The notes beneath the pieces are model-generated. The model saw nothing but the letters and a program-made list of their open reading frames with translations. It did not search any database and was not told the origin of the DNA. Source: Ianthella basta (taxonomy: Eukaryota; Porifera; Demospongiae; Verongiida; Ianthellidae). From it: a stretch of DNA of 64,000 nt. The DNA is taken from NCBI GenBank assembly GCA_964019415.1, contig OZ025887.1:1-64000 (forward strand). The letters are read 5' to 3'. Shown here piece after piece: positions 1 to 64,000 of this stretch; position 1 is the stretch's first letter, and every line of letters begins with the position of its first letter. The position numbers and the translations under genes were made by a program.

Positions 1-931
1 GCTGCTGCAGCACCTGGCGCTGCACCTAAACACTCACCGACCAGCTTTGGTCGGCCCGGCCAGCACTACGACCCTCTTCCTGGTCAGTACACCCCCACAC
101 ATACATAGTACACCCCCCACGAACACTTGCATTTTAATTGCCCCTCTTCCTCAGAATGAGAGGGGAGCACCCTATACAGCTGGCAGCTGGACCTCCTACG
201 TTGAGGGCACCCTGGAGCGCCACACGGGCAGAAGGATAGGGCCCACCATGATCCGATCCATCTTTGTCACCCACTGCGAAAGGGTAGGCCTCTCAGAGGC
301 AGAAAAGGAAGCAATGGCAGCATCTATGCGCCACAGCAGGAGAGCGGTGAGCGCCCCATGGACCAGGCACCATGGAGAGCACAGCAGATGCATTCACTCG
401 ATTACCTACATACGTGAAGTGACATGTGTCCCACCCCCACCCCTCTTGCAAATGTAGCAGAAGGAGCACTATGACAGGAGGTCACAGGTGGACAGGGAGA
501 GCAAGGGACAAGATTACACTGCCCGTCTGTTACAGAAGGCCCTTGCAACAGGGAATGGACCCAAGGAACCTGACGTGACCAGGGACCCCTCCCAGCCCGG
601 GCCTTCCCATTTGAATCCGGTGCCCACCAACAATGACAGCGACGCAGACTCAGATGGGCCGAACCTGGGAGATTTGGTGGCCATTGTGCTGCCAGGGTCA
701 ACACCAGTGAATCCTGTGGTCGAGTTAGGGAAGGTCTTGCGGATAAACCAGACCGACATTAGCTACCTGCCCTTTCAGGATATCGGTGGTAGCAACTACC
801 GCTGTACAGCAGGTCGGCTTGGGAAAGCGGTGCGAGACCGGATCGTGTTTCCGGTTGGGGTGAACTACAACCCCGACACCAAACTCTACACACTGCTATC
901 TGATAACATTGACATCCACAATGCCATCTAA
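1..931 (+). CDS. Tyrosine recombinase, copy 0 (3' part only)
   Basis: This is the C-terminal end of a multi-exon tyrosine recombinase that starts outside the window. The exons I infer are 2-82, 155-346 and 461-931, each with a GT donor and AG acceptor and all in phase 0. The second exon holds the box II region (IRSIFVTHCE, then MRHSRRA) and the third opens with KEHYDRR, whose Tyr (470-472) is the probable nucleophile. The usual first His of the H-x-x-R motif is Thr (TMIR). After an acidic Ser/Asp linker comes a compact C-terminal domain (GDLVAIVLPG to the stop) that looks like a small beta barrel, possibly nucleic-acid binding. I counted about 45 of 64 identical residues against the matching exon of the gene at 14968-18260, so this is a diverged paralogue and not a recent duplicate. 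No stop or frameshift is seen in the visible part. Confidence 0.8.
779..844 (+). repeat. Source copy of the 66-bp captured exon segment
   Basis: These 66 bases of the last recombinase exon reappear unchanged and in the same orientation at 1173-1238, as the loop of an inverted Penelope-derived insertion. In the gene the segment encodes part of the C-terminal barrel domain. Confidence 0.9.
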
Positions 932-1126
932 CAGTCACCACACACACTTGCAGTACCACCCCCATCTTAAATGCATGTTCAGACGGCCATGTAAACTCTC
1001 ATTTTATTGCTGATTGCTGATATTATTACAAATTCCTTCAATCACAATTTATGTAATTTAATTGAACAATATCCAATATCAGAAAGGGTTGGTTCTCTAA
1101 TACCAGCTTCACAACAGGGTTGAAAA

Positions 1127-1173
1127 CATTGCCGACGTTTCGACCAGATGCTCTGGTCTTCTTCAGGGCGAAG
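1127..1173 (-). ncRNA. Hammerhead-like motif of Penelope tail (inverted copy)
   Basis: Read on the minus strand this has GCC, CTGAAGA, a 7-bp hairpin GACCAGA/TCTGGTC, GAAAC, then GTC followed by GGC that can pair with the first GCC. This is the order of a minimal type I hammerhead (CUGANGA, stem II, GAAA, short stem III, NUH, stem I), with one extra A before stem II and almost no stem III. Penelope-like elements are known to carry such minimal ribozymes. Activity is uncertain. Confidence 0.45.
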
Positions 1174-1237
1174 ATATCGGTGGTAGCAACTACCGCTGTA
1201 CAGCAGGTCGGCTTGGGAAAGCGGTGCGAGACCGGAT

Positions 1238-1284
1238 CTTCGCCCTGAAGAAGACCAGAGCATCTGGTCGAAACGTCGGCAAGG
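1238..1284 (+). ncRNA. Hammerhead-like motif of Penelope tail
   Basis: Same 47-nt motif as at 1127-1173 but on the plus strand, and identical in its core to 41931-41977. Stem II is GACCAGA/TCTGGTC with a GCA loop; the predicted cleavage point would be after GTC at 1277. Confidence 0.45.
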
Positions 1285-1375
1285 TTTTCAACCCTGTTGT
1301 GAAGCTGGTATTAGAGAACCAACCCTTTCTGATGCCTGAGCCAGCTGAGAAGCCCTCACTTCAATATCCAATATC

Positions 1376-1944
1376 TATGCCCCAATAACTGGTTAAAGTA
1401 TAAGACCAAGGTTAATTCACAGGACTACCACGCACGCAAGAGAAAACGCACGCACGGACGTAAACACGCACACAGACCGCACATACAAGCTGCTCTTCAG
1501 GCTACAATCTTGCATCACAGACTTAATTACAAAAATAATTGCAAAAAACTAGCAGTAACTGTCAAGGGAGAATAGAATTAGTTTAGAACAGGTATTACAA
1601 GTAAAGGAAAACGGACAGAATAGAAAAAATCCATTGCTAACCTGGTCTTGCTGCCCTAGCACATGTTGTGGCCCAGAGTCGATCCCTCAGGGCGGCCATT
1701 TGCAAACATGTGCTACTTAGTAAAATCATATTCATAGCATTGGACGGCCATTTTTTGGGAGGTACGTGGTCATCGAATGACCTCAGAATATAATTAGGGT
1801 GTAGAATTAATCAGTCTAGTGCATTAAATTTCATAATTAAACACGAATTTTAGAATGCATTCTAACAATATTAATTATAATTATTATTTTAGAGTGTAGG
1901 GAGAATAAAATAAATGCATATACACGACCCCATGTGCACACAAT
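1376..1944. other. AT-rich non-coding spacer
   Basis: No coding frame, RNA gene or repeat array is visible here. A phrase resembling the recombinase promoter element (GGCCATTTTTTGGGAGG) lies near 1745-1761, possibly a worn relic of it. Confidence 0.4.
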
Positions 1945-2127
1945 TTACACTGAGATGGGCCATGAAGAGAATCACCTTAATCCTCCCCTAGGGAGTGATA
2001 AGGTGGCGGGTGTGCGCTCACCACGCAAGATGAGGAGTGCCATCATGGGAGAACGGGTCCAAGCATCATCTTTTCACTCCCTCGGCGAGGATTAAGGCGA
2101 TTCCTTTCGAGACCCATCTCAGTGTAA
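1945..2127. mobile_element. MITE with about 54-bp terminal inverted repeats
   Basis: A 183-bp segment begins TTACACTGAGATGGG and ends with its exact complement CCCATCTCAGTGTAA. The inverted match continues inward at roughly 80 percent for about 54 bases (CCTTAATCCTC and GGGAGTGA blocks). No coding capacity is present, so it is non-autonomous. I could not find a convincing target-site duplication, so the superfamily is not assigned. A half copy in the opposite orientation lies at 4556-4637. Confidence 0.7.
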
Positions 2128-2159
2128 TCAGCTGCGGGTAGGAATGGCCCTGCCAAATC

Positions 2160-3480
2160 AGTGCCCCTCACTCCTCATGTACCCATCATGCGCGGATGGA
2201 TCCATCTGTGAATGATGGATGCATGCCCAACATGATTGCACATGGGTGGATGCGATGGAATGCATCCACAATGAGTTTGGTCCATGCCCATGTGCATGCT
2301 CCATGCATTGAAGTCAATGCATGAGAATGCACATGAGCATGCCATGCAAGGAAGAATTATGTACATGGGCATGTCTGATTGCATGCATACCCTTCCCCTA
2401 AGCCCATGTCATGACACTGCGCTTGACCCCATGCGTCATCATGCATCTTGGATGCGATGGATCCCATGACCTTGGGGTGACAAATGTATATTAAGGCAAT
2501 GCATGTATATACACTGCTTATAGGCTGTAAGCAGGTGCCGGGGGAAACCCCCCTCACAAACCTCCAGTCATCACTTCTGATGCATCCCACATGCACAGAT
2601 GGATCCCTCTGGGCATGTGGGATGCATTGATGGATCCATCCATGCATGATGGATGGATGTATCATGAAATGGTACATTGTCAGATGTGCCATGATGCCTT
2701 CCCGATGCTGTCCACCTTCTTCTCATTAGCTGCATACAGTCTTCAAGCAGGTGACAAAGACAATGCCCCAAACAAACTTGCGGCAGTTGTTCCCACATAG
2801 ACAGCACTGCCATGCTGTATGTTCAAATGCCACTGTTGGACCCCATGAATAGCTCATGTGGACAGCCATCTAATTGCATTCCTAGCTAGCTAATTGGCAC
2901 CCCATCTAGAGCTTCTCATTAGCATTCTATCACACATGAACATTAGACACTGTCTGCCTTCCTGCATGCAGTCTGTAAGCAGGTGACAGAGACAATGCCC
3001 CATGCAAACCAACTGGCGGCGGTTGTTCTGAAGTGGGCCGGGCGCAAATGTGTGAAAGAATATATAAAATTTTAGAAAGTCCTCCAGCAGCAGTACATAT
3101 CAGCTCTTGCACAACTAGCCCAACTATAACTCCACCCACCCCCACGCCCTTTCGCCATGCATCTTGACACGTCCAGCCATTGGACCATGCAATGCAAGTG
3201 GAAATAGGGATGGCTGCATGTAGGTCCCCAGGGCAAGTCCCCTCACCAAGACCCGGCCATCACTCCTGATGCATCCATCATGCACAGATGAATCCCTCTG
3301 GGCATGATGGATACACGTGTCATGACATTGCACATGACCCCATGTGTCATCACGCATCTTCGATGCGATGGATCCCATGCATGACCTTGGGAATACATGT
3401 ACATTGCAATGTACCAGCCTGTCCTGCTAGCCCCTCCCAGTATACAATGTCCTGCTTACCCCTCCACTTGGAGATGCATT
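2160..3480. repeat. ATGCATCC-rich dispersed repeat modules
   Basis: The region is dominated by words such as ATGCATCC, CATGTGCA and GGATCCCTCTGGGCATG. A module containing CACATGCACAGATGG or a close variant recurs near 2585 and 3270 and grades into the 193-bp tandem array at 3.9-4.5 kb. A second module with GATGCGATGGATCCCATG recurs near 2450 and 3362. The short open frames are out of phase with each other and look like repeat artefacts. Confidence 0.5.
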
Positions 3481-3482
3481 AG

Positions 3483-3813
3483 TAATTTGGCCGGGGATTG
3501 CGGCAGGTTGGATTTTTTGAAATATGCGCTGGAGCACGCAATGTCAAGTGTACCATGCAAATTTGGCCTATTCAGATCCGCCTTTGCTTGTACACTTTTG
3601 AAGGCCAAAAATGCACCCTTATGTATGGGAAGATGGACTGCTCCAGGTTCTGCTTGTAGCAGCCCCTATCTTCATGTGGGTGCATTTTTGGCCTTCAAAA
3701 GTGTACAGGCAAAGTCGGATCTGAATAGGCAAAATTTGTATGGTACACTTGACATTGCGTGCTCCAGCGCATATTTCAAAAACTCCAACCTGCCGCCATC
3801 CCCGGCCGAATTA
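3483..3813. mobile_element. Foldback element, about 135-bp inverted arms
   Basis: The left arm (3483-3618) and right arm (3678-3813) are reverse complements with only scattered mismatches, around a 59-bp loop. The ends read TAATTTGGCCGGGG and CCCCGGCCGAATTA. The three bases TAG sit directly outside both ends, compatible with a 3-bp target-site duplication. RNA or single-stranded DNA from it would form one long hairpin. No protein is encoded, so it is a non-autonomous hairpin-type transposon or foldback MITE. Confidence 0.8.
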
Positions 3814-3883
3814 TAGAGGTCCCTAACCTTAGCCCCGCCCACAAGCCTCAACTGCAGATTTGCAGCCCATTTACGCCCAATGA

Positions 3884-4541
3884 CGCATGGGTCATGTGCA
3901 ACGTCATGACACATGCATCCCACATGCCCAGAGGGATCCATTTGTGCATGATGGGTGCATGAGGAGTGAGGGGGTGGTGAGTTTTAGGGGATTGTCACCC
4001 ATCTGTATCTACATCTATATACCCAATATGTCCCTACGTGCATGGCATGATCCATGTGCATGATGCATGAGGACACATGGGCTCATGTGCAATGTCATGA
4101 CACATGCATCCCACATGCCCAGAGGGATCACTCCATGCATGATGGATGCACGAGGAGTGAGGGGGTGGTGAGTTTTAGGGGATCGTCACCCATCTGTATC
4201 TACATCTATATACCCCCAATATGTCCCTACGTGCATGGCATGATCCATGTGCATGATGCATGAGGACACATGGGCTCATGTGCAATGTCATGACACATGC
4301 ATCCCACATGCCCAGAGGGATCACTCCATGCATGATGGATGCACGAGGAGTGAGGGGGTGGTGAGTTTTAGGGGATCGTCACCCATCTGTATCTACATCT
4401 ATATACCCCCAATATGTCCCTACGTGCATGGCATGATCCATGTGCATGATGCATGAGGACACATGGGCTCATGTGCAATGTCATGACACATGCATCCCAC
4501 ATGCCCAGAGGGATCACTCCATGCATGATGGATGCATGTCT
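3884..4541. repeat. 193-bp tandem repeat
   Basis: The phrase GAGGAGTGAGGGGGTGG recurs at 3962, 4152 and 4345, giving units of 190-193 bp that are almost identical in the last two copies. A partial leading copy starts near 3884. Each unit contains CATGCATCCCACATGCCC and a TATCTACATCTATATACCC block. The open frames repeat with the unit and are not counted as genes. Confidence 0.85.
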
Positions 4542-4555
4542 TGGATGCATGCATC

Positions 4556-4637
4556 TTGCGCGGTGAACGCACACCCGCCACCTTATCACTCCCTTGGGGA
4601 GGATTAAGGTGAGCCTCTTCAGGGCCCATCTCAGTGT
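4556..4637 (-). mobile_element. Half copy of the 183-bp MITE
   Basis: Read on the minus strand this matches the left half of the MITE at 1945-2127, from CACTGAGATGGGCC through the CCTTAATCCTCC and GGTGGCGGGTGTGCG blocks to GCGCAAGATG, then stops in the middle of the element. The other half is missing. Confidence 0.7.
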
Positions 4638-4728
4638 CAATTGTGTACGGCTACGGTCTTCGGTGAACATCTTGCATCCTGCATGAGGAGAACAGAGACC
4701 GCTGAGACATGCACACACACTCACAGGT

Positions 4729-4736
4729 GCACACAC

Positions 4737-4799
<63 letters not shown>
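4729..4799. repeat. (CA)n microsatellite
   Basis: A nearly pure CA tract on the plus strand, just to the left of the minus-strand hammerhead ribozyme at 4860-4920. Confidence 0.95.
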
Positions 4800-4801
<2 letters not shown>

Positions 4802-4859
4802 TGCATCAGACAAGCACAAGCACAATCGCCAAGCTCAAATATGGCATCAATTGCAGGGA

Positions 4860-4920
4860 ACTGCAGACTATGGCATGAGTATGCCATAGTTTCGACCTGT
4901 TTGGGTCTCATCAGTGCAGT
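4860..4920 (-). ncRNA. Hammerhead ribozyme, type I, CA/TG-flanked
   Basis: On the minus strand every element of a hammerhead is present: stem I ACTGCA/TGCAGT, core CTGATGA, stem II GACC/GGTC with loop CAAACA, GAAA, a 9-bp stem III CTATGGCAT/ATGCCATAG with loop ACTC, and the cleavage triplet GTC. Predicted self-cleavage falls between the bases at plus positions 4866 and 4865. Stem I is the open stem, which makes it type I. Flanks are TG-rich in the sense direction, as at the other hammerhead loci here. It is probably a solo retrozyme copy. The fold is inferred by eye. Confidence 0.85.
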
Positions 4921-4928
4921 GTACCCTG

Positions 4929-4930
<2 letters not shown>

Positions 4931-5007
<77 letters not shown>

Positions 5008-5023
5008 CCATTGAAGGGACGTG

Positions 5024-5107
<84 letters not shown>

Positions 5108-5112
5108 TGTGT
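4931..5112. repeat. (CA)n then (TG)n inverted microsatellite
   Basis: A CA tract (4931-5006) is followed after 14 bases by a TG tract (5021-5112, with one C interruption). The two are mutually complementary and could form a hairpin or cruciform of about 75 bp. The flanking CA tract touches the hammerhead at 4860-4920. Confidence 0.95.
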
Positions 5113-5315
5113 CACACGAGTGGATTAGTCGGTTCCAACATATGCACATAATATTGCCACCAACACCGCCCCCACAATCCATTTACACACAGATTACACA
5201 CCTTCGAGTGATTACCACCCTACCTATATGTTGACACTTTCCCTAACCTTATATGGTGCCTGTGGATAGGGCACACACTTGCAGGCACAGACATCAAAGG
5301 CTAGCATGGCATGCA

Positions 5316-5356
5316 GGGGCCATCTTGTGGGAGGGGCAAGGGCCCAGCTATAAAAG
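5316..5356 (+). promoter_or_regulatory. Recombinase promoter: YY1-like site and TATA box
   Basis: GGGGCCATCTTGTGGG (5316-5331) contains a YY1-type core CCATCTTG and lies 95 bases before the start codon at 5411. TATAAAAG follows at 5349-5356. The recombinase gene at 14968 has the near-identical GGGACCATTTTGTGGG 96 bases before its own start, so the element and spacing are conserved between diverged copies. Confidence 0.65.
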
Positions 5357-5410
5357 GGGCTGCAAGTGGAGGTGCTACATCCATGTCTAAGACCCAGGAC
5401 AAAGGCAACC

Positions 5411-7185
5411 ATGTCCAACGCCCAGTCTCCAGAGGAAATGATGCAGCTGGTGTTGAGGGCTGCTTTTGCTTTAGCCACCAGGGCACAGGGAGGTCCTCCT
5501 GGCAGACAGCAGAGCAAGGATGCAGAAGAAAGCTCAGCAGAACACTCCAAAGGTAAATGGTAATCCAACCATGCCTCACAAAGTTCTTGACAGCTTGCTG
5601 ACTGGGTTAACTGGATCCAGTGTTGGTGGCATGACAACTGCACTACCAATCATTCACATGCCGGCGGTACTCACTACAAAACTGCTATCCATCTAATAGG
5701 TGTTGCCTCTACTGCCATCCTACCAACACCGGAGCCAGTTATCCCACCAGGACAGGATCCAGCTAACCCACCAACACAGGATCCAGCTGTCCCACCAAGA
5801 CAGGAGCCGGATAGCCCACCAACACAGGATCCAGCTGTCCCACCAAGACAGGAACCGGATAGCCCACCAAGACGGGATCCAGTTAACCCACCAACACTGG
5901 ATCCAGTTAACCCACCAACACTGGAGCCAGCTATCCCACCAAGACAGGATCCAGTTGGCCCACCAACACAGGATCCAGTTAACACAATAAGACAGGATCC
6001 AGATAGCCCACCAAGACAGGATCCAGTTAACCCACCAAGACTGGATCCAGCTATCCCACTAACACAGGATCCAGTTAACCCAATCAGACAGGATCCAGAC
6101 AGCCCACTAAGACAGGATCCAGTTGGCCCACCAAGGCAGGATCCAGCTATCCCACCAACACAGGATCCAGTTAACCCGCAAAGACTGGATCCAGCTAGCC
6201 CACCAACACAGGATCCAGTTAACCCGCAGAGACTGGATCCAGCTAGCCCACCAACACAGGATCCAGTTAACCCACCAAGACTGGATCCAGCTATCCCACC
6301 AAGACAGGATCCAGTTAACCCACCAAGACAGGATCCAGTTAGCCCACCAACACAGGACCCAGTTAACCCACCGAGACTGGATCCAGTTAGCCCAGCAAGA
6401 CAGGACCCAGTTAACCCACCGAGACTGGATCCAGTTAGCCCACCAACACACTCGCCCTCTCCCCCCTGCCCCTCCTCAGACAGTGATGACGACGACTATG
6501 AGCCAGCACCTAAGATGCCGCGGCGAGACAAGGGGGGACGGGCAAGGAACTACCTGAACGTCCATCAGTACCCGGCCCTAGAGAGTCGGATGGAGCAGAT
6601 GAGAAGCTTCTACGTGGATCCTGTCAGTCTGCGGAGGGAGGGCGATGCCATCAGTCTCGTGACATGGAACAAGGTCTCCCTCCACATTCTGTGTGAGTCA
6701 CCTCCATATGGGGAGAGGGTGTGGCTGCAATGATTTTCATTTGTCAGTAATTATACTTGACTCTTAATTAACAATGCCTTGCCGTGGAGTTGTTGTAATG
6801 GGAATCATGACTGTCAGATAGAACTTAGGGTGGGTGCTCACTGATGCCCATCTGCCTGTCCACCTCCAGTGTTCCTGGCCTATGTTAAAGACACCCTGGG
6901 CAAGACACCAACACTAGACTGTCTGAGGAGTGAAGAGATGATCCAACAGTTTGTCCAGTCTCTAGTGAAGAAAGGGATACTAGGCAGCACCATAGCCCAG
7001 TACGTGGACCACCTCCAATACGGCCTACGCTACCTCTACTGCAAAGATCACATTAAGAACTACAAGCAGGAGGAACTTTACATCACTCTGGCCAGGCTGC
7101 GGGAAAAGTTCCGCAAGCAAACTGCGCATTCGACAGCTCAGCAGAGCTGGCAAGCTCTGGAGGCAAAGAACAAGTGGATTGAATG
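5411..7185 (+). CDS. Tyrosine recombinase, copy 1 (5' half, truncated)
   Basis: The inferred exons are 5411-5552, 5700-6692 and 6870-7185, with phases 1, 1 and 2 matching those of the complete gene at 14968. The first exon encodes a short leader (MSNAQSPEE...FALATRAQGG). The second is mostly a Pro-rich octapeptide repeat, then an acidic DSDDDDY stretch and a basic PRRDKGGRARN patch that could be a nuclear localisation signal. The last part encodes the helical N-terminal core-binding domain, ending KNKWIEW. A possible 3' splice site at 6478-6479 means the repeat may be joined differently. The donor at 7186 (GTGAGT) is intact, but no catalytic exon follows; a GGGAC minisatellite takes its place. 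The catalytic Arg, His and Tyr are therefore absent and the copy is probably non-functional as a recombinase. Confidence 0.75.
5727..6450 (+). repeat. 24-bp coding minisatellite (octapeptide repeat)
   Basis: About 30 units of 24 bp, each close to CCACCAACACAGGATCCAGT plus four bases, encode PP(T/R)(Q/L)DP(V/A)(N/I/S). The frame is open across every unit, and the unit length is a multiple of three, which suits a translated linker. The gene at 14968 has an unrelated repeat, TETGTEHPP, at the same place. Confidence 0.9.
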
Positions 7186-7489
7186 GTGAGTAACTGTCAA
7201 CGTTTCACTCCCTAACCCTAACCCTGGCCGAAATTTAACCCCAAATTAACCCCAACCTAACCCCAAAAATTTATATGGGTTTCTACATATACTATATGTA
7301 TAAAATGCTAACCCCACTAACCCCAAGTAACCCTGAAGGACTTTTACAAAAATGTCCCTAACCCCATGGGGTCCCATGGGGTCCCAAATGGGAGGGACAC
7401 ACCCTATGGAGGACATTTATCAAATAAATGTCCCCTAAAGGTTAGGGTTGACTTTAACCCCGAGTTAAATGTCCCCCATGGGTAGGGTT
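7186..7489. repeat. CCCTAACCCCAA-rich lead-in to GGGAC island
   Basis: Degenerate telomere-like words (CCCTAACCC, AACCCCAA) pass into GGGGTCCCATGGGGTCCCA palindromes and the first GGGAC words. No coding sequence is seen, and the missing recombinase exons are not here. Confidence 0.6.
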
Positions 7490-8600
7490 ATACATGCTCT
7501 GGGGGACGTTTCGGTGATTTGGGGGACGTTTCGCTGAAATAAGGGACATTTATATACTATGAGGGACAATTAGGGGTGTACTATGAGGGACATTCTTATG
7601 GCTTTGAGGGACATATATTAGGCTCATATGTTAGCATACAACACCCTGAGGGACATTTTTGCTTACCCTGGGGGACTATTGTAACCTCTGAGGGACATGA
7701 ATGCAGATCTGCTTTCTACTCCCACCATAATTGTCCCTCATGGCCTGCAACCCCAACATAAATGTCCCCCATGGGTAAGGTTTTACATGCTCTGGGGGAC
7801 GTTTCGGTGAAATGGGGGACTTTTAACTCAAATAGGGGACATTTGTATACTATGAGGGACATTTTTAAGCATGCTATGAGGGACATTCTATGGCTTTGAG
7901 GGACATTAACTAGGGTCCTATGTTAGCATACAACGCCCTGGGGGACATTTTTGCATACCCTGGGGGACTATCGTAACCTCTGAGGGACAGGAATGCAGAT
8001 CTGCTTTCTACTCCCACCATATTTGTCCCTCATGGCCTGCAACCCCAACGTAAATGTCCCCCATGGTTAGGGTTTTACATGCTCTGGGGGACGTTTCGAT
8101 GAAATGGGGGACTTTTAACTCAAATAAGGGACATTTGTATACTATGAGGGACATTTTAAGCATGCTATGAGGGACACTTAATGGCTTTGAGGGACATTAA
8201 CTAGGGTCCTATGTTAGCATACAACGCCCTGGGGGACATTTTTGCATACCCTGGGGGACTTTCGTAACCTCTGAGGGACGTTAATGCAGATCTCCTTTCT
8301 ACTCTCACAATATTTGTCCCTCATGGCCTGTAACCCCAACATAAATGTCCCTCATGGGTAGGGTTTGCATGCTCTGGGGGACATTTCAGTGAAATGGGGG
8401 ACTTTTAACTCAAATAAGGGACATTTGTATACTATGAGGGCCATTTTTGAGCATGCTATGAGGGACACTTAATGGCTTTGAGGGACATTAACTAGGGTCC
8501 TATGTTAGCATACAACGCCCTGGGGGACATTTTTGCATACCCTGGGGGACTTTCGTAACCTCTGAGGGACATTCTAGACCCATGGGGGACATAAATGGTT
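7490..8600. repeat. About 292-bp tandem repeat built of GGGAC words
   Basis: The phrase TACATGCTCTGGGGGAC recurs near 7491, 7785, 8076 and 8367, giving units of 291-294 bp. Inside each unit GAGGGACATT or GGGGGACATT recurs every 20-40 bases, with occasional GTCCCTCAT on the same strand. Confidence 0.85.
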
Positions 8601-9053
8601 AATGTCCCTTTAACCTAACCCTAAACCTATTTTGTCCCTCAGGTTCACAATTGAATCTGGGGGACAGTAAACTGCCATGAGGGACACTATTAACCCCTGA
8701 AGGGACAATTGTAAAAGTCCCTCATCTTTACCTAATTTGTCCCTCAGGTTCACAATTGAATCTGGGGGACAGTAAACTGCCATGAGGGACACTATTAACC
8801 CCTGAAGGGACAATTACCTAATTTGTCCCTCAGGTTCACAATTGAATCTGGGGGACAGTAAACTGCCATGAGGGACACTATTAACCCCTGAAGGGACAAT
8901 TACCTAATTTGTCCCTCAGGTTCACAATAGAATCTGGGGGACATTAATCTGCCATGAGGGACACTATTGACCCCTGAAGGGACAATTGTAGAAGTCCCTC
9001 ATCTTTAACCAGTTTGTCCCTCAGGTTCACAATTGAATCTGGGGGACAGTTAA
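8601..9053. repeat. About 85-107-bp tandem repeat with GTCCCTCAGG
   Basis: Five units start with GTCCCTCAGGTTCACAATTG (or a one-base variant) near 8633, 8740, 8825, 8915 and 9016, and contain CTGCCATGAGGGACACTATT. The array continues the GGGAC theme but is a separate unit from the 292-bp repeat. Confidence 0.8.
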
Positions 9054-9640
9054 CTCACATGAGGGACTTGAATGGAAGCATTCAAATTATTCTAAGTGTC
9101 TAACCCTAACCCTAACCCTAACCCTAAGGGACTTTACCTTAACCCTAAAGGACACTTTCTTCACAACAATCACAAACTGTAACAAGCCCTAACCCTAACC
9201 CTAACCCTAACCCTAACCCTAAGGGACTCTTATTCTAACCCTAAAGGACATCCAACTCACATGAGGGACTTGAATGGAAGCATTCAAATTATTCTAAGTG
9301 TCTAACCCTAACCCTAACCCTAACCCTAAGGGACTTTACCTTAACCCTAAAGGACACTTTCTTCACAACAATCACAAACTGTAACAAGCCCTAACCCTAA
9401 CCCTAACCCTAACCCTAACCCTAAGGGACTCTTATTCTAACCCTAAAGGACATCCAACTCACATGAGGGACTTGAATGGAAGCATTCAAATTATTCTAAG
9501 TGTCTAACCCTAACCCTAACCCTAACCCTAAGGGACTTTACCTTAACCCTAAAGGACACTTTCTTCACAACAATCACAAACTGTAACAAACCCTAACCCT
9601 AACCCTAAGGGACTCTTATCCTAACCCTAAAGGACATCCC
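9054..9640. repeat. About 200-bp tandem repeat with embedded telomeric repeats
   Basis: Three units start CTCACATGAGGGACTTGAAT near 9054, 9250 and 9457. Each holds two internal runs of CCCTAA, of about 4-6 copies, at 9102-9126, 9189-9227, 9305-9331, 9392-9424, 9507-9532 and 9594-9608. The telomeric runs are therefore part of the amplified unit. Confidence 0.85.
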
Positions 9641-10240
9641 AGCCAACCTGTAACCCTAACATGCCCTGAGGGACAACAATTTTTGTAATGTCCCCAATAG
9701 GTCAAACTTACCCAGGGACACTCCCGCATAATTGTCCCCAATAGCATAAATGGGACCCCATGGGGTCCCACATGAGGGACACACAGATGTTAATGTCCCC
9801 CATAGGTACCCTAACCCTAACACCTATGGGGGACTTTTGCCCAATTGATGACTATGAATTAATCAGTTAGACAGAGAAATACATTATTGCAATATAAAAC
9901 GTGACATCATTAATACTATGAGGGACATTTACCACAATTACCCCCAACTCTCAGCTTAACCGAAAGTGACTGAAATACTTAGTGCAATTTCCAATTCCAG
10001 CCCCGACCCTAACCCTGAGGGACACCAAGGCATATGTCCCTCATCCAGGCGATGGACATGAGGGACATTTAGCAACACCGAGGGACACTGTAGAATTGAG
10101 GGACACTAATCAATGTCCCCCAGGGCCTCCCAATACACCTGAGGGACATTAAGCAATTTTCACACACCCTCTGGGGGACAACAGGGGACATTTAGGGAGG
10201 CCCCTGGGGGACATGTCCCTAGATTACCAGGGCCCTAACC
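9641..10240. repeat. Dispersed GGGAC words, no clear unit
   Basis: GAGGGACA, GGGGGACA and TGTCCC words remain frequent but no regular unit is visible. Short CCCTAACCC runs occur near 9810, 10008 and 10232. No coding sequence is recognised. Confidence 0.55.
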
Positions 10241-10370
10241 CTAACGTGACCCTTTGCTATCCCGTGTTCAGCAACCCCAAACTATCTACAACCCTTTGAG
10301 AAAAGCGCCTAACCCACCAAACCCTAACATTACACGCTAAAGCATAACATGCGCGCGCGTACACACTTAC

Positions 10371-10453
10371 TTTAGCGAAGACACGATGCCTGGGAAACCC
10401 TCCAGAGCGCCAGGAAAAAAAAACGCCGCGTGCACCAGCTTCTCGGAGGCCAT
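10371..10453 (-). CDS. Candidate first coding exon with promoter
   Basis: On the minus strand an ATG in good context (GAAAATGG, ATG at 10453-10451) opens 27 codons, MASEKLVHAA to SSLK, ending at a consensus donor GTAAGT (10370-10365). Upstream on the same strand are an E-box CACGTG (10479-10484), a GC box (10495-10502) and a perfect CRE TGACGTCA (10510-10517). I do not recognise the peptide, and no downstream exon is visible in the GGGAC island to its left. It may be the first exon of a real gene, or a promoter left behind by rearrangement. Confidence 0.35.
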
Positions 10454-10478
10454 TTTCTTCGTCGTCTTGGTAACTAAG

Positions 10479-10573
10479 CACGTGTGCCTTAGCACCGCCC
10501 CCTGGGCTGTGACGTCACGCAATGTATTAAAGATAGCATGGGTGCAGCACCCATGCGAACTTTGACCCTCCAT
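10479..10573 (-). promoter_or_regulatory. Promoter-like cluster: E-box, GC box, CRE, palindrome, DR1
   Basis: In 95 bases there are CACGTG, CCGCCCCC (GC box on the minus strand), TGACGTCA, a 21-bp palindrome at 10536-10556 and GAACTTTGACCCTC at 10557-10570. The last is, on the minus strand, a DR1-type nuclear receptor element similar to the HNF4/RXR consensus. The sites are seen directly; the function is inferred. Confidence 0.5.
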
Positions 10574-11824
<1,251 letters not shown>

Positions 11825-11846
11825 GGTGTTCAACTGCATGGGGTAC

Positions 11847-11907
11847 GCTGCACTGACGAGGCCCAAAGAGGCTGAAACTCTGCTACTGTAGTAGCAGAGT
11901 CTGCAGT
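11847..11907 (+). ncRNA. Hammerhead ribozyme, type I, TG-flanked
   Basis: On the plus strand: stem I GCTGCA/TGCAGT (one G-U pair), core CTGACGA (fits CUGANGA), stem II GGCC/GGCT with loop CAAAGA (one G-U pair), GAAA, a perfect 9-bp stem III CTCTGCTAC/GTAGCAGAG with loop TGTA, then T and C giving the cleavage triplet GTC. Self-cleavage would fall between 11901 and 11902. TG tracts lie on both sides in the sense direction. The three stems differ from the 4860 copy by paired changes, which supports a conserved RNA fold. Confidence 0.8.
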
Positions 11908-11951
11908 TCCCTATTATAGGGTATGCATTATGCATTACTGTGCACATGTCC

Positions 11952-11953
<2 letters not shown>

Positions 11954-12002
<49 letters not shown>
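11954..12002. repeat. (TG)n microsatellite
   Basis: A pure TG tract downstream of the hammerhead at 11847-11907, so that the ribozyme sits between two TG tracts. Confidence 0.95.
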
Positions 12003-12005
<3 letters not shown>

Positions 12006-12439
12006 TAGTATTGTAGCTCTCTCCGACATTATCTGCAGGTCTGCAGCTGACTGGAACCGTTTTATTGTCCTACGTGATGGAGAAGCAAAGAGAGTCATAG
12101 AACACATTTAATTGAGACTTGCACCATTCATTGCATGCACACAACCGCACTGCACCTTCTTGCAATTGGTGTAACCCTTTAAATCATTTAATTATTTGTT
12201 GCACTAATGGTCTATATTAACCTGAGGTATTTGCATGAGCTGCAGGAGTCCCTGTTGATTAGTGCAATTGATCTAATATAACAGCTTGAGTAATTAATGT
12301 AGCTTGCATATCAATAAATATCAATATCAATAAATATTTAAGTGCACCGTACCCATAGGTACTAGGACACCACGTGGTCCAATGCAGCACTGCACAAATT
12401 AAAAAGGATAGGGATAATACTATATATTATTACCATATA
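12003..12439. other. AT-rich non-coding spacer
   Basis: No gene, array or structured RNA is visible. A short run of ATCAATAAATATCAATATCA near 12310 is the only repetitive element. Confidence 0.4.
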
Positions 12440-12811
12440 TTAAACTGAACACGGCATATTTGCTTGCACATGCACATTCACATTCAACAGCACATGACTC
12501 TGGTGGACAGGAGAGTGTTCACCAGTAATATTTAATGTTATGCACATACGGCTTGCTGCATACCTTTGGAAAAGCGCTGCTCGGTCGAATAGTATTTTGT
12601 TGCAGCTCCCGGATTGCGCAATCGCATAAATGGCTGCAGCCCCCGTCTTCTGCAAAATCGGCGTCGCCTGCCCGGTAAACGCAGAAAGGCTTCTGCACGA
12701 AATTAGCTTCATTCGATAGCCATAGGAGATCAGTCTTGGTGTGTGATGTTTAGGCGCTTGGACTGCTTCATCGCCGTGCAGCACAAGGCTGTCTGCCTTG
12801 TCCCTGTACAT
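12440..12811 (-). CDS. Unrecognised open frame downstream of palindrome/DR1
   Basis: The minus strand is open for 123 codons from the ATG at 12811 (MYRDKADSLVLHGDEAV...). The central part (SAFTGQATPILQKTGAAAIYAIAQSG) has a protein-like composition, but no family is recognised. It starts 24 bases past the DR1-type element at 12822-12835 and the palindrome at 12835-12855. It could also be a chance frame. Confidence 0.25.
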   Translation of the reverse strand: MYRDKADSLVLHGDEAVQAPKHHTPRLISYGYRMKLISCRSLSAFTGQATPILQKTGAAAIYAIAQSGSCNKILFDRAALFQRYAASRMCITLNITGEHSPVHQSHVLLNVNVHVQANMPCSV

Positions 12812-12821
12812 AAGGTATAGC

Positions 12822-12855
12822 GGGGTCAAGGGTCACATGGGTGCTGCACCCATGT
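12822..12855. promoter_or_regulatory. DR1-type element next to 21-bp palindrome
   Basis: GGGGTCAAGGGTCA (12822-12835) is two GGGTCA half-sites one base apart, the DR1 layout bound by RXR/HNF4-type receptors. It joins a palindrome with the core CATGGGTGCTGCACCCATG (12836-12854). The same pair, in inverted orientation, is at 10536-10570. Confidence 0.5.
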
Positions 12856-13475
12856 CGCGGCAGTCTTAAAAAAGAGTCGGGCGTGGGTATGCGTGTGTGT
12901 TTTCCAGGCGTGGGTATGCGTGTGTGTTTTCCAGTGTTCTGTGCGCGTCTGGATGGTTCAACAGCAGATCTGTCGTCGGTGATGTCGGTTTTCGCTCCCA
13001 TTCTGTCCTGGACCCGTGTCCAGGCTGAAAATCGGGCGTTAGGGCTCTAGCTCGCCGACAGCGGTTTGAACAGGGCTTCGGGGTTAGATTAGCAGTCGTG
13101 TGTGATAGTTGTCTCTTAGTTTTTGTGTGTTTTGACGGTTTTGATGACGATTTGACGGCGCCCATACGACGAGGTCATCGTTACGAGGCGTTCGTTCGCA
13201 TTACACTCCAGGGGGAGGTCATCTGGCGGAGTGGCCACACTCCTGGCACTTGCCTCTACCCTTCCGACATGCTGGTGCTCCCTTGTCTGCAAAGGCTCGT
13301 GCTGGCAGCAATGCGAGGCCACCTTACATAGCATATACGCAACCACACGCGCACTATCATAATAATAATTTTATCTTGCATGCAATATGGCCGAAGGTGG
13401 TCATAAGGCAAGTGGAGAACATGCACATGCATGCAGTTGATACTTGATGGCCTTGGTATGCAGTCATGCATGCAT
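12856..13475. other. Non-coding stretch with a 27-bp duplication
   Basis: The phrase GCGTGGGTATGCGTGTGTG plus TTTTCCAG is present twice in tandem at about 12881-12934. Otherwise no gene or array is supported. Confidence 0.4.
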
Positions 13476-13530
13476 TCACTCTTGCCCACACCTACCCACC
13501 CACCCACACATACATGCAAACAATGCTGTA

Positions 13531-13588
13531 ACTGCAGACGGCTTCAATAATGAAGCCGTTTCGCCCTTCTGGGGCTCATCAGTGCAGT
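13531..13588 (-). ncRNA. Hammerhead ribozyme A
   Basis: Minus strand: stem I ACTGCA/TGCAGT, CTGATGA, stem II GCCC/GGGC with loop CAGAA, GAAA, 8-bp stem III CGGCTTCA/TGAAGCCG with loop TTAT, cleavage triplet GTC. Predicted cut between plus positions 13537 and 13536. All core bases match the hammerhead consensus. Confidence 0.87.
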
Positions 13589-13634
13589 GCTCAAGCCAAT
13601 TCACAGTCACACGCATGCACAGTCACACGCACAA

Positions 13635-13994
13635 GCAAGATGAGGCAAGATGTGGCAAGATTAGGTAAGATGAGGCAAGATATAGCAAGATTAAGCAAGA
13701 TGAGGCAAATGAGGCAAAATGAGTCAAGATATTGCAAGATGAGGAAAGAAATAGCAAGATGAGGCAAGATGAGGCAAGATATAGCAAGATTAAGCAAGAT
13801 GAGGCCAGATGAGGCAAGAAATAGCAAGATGAGTCAAGATATTGCAAGATGAGGCAAGAAATAGCAAGATGAGGCAAGATGAGGCAAGATATAGCAAGAT
13901 AAAGCAAGATGAGGCAAGATATAGCAAGATGAGGCAAGATATTGCAAAGATGAGGCAAGAAATAGCAAGATGAGGCAAGATGTGGCAAGATTAG
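13635..13994. repeat. 10-bp satellite block (GATGAGGCAA) inside retrozyme array
   Basis: About 36 monomers of the same family that fills 31.6-40.7 kb, including its variants GATATAGCAA, GATATTGCAA and GAAATAGCAA. The block starts and ends with GATGTGGCAAGATTAGG-type monomers and interrupts a hammerhead unit, whose left stem I strand is missing at the right border (13995). Confidence 0.9.
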
Positions 13995-14043
13995 GGCTTC
14001 AATAGTGAAGCCGTTTCGCCCTTCTGGGGCTCATCAGTGCAGT
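13995..14043 (-). ncRNA. Hammerhead ribozyme B, truncated
   Basis: Core CTGATGA, stem II, GAAA and stem III are identical to the neighbouring copies, but the GTC triplet and the 3' strand of stem I are replaced by satellite sequence. It should not self-cleave. Confidence 0.75.
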
Positions 14044-14135
14044 GCTTGCTCAAGCAAATTCACAGTCACACGCACTCGCCACTGGAGCACCCGCCCACAC
14101 CTACCCACCCACACCTACACGCACACAATGCAAAA

Positions 14136-14193
14136 ACTGCAGACGGCTTCAATAGTGAAGCCGTTTCGCCCTTCTGGGGCTCATCAGTGCAGT
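14136..14193 (-). ncRNA. Hammerhead ribozyme C
   Basis: Same fold as copy A with stem III loop CTAT. Predicted cut between plus positions 14142 and 14141. Confidence 0.87.
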
Positions 14194-14285
14194 GCTTGCT
14201 CAAGCAAATTCACAGTCACACGCACTCGCCGCTGGAGCACCCGCCCACACCTACCCACCCACACCTACACGCACACAATGCAATA

Positions 14286-14343
14286 ACTGCAGACGGCTTC
14301 AATAGTGAAGCCGTTTCGCCCTTCTGGGGCTCATCAGTGCAGT
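14286..14343 (-). ncRNA. Hammerhead ribozyme D
   Basis: Identical to copy C over its 58 bases and exactly 150 bp further on. Predicted cut between plus positions 14292 and 14291. Confidence 0.87.
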
Positions 14344-14435
14344 GCTTGCTCAAGCAAATTCACAGTCACACGCACTCGCCGCTGGAGCACCCGCCCACAC
14401 CTACCCACCCACACATACACGCACACAATGCAATA

Positions 14436-14493
14436 ACTGCAGACGGCTTCAATAGTGAAGCCGTTTCGCCCTTCTGGGGCTCATCAGTGCAGT
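14436..14493 (-). ncRNA. Hammerhead ribozyme E
   Basis: Identical to copies C and D, again 150 bp on. Predicted cut between plus positions 14442 and 14441. The repeat homology ends at about 14512, where an AT-rich TATAAATAAA sequence begins. Confidence 0.87.
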
Positions 14494-14702
14494 GCTTGCT
14501 CAAGCAAATTCATATAAATAAAAAAATAAATAAGGAGCACCATAATAATTTGGCTATAGGAGAAACACACAGGAACGCTTAACCACTATTTGTATTGTCA
14601 TTTGTAAGCTGGAATCAGTGTGATTCGAATGAAAAACAACTAAATTCCTAACCCACCACCGACCCACCACAGGCATGCATGGCAAAGGGCATGCACGTAC
14701 AA

Positions 14703-14887
14703 GGGGCCATCTTGTGGGAGGGACAACGCAATGACATCGCCCAACCTGGGGGACATTAGGCCAGGAATTAATCAGTTTGTTATTTGCTCAGTGGAGCTGT
14801 TTGTTGTGATTTGTGGTCGCAACAGTGGAGCTGTTTGTTGTGTTGTTGTGGTCGCAACCAGGAATGCAGATGGGACCATTTTGTGGG
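14703..14887 (+). promoter_or_regulatory. Promoter of complete recombinase gene, two YY1-like elements
   Basis: GGGGCCATCTTGTGGGAGGG at 14703-14722 is identical to the element of copy 1. A second, GGGACCATTTTGTGGG, at 14872-14887 is 96 bases before the start codon, the same spacing as in copy 1 (95). A short tandem repeat (CAGTGGAGCTGTTTGTTGTG) lies between them. A GGGGGACATTAGG phrase near 14750 echoes the GGGAC island. Confidence 0.6.
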
Positions 14888-14967
14888 CAAGGTCTAGGCT
14901 AGCCCACAAAAGGAGGCGCCCATACAGCCAGTGCATTAGTCCAAAGAGAAAGAAGCGCAAGTTGACA

Positions 14968-17900
14968 ATGGCGGGCAAAGAGGACCTCTTTTGGAAACTT
15001 CTGTGGAAATCGGCTTTTGCCCTGGCGGCACAGGGCTCACAAAGAGGTATGAGCAGTCCCTACAACACCACAATGGCCGGCTAACCTTAATCCCTAACAG
15101 TTTCAATCACTGATACCTTCAATACCAAGCCACCTATGTACGTACGTACGTACCTACCTAATATACCTACCTACCTACCTACCTACCTACCTACCTACCT
15201 ACCTACCTACCTACCTACCTACCTACCTACCTACCTACCTACCAAAGTAGAAATCACTGATACCTTCAGTACCAAGCCATCTACCTACCTACCTACCTAC
15301 CTACCAAAGTAGTAATCACTGATACCTTCAGTACCAAGCCATCTACCTACCTACCTACCTACCTACCTATACCTACCTTCCCACAGGCAGACAAGGAGGT
15401 GCATCCATCCATGAGCACCCCACAGAGACTCCCCCACAACTCCACACCCCTGAGACCCTTCCCCACCCCACTGAGGCTCACCAACAGCCCTACCCCGCTG
15501 AGACTGGCACAGAGCTCCAGCCTACCGAGACGGGGACAGAGCACCCGCCCACTGAAGTGCCCACGGAGCACCAACCCATTGATACTGGGACCGAGCACCC
15601 ACCCACAGAGACGGCCACGGAGCACCAACCCACTGAGATGGCCACCGAGAACCCACCCACCAAGGCGTCCACAGAGCACTCGCCCACTGAGACCGGGACA
15701 GAACACCCACCCACTGAGACCGGGACAGAACACCCACCCACTGAGACCGGGACAGAACACCCACCCACTGAGACCGGGACAGAACACCCACCCACTGAGA
15801 CCGGGACAGAACACCCACCCACTGAGACCGGGACAGAACACCCACCCACGGAGACCGGGACAGAACACCCACCCACTGAGACGGCCACAACACACCAATC
15901 CACCCCAACAAGGTCTCACACACACCAACCCATCCATCTTAAGAGAAACACTGCATGCCCACCTCCCTCACACTGTTTACATTGCAACAGAAATTTCATA
16001 GCCATACATACATACATACATACAAGTGAATTGGCGGCATAAATGCATTACATATGCGGCTTCTCTCTTACGCAGCAGTGACAGTGATGGTGGTAGCGAC
16101 TACCAGCCACCAGCCAAACGGCGGCATCAAGGGACTCCCTCCAATAAAGGAGGACGCACGAGGAGCTACCTCGATATCCATGCTCCAGAGCATGAGGCAC
16201 TACGCGAGAAAATGGACAAAATGAGGCGCTTTTTCACGGACCCGGTCAGCCTACAGAGGGGCCGGGACCCCATTGCATCAATCACATGGGAGAGAGTACA
16301 GCTGCACCATCTACGTAAGTCAGTGTACCTGCCACTTGTTACCCACCCATCCCCACGCACACAGACTATGCCAGAGGCTCCACACTACGTACGTAGATCA
16401 CACATCATGTCTGTCTACACACTGTACAATTGAGACCCCCTCACCCGCTAATCCCTTTCCCTCGCACACACTTAGTCTTCTTTGCATACGTAAAAGAAGA
16501 ACAGCAGACCAGCCCCGCCCTTGAGTGCCTCTTGGACGCTGAAATGATTGAGGGGTTCGTGTTAACCCTGAAAGAAAAGCCTCTCCAGGGCATCACCATT
16601 TCACGATACCTCGAAAACCTGAGGTATGGCCTACGCTACCTCTACATAAAGGATGGAAAGGAGTACAGCGAGCAGGAGCACTACATAAACGTGGGCAGAC
16701 TCGGGGAGCAGTGCCGTAGGCAGGTCGTCTCCTCTACAGCACGCCGAAGCTGGCAAGCATTGCAAGCACAGCAGAAGTGGGCCGAATGGTGAGTCTGAGG
16801 GGGATTTGACAACTTTCAGTGGTGGGCTAAGTGTCAAAGCTATACCAAAGAGTTGCATTGGAGCAACTCAAAGCCTTACATATACCTACTCCACGGCGTC
16901 CATGCCACCCTCCCCTACCCTCCTCCCTTCTCTATGCAGGGATGACATTCTGGCCGCAGTCAAAGAGCAGAAGGGTCTCTTTGAAGGAGCAACCCGCCCC
17001 CGCATAAAGGCCCAGGAGTCTCAGAAACTACTGGCCATGCTCTTCTACACCGCCCTCCCACCTGGCCGTGCAAAGGAGTTCCAAACGTTACACGTGGCCA
17101 TCCACGACAAACTACCTATGCCAGTGGTGGACCAAGCGAGGCCAAACTGCCTCTACATCACTACGGATGGCAGGCAAGCCTACCTTCTATTGGCCGATTA
17201 CAAGACTCACAAGAGTTACGGGGACCACTTCCTCCCCCTGGACGATGACAGTCAGCTATTGAGTCACCTTGTGATACACCTAAGTCACCACAGGGAGGTC
17301 CTGCTGGGAGCAGGACAACAGACCACTGCCCTCTTCTTAGTGAGTACAAGACATACATATAACTATATATATGGTACACCTATGCATGTATACACCGCCA
17401 CCGGAATCACCGCTATCACCATCACAGTGCAGTTGTCGTTCTCTAACTCAATTCTTTCTTTGGTACAGAACGATAGGGGAGCACCATACAGTGCCAGTTC
17501 GTGGACTGCCTACATTGAGGGAATCTTTGAACGCCACATTGCGAAAAAGATTGGCCCCACTTTGCTGAGATCCATTTTCGTTACCCACTGTGAGAAGTCA
17601 AACCTTTCAGAAGCAGAAAAGGAGTCTATGGCCACAGCCATGCGGCACAGCAGGCGAGCGGTGAGCAAGCACTGACATGTGCATTCAAACCCTACTCACT
17701 CCATTGCAACCAGCATGCACAAACATATGTCCACCCATGAACCTATGCCTACCAACTTTAACGTGAATCCCTATCCACTCGTGAATATGCAGCAAAAAGA
17801 GCATTACGACAGACGCACACAGGTGGACAGGGAAAAGAAGGGCAGGAAGTACACCGGAGGCCTACTTGAGAAGGCCCTGTCCTCGGCAACCACCACCACT

Positions 17901-18260
17901 GAGGACTCGGCCGGGCCATCCACCAGAGAGCCACCAACTGACAGCGACAGTGACAGTGACAACGAAGGACCTGATCTAGGAGACATTGTCGCAATCGTGC
18001 TGCCAGACTCCACCGCAGTGAAGCCAAAAGTTGACGTGGGCAAAGTCATGCGGATTGACAAAGCCAAGACGACGCTCAGGTATTTGCCACTCAACCACGT
18101 TGGAGGTAACAGATACCACTGCAAACTCGGGGATATACGGAAAGCCACTGTGGATCAGTGGGTATATCCCGTAGATTTCCAGTACAAAGCCACAGAGAAC
18201 ACCTATCAACTCCTATCCACCCCAACAGAAATTCACCTACACAAACACCCACTTACATGA
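14968..18260 (+). CDS. Tyrosine recombinase, complete seven-exon gene (Crypton-like)
   Basis: Exons 14968-15046, 15387-15912, 16076-16314, 16476-16788, 16940-17339, 17469-17660 and 17793-18260 join without a stop into 738 codons. Order: short leader, Thr/Pro/Glu-rich repeat (about residues 28-200), acidic SSDSDGGSDY, basic AKRRH patch, helical core-binding domain (about 225-386), catalytic domain, acidic linker, and a beta-barrel-like C-terminal domain (about 644-728). Catalytic candidates are Arg429 (PPGR), Lys474 or Lys477 (YKTHK), Arg553 (LLRS), His579 (RHS) and Tyr588 (EHYD); the first His of H-x-x-R is Thr550. Tyrosine recombinases cut and rejoin DNA through a covalent Tyr intermediate, probably in the nucleus here. 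The start is chosen by alignment to copy 1 and promoter spacing; an in-frame ATG also exists at 14731. The intron at 17340-17468 is open in frame, so retention is possible. Either a Crypton-type transposon gene or a host gene derived from one. Confidence 0.8.
15150..15355. repeat. (CTAC)n tetranucleotide arrays in intron 1
   Basis: A long CTAC tract to about 15242 is followed by two shorter ones, each preceded by a copy of AATCACTGATACCTTCAGTA. All lie in the first intron of the complete recombinase gene, just before its acceptor at 15386. Confidence 0.9.
15540..15890 (+). repeat. 27-bp coding minisatellite (TETGTEHPP repeat)
   Basis: About eight near-identical 27-bp units (ACTGAGACCGGGACAGAACA plus seven bases), preceded by diverged units, encode the nonapeptide TETGTEHPP. 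The unit is a multiple of three and the frame is open throughout. It holds the same place in the protein as the unrelated octapeptide repeat of copy 1. Confidence 0.88.
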
Positions 18261-18998
18261 CTCTGTTTAAAATTTGCTATCACCCACTATCAACGACTGT
18301 ACCTGTTGCATTAGCAATTTGTAATCATGACGGTAAGCATGTGTAGCGATCCATCCACGACACCTAACTTCACGATGGCACCCGATTATGCGCAATAGAA
18401 CGACGGCATAGAATAGAGACTAGGTAGCAAATTTGGGACCTAAATTGTCACTGAGGAGCAGCTGGTCTAACGCCACACAACACCTAACTACTACACATGT
18501 ACATAGTCACTACGTGGTGCGTGCTGGGGGAGACTCACCTATGACCGACGCTAAGGCTGTGGCTCTTTGGCTGCATGTGCACAAGACAACACATATGTAA
18601 ATGATTTCCGTACAACCAAACCTATCGGGCAAAACGTACTGTAGGCACAAGAGGACTTGATGGTGGGCCATAAGTGCATTCCTACGCAGATATGCTATGT
18701 TTCATAGGGCTAAAGCGCGTCCATGGCGCCTGATTCTGACTATACCCCAACTGCACCTTAGCAGAAAGGTCTACGGCGAGTCTACAGCGCCGTTTCTAGG
18801 GACAGGAGGCCTCCATGGTCATTTCTAGAGAGCTAAGGCTAGCATAGAATGCTTGCTGTGCATACAATACGTGGAATTGCAGCATAAAAGGACTGTGGCG
18901 AGTCTACAGCGACGTTTCAGGGCACATGAGGCCTCAATGTCTACTACAAGCGAGCTCAGACAAGTCTACAACGCACGCCTTCCGCGCTGAAGATAGAA
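18261..18998. other. Non-coding spacer with a worn duplication
   Basis: No gene is supported. A roughly 120-bp imperfect duplication near 18770-18975 shares GCGAGTCTACAGCG and GAGGCCTC words. Confidence 0.4.
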
Positions 18999-19680
18999 CC
19001 CTAACCCTAACCCTGGCCATGGAGTGACCCTGGTTTTGGGGTTATTGGGGTTTTGGAATCTAGACTCGGGACGGCGACCTGAACATTTTGGCAAAAAAAA
19101 TTTTCTGCGCGGGGTTGGGGTTTGGGGTTTCCAAAATTTTTTGACCCCTTTCAAAATGATCCTAAGCTCGCGTCTGATGCTTATCAGCAATAAAAATTTT
19201 GGGCCACTCGCTGGTGGAATTTTGGGCCGCAATGGCCCATTTCGTCCGCTTTGGACTAGGGATCCCCATCTTTTGGGAATTGCTTCGTCAAGGTAAGTTG
19301 ATGTTCCCTGTAAAAAAAATTGCAATTCCGCGCAGTATTTTTTTGTGGGGCAAACTTTTCTGAAAAATGGGCCACCATTCAAAAAGTGTTCAGAAGTGCT
19401 ATTTGAATACACTTTTACACTTTTCAGGCAGATTTAAAATTTTGGGGTTAAATTTTGTCCAAAAGTGGCCCATTTTTTTCTTTTACCAAACGCATCCAGA
19501 CTGGTTCCTTGATGCTTTGCAAGTGTTTTGACAAGTTTTGGGTTATTATTAAAGAATTTTGCCTCTTTTTGGGCCACAGTGGCCCATTTTTTATTTTTGC
19601 TCCAGGGTTGTCCCAATATCACATCTGATGCATTTTTACCGTTTTGGGTAGAAATCAGGGTTTTTAACAAATGGGTTATT
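18999..19680. repeat. Start of GGCCCA island
   Basis: A short CCCTAACCCTAACCC run at the left edge is followed by GGGGTTTTGG-type sequence and then TGGCCCATTTTT words. Diverged inverted copies of the 115-bp unit occur at about 19560-19690. Confidence 0.55.
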
Positions 19681-20865
19681 TTTTGGGCCACTTTGGCCCA
19701 AAAGGGTGGCCCATTTTTGGAAACCCTGCAATTTAACCCCAAATGGTAAATCTGCATCAGACATGTTGTTGGGAGACCCTTGGGGTAAAAGAGGAAAATG
19801 GGCCACTTTGGCCCAAAAGGATGGCCCATTTTTGGAAACCCTGCAATTTAACCCCAAATGCTAATTCTGCATCAGACATGATGTTGGGAGGCCCTTGGGG
19901 TAAAAAAGGAAAATGGGCCACTTTGGCTCAAAAGGGTGGCCCATTTTTGGAAACCCTGCAATTTAACCCCAAATGCTAATTCTGCATCAGACATGATGTT
20001 GGGAGGCCCTTGGGGTAAAAAAGGAAAATGGGCCACTTTGGCCCAAAAGGGTGGCCCATTTTTGGAAACCCTGCAATTTAACCCCAAATGGTAAATCTGC
20101 ATCAGACATGTTGTTGGGAGACCCTTGGGGTAAAAAAGGAAAATGGGCCACTTTGGCCCAAAAGGGTGGCCCATTTTTGGAAACCCTGCAATTTAACCCC
20201 AAATGCTAATTCTGCATCAGACATGATGTTGGGAGGCCCTTGGGGTAAAAAAGAAAAATGGGCCACTTTGGCCCAAAAGAGTGGCCCATTTTTGGAAACC
20301 CTGCAATTTAACCCCAAATGCTAATTCTGCATCAGACATGATGTTGGGAGGCCCTTGGGGTAAAAAAGGAAAATGGGCCACTTTGGCCCAAAAGGGTGGC
20401 CCATTTTTGGAAACCCTGCAATTTAACCCCAAATGGTAAATCTGCATCAGACATGTTGTTGGGAGACCCTTGGGGTAAAAAAGGAAAATGGGCCACTTTG
20501 GCCCAAAAGGGTGGCCCATTTTTGGAAACCCTGCAATTTAACCCCAAATGGTAAATCTGCATCAGACATGATGTTGGGAGGCCCTTGGGGTAAAAAAGGA
20601 AAATGGGCCACTTTGGCCCAAGAGTGGCCCATTTTTGGAAACCCTGCAATTTAACCCCAAATGGTAAATCTGCATCAGACATGATGTTGGGAGACCCTTG
20701 GGGTAAAAAAGGAAAATGGGCCACTTTGGCCCAAAAGGGTGGCCCATTTTTGGAAACCCTGCAATTTAACCCCAAATGGTAAATCTGGATCAGACATGAT
20801 GTTGGGAGGCCCTTGGGGTAAAAAAAAAAATGGGCCACTTTGACCCATTGCTTTTAGGCCAAACT
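19681..20865. repeat. 115-bp tandem array
   Basis: The phrase GGGCCACTTTGGCCCAAAAG recurs near 19685, 19800, 19915, 20030, 20145, 20260, 20375 and 20490, then slightly shortened to about 20830, a regular 115-bp unit with about ten copies. Each unit also contains GGTGGCCCATTTTTGGAAAC and CAGACATG(T/A)TGTTGGGAG. All open frames across it are repeat artefacts. Confidence 0.93.
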
Positions 20866-20985
20866 GGCCCATTTTCCTTTTTTACCCCAAGGGATTCCTA
20901 ACAACATGTCTGATGCAGATTTACCATTTTGGATAAAATTGCAGGGTTTCCAAAAATGGGCCGCCTTTTGGGCCACTCCCAAAGT
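20866..20985 (-). repeat. Inverted unit of the 115-bp array
   Basis: Directly after the array the same unit appears once on the opposite strand (CCTTTTTTACCCCAAGGG, then ATGTCTGATGCAGATTTACC, then CAGGGTTTCCAAAAATGGG). Diverged inverted units also precede the array, so the direct units are bracketed by inverted ones. Confidence 0.75.
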
Positions 20986-21234
20986 GGCCCATTCTTTCCT
21001 TTTTGAACTAGGGATTTTTTCACTCACAGAAATAGTAACTAGGAAGGTAGTAGGTATCCATTCCACAAAAATATTTTTTCTACTGCTTTCAGGAAAAAAT
21101 GGGCCACTGGGCCACTTTGGCCTATTTTGGGCCCAATTTTTTTTTCAATTCTGGGAAATAAACTTTACATGTTTGACATAGAATTCTAAAATTTGCTAGA
21201 AAAGTTCGCTTCTGGACTCCTGAAACACTAAAAA

Positions 21235-21687
21235 ATGAAGATTCTTGGAAATACATGCAATTACAGGAGTGTATATATTGATGCTGTGTTTACAACAGAT
21301 ATTGTGATAGACTACTCTATAGCATTTTGGTTTGGGTCATCATTGTTCCATCCTAACCCTAACCCTAATATGTGCATTATGTGCTTAGGCATGCGACACA
21401 AAGTTGCAGCCAAGGTTCCCAACTTGGATACCACCTGGAACAATGGCAAAAGAGCAAATGTACATGTCAAGTTCACTAAAGAGGACTCACTTCTACAAGT
21501 AATGGTAAGGCATGGACAAAACCACATTCAGCAAAATTCCCAAGAGTCCCACGGTGAACTGCACAAAGGTGCGTGGCCGCTCACTGCAAAACAAAACCCA
21601 AAGCAACAAAGCAGTCCTAGCTACCGAAAAAGGGACAGGGGCGAATTTGGCAGCCCGTTAAGAGCAAAAGTATCAAAAGCACCATAA
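21235..21687 (+). CDS. Unrecognised 150-codon open frame
   Basis: An open frame between two GGCCC-rich blocks. The middle part, GMRHKVAAKVPNLDTTWNNG to DSLLQVM, lies between a plausible acceptor (TTATGTGCTTAG, ends 21389) and a donor (AATG then GTAAGG, 21505), so a single internal exon of about 115 bp is an alternative reading. It begins with telomere-like CCCTAACCCTAA in frame. No family is recognised. Confidence 0.25.
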   Translation: MKILGNTCNYRSVYIDAVFTTDIVIDYSIAFWFGSSLFHPNPNPNMCIMCLGMRHKVAAKVPNLDTTWNNGKRANVHVKFTKEDSLLQVMVRHGQNHIQQNSQESHGELHKGAWPLTAKQNPKQQSSPSYRKRDRGEFGSPLRAKVSKAP

Positions 21688-21689
21688 CC

Positions 21690-22030
21690 AAAATGTGGCC
21701 CAGAGCCCACGGACCTCAGAGGCCCGGAATATCCGCAGTGGTGACCCATTTTGCCAGGAAGAGTGGCCCAAAAGTGGAATGAAAGGTGGCCCAAAAAATA
21801 GAAAGTGGCACATTTTGGTGGCCCAGAATCTCAAAAGTGGCACATTTTGAAATGGGCCAAAGTGACCCAAAATTGGCTAGGGTGGCCCGGAAATCCGCCC
21901 AGTGGCCCAAAATTGCGGCGGGGTGGCCCATTTTGACAAAACGGTGGCCCAAAACGGCCTCCGGTGGCCCGAAATGGGCCACTAACGATGGCCCTAACCC
22001 TAACCCTAACCCTAACCCTAACCCTGGCCC
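21690..22030. repeat. GTGGCCCAAA cluster ending in telomeric repeats
   Basis: GTGGCCC recurs every 15-30 bases to about 21970, then five CCCTAA copies (21991-22024) close the block. The same arrangement, GTGGCCC words followed by CCCTAA repeats, occurs again at 28611-28967. Confidence 0.8.
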
Positions 22031-22199
22031 TGAAGGACCAGGAACTTGAGGTTGGGTGAGGTTGCGCAACAATGTGAACTCTTTGTCCCCCGCGGGCTGA
22101 GGAACATTTTTTGTTCTACCATGAGGTTACGTAACCTCAACCTCACTCTAACCTCAGTAACCTCAAACGCGCCAAAACATTCCTTAGGTCACTTCTGAT

Positions 22200-24130
22200 G
22201 CTCCCCTGCAAAAATGAAAATTGGGCCACTTTGGGCCACTTCATGGTTCTTTTCTGGCCAAAGTGACCCATTTCTTGTTTTCAGTGCAGTATTAAATATT
22301 TTTGTAGGATTAGCATTCCTCGCATGTGTAAAACTCCATGGTCTGAAAAATTACTTAAATTGTATTTTGTTGCAATTTCTGGGCGTGTTTTTTAGGCAGT
22401 GACCCAAAATTTTATTTTCAACACAAGGGGACAGATTTTTAAGGGTTTACATCCTTGGCGGTAGTTGTCCTTAGTGGTGTAAGAAATTTGGTCCTTGGCC
22501 TTCTGCTGTGGTCTCTGGGCATGATTATATTAAATGTTGACAAAACCTTTTTATTTTATTGCAGTGACAAATTCTTCTTTAGGGTTAGCATCCTTCAAAA
22601 ATAGTCTGCAAATGGGTGTAACACGTTTGCTCATTGGCCCATTGCTGCAATGTCTGGGTGCAATTCTTTCAATAGTGACCCAAATTTTTACTTTTACCAC
22701 ACTAGATTCTTCTTTGGGGTTAGTACCATCAGCAATAATGGTCTTTAATGCTGCAAAGTAATTTTTGTGGTTTACTTCATCGATGTGAGGAACTAAACTT
22801 CATTTTAGGCCAATTCCCACATTTTGGGGCCACCTGGCAGAGCCACTTTTTATTTTATGCCACCTGGCAAAATGTAACCTCATTTCAACTTTATCCATGT
22901 GAAGACCTAAACCTCATTTTGGGCCACTTGGCAAAATTTGACCGCATTTTAACCTCATACTTGTTTACCTCATTTTGGGCCACCTCCTTCATTTTTTGGC
23001 TACTTGGCAAAATTTAATCACATTTTAACCTCATTCATGTGAAGAACCAAATATCATTTTAGGCCACTTTCTGCATTTTTAGGCCATCCTTTAAAAATTT
23101 TCCTCATTTTTGCGACTTATTTTGGGCCCCTGACAAAATTTTGACTATATTTTAACTTAATTCATGTGGAAAACCAAACCTCATTTTAGGCCACTTCCTG
23201 TATTTTTGGACCACCTGGCAATAAAATGCCTCATTTTGAGCCATTTTTATTTTAAGGCCACCTGACAAAAAGTAGCCTCATTCTAACCTCATCCATGTGA
23301 AGAACTAGACCTCATTTTAGGCCACTGTCTGCATTTTAGCCCATCTTTTAAAAATTTGCCTCATTTTTGCGACTTATTTTGGGCCCCTGACATAATTTTG
23401 ACCATATTTTAACTTAATTCATGTGGAAAACCAAACCTCATTTTAGGCCACTTCCTGTATTTTTGGGCCACCTGGCAATAAAGTGCCTCATTTTTAGCCA
23501 TTTTTTAATTTTTGGGCCACCTTACAATATGTATTCTCATTTTGACCTCATCCATGTGAAGAACTAGACCTCATTTTAGGCCACCACCTTCATGTTTGGG
23601 CCACTTGGCAAAATTTATTTGCAATTTAACCTCATTCATGCGAAGAACCAAATCTCATTTTTGGCCACTTTCTGCATTTTTATGCCATCTTTCAAATTTT
23701 GCCTCATTTTTGCGACTTATTTTGAGCCCCTGACAAAATTTAACCTTATTTTAACTTAATCCATGTGAAGAACCAAACCTCATTTTGGGCCACCTTACCA
23801 ATTTAACCTCATTTTAACCTCACCCATGTGAAGTTGCCTTGTTCTTGAGCCACTTATGCTTTTTGGGCCACCTGACTAAATATAACCTCACTTAACCTCA
23901 TCCATGTGAAGAAGCAAACCTCATTTTAGGCCACATCCTGCATTTTTTGGCCACATGTCAAAAGTTGCCCCATTTTTGAGCCATTCTTTCATTTTTAGGC
24001 CACCTGACAAAATTTAACCTCATTTCATCCTCATCCATGTGAAAAACTATACCTCATTTTAGGCCACTTCAGGCCACTTTCACAGTATTGTTTAGCTGCT
24101 GACCTATTAATTTGTTTTTAGTGCAGCAGT
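22200..24130. repeat. Diverged GGGCCACC / AACCTCAT repeats
   Basis: Loose repeats with the recurring words CATCCATGTGAAGAAC, CCTCATTTTAGGCCAC, TTTTGGGCCACCTGGC and TTTAACCTCATT, with unit lengths of roughly 200-250 bp best seen from 22780 to 24060. Copies have drifted. No coding sequence is supported. An oppositely oriented telomeric run (GGGTTAGGGTTAGGG) lies near 24145. Confidence 0.65.
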
Positions 24131-24445
24131 GATTATTTTTGTGGGTTAGGGTTAGGGTAGGCTTCCATGGTCTGAACAAAATGTTCATTTGCCCCTTGTC
24201 GTATTTCCTGGGCAAAATTTATTAATGGTGGCCCATAATTTTAGTTTTACCACAGAGACAGATTATTCTGTGGGGTTAGCATCCTTGGTTATAGTGGTCC
24301 AGAAGTGTGCAAAAATCCTCAGCGGCCATTTCCTACAGTCTCGGGGTACAATGTTTGGGGCAACTTCATTAACCTCAAATGCGCCAAAATGTTCCCAAGG
24401 TCACATCTGATGCTCCCCTGTGCAAACATTTGGTCACTTTAGGCC

Positions 24446-25315
24446 ACTTTCATGGTTTCTTTTGGGCCAAAGTGACCCATTTTTGTATGCAGTGCAGCAA
24501 AAAGTAACTTTTTGTGGGGTTAGCATTCTTGGTAAATGTAGACTTCCATGGTCCAGTTGAATTGTTCAAATTTCATTCGCTGCTGTCTCTGGGCACAATA
24601 TTTTGACAGCGGCCCATCTTGTGGCCCAATATTTCATTTCTCAACAATGACCATTTATTTTACTGAAAACTCAAGCCATGAAAGATGCTGACATTAACCT
24701 AATGAAAAATAACTTCAATGGTTCTTTGAAACAAATTTGGGCCACTAAGTGGCCTGCAGTGGCCCATAATTCATTCTATGAGCCATGGAGTGCATAAACA
24801 TTCAAAATGAAAACCATAAAGGGTCCACATCTGTTTTACCAGAAGAAAGAAATTGTAGCACTTTCCAATGAAAAGGGGCCACTTTCATGGTTTATTTTGG
24901 GCCAAAGTGACCCATTTTTTGTATTCAGTGCAGCAAAAAGTAACTTTTTGTGGGGTTAGCATTCTTGATAAATGTAGACTTCCATGGTCCAGTTGAATTG
25001 TTCAAATTTCATTCGCTGCTGTCTCTGGGCACAATATTTTGACAGTGGCCCATCTTGTGGCCCAATATTTCATTTCTCAACCATGACCATTTATTTTACT
25101 GAAAACTCAAGCCATGAAAGATGCTGACATTAACCTGATGAAAAATAACTTCGATGGTTCTTTGAAACAAATTTGGGCCACTAAGTGGCCCGCAGTGGCC
25201 CATAATTCATTCTATGAGCCATGGAGTGCATAAACATTCAAAATAAAAACCATAAAGGGTCCACATCTGTTTTACCAGAAGAAAGAAATTATACCACTTT
25301 TAAATGAAAATGGGC
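24446..25315. repeat. About 434-bp tandem duplication
   Basis: Two closely similar copies, beginning TTTCATGGTTTCTTTTGGGC at about 24449 and its variant at about 24886, share blocks such as CAGTGCAGCAAAAAGTAACT, CATTCGCTGCTGTCTCTGGG and CATAAAGGGTCCACATCTG. They contain further GGCCCA words but no coding sequence. Confidence 0.85.
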
Positions 25316-25421
25316 CACTTGGGTCAAAGTGGCCCAAAAGTGGCCCAAAATACTAAAATTTTTATTTTGAACAAGAAGATGAATGGTGCAAGAAATAATC
25401 TATTTCGAACATCTTTAAGGG

Positions 25422-25468
25422 TTGGCTGATTGCAAGCATTATCTAGTCGCCTACCAAACCAAAAATGT
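25422..25468. repeat. 47-bp segment shared with 28560-28605
   Basis: GGTTGGCTGATTGCAAGC through ATCTAGTCGCCTACCAAACC matches 28560-28605 with a few changes. Both sit at the border between a GGCCCA block and other sequence, suggesting an old element end or duplication border. Confidence 0.5.
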
Positions 25469-25893
25469 AGAGTGGCCAACATAACATGTGAACTTATGGC
25501 TGTTGCTAAGTGAAACTTGATCTGCTCTTCCTCCTTATTAAAGAATCTAAATCTCTATCTGGGTGCTCCACAGCTGGCAGATTCACCTTCTGTGGATGAG
25601 GGAGACGGCTTCTTTACTGTGACCAGTAAACCTAGTTTCTCCCACTGCTGCAGTTTCTCCATGCTACAGAAAGCAACTGCAGCATTTTTAGCCCTTGTGA
25701 TTGCTCTGTAGAACCTGGCATGTGTTTCAATTGAATGCGTCATCTGGTTTTGCATCAGTGTAGCTATTGCTCCAGAGACGTTTCAGGCTAAGCTGGTGGC
25801 ACCAGTTTTCTCACCAACATAGCTGAGGAAATGTTCACTTGGTACATGCGGCCAAAGGACTGCACTAAGTTGTGCATGCTTTGGATTGGCCTG
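25469..25893 (-). pseudogene. Second tyrosine-recombinase-like gene, decayed copy A
   Basis: On the minus strand conserved blocks read EKTGATSLA, NQMTHSIETHARFYRAI and the start of a Myb/SANT-like segment (RFRFFNKEEEQIK). This resembles the C-terminal end of a tyrosine recombinase domain: an Arg block, H-S and then Tyr in ARFYR. In-frame stops lie after SLA and before RFRF, and homology to copy B ends at SSHVM. The proteins are unlike those of the recombinase family at 1-18 kb. Non-functional as it stands. Confidence 0.55.
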
Positions 25894-26177
25894 CCCCCAG
25901 GCAAAGCCAGCAAATTGGGCACATGCAACAAAGAACACTTTTCTTCATAAATGCTTCAGAAAGGAAGAATAAGTTCTGCAATTTTGCTCAATCCAGGCTC
26001 TCAAATTGTGTGCACATTATGCCCAGTCACATGCGTAGCCATGGTAACATAGAAGAATGTGATTACCCACACAATTCACCCTATGTAAACAATGTTTGAC
26101 ATAATCCACATGCTTAGGGTTTAGTTTGATTCCCTAACAATGACTCCATAATATGATATATATCTATGGGTATAAAA

Positions 26178-26446
26178 ACATAGAATACAAGTCGGCAAAT
26201 TACAGAAAAGCAAGCTCGTTGCAGCTAACGTAAGTCAACAGTATTCAAATCATGAGTAGTAGTTTAATGGAAATCAAGCCTGCCAGTGCCAGCGAGTATA
26301 ACAACATAGAATATAAGTCAGCAAATTACAGAAAAGCAAGTTAGTTGCAGCTAACGAAAGTCAACAGAATTCAAAGCATGAGCAGCAGTTTAATGGAAAT
26401 CAAGCCTGCCAGTGTCAGCGGAATACAAATACAAGTCAGCAAGTTA
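26178..26446. repeat. About 126-bp tandem duplication
   Basis: Two and a bit diverged units share AAGTC(G/A)GCAAATTACAGAAA, GTTGCAGCTAACG and TTTAATGGAAATCAAGCC. It lies between the two recombinase-like pseudogene copies. Confidence 0.8.
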
Positions 26447-26482
26447 TGTACTAGTAAAAAGTAAGTTGTAATGCTGCCTCGA

Positions 26483-26985
26483 TCACTTCATAATGTTCTT
26501 AACTTTGTCCTGGATCTGCTTTGGACTGCGATCCAGAGGATTCTTGGCCAAGAAGGCCCTACAAGCTTCCAGGCTTGGCGTAACATGTGAACGTATGGCT
26601 GTTGCAAAGTGAGACTTGATCTGCTCTTCCTCCTTATTAGAGAATCTAAATCTCTTTCTTTGTGCTCCACAGCTGGCAGTTTCACCTTCTGTGGCCGAGG
26701 AAGATGGCTTCTTTACTATCATCAGTAAACCTGGTTTCTCCTGCTGCTGCAGTTTCTCCATGCTGCAGCATCTTTAGCCCCTGTGATTGCTCTGTAGAAC
26801 CTGGCATGTGTCTCGGTTGAATGCGCCATCTGGTTTTGCACCAGTGTGGCAGTTTTTCCAGAGACGTTTCGGGCTAAGCTGGTCGCACCAGTTTTTCTCA
26901 CCAACGTAGCTGAGGGAATGTTCACTAGGTACATGCGGCCAAAGGATTGCATTAAGTTGTGCATGTTTTGGATTGGCTGCCCTAA
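26483..26985 (-). pseudogene. Second tyrosine-recombinase-like gene, decayed copy B
   Basis: This longer copy reads LVRKTGATSLARNVSG, QNQMAHSTETHARFYRAI, then after a frameshift MEKLQQQEKPGLL, an acidic/Ser linker, and a Myb/SANT-like domain KRFRFSNKEEEQIKSHFATA to KQIQDKVKNIMK and a stop. Arg (VRK), His (AHS) and Tyr (RFYR) of a tyrosine recombinase are present. The frameshift comes from loss of 13 bases relative to copy A between two CTGCAG-like repeats near 26765. Proteins with this recombinase-like plus SANT-like layout are common in aquatic animals; that is recollection, not a search. Copies A and B are a local duplication about 1 kb apart. Confidence 0.6.
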
Positions 26986-27459
26986 CCCTAACCATTCAAT
27001 AACTAGCTACCACTTTCCGCTCCCTCAAAGTTGGCAGGATTTTGGCTACAATTTTGATTATGGTCAATAGTGCATAAAGTGCAATTTCTACTGGCATGCT
27101 CACATACTTAATTGCAACCATGTGCTTCTTCTGCTGTCCTATATATAGATTACAGCGAAGGTACTGTATCGCACGTGGGACATGTCCTATGTAAACAATG
27201 CGGGCCGATTTTTGACCTTCGTATTCTTTGCTCTTTCTCCTGTAGATAGGATCTGCACAAGGCAAGCTGTGTATGTAATTGAAGCTGCATTCTTGTACTT
27301 CAATTTAACGCAACAAGTATTTCATTGACGGCTTCCTTGACGGGGAATCGCCGCCGACAAGAGTACCTAAAAAAAGGCAGGAAAACGCCGATCGACTTCG
27401 TGGGAGAGGCTAAAAGTGAATGAAATTGCACAGAAGGATGTACAATCACATCATCGAAG
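26986..27459. other. Non-coding spacer
   Basis: A short CCCTAACCCTAACC at its left edge; nothing else supported. Confidence 0.35.
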
Positions 27460-27598
27460 TTTTCCATGTGACCGCTTTTGATAAACCGATCTGGTGCAGA
27501 GTTACATCGCGAAAACCATATTCTTCCTTCGCGGCCGAAACTTTGGCACTGGATAACTCACGATAGGAACCTCATACTAAAAGCGGTCACATGGAGAA
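27460..27598. mobile_element. Small inverted-repeat element, 20-bp ends
   Basis: The 20 bases at 27460-27479 (TTTTCCATGTGACCGCTTTT) reappear inverted at 27579-27598 with one mismatch, 99 bases apart. It is a candidate MITE or structured element. No convincing target duplication was found. Confidence 0.5.
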
Positions 27599-28559
27599 GT
27601 TGTAAATCATCCTTAAGTTACGATATATGGTCTCATCGTGCAAAGGGCTGGTGTCCTTCAAAGTCGGGAAGGCGATTTACTGCAAAACTCAATTCTGCCA
27701 TCTCGAAATGCTTCAGTCACACGACAATCTCGTGACATGCCAAATATGGAATACAAAACGGAAGCAAAGCTCTGACGTCATTTAACGTTTGCCGTATATG
27801 AGATGCAAGATTCATTTGCAAAAAAGCCATGAAACCTTGATCCTTTCGAAGTTTAAGAACGGCGAAGATTTTATCTCTGTTTCTCTCTTACCATAACTCT
27901 TTGTTGTCTCCTAAAAGCTCGTTTCTTGCCATTACCGGATATGACGTTCGATTACACGGGCCTCTCCTATCACGCGCACATCACATGCAAAGCAAGCGTT
28001 GTCGTGGCAACACAGGAATTTCACACCTCAAGGTCCGAATACCACAAGGTTCACGTTGTGTAAACAGAGTGGACATGTCCCACGGGCGATAGCTATACAT
28101 GAAGCCTCCACCTAGACTCCAATAGAGATTGCAGATAAATCACCATTGGTTACATGTGTATGAAAGCAAGGCACAAGGAGACAGACTACTACTGAACAAA
28201 TAGATTCATAGCTTGATGCAAAATATTCTGCTTGAGTTTAACCGATAATTTCCTTTCCTTCCTTTTCAGAATGTCTTCACACCAGCGGTGCAATTCTACA
28301 CTCCCTTGAAAGCCGTGACATTCTGGCCAAATATCATAGCAGCATTTGTGATAACAGATCTCTAAGGGTTCCCGAGGGTCCTGTGTAAAACGCCTAGAGG
28401 TCAGAATATCTTGTATTTACAACTCCAGAGGAGACGAGACACCTGACCCCTCCTACTCCAGATGCACACACAGTCTAACTCAAGGGCTGATCCTAAGCAA
28501 AGTGAAAGAGAAAAGAGAAAGGAAGGTACAGTCTTACTGTCTTAGATTTAGGTTTTATG
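27599..28559. other. Non-coding spacer
   Basis: No repeat array, structured RNA or credible coding sequence is seen. Confidence 0.35.
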
Positions 28560-28610
28560 AATTGGTTGATTACCAGCACTATCTAGTCTCCTACCAAACA
28601 TAAAATGCCA

Positions 28611-28967
28611 GTGAAACTGGACTGCAGTGGCCCAAGTGCAGTGGCCCGTGAAATTCCAATGAGGCCAAAGTCACCCAGGTTGTGGCCCAATTTTAGCGGC
28701 CCCAAAAAAACAGAGTGGCCCGGAAACTATCAAAAGTGGCCCAGAACACTCTTACAGTGGCCCACTTTCAGTGGCCCAGGAATTCCCACAGTGGCCCGGG
28801 ATTTTTCAAAAGTGGCCCAGGAATGTCAAAAAGTGACCCGAGGATCGGAAAAGTGACCCAATTTGGCCAAAAATGGCCCAATTTTGGGCTACTTTCATGG
28901 CCCTAACCCTAACCCTAACCCTAACCCTAACCCTAACCTTAACCCTAACCCTAACCCTAACCCTAAG
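28611..28967. repeat. GTGGCCC cluster ending in telomeric repeats
   Basis: GTGGCCC recurs about every 20-35 bases to 28900 and is followed by about eleven CCCTAA-type copies (28902-28967), one changed to CCTTAA. The order matches 21690-22030. Confidence 0.85.
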
Positions 28968-28974
28968 ATGGCAC

Positions 28975-29409
28975 TGGACCCCTTATAGGATGCAATGACC
29001 CCCTACAAAATGCACTAGACGCCCTACAGGATGCGCCAGATCCACTACAGGATGCACTTGATCCACTACAGGATGCACTGGACCCCCGAGAAGATGCACT
29101 GGACCCCTTACAGAATGTACTGGACCTCCTACATGATGCACTGGACCCTTATAGGACACACTGTACTTCCTATAGGTTGCACTGGACCCCTTATGGGATG
29201 CACTGGACCCCCTACAAGATGCACTGGACCCCCTACAGAATGTACAGGACCTCCTACAGGATGCACTGGACCCCCTACAGGGTGCACTGGACCCCCTACA
29301 GGATGCACTGGATCCCCTACAGGATGCACTGGACCCTCTAAAGGATGTACTGAATCCTGTACTGGATGCACATCATCCCCTACAGGATGCACCGAATACC
29401 CTACAAGAT
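28975..29409. repeat. 21-bp minisatellite (left part)
   Basis: Units close to CTACAGGATGCACTGGACCC plus one base, about 20 copies. The frames encode TGCTGPP-like heptapeptides because 21 is a multiple of three; they are not counted as genes. Confidence 0.92.
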
Positions 29410-29821
29410 GCGACTACTGTGTCACCCTTCACGAATTAATTCTTTTAGATACTCCTATTTTGTAAATGCACCTTTTTTGTGGAATGATTTACCAACTGAT
29501 ATCACCAGTACTGTCTCCTTTACAACATTTAAGCATGCCTTATACACTCACCTATCCACAAATCAATCCAGCTAAATAAATTTTTCAACCATCTCTGTAT
29601 ATAAATATATAATTACATGTCGCTCTTAAAGTTATGTCATACTGATAACATTATTGATTTCCCTTCTTATATATTAGACCTATTTTTATCACATGTAACA
29701 TGTTACTGTATCACATCATCTTTAGAACTGGGGAGCACATATATAGGCAATGCCTCCTGTGTACCCAACTCAAGTATATTTTCACTTTGAGTGAAATTGT
29801 ATGAATATGAATATGAATATG
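29410..29821 (+). mobile_element. 5'-truncated non-LTR retrotransposon 3' end
   Basis: The frame ending at 29575 encodes INSFRYSYFVNAPFLWNDLP and FKHALYTHL, the typical C-terminal tail of CR1/L2/Jockey-type reverse transcriptase proteins (S-F-x-WN-LP, then FK). An AT-rich 3' untranslated region follows and ends in TGAATATGAATATGAATATG, a short-period tail as in many LINEs. It interrupts the 21-bp minisatellite, which resumes at 29822. Only about 50 codons remain, so it is inactive. Confidence 0.75.
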
Positions 29822-31590
29822 ATGCATTGGACCCCCTACAAGATGCACTGCACCCCCTACAAGATGCACTGGGCTCCCTACAGCATGCACTGGACCCTTA
29901 TAGGATGCACTGGATCCCCTATAGCTTGCACTGGACCCCTTATGGGATGCACTGGACCCCCAATAGGTTGCACTGGACCCTTTATGGGATGCACTGGATC
30001 CCCTACAGGATGCACTAGACCCCCTACAAGATGTACTGCACCACCTACAAGATGCACTGGACCCCTACAGGATGCACTGGACTCCTTATAGGATGCACTC
30101 GATCCCCTATGAGTTTCATTGGATACCTTATGGGATGCACTGGACCCCCTATAGGTTGCACTGGATCCCCTGTAGGATGCACTGGACCCCCTACAGGATG
30201 CACTGGACCCCCTACAGTATGCACTGGACCCCCTACAGTATGCACTGGACCCCCTACAGGATGTACTGGACCCCTACTGTATGTACAGGACCCCCTACAA
30301 GATGCACTGGACCCCCTATAAAATGCTCTGGACCCCTTATTGGATGCACTGGACCCCATACAGGATGTACTGAATCCCCTATAGGATGCACTGGACCCCC
30401 TATTAGACACACTAGACCCCCTATAGGTTGCACTGGACCCCCTACACGATGCACTGGACACACTACAGGATGCACTGGAAAATCTATTGTATGCACTGGA
30501 CCCCCTACAAGATGCACTGGACCCCTTATAGGATGCAATGGACCCCTTATGGGATGCACTGGACTACCTACAGGATATACTGAATCCCCTAAAGGATGCA
30601 CTGGACCCCCTATTGGACAACTAGAACCCCTATAGGTTGCACTGGACCCCCTACACGATGCACTGGACCTCCTACAGGATGCACTGGACCTCCTACAGGA
30701 TGCACTAGACCCCATAAGGATGTACTAGACCCCCTACAGGGCGCACTAGACCCCCTATGGGTTCCACTTCACCCCTTATGGGATGCGCTTGACCCCCTAT
30801 AGGTTGAACTGGACCCCTAAAGGATGCACTGGCCCCCCTACGAGATGCATTTGACCCCCTATAAAACGCACTAGACCCCCTATAGAAGCACTGGACCCCT
30901 TATTGGATGCACTGGACACCTTATGGGATTCCCTGGACCCCTACAAGATGCACTGGACCCACTAAAGTATGCACTGGACCCCCGGCAACATGCATTGGAC
31001 CCCCTATAGGACGCACTGGACCACCTATGGGTTACACTGGACCCCTTATCGGATGCACTGGACCCCTACAGGATGCACTGGACCCCCTACTGGATGCACT
31101 GGACCCACTACAGGATGCACTGGACCCCCTACTGGATGCACTGGACCCACTACAGGATGCACTGGACCCCCTACAGGATGCACTGGACCCCCTACAGGTT
31201 GCACTGGACCTCCTACAACATGCACTTGACCCCCTATACGACACAGTGGACCCCCTATAGGTTCCACTATACCCCTTATGGGATGGACTGGACCACCTAC
31301 AGGATGCACTGGACCCCCAGCAAGATGCTATGGACCCCCTACAGGATGCACTGGACCCTCTACAGGATGTACTGAACCCCCTACCAGATGCACTGGACCC
31401 CGTAAAAGATGCACTGGACACCTTGCTAACCCTGCAAAATGAACTGCACCTCCTATAGGACGCAATGGACCCCCTACAGGATTCACTGGACCCCTGGCAA
31501 GATGCACTGGACCCCCTACAACATGCACTGGACTCCCTATAGAACGCACTGGACCACCTATAGGTTGCACTGGACCCCTTATGGGATGCA
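29822..31590. repeat. 21-bp minisatellite (right part)
   Basis: About 80 diverged copies of the same GGATGCACTGGACCCCCTA unit as at 28975-29409. It ends at a border with the 10-bp satellite (CACTGATTGCAAGATGAGGC). Open frames on both strands repeat with the unit. Confidence 0.93.
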
Positions 31591-34500
31591 CTGATTGCAA
31601 GATGAGGCAAGATGAGACAAGATGAAGCAAGACGAGACAATATGAGGAGAAATTAGGCAAAATGAAGCAAGATGAGGAAAGAGGAGACAAGATGCGGCAA
31701 GATGAGACAAGATGAAGTGAGACGAGACAAGATGTGGCAAGATGAGGCAAGATGAGGTAAGATTTGGCAAGATGAGAAAAGATTTGGCAAGATGAGGATA
31801 GATGAGAAGTGACGAGGAAAGATTTGGCAAGATGAGACAAGATGAGGCAAGATCAGGATAGATTTGGAAAAATGAGGCAAGATCAGGGAAGATGAGACAA
31901 TATGAAGCAAGATGGAACAAGATGAGGCAAGATGAGGCAAGATGAGGCAAGATGAGGCAAGATGAGGCAAGATGAGGCAAGATGAGGCAAGATGAGGCAA
32001 GATGAGGCAAGATTAGAGAAGATGAGACAATATGAAGCAAGACGAGACAAGATGAGGCAAGATGAGGCAAGATGAGGCAAGATGAGGCAAGATGAGACAA
32101 GATTAGGCAAGATGAGAAAAGATAATGAAAGATTTTGCAAGATGAGACAAGATTTGGCAAGATGAGACAAGATGATGCATGATGAGGCAAGATGAGACAA
32201 GACGAGACAAGATGCAGCAAGATGAGACAAGATGAGGCAAGACAAGACAAGATGAGGCAATATGAGGCAAGATGAGGTAAGATGAAGCCAGATGAGAGAA
32301 GATGAGGCAAGATGAGGCAAGATAAGGAAAAATGAGGCAAGATGTGGCAAGATGAGACAAGACGAGGCAAGACGAGACAAGATGAGGCAAGCTGAGGCCA
32401 GATGAGATAAGATGGTGCATGACAAGACAATATGAGGCACGATGAGGCAAATTGAGAATAGATGAAGCAAGACGAGACAAGATAAGGCAAGATGAGACAA
32501 GGTATGACAAGATGAGGCAAGATGAGGCAAGATGAAGCAAGATGAGACAAGATGAGACAAGATAAGGTAAGATGAGACGAGATGAAATAAGACAAGACAA
32601 GATGAGGCAAGATTAGGAAAGATGAGACAAGATGAGGTAAGATGAGGAAAGATTTGGCAAGATGAGGCAAGATGATGAAAGATTTGGCAAGATGAGACAA
32701 GATGTAGCGAGACAAGACAAGATGAGGCAAGATGAGACAAGACGAGGCAAGATGAGACAGCACGAGACAAGATGAGGCAAGATGAGGCAAGACGAGACAA
32801 GATGAGGCAAGATATAGCAAGATGAGGCAAGATGAGGCAAGATATAGCAAGATGAAGCAAGATGAGGTAAGATGAGGAAAGATATAGCAAATTGAAGCAA
32901 GATCAAGAAAGATGAGGCAAGATGAGAAAAGATATAGCAAAATGTAGGAAGATGAGGCAAGATAAGGCAAGATGAGGAAAGATGAGACGAGATAAAGCAA
33001 GATGAAGAAAGATTAGGCAAGATATAGCAAGATGAGGCAAGATGAGGCAAGATACTGCAAGATGAGGCAAGAAATAGCAAAAAGAAGCAAGATGAGGCAA
33101 GATATTGCAAGATGAGGCAAGAAATAGCAAGATGAGGCAAGATGAGGCAAGATACTGCAAGATGAGGCAAGAAATAGCAAGATAAAGCAAGATGAGGCAA
33201 GATATTGAAAGATGAGGCAAGATGAGGCAAGATGAGGCAAGATGAGGCAAGATATTGCAAGATGAGGCAAGATATAGCAAGAAGAAGCAAGATGAGGCAA
33301 GATATTGCAAGATGAGGCAAGATATAGCAAGAAGAAGCAAGATGAGGCAAGATATAGCATAGCAAGATTAAGCAAGATGAGGCAAGATGAGGCAAGAAAT
33401 AGCAAGATGAGGCAAGATGAGGCAAGATATTGCAAGATGACGCACGATATAGCAAGAAGAAGCAAGATGTGGCAAGATATTGCAAGATGAGGCAAGAAAT
33501 AGCAAGATGAGGCAAGAAGAGGCAAGATATTGCAATATGGGGCAAGTTGAGGCAAGATATAGCAAGATGAGGCAAGATGAGGTAAGATGAGGCAAGAAAT
33601 AGCAAGATGAGGCAAGATAAAGCAAGAAATAGCAAGATGAGGCAAGATGAGGCAAGATATTGCAATATGAGGCAAGAAACAGCAAGATGAAGCAAAATGA
33701 GTCAAGATATTGCAAGATGAGGCAGGAAATAGAAAGATGAAAGAAGATGAGGCTAGATATAGCAAGATTAAGCAAGATGAGGGAAGATGAGGCAAGATAT
33801 AGCATGATGAAGCAAAATGAGGCAAGATGAGGCAAGATATAGCAAGATGAGGCAAGATATAGCAACATGAGGCAAGATATTGAAAGATGAGGCAAGAAAT
33901 AGCGCGATGAGGCATGATGAGGCAAGATTAGGTAAGATGAGGCAAGATATAGCAAGATTAAGCAAGATGAGGCTAGATGAGGCAAGAAATAGCAAGATGA
34001 GGCAAGATGAGGCAAGATATTGCTAGATGAGGTAAGATATAGCAAGAAGAAGCAAGATGAGGCAAGATATAGCAAGATTAAGCAAGATGACACCAGATGA
34101 GGCAAGAAATAGCAAAATGAGGCAAGATGAGGCAAAATATTGCAAGATTAAGCAAGATGAGGCAAGATGAGGCAAGAAATAGCAAGATGAGGCAAGATGA
34201 GGCTAGATATTGCAAGATGACGCACGATATAGAAAGAAGAAGCAAGATGTGGCAAGATATTGCAAGATGAGGCAAGAAATAGCAAGATAAGGCAAGATGA
34301 GGCAAGATATTGCAAGATGAGGCAAGATATAGCAAGAAGAGGTTAGACGAGGCAAGATATAGCAAGAAGAAGCAAGATGAGGTAAGAAATAGTAAGATGA
34401 GGCAAGATGAGGCAAGATATTGCAAGATGAGGCAAGATATAGCAAGACGAAGCAAGATGAGGAAAGAAATAACAAGATGAGGCAAGATGAGGCAAGATAT

Positions 34501-37500
34501 TGAAAGATGAGGCAAGAAATAGCAAGATATTTCTAGATGAGGCAAGATATAGCAAGATGAGGCAAGATATTGCAAGATGCGACAAGAAATAGCGAGATGC
34601 GGCAAGATGAGGCAAGATATAGCAAGATGAGGCAAGATGAGGCAAGATGAGGCAAGATATTGCAAGATGAGGCAAGATATAGCAAGAAGCAAGATGAGGT
34701 AAGAAATAGCAAGATGAGGCAAGATGAGGCAAGATATTGCTAGATGAGGCAAGATATAGCAAGAAGAAGCAAGATGAGGCAAGAAACAGCAAGATGAGGC
34801 AACATGAGGCAAGAAATAGCAAGATGAGGAAGATAAGGCAAGATATTGCAAGATGAGGCAAGATATAGCAAGATTAAGCAAGATGACACCAGATGAGGCA
34901 AGAAATAGCAAGAAGAAGCAAGATGAGGCAAGATATAGCAAGATTAAGCAAGATGACACCAGATGAGGCAAGAAATAGCAAGATGAGGCAAGATGAGGCA
35001 AGATATTGCAAGATTAAGCAAGATGAGGCAAGATGAGGCAAGAAATAGCAAGATGAGGCAAGATGAGGCAAGATATTGCAAGATGACGCACGATATAGCA
35101 AGAAGAAACAAGATGTGGCAAGATATTGCAAGATGAGGCAAGAAATTGCAAGATGAGGCAAGATGAGGCAAGAAATTGCAAGATGAGGCAAGATATAGCA
35201 AGAAGAGGCAAGATGAGGGAAGATATAGCAAGAAGAAGCAAGATGAGGAAAGAAATAGCAAGATGAGGCAAGATGAGGCAAGATATTGAAAGATGAGGAA
35301 AGAAATAGCAAGATATTTAAAGATGAGGCAAGAAATAGCAAGATGAGGCAAGATGAGGCAAGATATTGCTAGATGAGGCAATATATAGCAAGAAGAAGCA
35401 AGATGAGGCAAGAAATAGCAAGATGAGGCAACATGAGGCAAGGAATAGCAAGATGAGGAAGATAAGGCAAGATATTGCAAGATGAGGCAAGAAGTAGCAA
35501 GATGAGGCAAGATGAGGCAAAATATTGCAAGATGAGGCAAGAAATAGCAAGATGAGGTAAGATGAGGCAAGATACTGCAAAATGAGGCAAGATATAGCAA
35601 GAAGAAGCAAGATGAGGCAAGATGAGGCAAGATATTGCAAGATGAGGCAAGATATAGCAAGAAGTAAGATGAGGCAAGAAATAGCAAGATGAGGCAAGAT
35701 GAGGCATGATATTGCTAGATGAGGCAAGAAACAGCAAGAAGAAGCAAGATGAGGCAAGAAATAGCAAGATGAGGAAAGATGAGGCAAGATATTGCAAGAT
35801 AAGGAAGACATAGCAAGAGGAAGCAAGATGAGGCAAGATATTGCAAGATGAGGCAAGAAATAGCAAGATGAGGCAAGATGAGGCAAGATATTGCAAGATG
35901 AGGCAAGATATAGCAAGAAGAAGCAAGATGAAGCAAGATATAGCAAGAAGAAGCAAGATGAGGCAAGAAATAGCAAGATGAGGCAAGATGAGGCAAGATA
36001 TTGCAAGATGAGGCAAGATATAGCAAGAAGAAAGATGAGGCAAGAAATAGCAAGATGAGGTAATATGAGGCAAGATATTGCAAGATGAGGCAAGAAATAG
36101 CAAGATGAGGCAAGATGAGGCAAGAAATAGCAAGATGAGGCAAAATGAGTCAAGATATTGCAAGATGAGGCAGGAAATAGAAAGATGAGGCAAGATGAGG
36201 CAAGATATAGCAAGATTAAGCAAGATGAGGGAAGATGAGGCAAGATATAGCATGATGAAGCAAGATGAGGCAAGATGAGGCAAGAAATAGCAAGATGAGG
36301 CAAGATATAGCAAGATGAGGCAAGATATTGCAAGATGAGGCAAGAAATAGCAAGATGAGGCACTATGAGGCAAGATTAGGTAACATGAGGCAAGATATAG
36401 CAAGATGAGGTAAGATGAGGCAAGATACTGCAAAATGAGGCAAGATATAGCAAGAAGAAGCAAGATGAGGCAAGATGAGGCAAGATATTGCAAGATGATG
36501 CAAGATATAGCAAGAAGCAAGATGAGGCAAGAAATAGCAAGATGAGGCAAGATAAGGCAAGATATTGCAAGATGAGGCAAGATATAGCAAGAAGAAGCAA
36601 GATGAGGCAAGAAATAGCAAGATGAGGCAAGATGAGGTAAGATATTGCAAGATGAGTCAAGAAATAGTAAGATATGGCAAGATGAGGCAAGATATTGCAA
36701 GATGAGGCAAGAAATAGCAAGAAGAAGCAAGATGAGGCAAGATATTGCAAGATGAGTCAAGAAATAGTAAGATATGGCAAGATGAGGCAAGATATTGCAA
36801 GATGAGGCAAGATATAGCAAGAAGAATCAAGATGAGGCAAGATATAGCAAGAGGAAGCAAGATGAGGCAAGAAATAGAAAGATATTGCAAGATGAGGCAA
36901 GATATTGAAAGATGAGGCAGGATATAGCAAGAAGCAAGATGAGGCAAGAAATAGCAAGATGAGGCAAGATGAGGCAAGATATTGCAAGATGAGGTAAGAT
37001 ATAGCAAGAAGAAGCAGGATGAGGCAAGAAATAGCAAGATGAGGCCAGATGAGGCAAGAAATTGCAAGATGAGGCAAGAAATAGCAAGATGAGGTAAAAT
37101 GAGTAAAGATATTGCAAGATGAGGCAAGAAATAGCAAGATGAGGCAAGATGAGGCAAGATCTTGCAATATGAGTCAAGATATAGCAAGAAGAAGCAAGAT
37201 GAGGAAAGATGAGGCAAGATATAGCAAGAAGCAAGATGAGGAAGGAATAGCAAGATGAGGCAAGATGAGGCAAGATGAGGCAAGATATTGAAAGATGAGG
37301 CAAGATATAGCAAAAAGAAGCAAGATGAGGCACGAAATAGTAAGATGAGGCAAGATGAGGCAAGAAATAGCAAGATGAGGCAAGATGAGGCAAGATATTG
37401 CAAGATGAGGCAAGAAATAGCAAGATGAGGTAAATGAGTAAAGATATTGCAAGATGAGGCAAGAAATAGCAAAATATTGCAAGATGAGGCAAGATGAGGC

Positions 37501-40500
37501 AAGATATTGCAAGATGAGGCAAGATATAGCAAGAAGCAAGATGAGGCAAGAAATAGCAAGATGAGGCAAGATGAGGCAAGATATTGCAAGATGAGGCAAG
37601 ATATAGCGAGAAGAAGCAAGATGAGGCAAGAAATAGCAAGATGAGGCAAGATGAGGCAAGATGAGGCAAAATATTGCAAGATAAGGAAGACATAGCAAGA
37701 AGAAGCAAGATGAGGCAAGATATTGCAAGATGAGGCAAGATATTGCAAGATGAGGCAAGATATAGCAAGAAGAAGCAAGATGAGGCAAGATATAGCAAGA
37801 AGAAGCAAGATGAGGCAAGAAATGGAAAGATATTGCAAGATGAGGCAGGATATTGCAAGATGAGGCAAGATATAGTTAGAAGCAAGATGAGGCAAGAAAT
37901 AGCAAGATGAGGCAAGATGAGGCAAGATATTGCAAGATGAGGTAAGATATAGCAAGAAGATGCAAGATGAGGCAAGAAATAGCAAGATCAGGCCAGATGA
38001 GGCAATATATTGCAAGATGAGACAAGAAATAGCAAGATGAGGTAAAATGAGTAAAGATATTGCAAGATGAGGCAAGAAATAGCAAGATGAGGCAAAATGA
38101 GTCAAGATATTGCAAGATGAGGCAGGAAATAGAAAGATGAGGCAAGATGAGGCAAGAAATAGAAAGATGAGGCAAGATGAGGCAAGATCTTGCAATATGA
38201 GGCAAGATATAGCAAGGAGAAGCAAGATGAGGAAAGATGAGGCAAGATATAACAAGAAGCAAGATGAGGAAGAAATAGCAAGATGAGGCAAGATGAGGCA
38301 AGATATTGCAAGATGAGGCAAGATTTAGCAAGAAGAAGCAAGATGAGGCAAGAAATAGCAAGATGAGGCAAGATGAGGCAAGAAATAGCAAGATGAGGCA
38401 AGATGAGGCAAGATATTGCAAGATGAGGCAAGAAATAGCAAGATGAGGCAAAATGAGTAAAGATATTTCAAGATGAGGCAAGAAATAGCAAGATGAGGCA
38501 AGATATTGCAAGATGAGGCAAGAAATAGCAAGATGAAGCAAGATGAGGCAAGATATTGCAAAATGAGGCAAAATATAGCAAGAAGAAGCAAGATGAGGCA
38601 AGATGAGGCAAGAAATAGCAAGATGAAGCAAGATGAGGCAAGATATTGCAAAATGAGGCAAGATATAGCAAGATGAGGCAAAATGAGTAAAGATATTTCA
38701 AGATGAGGCAAGAAATAGCAAGATGAGGCAAGAAATAGCAAGATGAAGCAAGATGAGGCAAGATATTGCAAAATGAGGCAAAATATAGCAAGAAGAAGCA
38801 AGATGAGGCAAGATGAGGCAAGAAATAGCAAGATGAAGCAAGATGAGGCAAGATATTGCAAAATGAGGCAAGATATAGCAAGAAGAAGCAAGATGAGGCA
38901 AGATGAGGCAAGATATTGCAAGATGAGGCAAGATATAGCAAGAAGCAAGATGAGGCAAGAAATAGCAAGATGAGGCAAGATATAGCAAGAAGAAGCAAAA
39001 TGAGGCAAGAAATAGCAAGATGATGCAAGATGAGGCAAGAAATAGCAATATGAGGCAAGATATTGCAAAGATGAGGCAAGAAATAGCAAGATGAGGCAAG
39101 ATTAGGTAAGATGAGGCAAGATATAGCAAGATTAAGCAAGATGAGGCAAGATCAGGCAAGAAATAGCAAGATGAAGCAAGATGAGGCAAGATATAGCAAG
39201 ATATAGCAAGATGAGGCAAGATATTGCAAGATGAGGCAAGAAATAGCAAGATATGGCAAGATGAGGCAAGATATTGCAAGATGAGGCAAGATATAGCAAT
39301 AAGAAGCAAGATGAGGCAAGATATAGCAAGAAGAAGCAAGATGAGGCAAGAAATAGCAAGATGAGGCAAGATGAGGCAAGATATTGCAAGATGAGGCAAG
39401 ATATAGCAAGAAGCAAGATGAGGCAAGAAATAGCAAGATGAGGTAAGATGAGGCAAGATACTGCAAGATGAGGCAAGATATAGCAAGAAGAAGCAAGATC
39501 AGGCAAGAAATAGCAAGATGAGGCAAGATGAGGCAAGAAATAGCAAGATGAGGCAAATTGAGTCAAGATATTGCAAGATGAGGCAGGAAATAGAAAGATG
39601 AGGCAAGATGAGGCAAGATATAGCAAGATTAAGCAAGATGAGGCAAGATGAGGCAAGATATAGCATGATGAAGAAAAATGAGGCAAGATGAGGCAAGAAA
39701 TAGCAAGATGAGGCAAGATATGGCAAGATCAGGCAAGATATTGAAAGATGAGGCAAGAAATAGCAAGATGAGGCAAGATGAGTCAAGATATTGCAAGATG
39801 AGGCAAGAAATAGCAAGATGAGGCAAGATGAGGCAAGATATAGCATGATGAAGCAAAATGAGGCAAGATGAGGCAAGATATAGCATGATGAAGCAAGATG
39901 AGGCAAGATGAGGCAAGAAATAGCAAGATGAGGCAAGATATAGCAAGATGAGGCAAGATGAGGCAAGATATAGCAAGATGAAGCTAGAAATAGCAAGATG
40001 AGGCAAGATATAGCAAGATGAGGCAAGATATTGAAAGATGAGGCAAGAAATAGGAAGATAAGGCAAGATGAGTCAAGATATTGCAAGATGAGGCAAGAAA
40101 TAGCAAGATGAGGCAAGATGAGGCAAGATATAGCAAGATGAAGCAAGAAATAGCAAGATGAGGCAAGATATAGCAAGATGAGGCAAGATATTGAAAGATG
40201 AGGCAAGAAATAGCAAGATGAGGCAAGATAAGGCAGGATTAAGTAAGATGAGACAAGATATAGCAAGATTAAGCAAGATGAGGCAAGATGAGGCAAAATG
40301 AGTCAAGATATTGCAAGATGAGGACAGAAATAGCAAGATGAGGCAAGATGAGGCAAGATTTAGCAAGATTAAGCAACATGAGGCAAGATGAGACAAGATA
40401 TAGCAAGATGAAGCAAGATGAGGCAAGAAATAGCAAGATGAGGCAAGATATAGCAAGGTGAGGCAACATATTGCAAGATGAGGCAAAAAATAGTAAGATG

Positions 40501-40682
40501 TGGAAGATGATGCAAGATATTGCAAGATGAGGCAAGAAATACCAAGATGAAGCAAGATGAGGCAAGATATAGCAAGATTAAGCAAGATGAGGCAAGATAT
40601 AGCAAGATGAAGCAAGATGAGGCAAGATGAGGCAAGAAATAGCAAGATGAGGCAAGATATAGCAAGATGAGGCAAGATATTG
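31591..40682. repeat. 10-bp satellite, GATGAGGCAA type
   Basis: About 900 monomers of 10 bp. From 31.6 to about 32.8 kb the monomers are mostly GATGAGGCAA, GATGAGACAA and GATTTGGCAA. Further right they mix in an ordered way with GATATAGCAA, GATATTGCAA, GAAATAGCAA and GAAGAAGCAA, giving higher-order units of several monomers. On the minus strand no monomer contains a stop in any frame, so very long hydrophobic frames (LASSCLILPH) arise automatically. Confidence 0.96.
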
Positions 40683-40957
40683 CAAGGTAAGATTAAGCAA
40701 GATTTGGCAAGATATGAAAAAGTAACATTAGGCAAGATTTGGCAAGATATTACATGGTAAGATTTGGCAAGATTCGGCAAGATTTGGCAAGATATGACAA
40801 GGTAAGATTAAGCAAGATTTGGCAAGATATGAAAAAGTAAGATTAGGCAAGATTTGGCAAGATATTACATGGTAAGATTTGGCAAGATTTGGCAAGATTT
40901 GGCAAGATATGACAAGGTAAGATTTGGCAAGATTTGGCAAGATATGACTATATTGTA
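40683..40957 (-). repeat. Inverted patch of the right-hand satellite
   Basis: The sequence AGATTTGGCAAGATATGACA and AGGTAAGATT is the reverse complement of the 35-bp unit that fills 42.06-64 kb. Here it follows the GATGAGGCAA array in the same strand sense, so the orientation of this subtype flips across the Penelope-like insertion. Confidence 0.85.
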
Positions 40958-41020
40958 AGATGAGGCAAGAAATAGCAAGATGTTGTAAGATGAGGCAAGA
41001 AATAGCAAGATGAGGAAGGA

Positions 41021-41823
41021 AGTGGAGAAGGAAGGGAGCTTCCCTTTCTTGACGCCCTGCTCCAGAGGAAAGATGATGGCAACTTGGATGTCACTGTCTA
41101 CAGGAAGCCCACACACACGGACCGGTACCTGGACTTCCGGTCCCACCATCCATCTCACGTCAAAAGAGGGCTGGTCAGATGTCTGTACGACAGAGCAAGG
41201 AGCATCACCACCAAGCAGGAGGACTTACAGAAGGAAGAGTGTCACCTCACCGAGGTGCTGAGACAGAATGGTTACCCCAGTAACTTCATCCGCTCCTCAT
41301 CCATTCCTTCCAGGCGAGATGTGGAGACCACTGAGGAGCCACTGCCGGAGGAGGGACGCAGACCCCCACTGGTGATGCTTCCCTACACAGAAGGAGTCAG
41401 TGAGGACATCAGACGGGTCTGTAGGAAGTTCGGCATGAAGGTTGTCGTCAAGTCTGGACTGTCTCTACGTTCCATGCTAACCAAGGTGAAGGACACACTG
41501 GCGCTGGAGAAGAAGTCCAAGGTGGTGTATCAAGTCCCATGCAGCTGTGGCGAGATCTCCATTGGGGAGACACTGAGAGGCTCGAGACAAGAATGAAAGA
41601 GCACCAGGATGCCTGTCAGAAGGGGACACTGGAGAAGTCAGCCCTTGCAGAACATGCGTGGGAGAACCACCATCCAATCAAATGGGAGGAGACAACAGTG
41701 ATCGACCAAGCCAGGACCTCCAAAGAACTGATGCTCAAGGAGGCAATCCACATCAGGCTGAACCACCCCTCCCTCAACAGGGATGGTGGGCTGGAGCTGC
41801 TGGATGTTGGATGGCCGCCTTGA
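41021..41823 (+). pseudogene. Penelope-like RT / GIY-YIG endonuclease fragment, frameshifted
   Basis: From 41021 the frame reads RELPFLDALLQRKDDG, VYRKPTHTDRYLDFRSHHP and GLVRCLYDRAR, the C-terminal part of Penelope reverse transcriptase. It then reads YQVPCSCGEISIGET, the start of the GIY-YIG nuclease. Near 41573 the frame shifts and the rest continues in another frame: ERLETRMKEHQDAC, AEHAWENHHPI, KEAIHIRLNHPSLNRDGG and a stop at 41823. The second motif reads SIGET where YIGET is usual. Truncated and frameshifted, it is inactive. The family normally reverse-transcribes its RNA at an endonuclease-cut target. Confidence 0.85.
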
Positions 41824-41930
41824 GGAAGGCAATCTCGCAACTTCCAGTGACACCCCTTGATGTGGCTTCCGGTGACAGCGCATGATGAGATGCTAGGCTA
41901 TAAATATGATCCGTGCTCGCGCTAGCCTAT

Positions 41931-41977
41931 CTTCGCCCTGAAGAAGACCAGAGCATCTGGTCGAAACGTCGGCAAGG
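41931..41977 (+). ncRNA. Hammerhead-like motif in Penelope 3' tail
   Basis: Same 47-nt motif as 1238-1284: GCC, CTGAAGA, hairpin GACCAGA/TCTGGTC, GAAAC, GTC, GGC. It matches the order of a minimal hammerhead with a nearly absent stem III. Predicted cleavage would follow GTC at 41970. Its three copies in the window are identical through this core. Confidence 0.5.
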
Positions 41978-42055
41978 CTTTCAACCCTGTTGTGAAGCTG
42001 GTATTAGAGAACCAACCCTTTCTGATGCCTGAGCCAGCTGAGAAGCCCTCACTTC

Positions 42056-45000
42056 ATTCAAATCTTACCTTGTCATATTTTGCCTAATCTTGCCAAATCT
42101 TACCTTGTCATATCTTGCCAAATCTTGCCTGATCTTACCTTGTCATATCTTCCAAATCTTGCATATTCTTACTTTTTCATATCTTGCCAAATCTTGACTA
42201 ATCTTACCTTGTCATATCTCGCCAAATCTTGCCAAATCTTACCTTGTCATATCTTGCCAAATCTTGCCTAATCTCACCTTGTCATATCTTGCCAAATCTT
42301 GCCAAATCTTACCCTGTCATATCTTGCCAAATCTAGCCAAATCTTATCCTGTCATATCTTGCCAAATCTTGTCTAATCTTACTTTTTCATATCTTGCCAA
42401 ATCTTGCTTAATCTTACCTTGTCATATCTTGACAAATCTTGACAAATCTTACCTTGTCATATCTTGCCAAATCTTTCCAATTCTTACCTTGTCATAACTT
42501 ACCAAATCTTGCTTAATCTTACCTTCATATCTTGCCAAATCTTGCCAAATCTTATCTTGTCATATCTTGCCAAATCTTGCCAAATATTACCTTGTCATAT
42601 CTTGCCAAATCTTGCCAAATCTTACCTTGTCATATCTTTCCAAATCTTGCCTAATCTTACCTTGTCATATCTTGCCAAATTTTGCCGAATCTTACCTTGT
42701 CATATCTTACCAAATCTTGCCAAATCTTGCCAAATCTTACCTTGTCATATCTTGCTTAATCTTGCCAAATCTTACCTTCTCATATCTTGCCAAATCTTGC
42801 CTGATCTTACCTTGTCATATCTTGCCAAATCTTGCCAAGTCTTACCTTTAAGTTGTCATATCTTGCCAAATCTTACCTATTCTTCCTTTTCATATCTTGC
42901 CAAATCTTGCTTAATCTTACCTTCTCATATCTTGCCAAATCTTGCCAAATCTTACCTTGTCATATCTTGCCAAATCTTGCCAAATCTTACCTTGTCATAT
43001 CTTGCCAAATCTTGCCTAATCTTACCTTGTCATATCTTGCCAAATCTTGCCTAATCTTACTTTTCATATCTTGCCAAATCTTGCTTAATCTCACCTTGTC
43101 ATATATTGCCAAATCTTGCCAAATATTACCTTGTCATATCTTGCCAAATCTTGCCAAATCTTACCTTGTCATATCTTGCCAAATCTTGACAAATCTTTCC
43201 TTGTCATATCTTGCGAAAGCTTACCTTGTCATATCTTACCAAATCTTCCTTAATCTTACTTTTTCATATCTTGCCAAATCTTGCTTAATCTCACCTTGTC
43301 ATATCTTGCCAAATCTTGCCAAACATTACCTTGTCATATCTTGCCAAATCTTGCTTAATCTTACCTTGTCATATCTTGCCAAATCTTGCCAAATGTTATC
43401 TTCTCATATCTTGCCAAATCTTGCCAAATATTACCTTATCATATCTTGCCAAATCTTGCCAAATCTTACCTTCTCATATCTTGCCAAATCTTGACTAATC
43501 TTACCTTGTCATATATTGCCAAATCTTGCCAAATACTACCTTGTCATATCTTGCTAATTCTTGCCGAATCTTACCTTGTCATGTCTTGCCAAATCTTACC
43601 AAATATTCCCTTGTCATATCTTGCCAAAACTTATCTTGTCATATCTTGCCAAATCTTGCCTAATCTTACCATCATATCTTGCTTAATCTTGCCAAATCTT
43701 AACTTGTGATATCTTGCCAAATCTTGCCTAATCTTACTATTTCATATCTAGCCAAATCTTGCTTAATCTTAACATGTCATGTCTTGCCAAATCTTGCCAA
43801 ATCTTACCTTCAGTTGTCATATCTTGCAAAATCTTGCCTTATCTTACTTTTCATATCTTGCCAAATCTTGCTTAATCTTACCTTGTCATATCATGCCAAA
43901 TCTTACCAAATCTCACCTTGTCATATCTCGCCAAATCTTGACTAATCTTACCTTGCCATATCTTGCCAAATCTTGCCAAATCTTACCTTGTCATATCTTG
44001 CCAAATCTTGCCAAATCTTACCTTGTCATATCTTACCAAATCTTGCTTAATCTTACCTTGTCATATCTTGCCAAATCTTGCCAAATCTTACCTTGTCATA
44101 TCTTACCAAATCTTGCCAAATCTTACCTTGTCACATTTTACCAAATATTGCTTAATCTTACCTTGTCATATCTTGCCAAATCTTACCAAATCTTACCTTG
44201 TCATATCTTGCCAAATCTTGACTAATCTTTCCTTGTCATATCTTGCGAAAGCTTACTTTGTCATATCTTACCAAATCTTCCTTAATCTTACTTTTTCATA
44301 TCTTGCCAAATCTTGCTTAATCTCACCTTGTCATATTTGCCAAATCTTGCCAAACATTACCTTGTCATATCTTGCCAAATCTTGCTTAATCTTACCTTGT
44401 CATATCTTGCCAAATCTTGCCAAATGTTATCTTCTCATATCTTGCCAAATCTTGCCAAATATTAACTTATCATATCTTGCCAAATCTTGCCAAATCTTAC
44501 CTTCTCATATCTTGCCAAATCTTGACTAATCTTACCTTGTCATATCTTGCTTAATCTTGCCAAATACTACCTTGTCATATCTTGCCAAATCTTGCCTAAT
44601 CTTACTATTTCATATCTAGCCAAATGTTGCTTAATCTTAACATGTCATATCTTGCCAAATCTTGCCAAATCTTACCTTCAGTTGTCATATCTTGCAAAAT
44701 CTTGCCTTATCTTACTTTTCATATCTTGCCAAATCTTGCTTAATCTTACCTTGTCATATCATGCCAAATCTTACCAAATCTCACCTTGTCATATCTCGCC
44801 AAATCTTGACTAATCTTACCTTGCCATATCTTGCCAAATCTTGCCAAATCTTACCTTGTCATATCTTGCCAAATCTTGCCAAATCATACCTTGTCATATC
44901 TTACCAAATCTTGCTTAATCTTACCTTGTCATATCTTGCCAAATCTTGCCAAATCTTACCTTGTCATATCTTACCAAATCTTGACAAATCTTACCTTGTC

Positions 45001-48000
45001 ACATCTTACCAAATCTTGCTTAATCTTACCTTGTCATATCTTGCCAAATCTTTCCAATTCATACCTTGTCATATCTTAAAAAATCTTGCTTAATCTTATC
45101 TTCATATCTTGCCAAATCTTGCCAAATCCTATCTTGTCATATCTTGCCAAATCTTGCCAAATATTACCTTGTCATATCTTGCCAAAGCTTGCCAAATCTT
45201 ACCTTGTCATATCTTTCCAAATCTTGCCTAATCTTACCTTATCATATCTTGCAATCTTACCGAATCTTACCTTGTCATATCTTACCAAATCTTGCCAAAT
45301 CTTACCTTGTCATATCTTGCCTAATCTTGCCAAATCTTACCTTGTCATATCTTGCCAAATCTTGCCTGATCTTACCTTGTCATATCTTGCCAAATCTTGT
45401 CAAGTCTTACCTTTAAGTTGTCATATCTTGCCAAATCTTGCCTATTCTTCCTTTTCGTATCTTGCCAAATCTTGCTTAATCTTACCTTCTCATATCTTGC
45501 CAAATCTTGCCAAATCTTACCTTGTCATATCTTGCCAAATCTTGCCGAATCTTACCTTGTCATATCTTACCAAATCATGCTTAATCTTACCTTGTCATAT
45601 CTTGCCAAATCTTGACAAATCTTATCTTGTCATATCTTACCAAAACTTGCCAAATATTACCTTGTCATATCTTGCCAAATCTTGCCAAATCTTGCCTTGA
45701 CATATCTTACCAAATATTGCCTAATCTTACCTTGTCATATTTTGCCAAATCTTGCCAAATCTTACCTTGTCATAACTTGGCTAAACTTGCCAAATCTTAC
45801 CTTGTCATATCTTGCCAAATCTTGCCTGATCTTACCTTGTCATATCTTGCCAAATCTTGCTTATTCTTACTTTTTCATATCTTGCCAAATCTTAACTAAT
45901 CTTACCTTGTCATATCTTTCCAAATCTTGCCTAATCTTACCTTATCATATCTTGCAATCTTACCGAATCTTACCTTGTCATATCTTACCAAATCTTGCCA
46001 AATCTTACCTTGTCATATCTTGCCTAATCTTGCCAAATCTTACCTTGTCATATCTTACCAAATCTTGCCTGATCTTACCTTGTCATATCTTTCCAAATCT
46101 TGTCAAGTCTTACCTTTAAGTTGTCATATCTTGCCAAATCTTGCCTATTCTTCCTTTTCGTATCTTGCCAAATCTTGCTTAATCTTACCTTCTCATATCT
46201 TAACAAATCTTGCCAAATCTTACCATGTCATATCTTGCCAAATCTTGCCGAATCTTACCTTGTCATATCTTACCAAATCATGCTTAATCTTACCTTGTCA
46301 TATCTTGCCAAATCTTTACAAATCTTATATTGTCATATCTTACCAAAACGTGCCAAATATTACCTTGTCATATCTTGCCAAATCTTGCCAAATCTTGCCT
46401 TGACATATCTTACCAAATATTGCCTAATCTTACCTTGTCATATTTTGCCAAATCTTGCCAAATCTTACCTTGTCATAACTTGCCTAATCTTGCCAAATCT
46501 TACCTTGTCATATCTTGCCAAATCTTGCCTGATCTTACCTTGTCATATCTTGCCAAATCTTGCTTATTCTTACTTTTTCATATCTTGCCAAATCTTAACT
46601 AATCTTACCTTGTCACATCTCGCCAAATCTTGCCAAATCTTACCTTGTCATATCTTGCCAAATCTTGCCTAATCTTACCTTGTCATATCTTGCCAAATCT
46701 TGCCAAATCTTACCCTGTCATATCTTGCCAAATCTTGCCAAATCTTACCATGTCATATCTTGCCAAATCTTGCCTAATCTTACTTTTTCATATCTTGCCA
46801 AATCTTGCTTAATCTTGCCTTCTCATATCTTGCCAAATCTTGCCAAATCTTACCTTGTCATATCTTGCCAAATCTTTCTAATTCTTACCTTGTCATATCT
46901 TACCAAATCTTGCTTAATCTTACCTTCATATCTTGCCAAATCTTGCCAAATCTTATCTTGTCATATCTTGCCAAATCTTGCCAAATATTACCTTGTCATA
47001 TCTTGCCAAATCTTGCTTAATCTCACCTTGTCATATCTTGCCAAATCTTGCCAAACATTACCTTGTCATATCTTGCCAAATCTTGCTCAATCTTACATTG
47101 TCATATCTTGCCAAATCTTGCCAAATTTTTTCTTCTCATATCTTGCCAAATCTTGCCAAATATTACCTTATCATATCTTGCCAAATCTTGCCTAATCTTA
47201 CCTTGTCATATCTTGCCAAATCTTGACTAATCTTACCTTGTCACATCTTGCCAAATCTTGCCAAATATTACCTTGTTATATCTTGCCAATTCTTGCCGAA
47301 TCTTACCTTTTCATATCTTGCCAAATCTTGCCAAATATTCCCTTGTCATATCTTGCCAAATCTTGCCAAATCTTATCTTGTTATATCTTGCCAAATCTTG
47401 CCTAATCTTACCTTCATATCTTGCTTAATCCTGCCAAATCTTAACTTGTCATATCTTGCCAAATCTAGCCTAATCTTACTTTTTCATATCTAGCCAAATC
47501 TTGCTTAATTTTACCATGTCATATCTTGCAAAATCTTGCCAAATCTTTCCTTCAGTTGTCATATTATGCAAAATCTTGCCTTATCTTACTTTTCATAACT
47601 TGCCAAATCTTGCCAAATCTTACCTTGTCATATATTGCCAGATCATACCAAATATTACCTTCTCATATTTGGCCAAATCTTGCCAAATCTTACCTTGTCA
47701 TATCTTGCCAAATCTTGACTAATCTTACCTTGTCATTTCTTGCCAAATCTTACCTTGTCATATTATACCAAATCTTGCCTAATCTTACTTTTTCATATCT
47801 TGCCAAATCTTGCATAATCTCACCTTGTCATATCTTGCCAAATTTTGCCAAACATTACCTTGTCATATCTTGCCAAATCTTGCACAATTTTACCTTGTCA
47901 TATCTTGCCAAATCTTGCCAAATCTTATCTTCTCATATCTTGCCAAATCTTGCCAAATATTACCTTATCATATCTTGCCAAATCTTGCCAAATCTTATCT

Positions 48001-51000
48001 TGTCATATCTTGCCAAATCTTGCCAAATCTTACCTTGTCATATCTTACCACATCTTACCTAATCTTACCTTGTCATATCTTGCCAAATCTTGCCAAATAT
48101 TCCCTTGTCATATCTTGCCAAATCTTGTCAAATCTTATCTTGTCATATCTTGCCAAATCTTGCCTAATCTTACCTTCATATCTTGCTTAATCTTGCCAAA
48201 TCTTAACTTGTCATATCTTGTCAAATCTTGCCTAATCTTACTTTTTCATATCTAGCCAAATCTTGCTTAATCTTACCATGTCATATCTTGCCGAATCTTG
48301 CCAAATTTTACCTTCAGTTGTCATATCTTGCCAAATCTTGCCTTATCTTACTTTTCATATCTTGCCAAATCTTGCTTAATCTTACCTTGTCATATCTTGC
48401 CAAATCTTACCAAATCTTACCTTGTCATATCTCGCCAAATCTTGCCTAATCTTGCCAAATCTTACCTTGTCATATCTTGCCAAATCTTGACTAATCTTAC
48501 CTTGTCATATCTTGCCAAATCTTGCCAAATCTTACCTTCTCATATCTTGCCAAATCTTGCCAAATCTTACCTTGTCATATCTTACCAAATCTTGCTTAAT
48601 CTTACCTTGTCATATCTTGCCAAATCTTGCCAAATCTTACCTTGTCATATCTTGCAAAATCTTGCCAAATCTTACCTTGTCATAGCTCGTCAAATCTTGC
48701 CTAATCTTGCCAAATCTTACCTTGTCATATCTTGCCAAATCTTGCCTATTCTTACTTTTTCATATCTTGCCAAATCTTGCATAATCTTTCCTTATCATAT
48801 CTTGCCAAATCTTGCCAAATCTTGCCTTGTCATATCTCACCAAATCTTGCCAATACTTACCTTGTCATATCTTGCCAAATCTTGCCAAATCTTACCTTGT
48901 CATATCTTACCAAATCTTGCCAAATCTCACCTTGTCATATTTTGCCAAATCATGCCTAATCTTACTTTGTCATATCGTGCCAAATCTTGCCAAATCTTAC
49001 TTTGTCATATCCTGCCAAATCTTGCCAAATCTTACCTTTTCTTATAATGCCAAATCTTGCCAAATCTTACCTTGTCATATCTTGCCAAATCTTGCCTAAT
49101 CTTACTTTTTCATATCTTGCCAAATCTTGCTTAATCTTACCTTGTCATATCTTGCCAAATCTTGCCAAATCTTACTTTGTCATATCTCGCCGAATCTTGC
49201 CTAATCTTCCAAATCTTACCTTGTCATATCTTGCCAAATCTTGCCTAATCTTACCTTCAGTTGTCATATCTTGCCAAATCTTGCCGAATCTTACCTTGTC
49301 ATATCTTGCAAAATCTTACCTTGTCATATCTTACCAAGTCTTGCTTAATCTTACCTTGTCATATCTTGCCAAATCTTGCCAAATCTACCTTGTCATAACT
49401 TACCAAATCTTGCTTAATCTTACCTTGTTATATCTGGCTTAATCTTGCCAAATCTTAACTTGTCATATCTTGCCAAATCTTGCCAAATCTTACCTTGTCA
49501 TATCTTGCCAAATCTTGCCTAATCTTACTTTTTCATATCTAGCTAAATCTTGCTTAATCTTACCTTGTCATATCTTGCCAAATCTTGCCAAATCTTACTT
49601 TGTCATATCTCACCAAATCTTGCACAATTTTACCTTGTCATATCTTGCCAAATCTCGCCAAATCTTATCTTCTCATATCTTGCCAAATCTTGCCAAATAT
49701 TACCTTATCATATCTTGCCAAATCTTGCCAAATCTTATCTTGTCATATCTTGCCAAATCTTGCCAAATCTTACCTTGTCATATCTTACCACATCTTACCT
49801 AATCTTACCTTGTCATATCTTGCCAAATCTTGCCAAATATTCCCTTGTCATATCTTGCCAAATCTTGTCAAATCTTATCTTGTCATATCTTGCCAAATCT
49901 TGCCTAATCTTACCTTCATATCTTGCTTAATCTTGCCAAATCTTAACTTGTCATATCTTGCCAAATCTTGCCTAATCTTACTTTTTCGTATCTAGCCAAA
50001 TCTCTCTTAATCTTACCATGTCATATCTTGCCGAATCTTGCCAAATTTTACCTTCAGTTGTCATATCTTGCCAAATCTTGCCTTATCTTACTTTTCATAT
50101 CTTGCCAAATCTTGCTTAATCTTACCTTGTCATATCTTGCCAAATCTTACCAAATCTTACCTTGTCATATCTCGCCAAATCTTGCCTAATCTTGCCAAAT
50201 CTTACCTTGTCATATCTTGCCAAATCTTGACTAATCTTACCTTGTCATATCTTGCCAAATCTTGCAAAATCTTACCTTCTCATATCTTGCCAAATCTTGC
50301 CAAATCTTACCTTGTCATATCTTACCAAATCTTGCTTAATCTTACCTTGTCATATCTTGCCAAATCTTGCCAAATCTTACCTTGTCATATCTTGCAAAAT
50401 CTTGCCAAATCTTACCTTGTCATAGCTCGCCAAATCTTGCCTAATCTTGCCAAATCTTACCTTGTCATATCTTGCCAAATCTTGCCTATTCTTACTTTTT
50501 CATATCTTGCCAAATCTTGCATAATCTTTCCTTGTCATATCTTGGCAAATCTTGCCAAATCTTGCCTTGTCATATCTCACCAAATCTTGCCAAATCTTAC
50601 CTTGTCGTATCTTGCCTAATCTTGCCAAATCTTACCTTGTCATATCTTACCAAATCTTGCCAAATCTCACCTTGTCATATTTTGCCAAATCATGCCTAAT
50701 CTTACTTTGTCATATCGTGCCAAATCTTGCCAAATCTTACTTTGTCATATCCTGCCAAATCTTGCCAAATCTTACCTTTCCTTATAATACCAAATCTTGC
50801 CAAATCTTACCTTGTCATATCTTGCCAAATCTTGCCTAATCTTACTTTTTCATATCTTGCCAAATCTTGCTTAATCTTACCTTGTCATATCTTGCCAAAT
50901 CTTGCCAAATCTTACTTTGTCATATCTCGCCGAATCTTGCCTAATCTTCCAAATCATACCTTGTCATATCTTGCCAAATCTTGACTAATCTTACCTTCAG

Positions 51001-54000
51001 TTGTCATATCTTGCCAAATCTTGCCGAATCTTACCTTGTCATATCTTGCAAAATCTTACCTTGTCATATCTTACCAAGTCTTGCTTAATCTTACTTTGTC
51101 ATAATTTGCCGAATCTTGCCAAATCCTATCTTGTCAAATCTTGCCAAATCTTGTCAAATATTACCATATCATATCTTGCCAAATCTTGCCAAATCTTACC
51201 TTGTCATATCTTGCCAAATCTTGCCTAATCTTACCTTGTCATATCTTGCCTAATCTTGCCAAATCTTAAATTGTCATATCTTGCCAAATCTTGCCGAATC
51301 TAACCTTGTCATATCTTGCCAAATCTTGCCAAATATTACCTTGTCATATCTTGCCAAATCTTGCCAAATCTACCTTGTCATAACTTACCAAATCTTGCTT
51401 AATCTTACCTTGTTATATCTGGCTTAATCTTGCCAAATCTTAACTTGTCATATCTTGCCAAATCTTGCCAAATCTTACCTTGTCATATCTTGCCAAATCT
51501 TGCCTAATCTTACTTTTTCATATCTAGCTAAATCTTGTCAAATATTACCATATCATATCTTGCCAAATCTTGCCAAATCTTACCTTGTCATATCTTGCAA
51601 AATCTTGCCTAATCTTACCTTGTCATATCTTGCCTAATCTTGCCAAATCTTACCTTGTCATATCTTGCCAAATCTTGCCGAATCTTACCTTGTCATATCT
51701 TGCCAAATCTTGCCAAATCTACCTTGTCATATCTTGCCAAATCTTGCTTAATCTTACCTTGTTATATCTTGCTTAATCTTGCCAAATCTTAACTTGTCAT
51801 ATGTTGCCAAATCTTGCCTAATCTTACCTTGTCATATCTTGCCAAATCTTGCCTTATCTTACTTTTCATATCTTGCCAAATCATGCTTAATGTCACCTTG
51901 TCATATCTTGCCAAATCTTACCAAATTCTAACTTGTCGTATCTCGCCAAATCTTGCCTAATCTTGCTAAATCTTACCTTGTCATATCTTGCCAAATCTTG
52001 ACTAATCTTACCTTGTCATATCTTGCCAAATCTTACCTTGTCATATCTTGCCAAATCTTGCCAAATCTTACCTTGTCATATCTAACCAAAATCTTGCCTA
52101 AACTTAACTTGCCATAACTTCCCTAATCTTGCCAAATCTTACCTTGTCATATCTTGACAAATCTTGACTAATCTTGTCATATCTTGCCAAATATTGCCGA
52201 ATCTTACCTTGTCATATCTTGCCAAATCTTGCCAAATCTTATCTTGTCATATTTTGCCAAATCTTGCCAAACATTACCTTGTCATATCTTGTCAAATTTT
52301 GCCAAAACTTACCTTGTCATATCTTGCCAAATCTTGCCTAATTTTACCATGTCATATCTTGCCTAATCTTGCCAAAACTTACCTTGTCATATATTGCCAA
52401 ATCTTGCCGAATCTTACCTTGTCATATCTTGCCAAATCTTGCCAAATCTTGCCAAATCTTACCTTGTCATATCTTGCCTAATCTTGCCAAATCTTACCTT
52501 CTCATGTCTTGCCAAATCTTGCCTGATCTTCCTTGTCATATCTTGACAAATCTTGCAAAGTATTACCTTTATGTTGTCAAATCTTGGCAAATCTTGCCTA
52601 TTCTTACTTTGTCTTATCCTGCCAAATCTTGCCAAATCTTACTTTGTCATATCCTGCCAAATCTTGCCAAATCTTACCTTTTCTTATATTGCCAAATCTT
52701 GCCTAATCTTACCTTGTCATATCTTGCCTAATCTTGCCAAATCTTAAATTATCATATCTTGCCAAATCTTGCCGAATCTTACCTTGTCATATCTTGCCAA
52801 ATCTTGCCAAATATTACCTTGTCATATCTTGCCAAATCTTGCCTAATCTTACCTTGTCATATCTTGCCTAATCTTGCCAAATCTTAAATTGTCATATCTT
52901 GCCAAATCTTGCCGAATCTTACCTTGTCATATCTTGCCAAATATTGCCGAATCTTACCTTGTCATATCTTGCCAAATCTTGCCAAATCTTATCTTGTCAT
53001 ATTTTGCCAAATCTTGCCAAACATTACCTTGTCATATCTTGTCAAATTTTGCCAAAACTTACCTTGTCATATCTTGCCAAATCTTGCCTAATTTTACCAT
53101 GTCATATCTTGCCTAATCTTGCCAAAACTTACCTTGTCATATATTGCCAAATCTTGCCGAATCTTACCTTGTCATATCTTGCCAAATCTTGCCAAATCTT
53201 GCCAAATCTTACCTTGTCATATCTTGCCTAATCTTGCCAAATCTTACCTTCTCATGTCTTGCAAAATCTTGCCTGATCTTCCTTGTCATATCTTGACAAA
53301 TCTTGCAAAGTATTACCTTTATGTTGTCAAATCTTGGCAAATCTTGCCTATTCTTACTTTGTCATATCCTGCCAAATCTTGCCAAATCTTACTTTGTCAT
53401 ATCCTGCCAAATCTTGCCAAATCTTACCTTTTCTTATATTGCCAAATCTTGCCTAATCTTACCTTGTCATATCTTGCCTAATCTTGCCAAATCTTAAATT
53501 ATCATATCTTGTCAAATCTTGCCGAATCTTACCTTGTCATATCTTGCCAAATCTTGCCAAATATTACCTTGTCATATCTTGCCAAATCTTGCCTAATCTT
53601 ACCTTGTCATATCTTGCCTAATCTTGCCAAATCTTAAATTGTCATATCTTGCCAAATCTTGCCGAATCTTACCTTGTCATATCTTGCCAAATCTTGCCAA
53701 ATATTACCTTGTCATATCTTGCCAAATCTTGCCAAATCTACCTTGTCATAACTTACCAAATCTTGCTTAATCTTACCTTGTTATATCTGGCTTAATCTTG
53801 CCAAATCTTAACTTGTCATATCTTGCCAAATCTTGCCAAATCTTACCTTGTCATATCTTGCCAAATCTTGCCTAATCTTACTTTTTCATATCTAGCTAAA
53901 TCTTGCTTAATCTTACCTTGTCATATCTTGCCAAATCTTGCCTAATCTTACTTTGTCATATCTCGCCAAATCTTGCCAAATCTTACCTTGTCATATCTTG

Positions 54001-57000
54001 CCAAATCTTGCCGAATCTTACTTTTTCATATCTAGCTAAATCTTGTCAAATATTACCATATCATATCTTGCCAAATCTTGCCAAATCTTACCTTGTCATA
54101 TCTTGCCAAATCTTGCCTAATCTTACCTTGTCATATCTTGCCTAATCTTGCCAAATCTTACCTTGTCATATCTTGCCAAATCTTGCCGAATCTTACCTTG
54201 TCATATCTTGCCAAATCTTGCCAAATCTACCTTGTCATATCTTGCCAAATCTTGCTTAATCTTACCTTGTTATATCTTGCTTAATCTTGCCAAATCTTAA
54301 CTTGTCATATCTTGCCAAATCTTGCCTAATCTTACCTTGTCATATCTTGCCAAATCTTGCCTTATCTTACTTTTCATATCTTGCCAAATCATGCTTAATC
54401 TCACCTTGTCATATCTTGCCAAATCTTACCAAATTCTAACTTGTCGTATCTCGCCAAATCTTGCCTAATCTTGCTAAATCTTACCTTGTCATATCTTGCA
54501 AAACCTTGACTAATCTTACCTTGTCATATCTTGCCAAATCTTACCTTGTCATATCTTGCCAAATCTTGCCAAATCTTACCTTGTCATATCTAACCAAAAT
54601 CTTGCCTAAACTTAACTTGCCATAACTTCCCTAATCTTGCCAAATCTTACCTTGTCATATCTTGACAAATCTTGACTAATCTTGTCATATCTTGCCAAAT
54701 ATTGCCGAATCTTACCTTGTCATATCTTGCCAAATCTTGCCAAATCTTATCTCGTCATATTTTGCCAAATCTTGCCAAACATTACCTTGTCATATCTTGC
54801 CAAATTTTGCCAAAACTTACCTTGTCATATCTTGCCAAATCTTGCCTAATTTTACCTTGTCATATCTTGCCTAATCTTGCCAAAACTTACCTTGTCATAT
54901 ATTGCCAAATCTTGCCGAATCTTACCTTGTCATATCTTGCCAAATCTTGCCAAATCTTGCCAAATCTTACCTTGTCATATCTTGCCTAATCTTGCCAAAT
55001 CTTACCTTCTCATGTCTTGCCAAATCTTGCCTGATCTTCCTTGTCATATCTTGACAAATCTTGCAAAGTATTACCTTTATGTTGTCAAATCTTGGCAAAT
55101 CTTGCCTATTCTTACTTTGTCATATCCTGCCAAATCTTGCCAAATCTTACTTTGTCATATCCTGCTAAATCTTGCCAAATCTTACCTTTTCTTATATTGC
55201 CAAATCTTGCCAAATCTTACCTTGTCATATCTTGCCAACTCTTGCCTAATCTTACTTTTTCATATCTTGCCAAATCTTGCTTAATCTTACCTTGTCATAT
55301 CTTGCCAAATCTTTCATAATCTTACTTTGTCATATCTCGCCAAATCTTGCCTAATCTTGCCAAATCTTACCTTGTCATATCTTGCCAAATCTTCACTAAT
55401 CTTACCTTCAGTTGTCATATCTTGTCAAATCTTGCCGAATCTTACCTTGTCATATCTTGCAAAATCTTACCTTGTCATATCTTACCAAGTCTTGCTTAAT
55501 CTTACCTTGTCATAATTTGCCAAATCTTGCCAAATCTTATCTTGTCAAATCTTGCCAAATCTTGTCAAATATTACCATATCATATCTTGCCAAATCTTGC
55601 CAAATCTTACCTTGTCATATCTTGCCAAATCTTGCCTAATCTTTCCTTGTCATATCTTGCCTAATCTTGCCAAATCTTAAATTGTCATATCTTGCCAAAT
55701 CTTGCCGAATCTTACCTTGTCATATCTTGCCAAATCTTGCCAAATATTACCTTGTCATATCTTGCCAAGTCTTGCCAAATCTTACTTTGTCATATCTCGC
55801 CAAATCTTGACTAATCTTACTTTCAGTTGTCATATCTTTCCAAATCTTGCCGAATCTTACCTTGTCATATCTTGCAAAATCTTACCTTGTCATATCTTAC
55901 CAAGTCTTGCTTAATCTTACCTTGTCAGAATTTGCCAAATCTTGCCAAATCTCATATTGTCATATCTTGCCAAATCTTGTCAAATATTACCATATCATAT
56001 CTTGCCAAATCTTGCCAACTCTTACCTTGTCATATCTTGCCAAATCTTGCCTAATCTTACCTTGTCATAACTTGCCTAATCTTGCCAAATCTTACCTTGT
56101 CATATCTTGCCAAATCTTGCCGAATCTTACCTTGTCATATCTTGCCAAATCTACCTTGTCATATATTGCCAAATCTTGCTTAATCTTACCTTGTTATATC
56201 TTGCTTAATCTTGCCAAATCTTAACTTGTCATATCTTGCCAAATCTTGCCAAATCTTACCTTGTCATATCTTGCCAAATCTTGACTAATCTTACTTTTTC
56301 ATATCTAGCCAAATCTTGCTTAATCTTACCTTGTCATATCTTACCAAGTCTTGCTTAATCTTACCTTGTCATAATTTGCCAAATCTTGCCAAATCTTATA
56401 TTGTCATATCTTGCCAAATCTTGTCAAGATTTGGCAACTCTTACCTTGTCATATCTTGCCAAATCTTGCCTAATCTTACCTTGTCATATCTTGCCTAATC
56501 TTGCCAAATCTTACCTTGTCATATCTTGCCAAATCTTGCCGAATCTTACCTTGTCATATCTTGCCAAATCTTGCCAAATCTACCTTGTCATATCTTGCCA
56601 AATCTTGCTTAATCTTACCTTGTTATATCTTGCTTAATCTTGCCAAATCTTAACTTGTCATATCTTGCCAAATCTTGCCAAATCTTACCTTGTCATATCT
56701 TGTCAAATCTTGCCTAATCTTACTTTTTCATATCTAGCCAAATTTTGCTTAATCTTACCATGTCATATCTTGCCAAATCTTGCCAAATCTTACCTTCAGT
56801 TGTCATATCTTGCCAAATCTTGCCTTATCTTACTTTTCATATCTTGCCAAATCATGCTTAATCTCACCTTGTCATATCTTGCCAAATCTTACCAAATCTT
56901 AACTTGTCATATCTCGCCAAATCTTGCCTAATCTTGCTAAATCTTACCTTGTCATATCTTGCCAAATCTTGACTAATCTTACCTTGTCATATCTTGCCAA

Positions 57001-60000
57001 ATCTTACCTTGTCATATCTTGCCAAATCTTGCCAAATCTTACCTTGTCATATCTAACCAAAATCTTACCTAAACTTAACTTGCCATATCTTGCCAAATCT
57101 TGCCAAATCTTACCTTGTCATATCTTGCCAAATCTTACCTTGTCATATCTTGCCAAATCTTCCCTAATCTTGCCAAATCTTACCTTGTCATATCTTGACA
57201 AATCTTGACTAATGTTGTCATATCTTGCCAAATATTGCCGAATCTTACCTTGTCATATCTTGCCAAATCTTGCCAAATCTTATCTCGTCATATTTTGCCA
57301 AATCTTGCCAAACATTACCTTGTCATATCTTACCAAGTCTTGCTTAATCTTACCTTGTCATAATTTGCCAAATCTTGCCAAATCTTATATTGTCATATCT
57401 TGCCAAATCTTGTCAAGATTTGGCAACTCTTACCTTGTCATATCTTGCCAAATCTTGCCTAATCTTACCTTGTCATATCTTGCCTAATCTTGCCAAATCT
57501 TACCTTGTCATATCTTGCAAAATCTTGCCGAATCTTACCTTGTCATATCTTGCCAAATCTTGCCAAATCTACCTTGTCATATCCTGCCAAATCTTGCTTA
57601 ATCTTACCTTGTTATATCTTGCTTAATCTTGCCAAATCTTAACTTGTCATATCTTGCCAAATCTTGCCAAATCTTACCTTGTCATATCTTGTCAAATCTT
57701 GCCTAATCTTACTTTTTCATATCTAGCCAAATTTTGCTTAATCTTACCATGTCATATCTTGCCAAATCTTGCCAAATCTTACCTTCAGTTGTCATATCTT
57801 GCCAAATCTTGCCTTATCTTACTTTTCATATCTTGCCAAATCATGCTTAATCTCACCTTGTCATATCTTGCCAAATCTTACCAAATCTTAACTTGTCATA
57901 TCTCGCCAAATCTTGCCTAATCTTGCTAAATCTTACCTTGTCATATCTTGCCAAATCTTGACTAATCTTACCTTGTCATATCTTGCCAAATCTTACCTTG
58001 TCATATCTTGCCAAATCTTGCCAAATCTTACCTTGTCATATCTAACCAAAATCTTACCTAAACTTAACTTGCCATATCTTGCCAAATCTTGCCAAATCTT
58101 ACCTTGTCATATCTTGCCAAATCTTACCTTGTCATATCTTGCCAAATCTTCCCTAATCTTGCCAAATCTTACCTTGTCATATCTTGCCAAATCTTGCCAA
58201 ATCTTACTTTGTCATATCTCGCCAAATCTTGACTAATCTTACTTTCAGTTGTCATATCTTGCCAAATCTTGCCGAATCTTACCTTGTCATATCTTGCAAA
58301 ATCTTACCTTGTCATATCTTACCAAGTCTTGCTTAATCTTACCTTGTCAGAATTTGCCAAATCTTGCCTAATCTCATATTGTCATAACTTGCCAAATCTT
58401 GTCAAATATTACCATATCATATCTTGCCAAATTTTGCCAACTCTTACCTTGTCATTTCTTGCCAAATCTTGCCTAATCTTACCTTGTCATAACTTGCCTA
58501 ATCTTGCCAAATCTTACCTTGTCATATCTTGCCAAATCTTGCCGAATCTTACCTTGTCATATCTTGCCAAATCTACCTTGTCATATATTGCCAAATCTTG
58601 CTTAATCTTACCTTGTCATAACTTGCCTAATCTTGCCAAATCTTACCTTGTCATATCTTGCCAAATCTTGCCGAATCTTACCTTGTCATATCTTGCCAAA
58701 TCTACCTTGTCATATCTTGCCAAATCTTGCCGAATCTTACCTTGTCATATCTTGCCAAATCTTGCTTAATCTTACCTTGTCATATCTTACCAAGTCTTGC
58801 TTAATCTTACCTTGTCATAATTTACCAAATCTTGCCAAATCTTATATTGTCATATCTTGCCAAATCTTGTCAAGATTTGGCAACTCTTACCTTGTCATAT
58901 CTTGCCAAATCTTGCCTAATCTTACCTTGTCATATCTTGCCTAATCTTGCCAAATCTTACCTTGTCATATCTTGCCAAATCTTGCCGAATCTTACCTTGT
59001 CATATCTTGCCAAATCTTGCCAAATCTACCTTGTCATATCTTGCCAAATCTTTCTTAATCTTACCTTGTTATATCTTGCTTAATCTTGCCAAATCTTAAC
59101 TTGTCATATCTTGCCAAATCTTGCCAAATCTTACCTTGTCATATCTTGTCAAATCTTGCCTAATCTTACTTTTTCATATCTAGCCAAATTTTGCTTAATC
59201 TTACCATGTCATATCTTGCCAAATCTTGCCAAATCTTACCTTCAGTTGTCATATCTTGCCAAATCTTGCCTTATCTTACTTTTCATATCTTGCCAAATCA
59301 TGCTTAATCTCACCTTGTCATATCTTGCCAAATCTTACCAAATCTTAACTTGTCATATCTCGCCAAATCTTGCCTAATCTTGCTAAATCTTACCTTGTCA
59401 TATCTTGCCAAATCTTGACTAATCTTACCTTGTCATATCTTGCCAAATCTTACCTTGTCATATCTTGCCAAATCTTGCCAAATCTTACCTTGTCATATCT
59501 AACCAAAGTCTTACCTAAACTTAACTTGCCATATCTTGCCAAATCTTGCCAAATCTTACCTTGTCATATCTTGCCAAATCTTACCTTGTCATATCTTGCC
59601 AAATCTTCCCTAATCTTGCCAAATCTTACCTTGTCATATCTTGACAAATCTTGACTAATGTTGTCATATCTTGCCAAATATTGCCGAATCTTACCTTGTC
59701 ATATCTTGCCAAATCTTGCCAAATCTTATCTCGTCATATTTTGCCAAATCTTGCCAAACATTACCTTGTCATATCTTGCCAAATTTTGCCAAATCTTACC
59801 TTGTCATATCTTGCCAAATCTTGCCTAATTTTACCACGTCATATCTTGCCTAATCTTGCCAAAACTTACCTTGTCATATATTGCCAAATCTTGCCGAATC
59901 TTACCTTGTCATATCTTGCCAAATCTAGCCAAATCTTACCTTGTCATATCTTGCCTAATCTTGCCAAATCTTACCTTCTCATATCTTGCCAAATCTTGCT

Positions 60001-63000
60001 TAATCTTCCTTGTCATATCTTGACAAATCTTGCAAAGTATTACCTTTAAGTTGTCAAATCTTGGCAAATCTTGCCTATTCTTACTTTTTCATATCTTGCT
60101 AAATCTTGCCTAATCTTACCTTGTCATATCTTCCAAAATCTTGCCAAATATTACCTTGTCATATCTTGCCAAATCTCACCTTATCATATCTTGCCAAATC
60201 TTGCCTAATCTTCCTTTTTCATATCTTGCCAAATCTTGCTTAATCTCACCTTGTCAAATCTTGCCAAATCTTGCCAAACATTACATTGTCTTATCTTGCC
60301 AAATCTTGCTTAATCTTACTTTTTCATATCTTGCCAAATCTTGCTTAATCTCACCTTGTCATATCTTGCCAAATCTTGCCAAACATTACCTTGTCATATC
60401 TTGCCAAATCTTGCTTAATCTTACCTTGTCATATCTTGCCAAATCTTGCCAAATGTTATCTTCTCATATCTTGCCAAATCTTGCCAAATATTACCTTATC
60501 ATATCTTGCCAAATCTTGCCAAATCTTACCTTCTCATATCTTGCCAAATCTTGACTAATCTTACCTTGTCATATCTTGCCAAATCTTGCCAATTACTACC
60601 TTGTCATATCTTGCTAATTCTTGCCGAATCATACCTTGTCATATCTTGCCAAATCTTACCAAATATTCCCTTGTCATATCTTGCCAAAACTTATCTTGTC
60701 ATATCTTGCCAAATCTTGCCTAATCTTACCATCATATCTTGCTTAATCTTGCCAAATCTTAACTTGTCATATCTTTCCAAATCTTGCCTAATCATACTTT
60801 TTCATATCTAGCTAAATCTTGTCAAATATTACCATATCATATCTTGCCAAATCTTGCCAAATCTTACCTTGTCATATCTTGCCAAATCTTGCCTAATCTT
60901 ACCTTGTCATATCTTGCCTAATCTTGCCAAATCTACCTTGTCATATCTTGCCAAATCTTGCCGAATCTTACCTTGTCATATCTTGCCAAATCTTGCCAAA
61001 TCTACCTTGTCATATCTTGCCAAATCTTGCTTAATCTTACCTTGTTATATCTAGCTTAATCTTGCGAAATCTTAACTTGTCATATCTTGCCAAATCTTGC
61101 CTAATCTTACCTTGTCATATCTTGCCAAATCTTGCCTAATCTTACTTTTCATATCTTGCCAAATCATGCTTAATCTCACCTTGTCATATCTTGCCAAATC
61201 TTACCAAATTCTAACTTGTCGTATCTCGCCAAATCTTGCCTAATCTTGCTAAATCTTACCTTGTCATATCTTGCAAAATCTTGACTAATCTTACCTTGTC
61301 ATATCTTGCCAAATCTTACCTTGTCATATCTAACCAAAATCTTGCCTAAACTTAACTTGCCATAACTTCCCTAATCTTGCCAAATCTTACCTTGTCATAT
61401 CTTGACAAATCTTGACTAATCTTGTCATATCTTGCCAAATATTGCCGAATCTTACCTTGTCATATCTTGCCAAATCTTGCCAAATCTCTCCTTGTCATAT
61501 CTTGCCAAATTTTGCCAAAACTTACCTTGTCATATCTTGCCAAATCTTGCCTAATTTTACCATGTCATATCTTGCCTAATCTTGCCAAAACTTACCTTGT
61601 CATATATTGCCAAATCTTGCCGAATCTTACCTTGTCATATCTTGCCAAATCTTGCCAAATCTTGCCAAATCTTACCTTGTCATATCTTGCCTAATCTTGC
61701 CAAATCTTACCTTCTCATGTCTTGCCATATCTTGCCTGATCTTCCTTGTCATATCTTGACAAATCTTGCAAAGTATTACCTTTATGTTGTCAAATCTTGG
61801 CAAATCTTGCCTATTCTTACTTTGTCATATCCTGCCAAATCTTGCCAAATCTTACTTTGTCATATCCTGCCAAATCTTGCCAAATCTTACCTTTTCTTAT
61901 ATTGCCAAATCTTGCAGAATCTTACCTTGTCATATCTTGCCAAATCTTGCCTAATCTTACTTTTTCATATCTTGCCAAATCTTGCTTAATCTTACCTTGT
62001 CATATCTTGCCAAATCTTGCCAAATCTTACTTTGTCATATCTCGCCAAATCTTGCCTAATCTTGCCAAATCTTACCTTGTCATATCTTGCCAAATCTTCA
62101 CTAATCTTACCTTCAGTTGTCATATCTTGCCAAATCTTGTTGAATCTTACCTTGTCATATCTTGCAAAATCTTACCTTGTCATATCTTACCAAGTCTTGC
62201 TTAATCTTACCTTGTCATAATTTGCCAAATCTTGCCAAATCTTATCTTATCAAATCTTGCCAAATCTTGTCAAATATTACCATATCATATCTTGCCAAAT
62301 CTTGCCAAATCTTACCTTGTCATATCTTGCCAAATCTTGCCTAATCTTTCCTTGTCATATCTTGCCTAATCTTGCCAAATCTTAAATTGTCATACCTTGC
62401 CAAATCTTGCCGAATCTTACCTTGTCATATCTTGCCAAATCTTGCCAAATATTACCTTGTCATATCTTGCCAAATCTTGCCAAATCTACCCTGTCATATC
62501 TTACCAAATCTTGCTTAATCTTACCTTGTTATATCTTGCTTAATCTTGCCAAATCTTAACTTGTCATATCTTGCCAAATCTTGCCAAATCTTACCTTGTC
62601 ATATCTTGCCAAATCTTGCCTAATCTTACTTTTTCATATCTAGCCAAATCTTGCTTAATCTTACCTTGTCATATCTTGCCAAATCTTGCCAAATCTTACT
62701 TTGTCATATCTCGCCAAATCTTGACTAATCTTACTTTCAGTTGTCATATCTTGCCAAATCTTGCCGAATCTTACCTTGTCATATCTTGCAAAATCTTACC
62801 TTGTCATATCTTACCAAGTCTTGCTTAATCTTACCTTATCATAATTTGCCAAATCTTGCCAAATCTCATATTGTCATATCTTGCCAAATCTTGTCAAATA
62901 TTACCATATCATATCTTGCCAAATCTTGCCAACTCTTACCTTGTCATATTTTGCCAAATCTTGCCTAATCTTACCTTGTCATAACTTGCCTAATCTTGCC

Positions 63001-64000
63001 AAATCTTACCTTGTCATATCTTGCCAAATCTTGCCGAATCTTACCTTGTCATATCTTGCCAAATCTACCTTGTCATATATTGCCAAATCTTGCTTAATCT
63101 TACCTTGTTATATCTTGCTTAATCTTGCCAAATCTTAACTTGTCATATCTTGTCAAATCTTGCCAAATCTTACCTTGTCATATCTTGCCAAATCTTGACT
63201 AATCTTACTTTTTCATATCTAGCCAAATCTTGCTTAATCTTACCATGTCATATCTTGCCAAATCTTGCCAAATCTTACCTTCAGTTGTCATATCTTGCCA
63301 AATCTTGCCTTATCTTACTTTTCATATCTTACCAAATCATGCTTAATCTCACCTTGTCATATCTTGCCAAATCTTACCAAATCTTAACTTGTCATATCTC
63401 GCCAAATCTTGCCTAATCTTGCTAAATCTTACCTTGTCATATCTTGCCAAATCTTGACTAATCTTACCTTATCATATCTTGCCAAATCTTACCTTGTCAT
63501 ATCTTGCCAAATCTTGCCAAATCTTACCTTGTCCTATCTTGCCAAATCTTGCCTAATCTTACTTTTTCATATCTAGCCAAATCTTGCTTAATCTTACCTT
63601 GTCATATCTTGCCAAATCTTGCCAAATCTTACTTTGTCATATCTCGCCAAATCTTGACTTATCTTACTTTCAGTTGTCATATCTTGCCAAATCTTGCCGA
63701 ATCTTACCTTGTCATATCTTGCAAAATCTTGCCTTGTCATATCTTACCAAGTCTTGCTTAAGCTTACCTTGTCATAATTTGCCAAATCTTGCCAAATCTC
63801 ATATTGTCATATCTTGCCAAATCTTGTCAAATATTACCATATCATATCTTGCCAAATCTTGCCAAATCTTACCTTGTCATATCTTGCCAAATCTTGCCAA
63901 ATCTACCTTGTCATATCTTGCCAAATCTTGCTTAATCTTACCTTGTTATATCTTGCTTAATCTTGCCAAATCTTAACTTGTCATATCTTGCCAAATCTTG
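42056..64000. repeat. 35-bp higher-order satellite (ATCTTGCCAA type)
   Basis: The array runs off the window end. The common unit is two copies of ATCTTGCCAA, one ATCTTACCTT and a 5-base GTCAT, 35 bp in all. Variants with one monomer fewer or more, and with TTCAGTTGTCAT inserts, are frequent. It shares the ATCTTGCC core with the left array read on its minus strand, so the two are subfamilies in opposed orientation. Larger blocks are duplicated within it (see findings). Plus-strand frames lack stops, so long KSYLVISCQILPNL frames arise automatically and are not genes. Confidence 0.96.

Follow-up and report, generated by a model that had tools for sequence, protein, structure and literature searches.

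Hammerhead ribozymes of eukaryotic mobile DNA are tied to retroelements in the literature that we examined. Animal retrozymes carry hammerheads of type I, have tandem repeats 150-450 bp in length and show a G+C content below 50% (PMC7229834). TATE elements are recombinase elements that lie in tandem within GGG^TTA repeats, with RT/RH (PMC6681497); a review (PMC7761336) was also used for comparison. Among the titles and abstract beginnings listed in searches of the open-licence literature, we found no description of telomeric hammerhead-recombinase elements such as the one reported here; the papers listed for hammerhead ribozymes together with tyrosine recombinases were one review on giant transposons and one on optogenetics.

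The window, that is, the whole 64,000-nucleotide stretch analysed, opens contig C20 of the Ianthella basta genome (209 Mb, 96 contigs).

A minus-strand array of type I hammerheads

The initial annotation had placed four hammerheads on the minus strand of the window, each with the conserved bases, three stems and a GTC triplet, and three of them exactly 150 bp apart. Reading of the sequence and a strict hammerhead descriptor confirmed all of this, and the array and its surroundings comprise the following features:

13531..13588, minus strand: hammerhead in a diverged array copy, predicted cleavage 3' of 13537 (C17)
13635..13995, no strand: 10-bp GCAAGATGAG-type minisatellite that separates ribozyme copies (TRF)
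13982..14049, minus strand: truncated fifth hammerhead, in which the minisatellite replaces the cleavage site and the 3' side of stem I
13995..14512, minus strand: 150-bp hammerhead array with three cleavable copies and the truncated one
14136..14193, minus strand: type I hammerhead (descriptor), predicted cleavage 3' of 14142 (C17)
14286..14343, minus strand: type I hammerhead (descriptor), predicted cleavage 3' of 14292 (C17)
14436..14493, minus strand: type I hammerhead (descriptor), predicted cleavage 3' of 14442 (C17)

Each of the four array hammerheads has CUGAUGA, GAAA and the GUC triplet, with a stem I of 6 bp, a stem II of 4 bp and a stem III of 9 bp. The conserved core, the three stems, the NUH triplet and the open stem I of type I are all present. 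TRF gives a period of 150, 3.5 copies and 99% matches for 13995-14512. Predicted cleavage sites are spaced by 150, 150 and 605 nt, the third interval being longer because the minisatellite sits inside it. The array hammerheads look like working ribozymes, with self-cleavage predicted. Cutting into 150-nt monomers, also claimed earlier, holds as a prediction from sequence and covariation, but only two such monomers are predicted to be cut out of the array in the window. Other whole arrays in the fetched stretches have three cleavable copies (four in L054) and the diverged copy. By its sequence, the ribozyme array is real; the kind of ribozyme is known and the setting is new.

Three further hammerheads had been overlooked. 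One is the truncated copy at 13982-14049, which meets the minisatellite directly before its cleavage triplet. The other two are single hammerheads, with cores at 4866-4914 (minus strand) and 11853-11901 (plus strand); CA repeats flank the first and GT repeats the second:

4854..4926 (core 4866-4914), minus strand: B-solo, a single hammerhead on the strand opposite to the ORF at 5591, with cleavage predicted 3' of 4866
11841..11913 (core 11853-11901), plus strand: single hammerhead A-solo, on the same strand as the gene of element A (below), predicted cleavage 3' of 11901

Evidence for the hammerhead fold

The strict descriptor gave a background of 1 match in 50 first-order-Markov simulated windows. 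Two intact copies were folded, with z-scores of -3.90 and -3.12; that of the truncated copy was -1.83. The covariance-model search by which the initial annotation had proposed to check the hammerheads gave a divided answer. No family reached its gathering score in an Rfam search of the window, but two models matched all four copies below threshold when 2001 bases were searched: Hammerhead_HH9, with a cut-off of 52, at 26.6-29.4 bits (E from 8.7e-5 to 6.7e-4), and RAGATH-1, with a cut-off of 56.3, at 31.1-32.5 bits (E 0.005-0.01).

Comparison between hammerhead types showed that both partners had changed in 7 of 19 pairs between the array and A-solo (11853), in 6 of 19 between the array and B-solo (4866) and in 5 of 20 between A-solo and B-solo. 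No pair was broken in stems I and II, which were compared at fixed length (6 + 4 pairs); stem III was followed only while pairing and is therefore incapable of showing a break. These compensatory changes support the hammerhead fold. The diverged copy at 13.5 kb shares 58 of 59 ribozyme bases with the array; in the flanks, identity falls to 103 of 138 ungapped columns (Fisher p 1.5e-5). Within each hammerhead type there are almost no variants (exact-pattern counts in the fetched 10-kb stretches), and the evidence for selection therefore consists of the between-type comparisons and the diverged copy. Compensatory change, together with conservation confined to the ribozyme, speaks for past selection on the fold.

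An element abutting telomeric repeats

The 150-bp array is one component of a larger repeated unit of ~8.8 kb, which we call element A:

10233..19014, gene on plus strand: element A, ~8.8 kb, bounded on either side by CCCTAA telomeric repeats and arranged head to tail within clusters

This block was present in 14 of 18 fetched 10-kb stretches at ~96-100% identity; with copies so alike, their common layout represents few independent events, and the independent comparisons are those of family A with family B (below) and of the array with the single copies. The 150-bp unit matched the genome 159 times (40 of 111 candidate places scored). Array loci are clustered, many of them near contig ends, and contig C74 has six arrays at steps of ~8.9-9.0 kb; clusters of element A lie mostly near chromosome ends.

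The block starts with CCCTAACCCTAACGTGACCC and finishes with GAAGATAGAA followed by CCCTAA. After the fixed GAAGATAGAA, the number of hexamers ranges from 1 to at least 24, with seven following contexts (13 places in 19 stretches including the window). Counted as whole hexamers, the 13 places have one (six times), two (twice) and 3, 6, 8, 21 and at least 24 (once each). On the left side, four contexts join the block at 2-3 hexamers. The fixed ends, which abut CCCTAA in several contexts, fit insertion at one place within telomeric hexamers; the tracts are often only 1-3 hexamers long.

TTAGGG arrays were found at the ends of contigs C9 and C11. At the former, close to the end of the contig, CCCTAA gives way to TTAGGG within 8 bases (L051:8208-9984), so that telomeric repeats meet head to head. 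On ten contigs of known length, selected because they yielded loci, 13 of the 20 ends carry one or more array, A-solo or B-solo sites within 70 kb. Arrays on these contigs read toward the nearer end in 19 of 24 cases and away from it in 5, four of which form one cluster on C4 and one of which lies on C13. The four exceptional C4 arrays belong to a cluster at 235-270 kb; a second cluster, at 287-296 kb, faces it in the opposite orientation, which looks like the meeting of two chromosome ends. Element clusters that face each other inside this contig (C4:214-299 kb) are what chromosomes fused end to end, or a join made in assembly, would show.

Within the window, CCCTAA also forms interstitial tracts, at 9104-9531, 21992-22021 and 28901-28966. 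A 202-bp repeat at 9052-9608 (2.8 copies, 99% matches) has short CCCTAA tracts inside. We also detected a GCAAGATGAG-based array of 9 kb (31597-40678), the motif of which recurs between the ribozyme copies at 13635-13995, and 22 kb of a 35-bp minisatellite (42059-64000).

A recombinase-like gene

Plus-strand ORFs from 15.3 to 18.3 kb hint at one spliced gene:

15323..16039, plus strand: Pro/Thr-rich repeat ORF that is probably the N-terminal exon of the gene
16002..16430, plus strand: ORF that, by eye, resembles the ORF at 5591 over one stretch (RTRSYLDIH / RARNYLNVH)
16397..16788, plus strand: candidate exon with a weak SAM-like integrase domain (E 0.029, below cut-off)
16940..17660, plus strand: candidate recombinase core exon (LPPGRAKE, RSIFVT, MRHS), which may contain a further intron
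17793..18257, plus strand: candidate last exon, with a C-terminal domain and, in HYDRRT, the putative catalytic tyrosine

The gene seems to have introns, and its model reads, in order, LPPGRAKE, DYKTHKSYG, RSIFVT, MRHS, a possible GT-AG intron and HYDRRT, which we take to be tyrosine-recombinase motifs. Motifs that may correspond to the catalytic R...H...R...Y were picked out by eye in the spliced model, with no profile match. The SAM-domain match in Pfam stayed below cut-off in a second search as well (E 0.11), and sequence searches of Pfam, NCBIfam, PHROGs and PDB gave no integrase match for the catalytic part. Across the genome, PF00589 had 40 matches, 0 of them in element A; relatives sought in viral and prokaryote contigs gave 5 and 31 pattern matches, 0 confirmed. 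On its motifs, we describe the gene as tyrosine-recombinase-like. The core-exon ORF has 123 matches in the genome, 42 of which are full length at 99-100% identity, and 39 of these 42 lack a stop.

No RT-like ORF, be it a TATE-type RT/RH or a Penelope-type RT, was seen among the unspliced ORFs of 10233-19014; of the 60 that reach 60 aa, 15 were compared with Pfam. To the left of 15260, no ORF is longer than 195 aa, and the one of that length is the ribozyme repeat itself. RVT_1 is common in other parts of the genome (of 3653 candidates, 150 were scored), which decides nothing on RT in the element.

A second family (B) encodes a recombinase ~65% identical to that of A and is found in tandem on contig C67, at steps of ~7.95 kb (one of 7.57). 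Three ORFs in the window probably belong to it:

2..352, plus strand: fragment of a recombinase, probably that of family B, with 63% identity to A
458..928, plus strand: C-terminal ORF that resembles 17793-18257 by eye and is probably from family B
5591..6730, plus strand: proline-rich N-terminal ORF, probably family B

No B recombinase core was found within 4.5 kb downstream of the B-solo hammerhead of the window (4854-4926). Recombinase relatives of 38-39% identity at C23:21836-22606 and C18:6890508-6891173 suggest further families.

Strand and position of the hammerheads

For each hammerhead, we took the nearest gene match downstream in the direction of the gene, within 5 kb for the array, 7 kb for A-solo and 4.5 kb for B-solo. 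Of 40 array loci, 39 have the array upstream of the recombinase gene and opposite to it in strand; none has the two on the same strand, and one has no gene nearby. A-solo is on the gene strand in 39 of 41 cases and on the opposite strand in none, with two lacking a gene. B-solo is opposite to the gene in 13 of 41 cases and on the same strand in none (28 of 41 without a B gene within 4.5 kb). Distances to the gene are 2365-3435 for the array (median 2597), 4300-5962 for A-solo (median 4839) and 2080-3167 for B-solo (median 2559, similar to the array); they are measured to the lower end of the gene match and are therefore accurate to ~1 kb.

The 40 array loci are a scored subset, and exact cores in the genome total 245 (115+130). 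Among the first 100 listed of these 245, 98 are in clusters that also hold recombinase matches and one (C7:9539317) is 36 kb from a contig end; the last, C2:7801816, is the sole one of the 100 away from element clusters and chromosome ends.

The sequence itself shows hammerhead folds preserved through compensatory change, hammerheads with a constant place and strand within the element, and element ends meeting CCCTAA repeats in one orientation.

Hammerheads elsewhere in the genome

A hammerhead-core pattern had 402+414 matches genome-wide and none with the reversed control, and RF00163 gave at least 18 matches, 13 of them over cut-off (73 of 23027 candidates scored). Among the first 100 core-pattern matches listed were five divergent pairs, 228-433 bp apart: 307248(-)/307681(+), 1966655(-)/1966894(+) and 3926743(-)/3927058(+) on C1, and 9491495(-)/9491723(+) and 10922774(-)/10923188(+) on C2. 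The same 100 included two convergent pairs (374 and 511 bp) and two same-strand pairs (368 bp). L004:982-2157 is an inverted repeat whose arms are 99.4% identical over 516 bp and bear one short-stem-III hammerhead each; a third hammerhead lies 366 bp from one of them.

Possible role and origin of the ribozymes

Our leading reading, to which we give about even credence, is that element A is tyrosine-recombinase-like and inserted in telomeres, that the hammerheads have been inherited as part of it, and that they cut the read-through RNA of both strands. Points against it are the 28 of 41 B-solo sites that lack a B gene in reach, the five of 24 arrays that read away from the nearer end, the 6 of 13 places where a single whole telomeric hexamer follows the unit, the motif-based recombinase label with its sub-cut-off SAM-domain match, and the absence of a gathering-score Rfam match in the window. 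From sequence, we infer transcription, cleavage and a link to TERRA in the following form. The element would be transcribed from both strands by read-through along its head-to-tail copies. The sense hammerhead at 11853 would cut RNA arriving from a neighbouring copy or from the telomere, ahead of the recombinase gene, and would so separate the transcript of one element from the next. On the other strand, the array upstream of the gene would cut G-strand RNA running toward the telomere, which may rid the gene of antisense RNA and would free two or three 150-nt pieces per array. With CCCTAA on the gene strand and TTAGGG on that of the array, outward RNA of the array strand would hold UUAGGG, as TERRA does, and the last ribozyme would set the 5'-hydroxyl end of the remaining TERRA-like RNA. 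A bolder form, which we think rather unlikely, is that the ribozymes process chromosome-end RNA at large: the antisense arrays would fix 5'-OH ends of TERRA at many telomeres and free 150-nt RNAs, and the sense hammerhead would trim the element message, making this a DNA-recombinase element with ribozymes on both strands.

The main rival is that the array is an animal retrozyme, non-autonomous and moving via small circular RNAs, that was once inserted in the element and has since been copied along with it. We regard this as possible though doubtful, and it is compatible with the proposed use in RNA cutting. The initial annotation had called the array retrozyme-like and had put a 150-nt unit at the small end of animal retrozymes. 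The second point stands: type I hammerhead tandem repeats of 150-450 bp are already described in the available text of PMC7229834, and 150 is therefore their known lower edge. The period of the array accordingly falls within the tandem-repeat size of animal non-LTR retrozymes, which is a point for a captured retrozyme. Further points for this origin come from other hammerheads: the core plus stem II pattern matches the genome 816 times (0 for the reversed control), 79 of the first 100 matches listed lie outside the C2 end clusters, single hammerheads stand between GT or CA repeats in both orientations, and chromosome-internal L008 carries a relative with the same stem I. The likeness to retrozymes is supported for the hammerheads and the 150-bp tandem layout; an independently moving repeat is not supported. 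Dispersed independent insertions were not found, the array being confined to one element position in 39 of 40 loci, with 1 of the first 100 listed of 245 cores elsewhere. The G+C content of the monomer, 56.7%, is above the retrozyme range (<50%), and a special circular fold was rejected, since the monomer folds at -49.2 kcal/mol as compared with -47.7 +/- 3.8 for shuffles, 68 of 200 of which were as low. Family B, moreover, also has an antisense hammerhead at a similar place.

We consider it quite improbable that the unit is a passive subtelomeric repeat whose ribozymes are relics without a present role, homogenised by recombination between chromosome ends. Such homogenisation would suit the likeness of the copies (~96-100%), the three or four array copies, as from unequal exchange, and a region full of minisatellites; the signs of past selection on the fold described above speak against it. 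That the element is a Terminon or another Penelope-like telomeric retroelement, with a hammerhead that exposes telomeric repeats for end attachment, is scarcely credible: it is telomere-associated, head to tail and hammerhead-bearing, as Terminons are in the available text of PMC6431247, but no RT ORF was seen among the ORFs searched (15/60 in Pfam), the hammerheads are 1.6-4.3 kb from the nearer element end instead of adjoining telomeric repeats, and the gene appears to have introns.

Comparison with known systems

Two families with a recombinase-like gene and no RT seen, apparently inserted in telomeric repeats, keep hammerheads in opposite orientations, with signs of selection on the fold. 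Cryptons have R...R...H...Y-like motifs and introns, for both of which element A has candidates. In these YR transposons, as would be the case in element A, a recombinase is the sole recognisable enzyme. The word ribozyme is absent from PMC3212892, the passages of which that we examined do not describe insertion in telomeric repeats; the gene of element A has no profile match.

Animal non-LTR retrozymes, in what is available of Cervera and de la Pena 2020 (PMC7229834), share with the array the type I hammerhead, the tandem repeats and the predicted cutting into monomers. They differ from it in that the array sits at a fixed site of a larger element and has 57% G+C and an ordinary circular fold. 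Terminons, the rotifer telomeric Penelope-like elements, resemble element A in being telomere-associated, head to tail and equipped with hammerheads; according to the accessible part of PMC6431247, they encode RT and have a 3'-end hammerhead beside telomeric repeats, whereas in element A no RT was seen and the hammerheads are internal and mostly antisense.

The trypanosomatid telomere-associated YR element TATE (PMC6681497, available text) is alike in its tandem clusters at one place in telomeric hexamers and in its recombinase gene. Unlike element A, in which none was seen, it also encodes RT/RH, and its paper mentions neither hammerhead nor ribozyme. The sponge element would extend telomere-targeted recombinase elements beyond trypanosomatids; it would also offer a direct test of what genomic hammerheads do, and would tie them to telomeric RNA.
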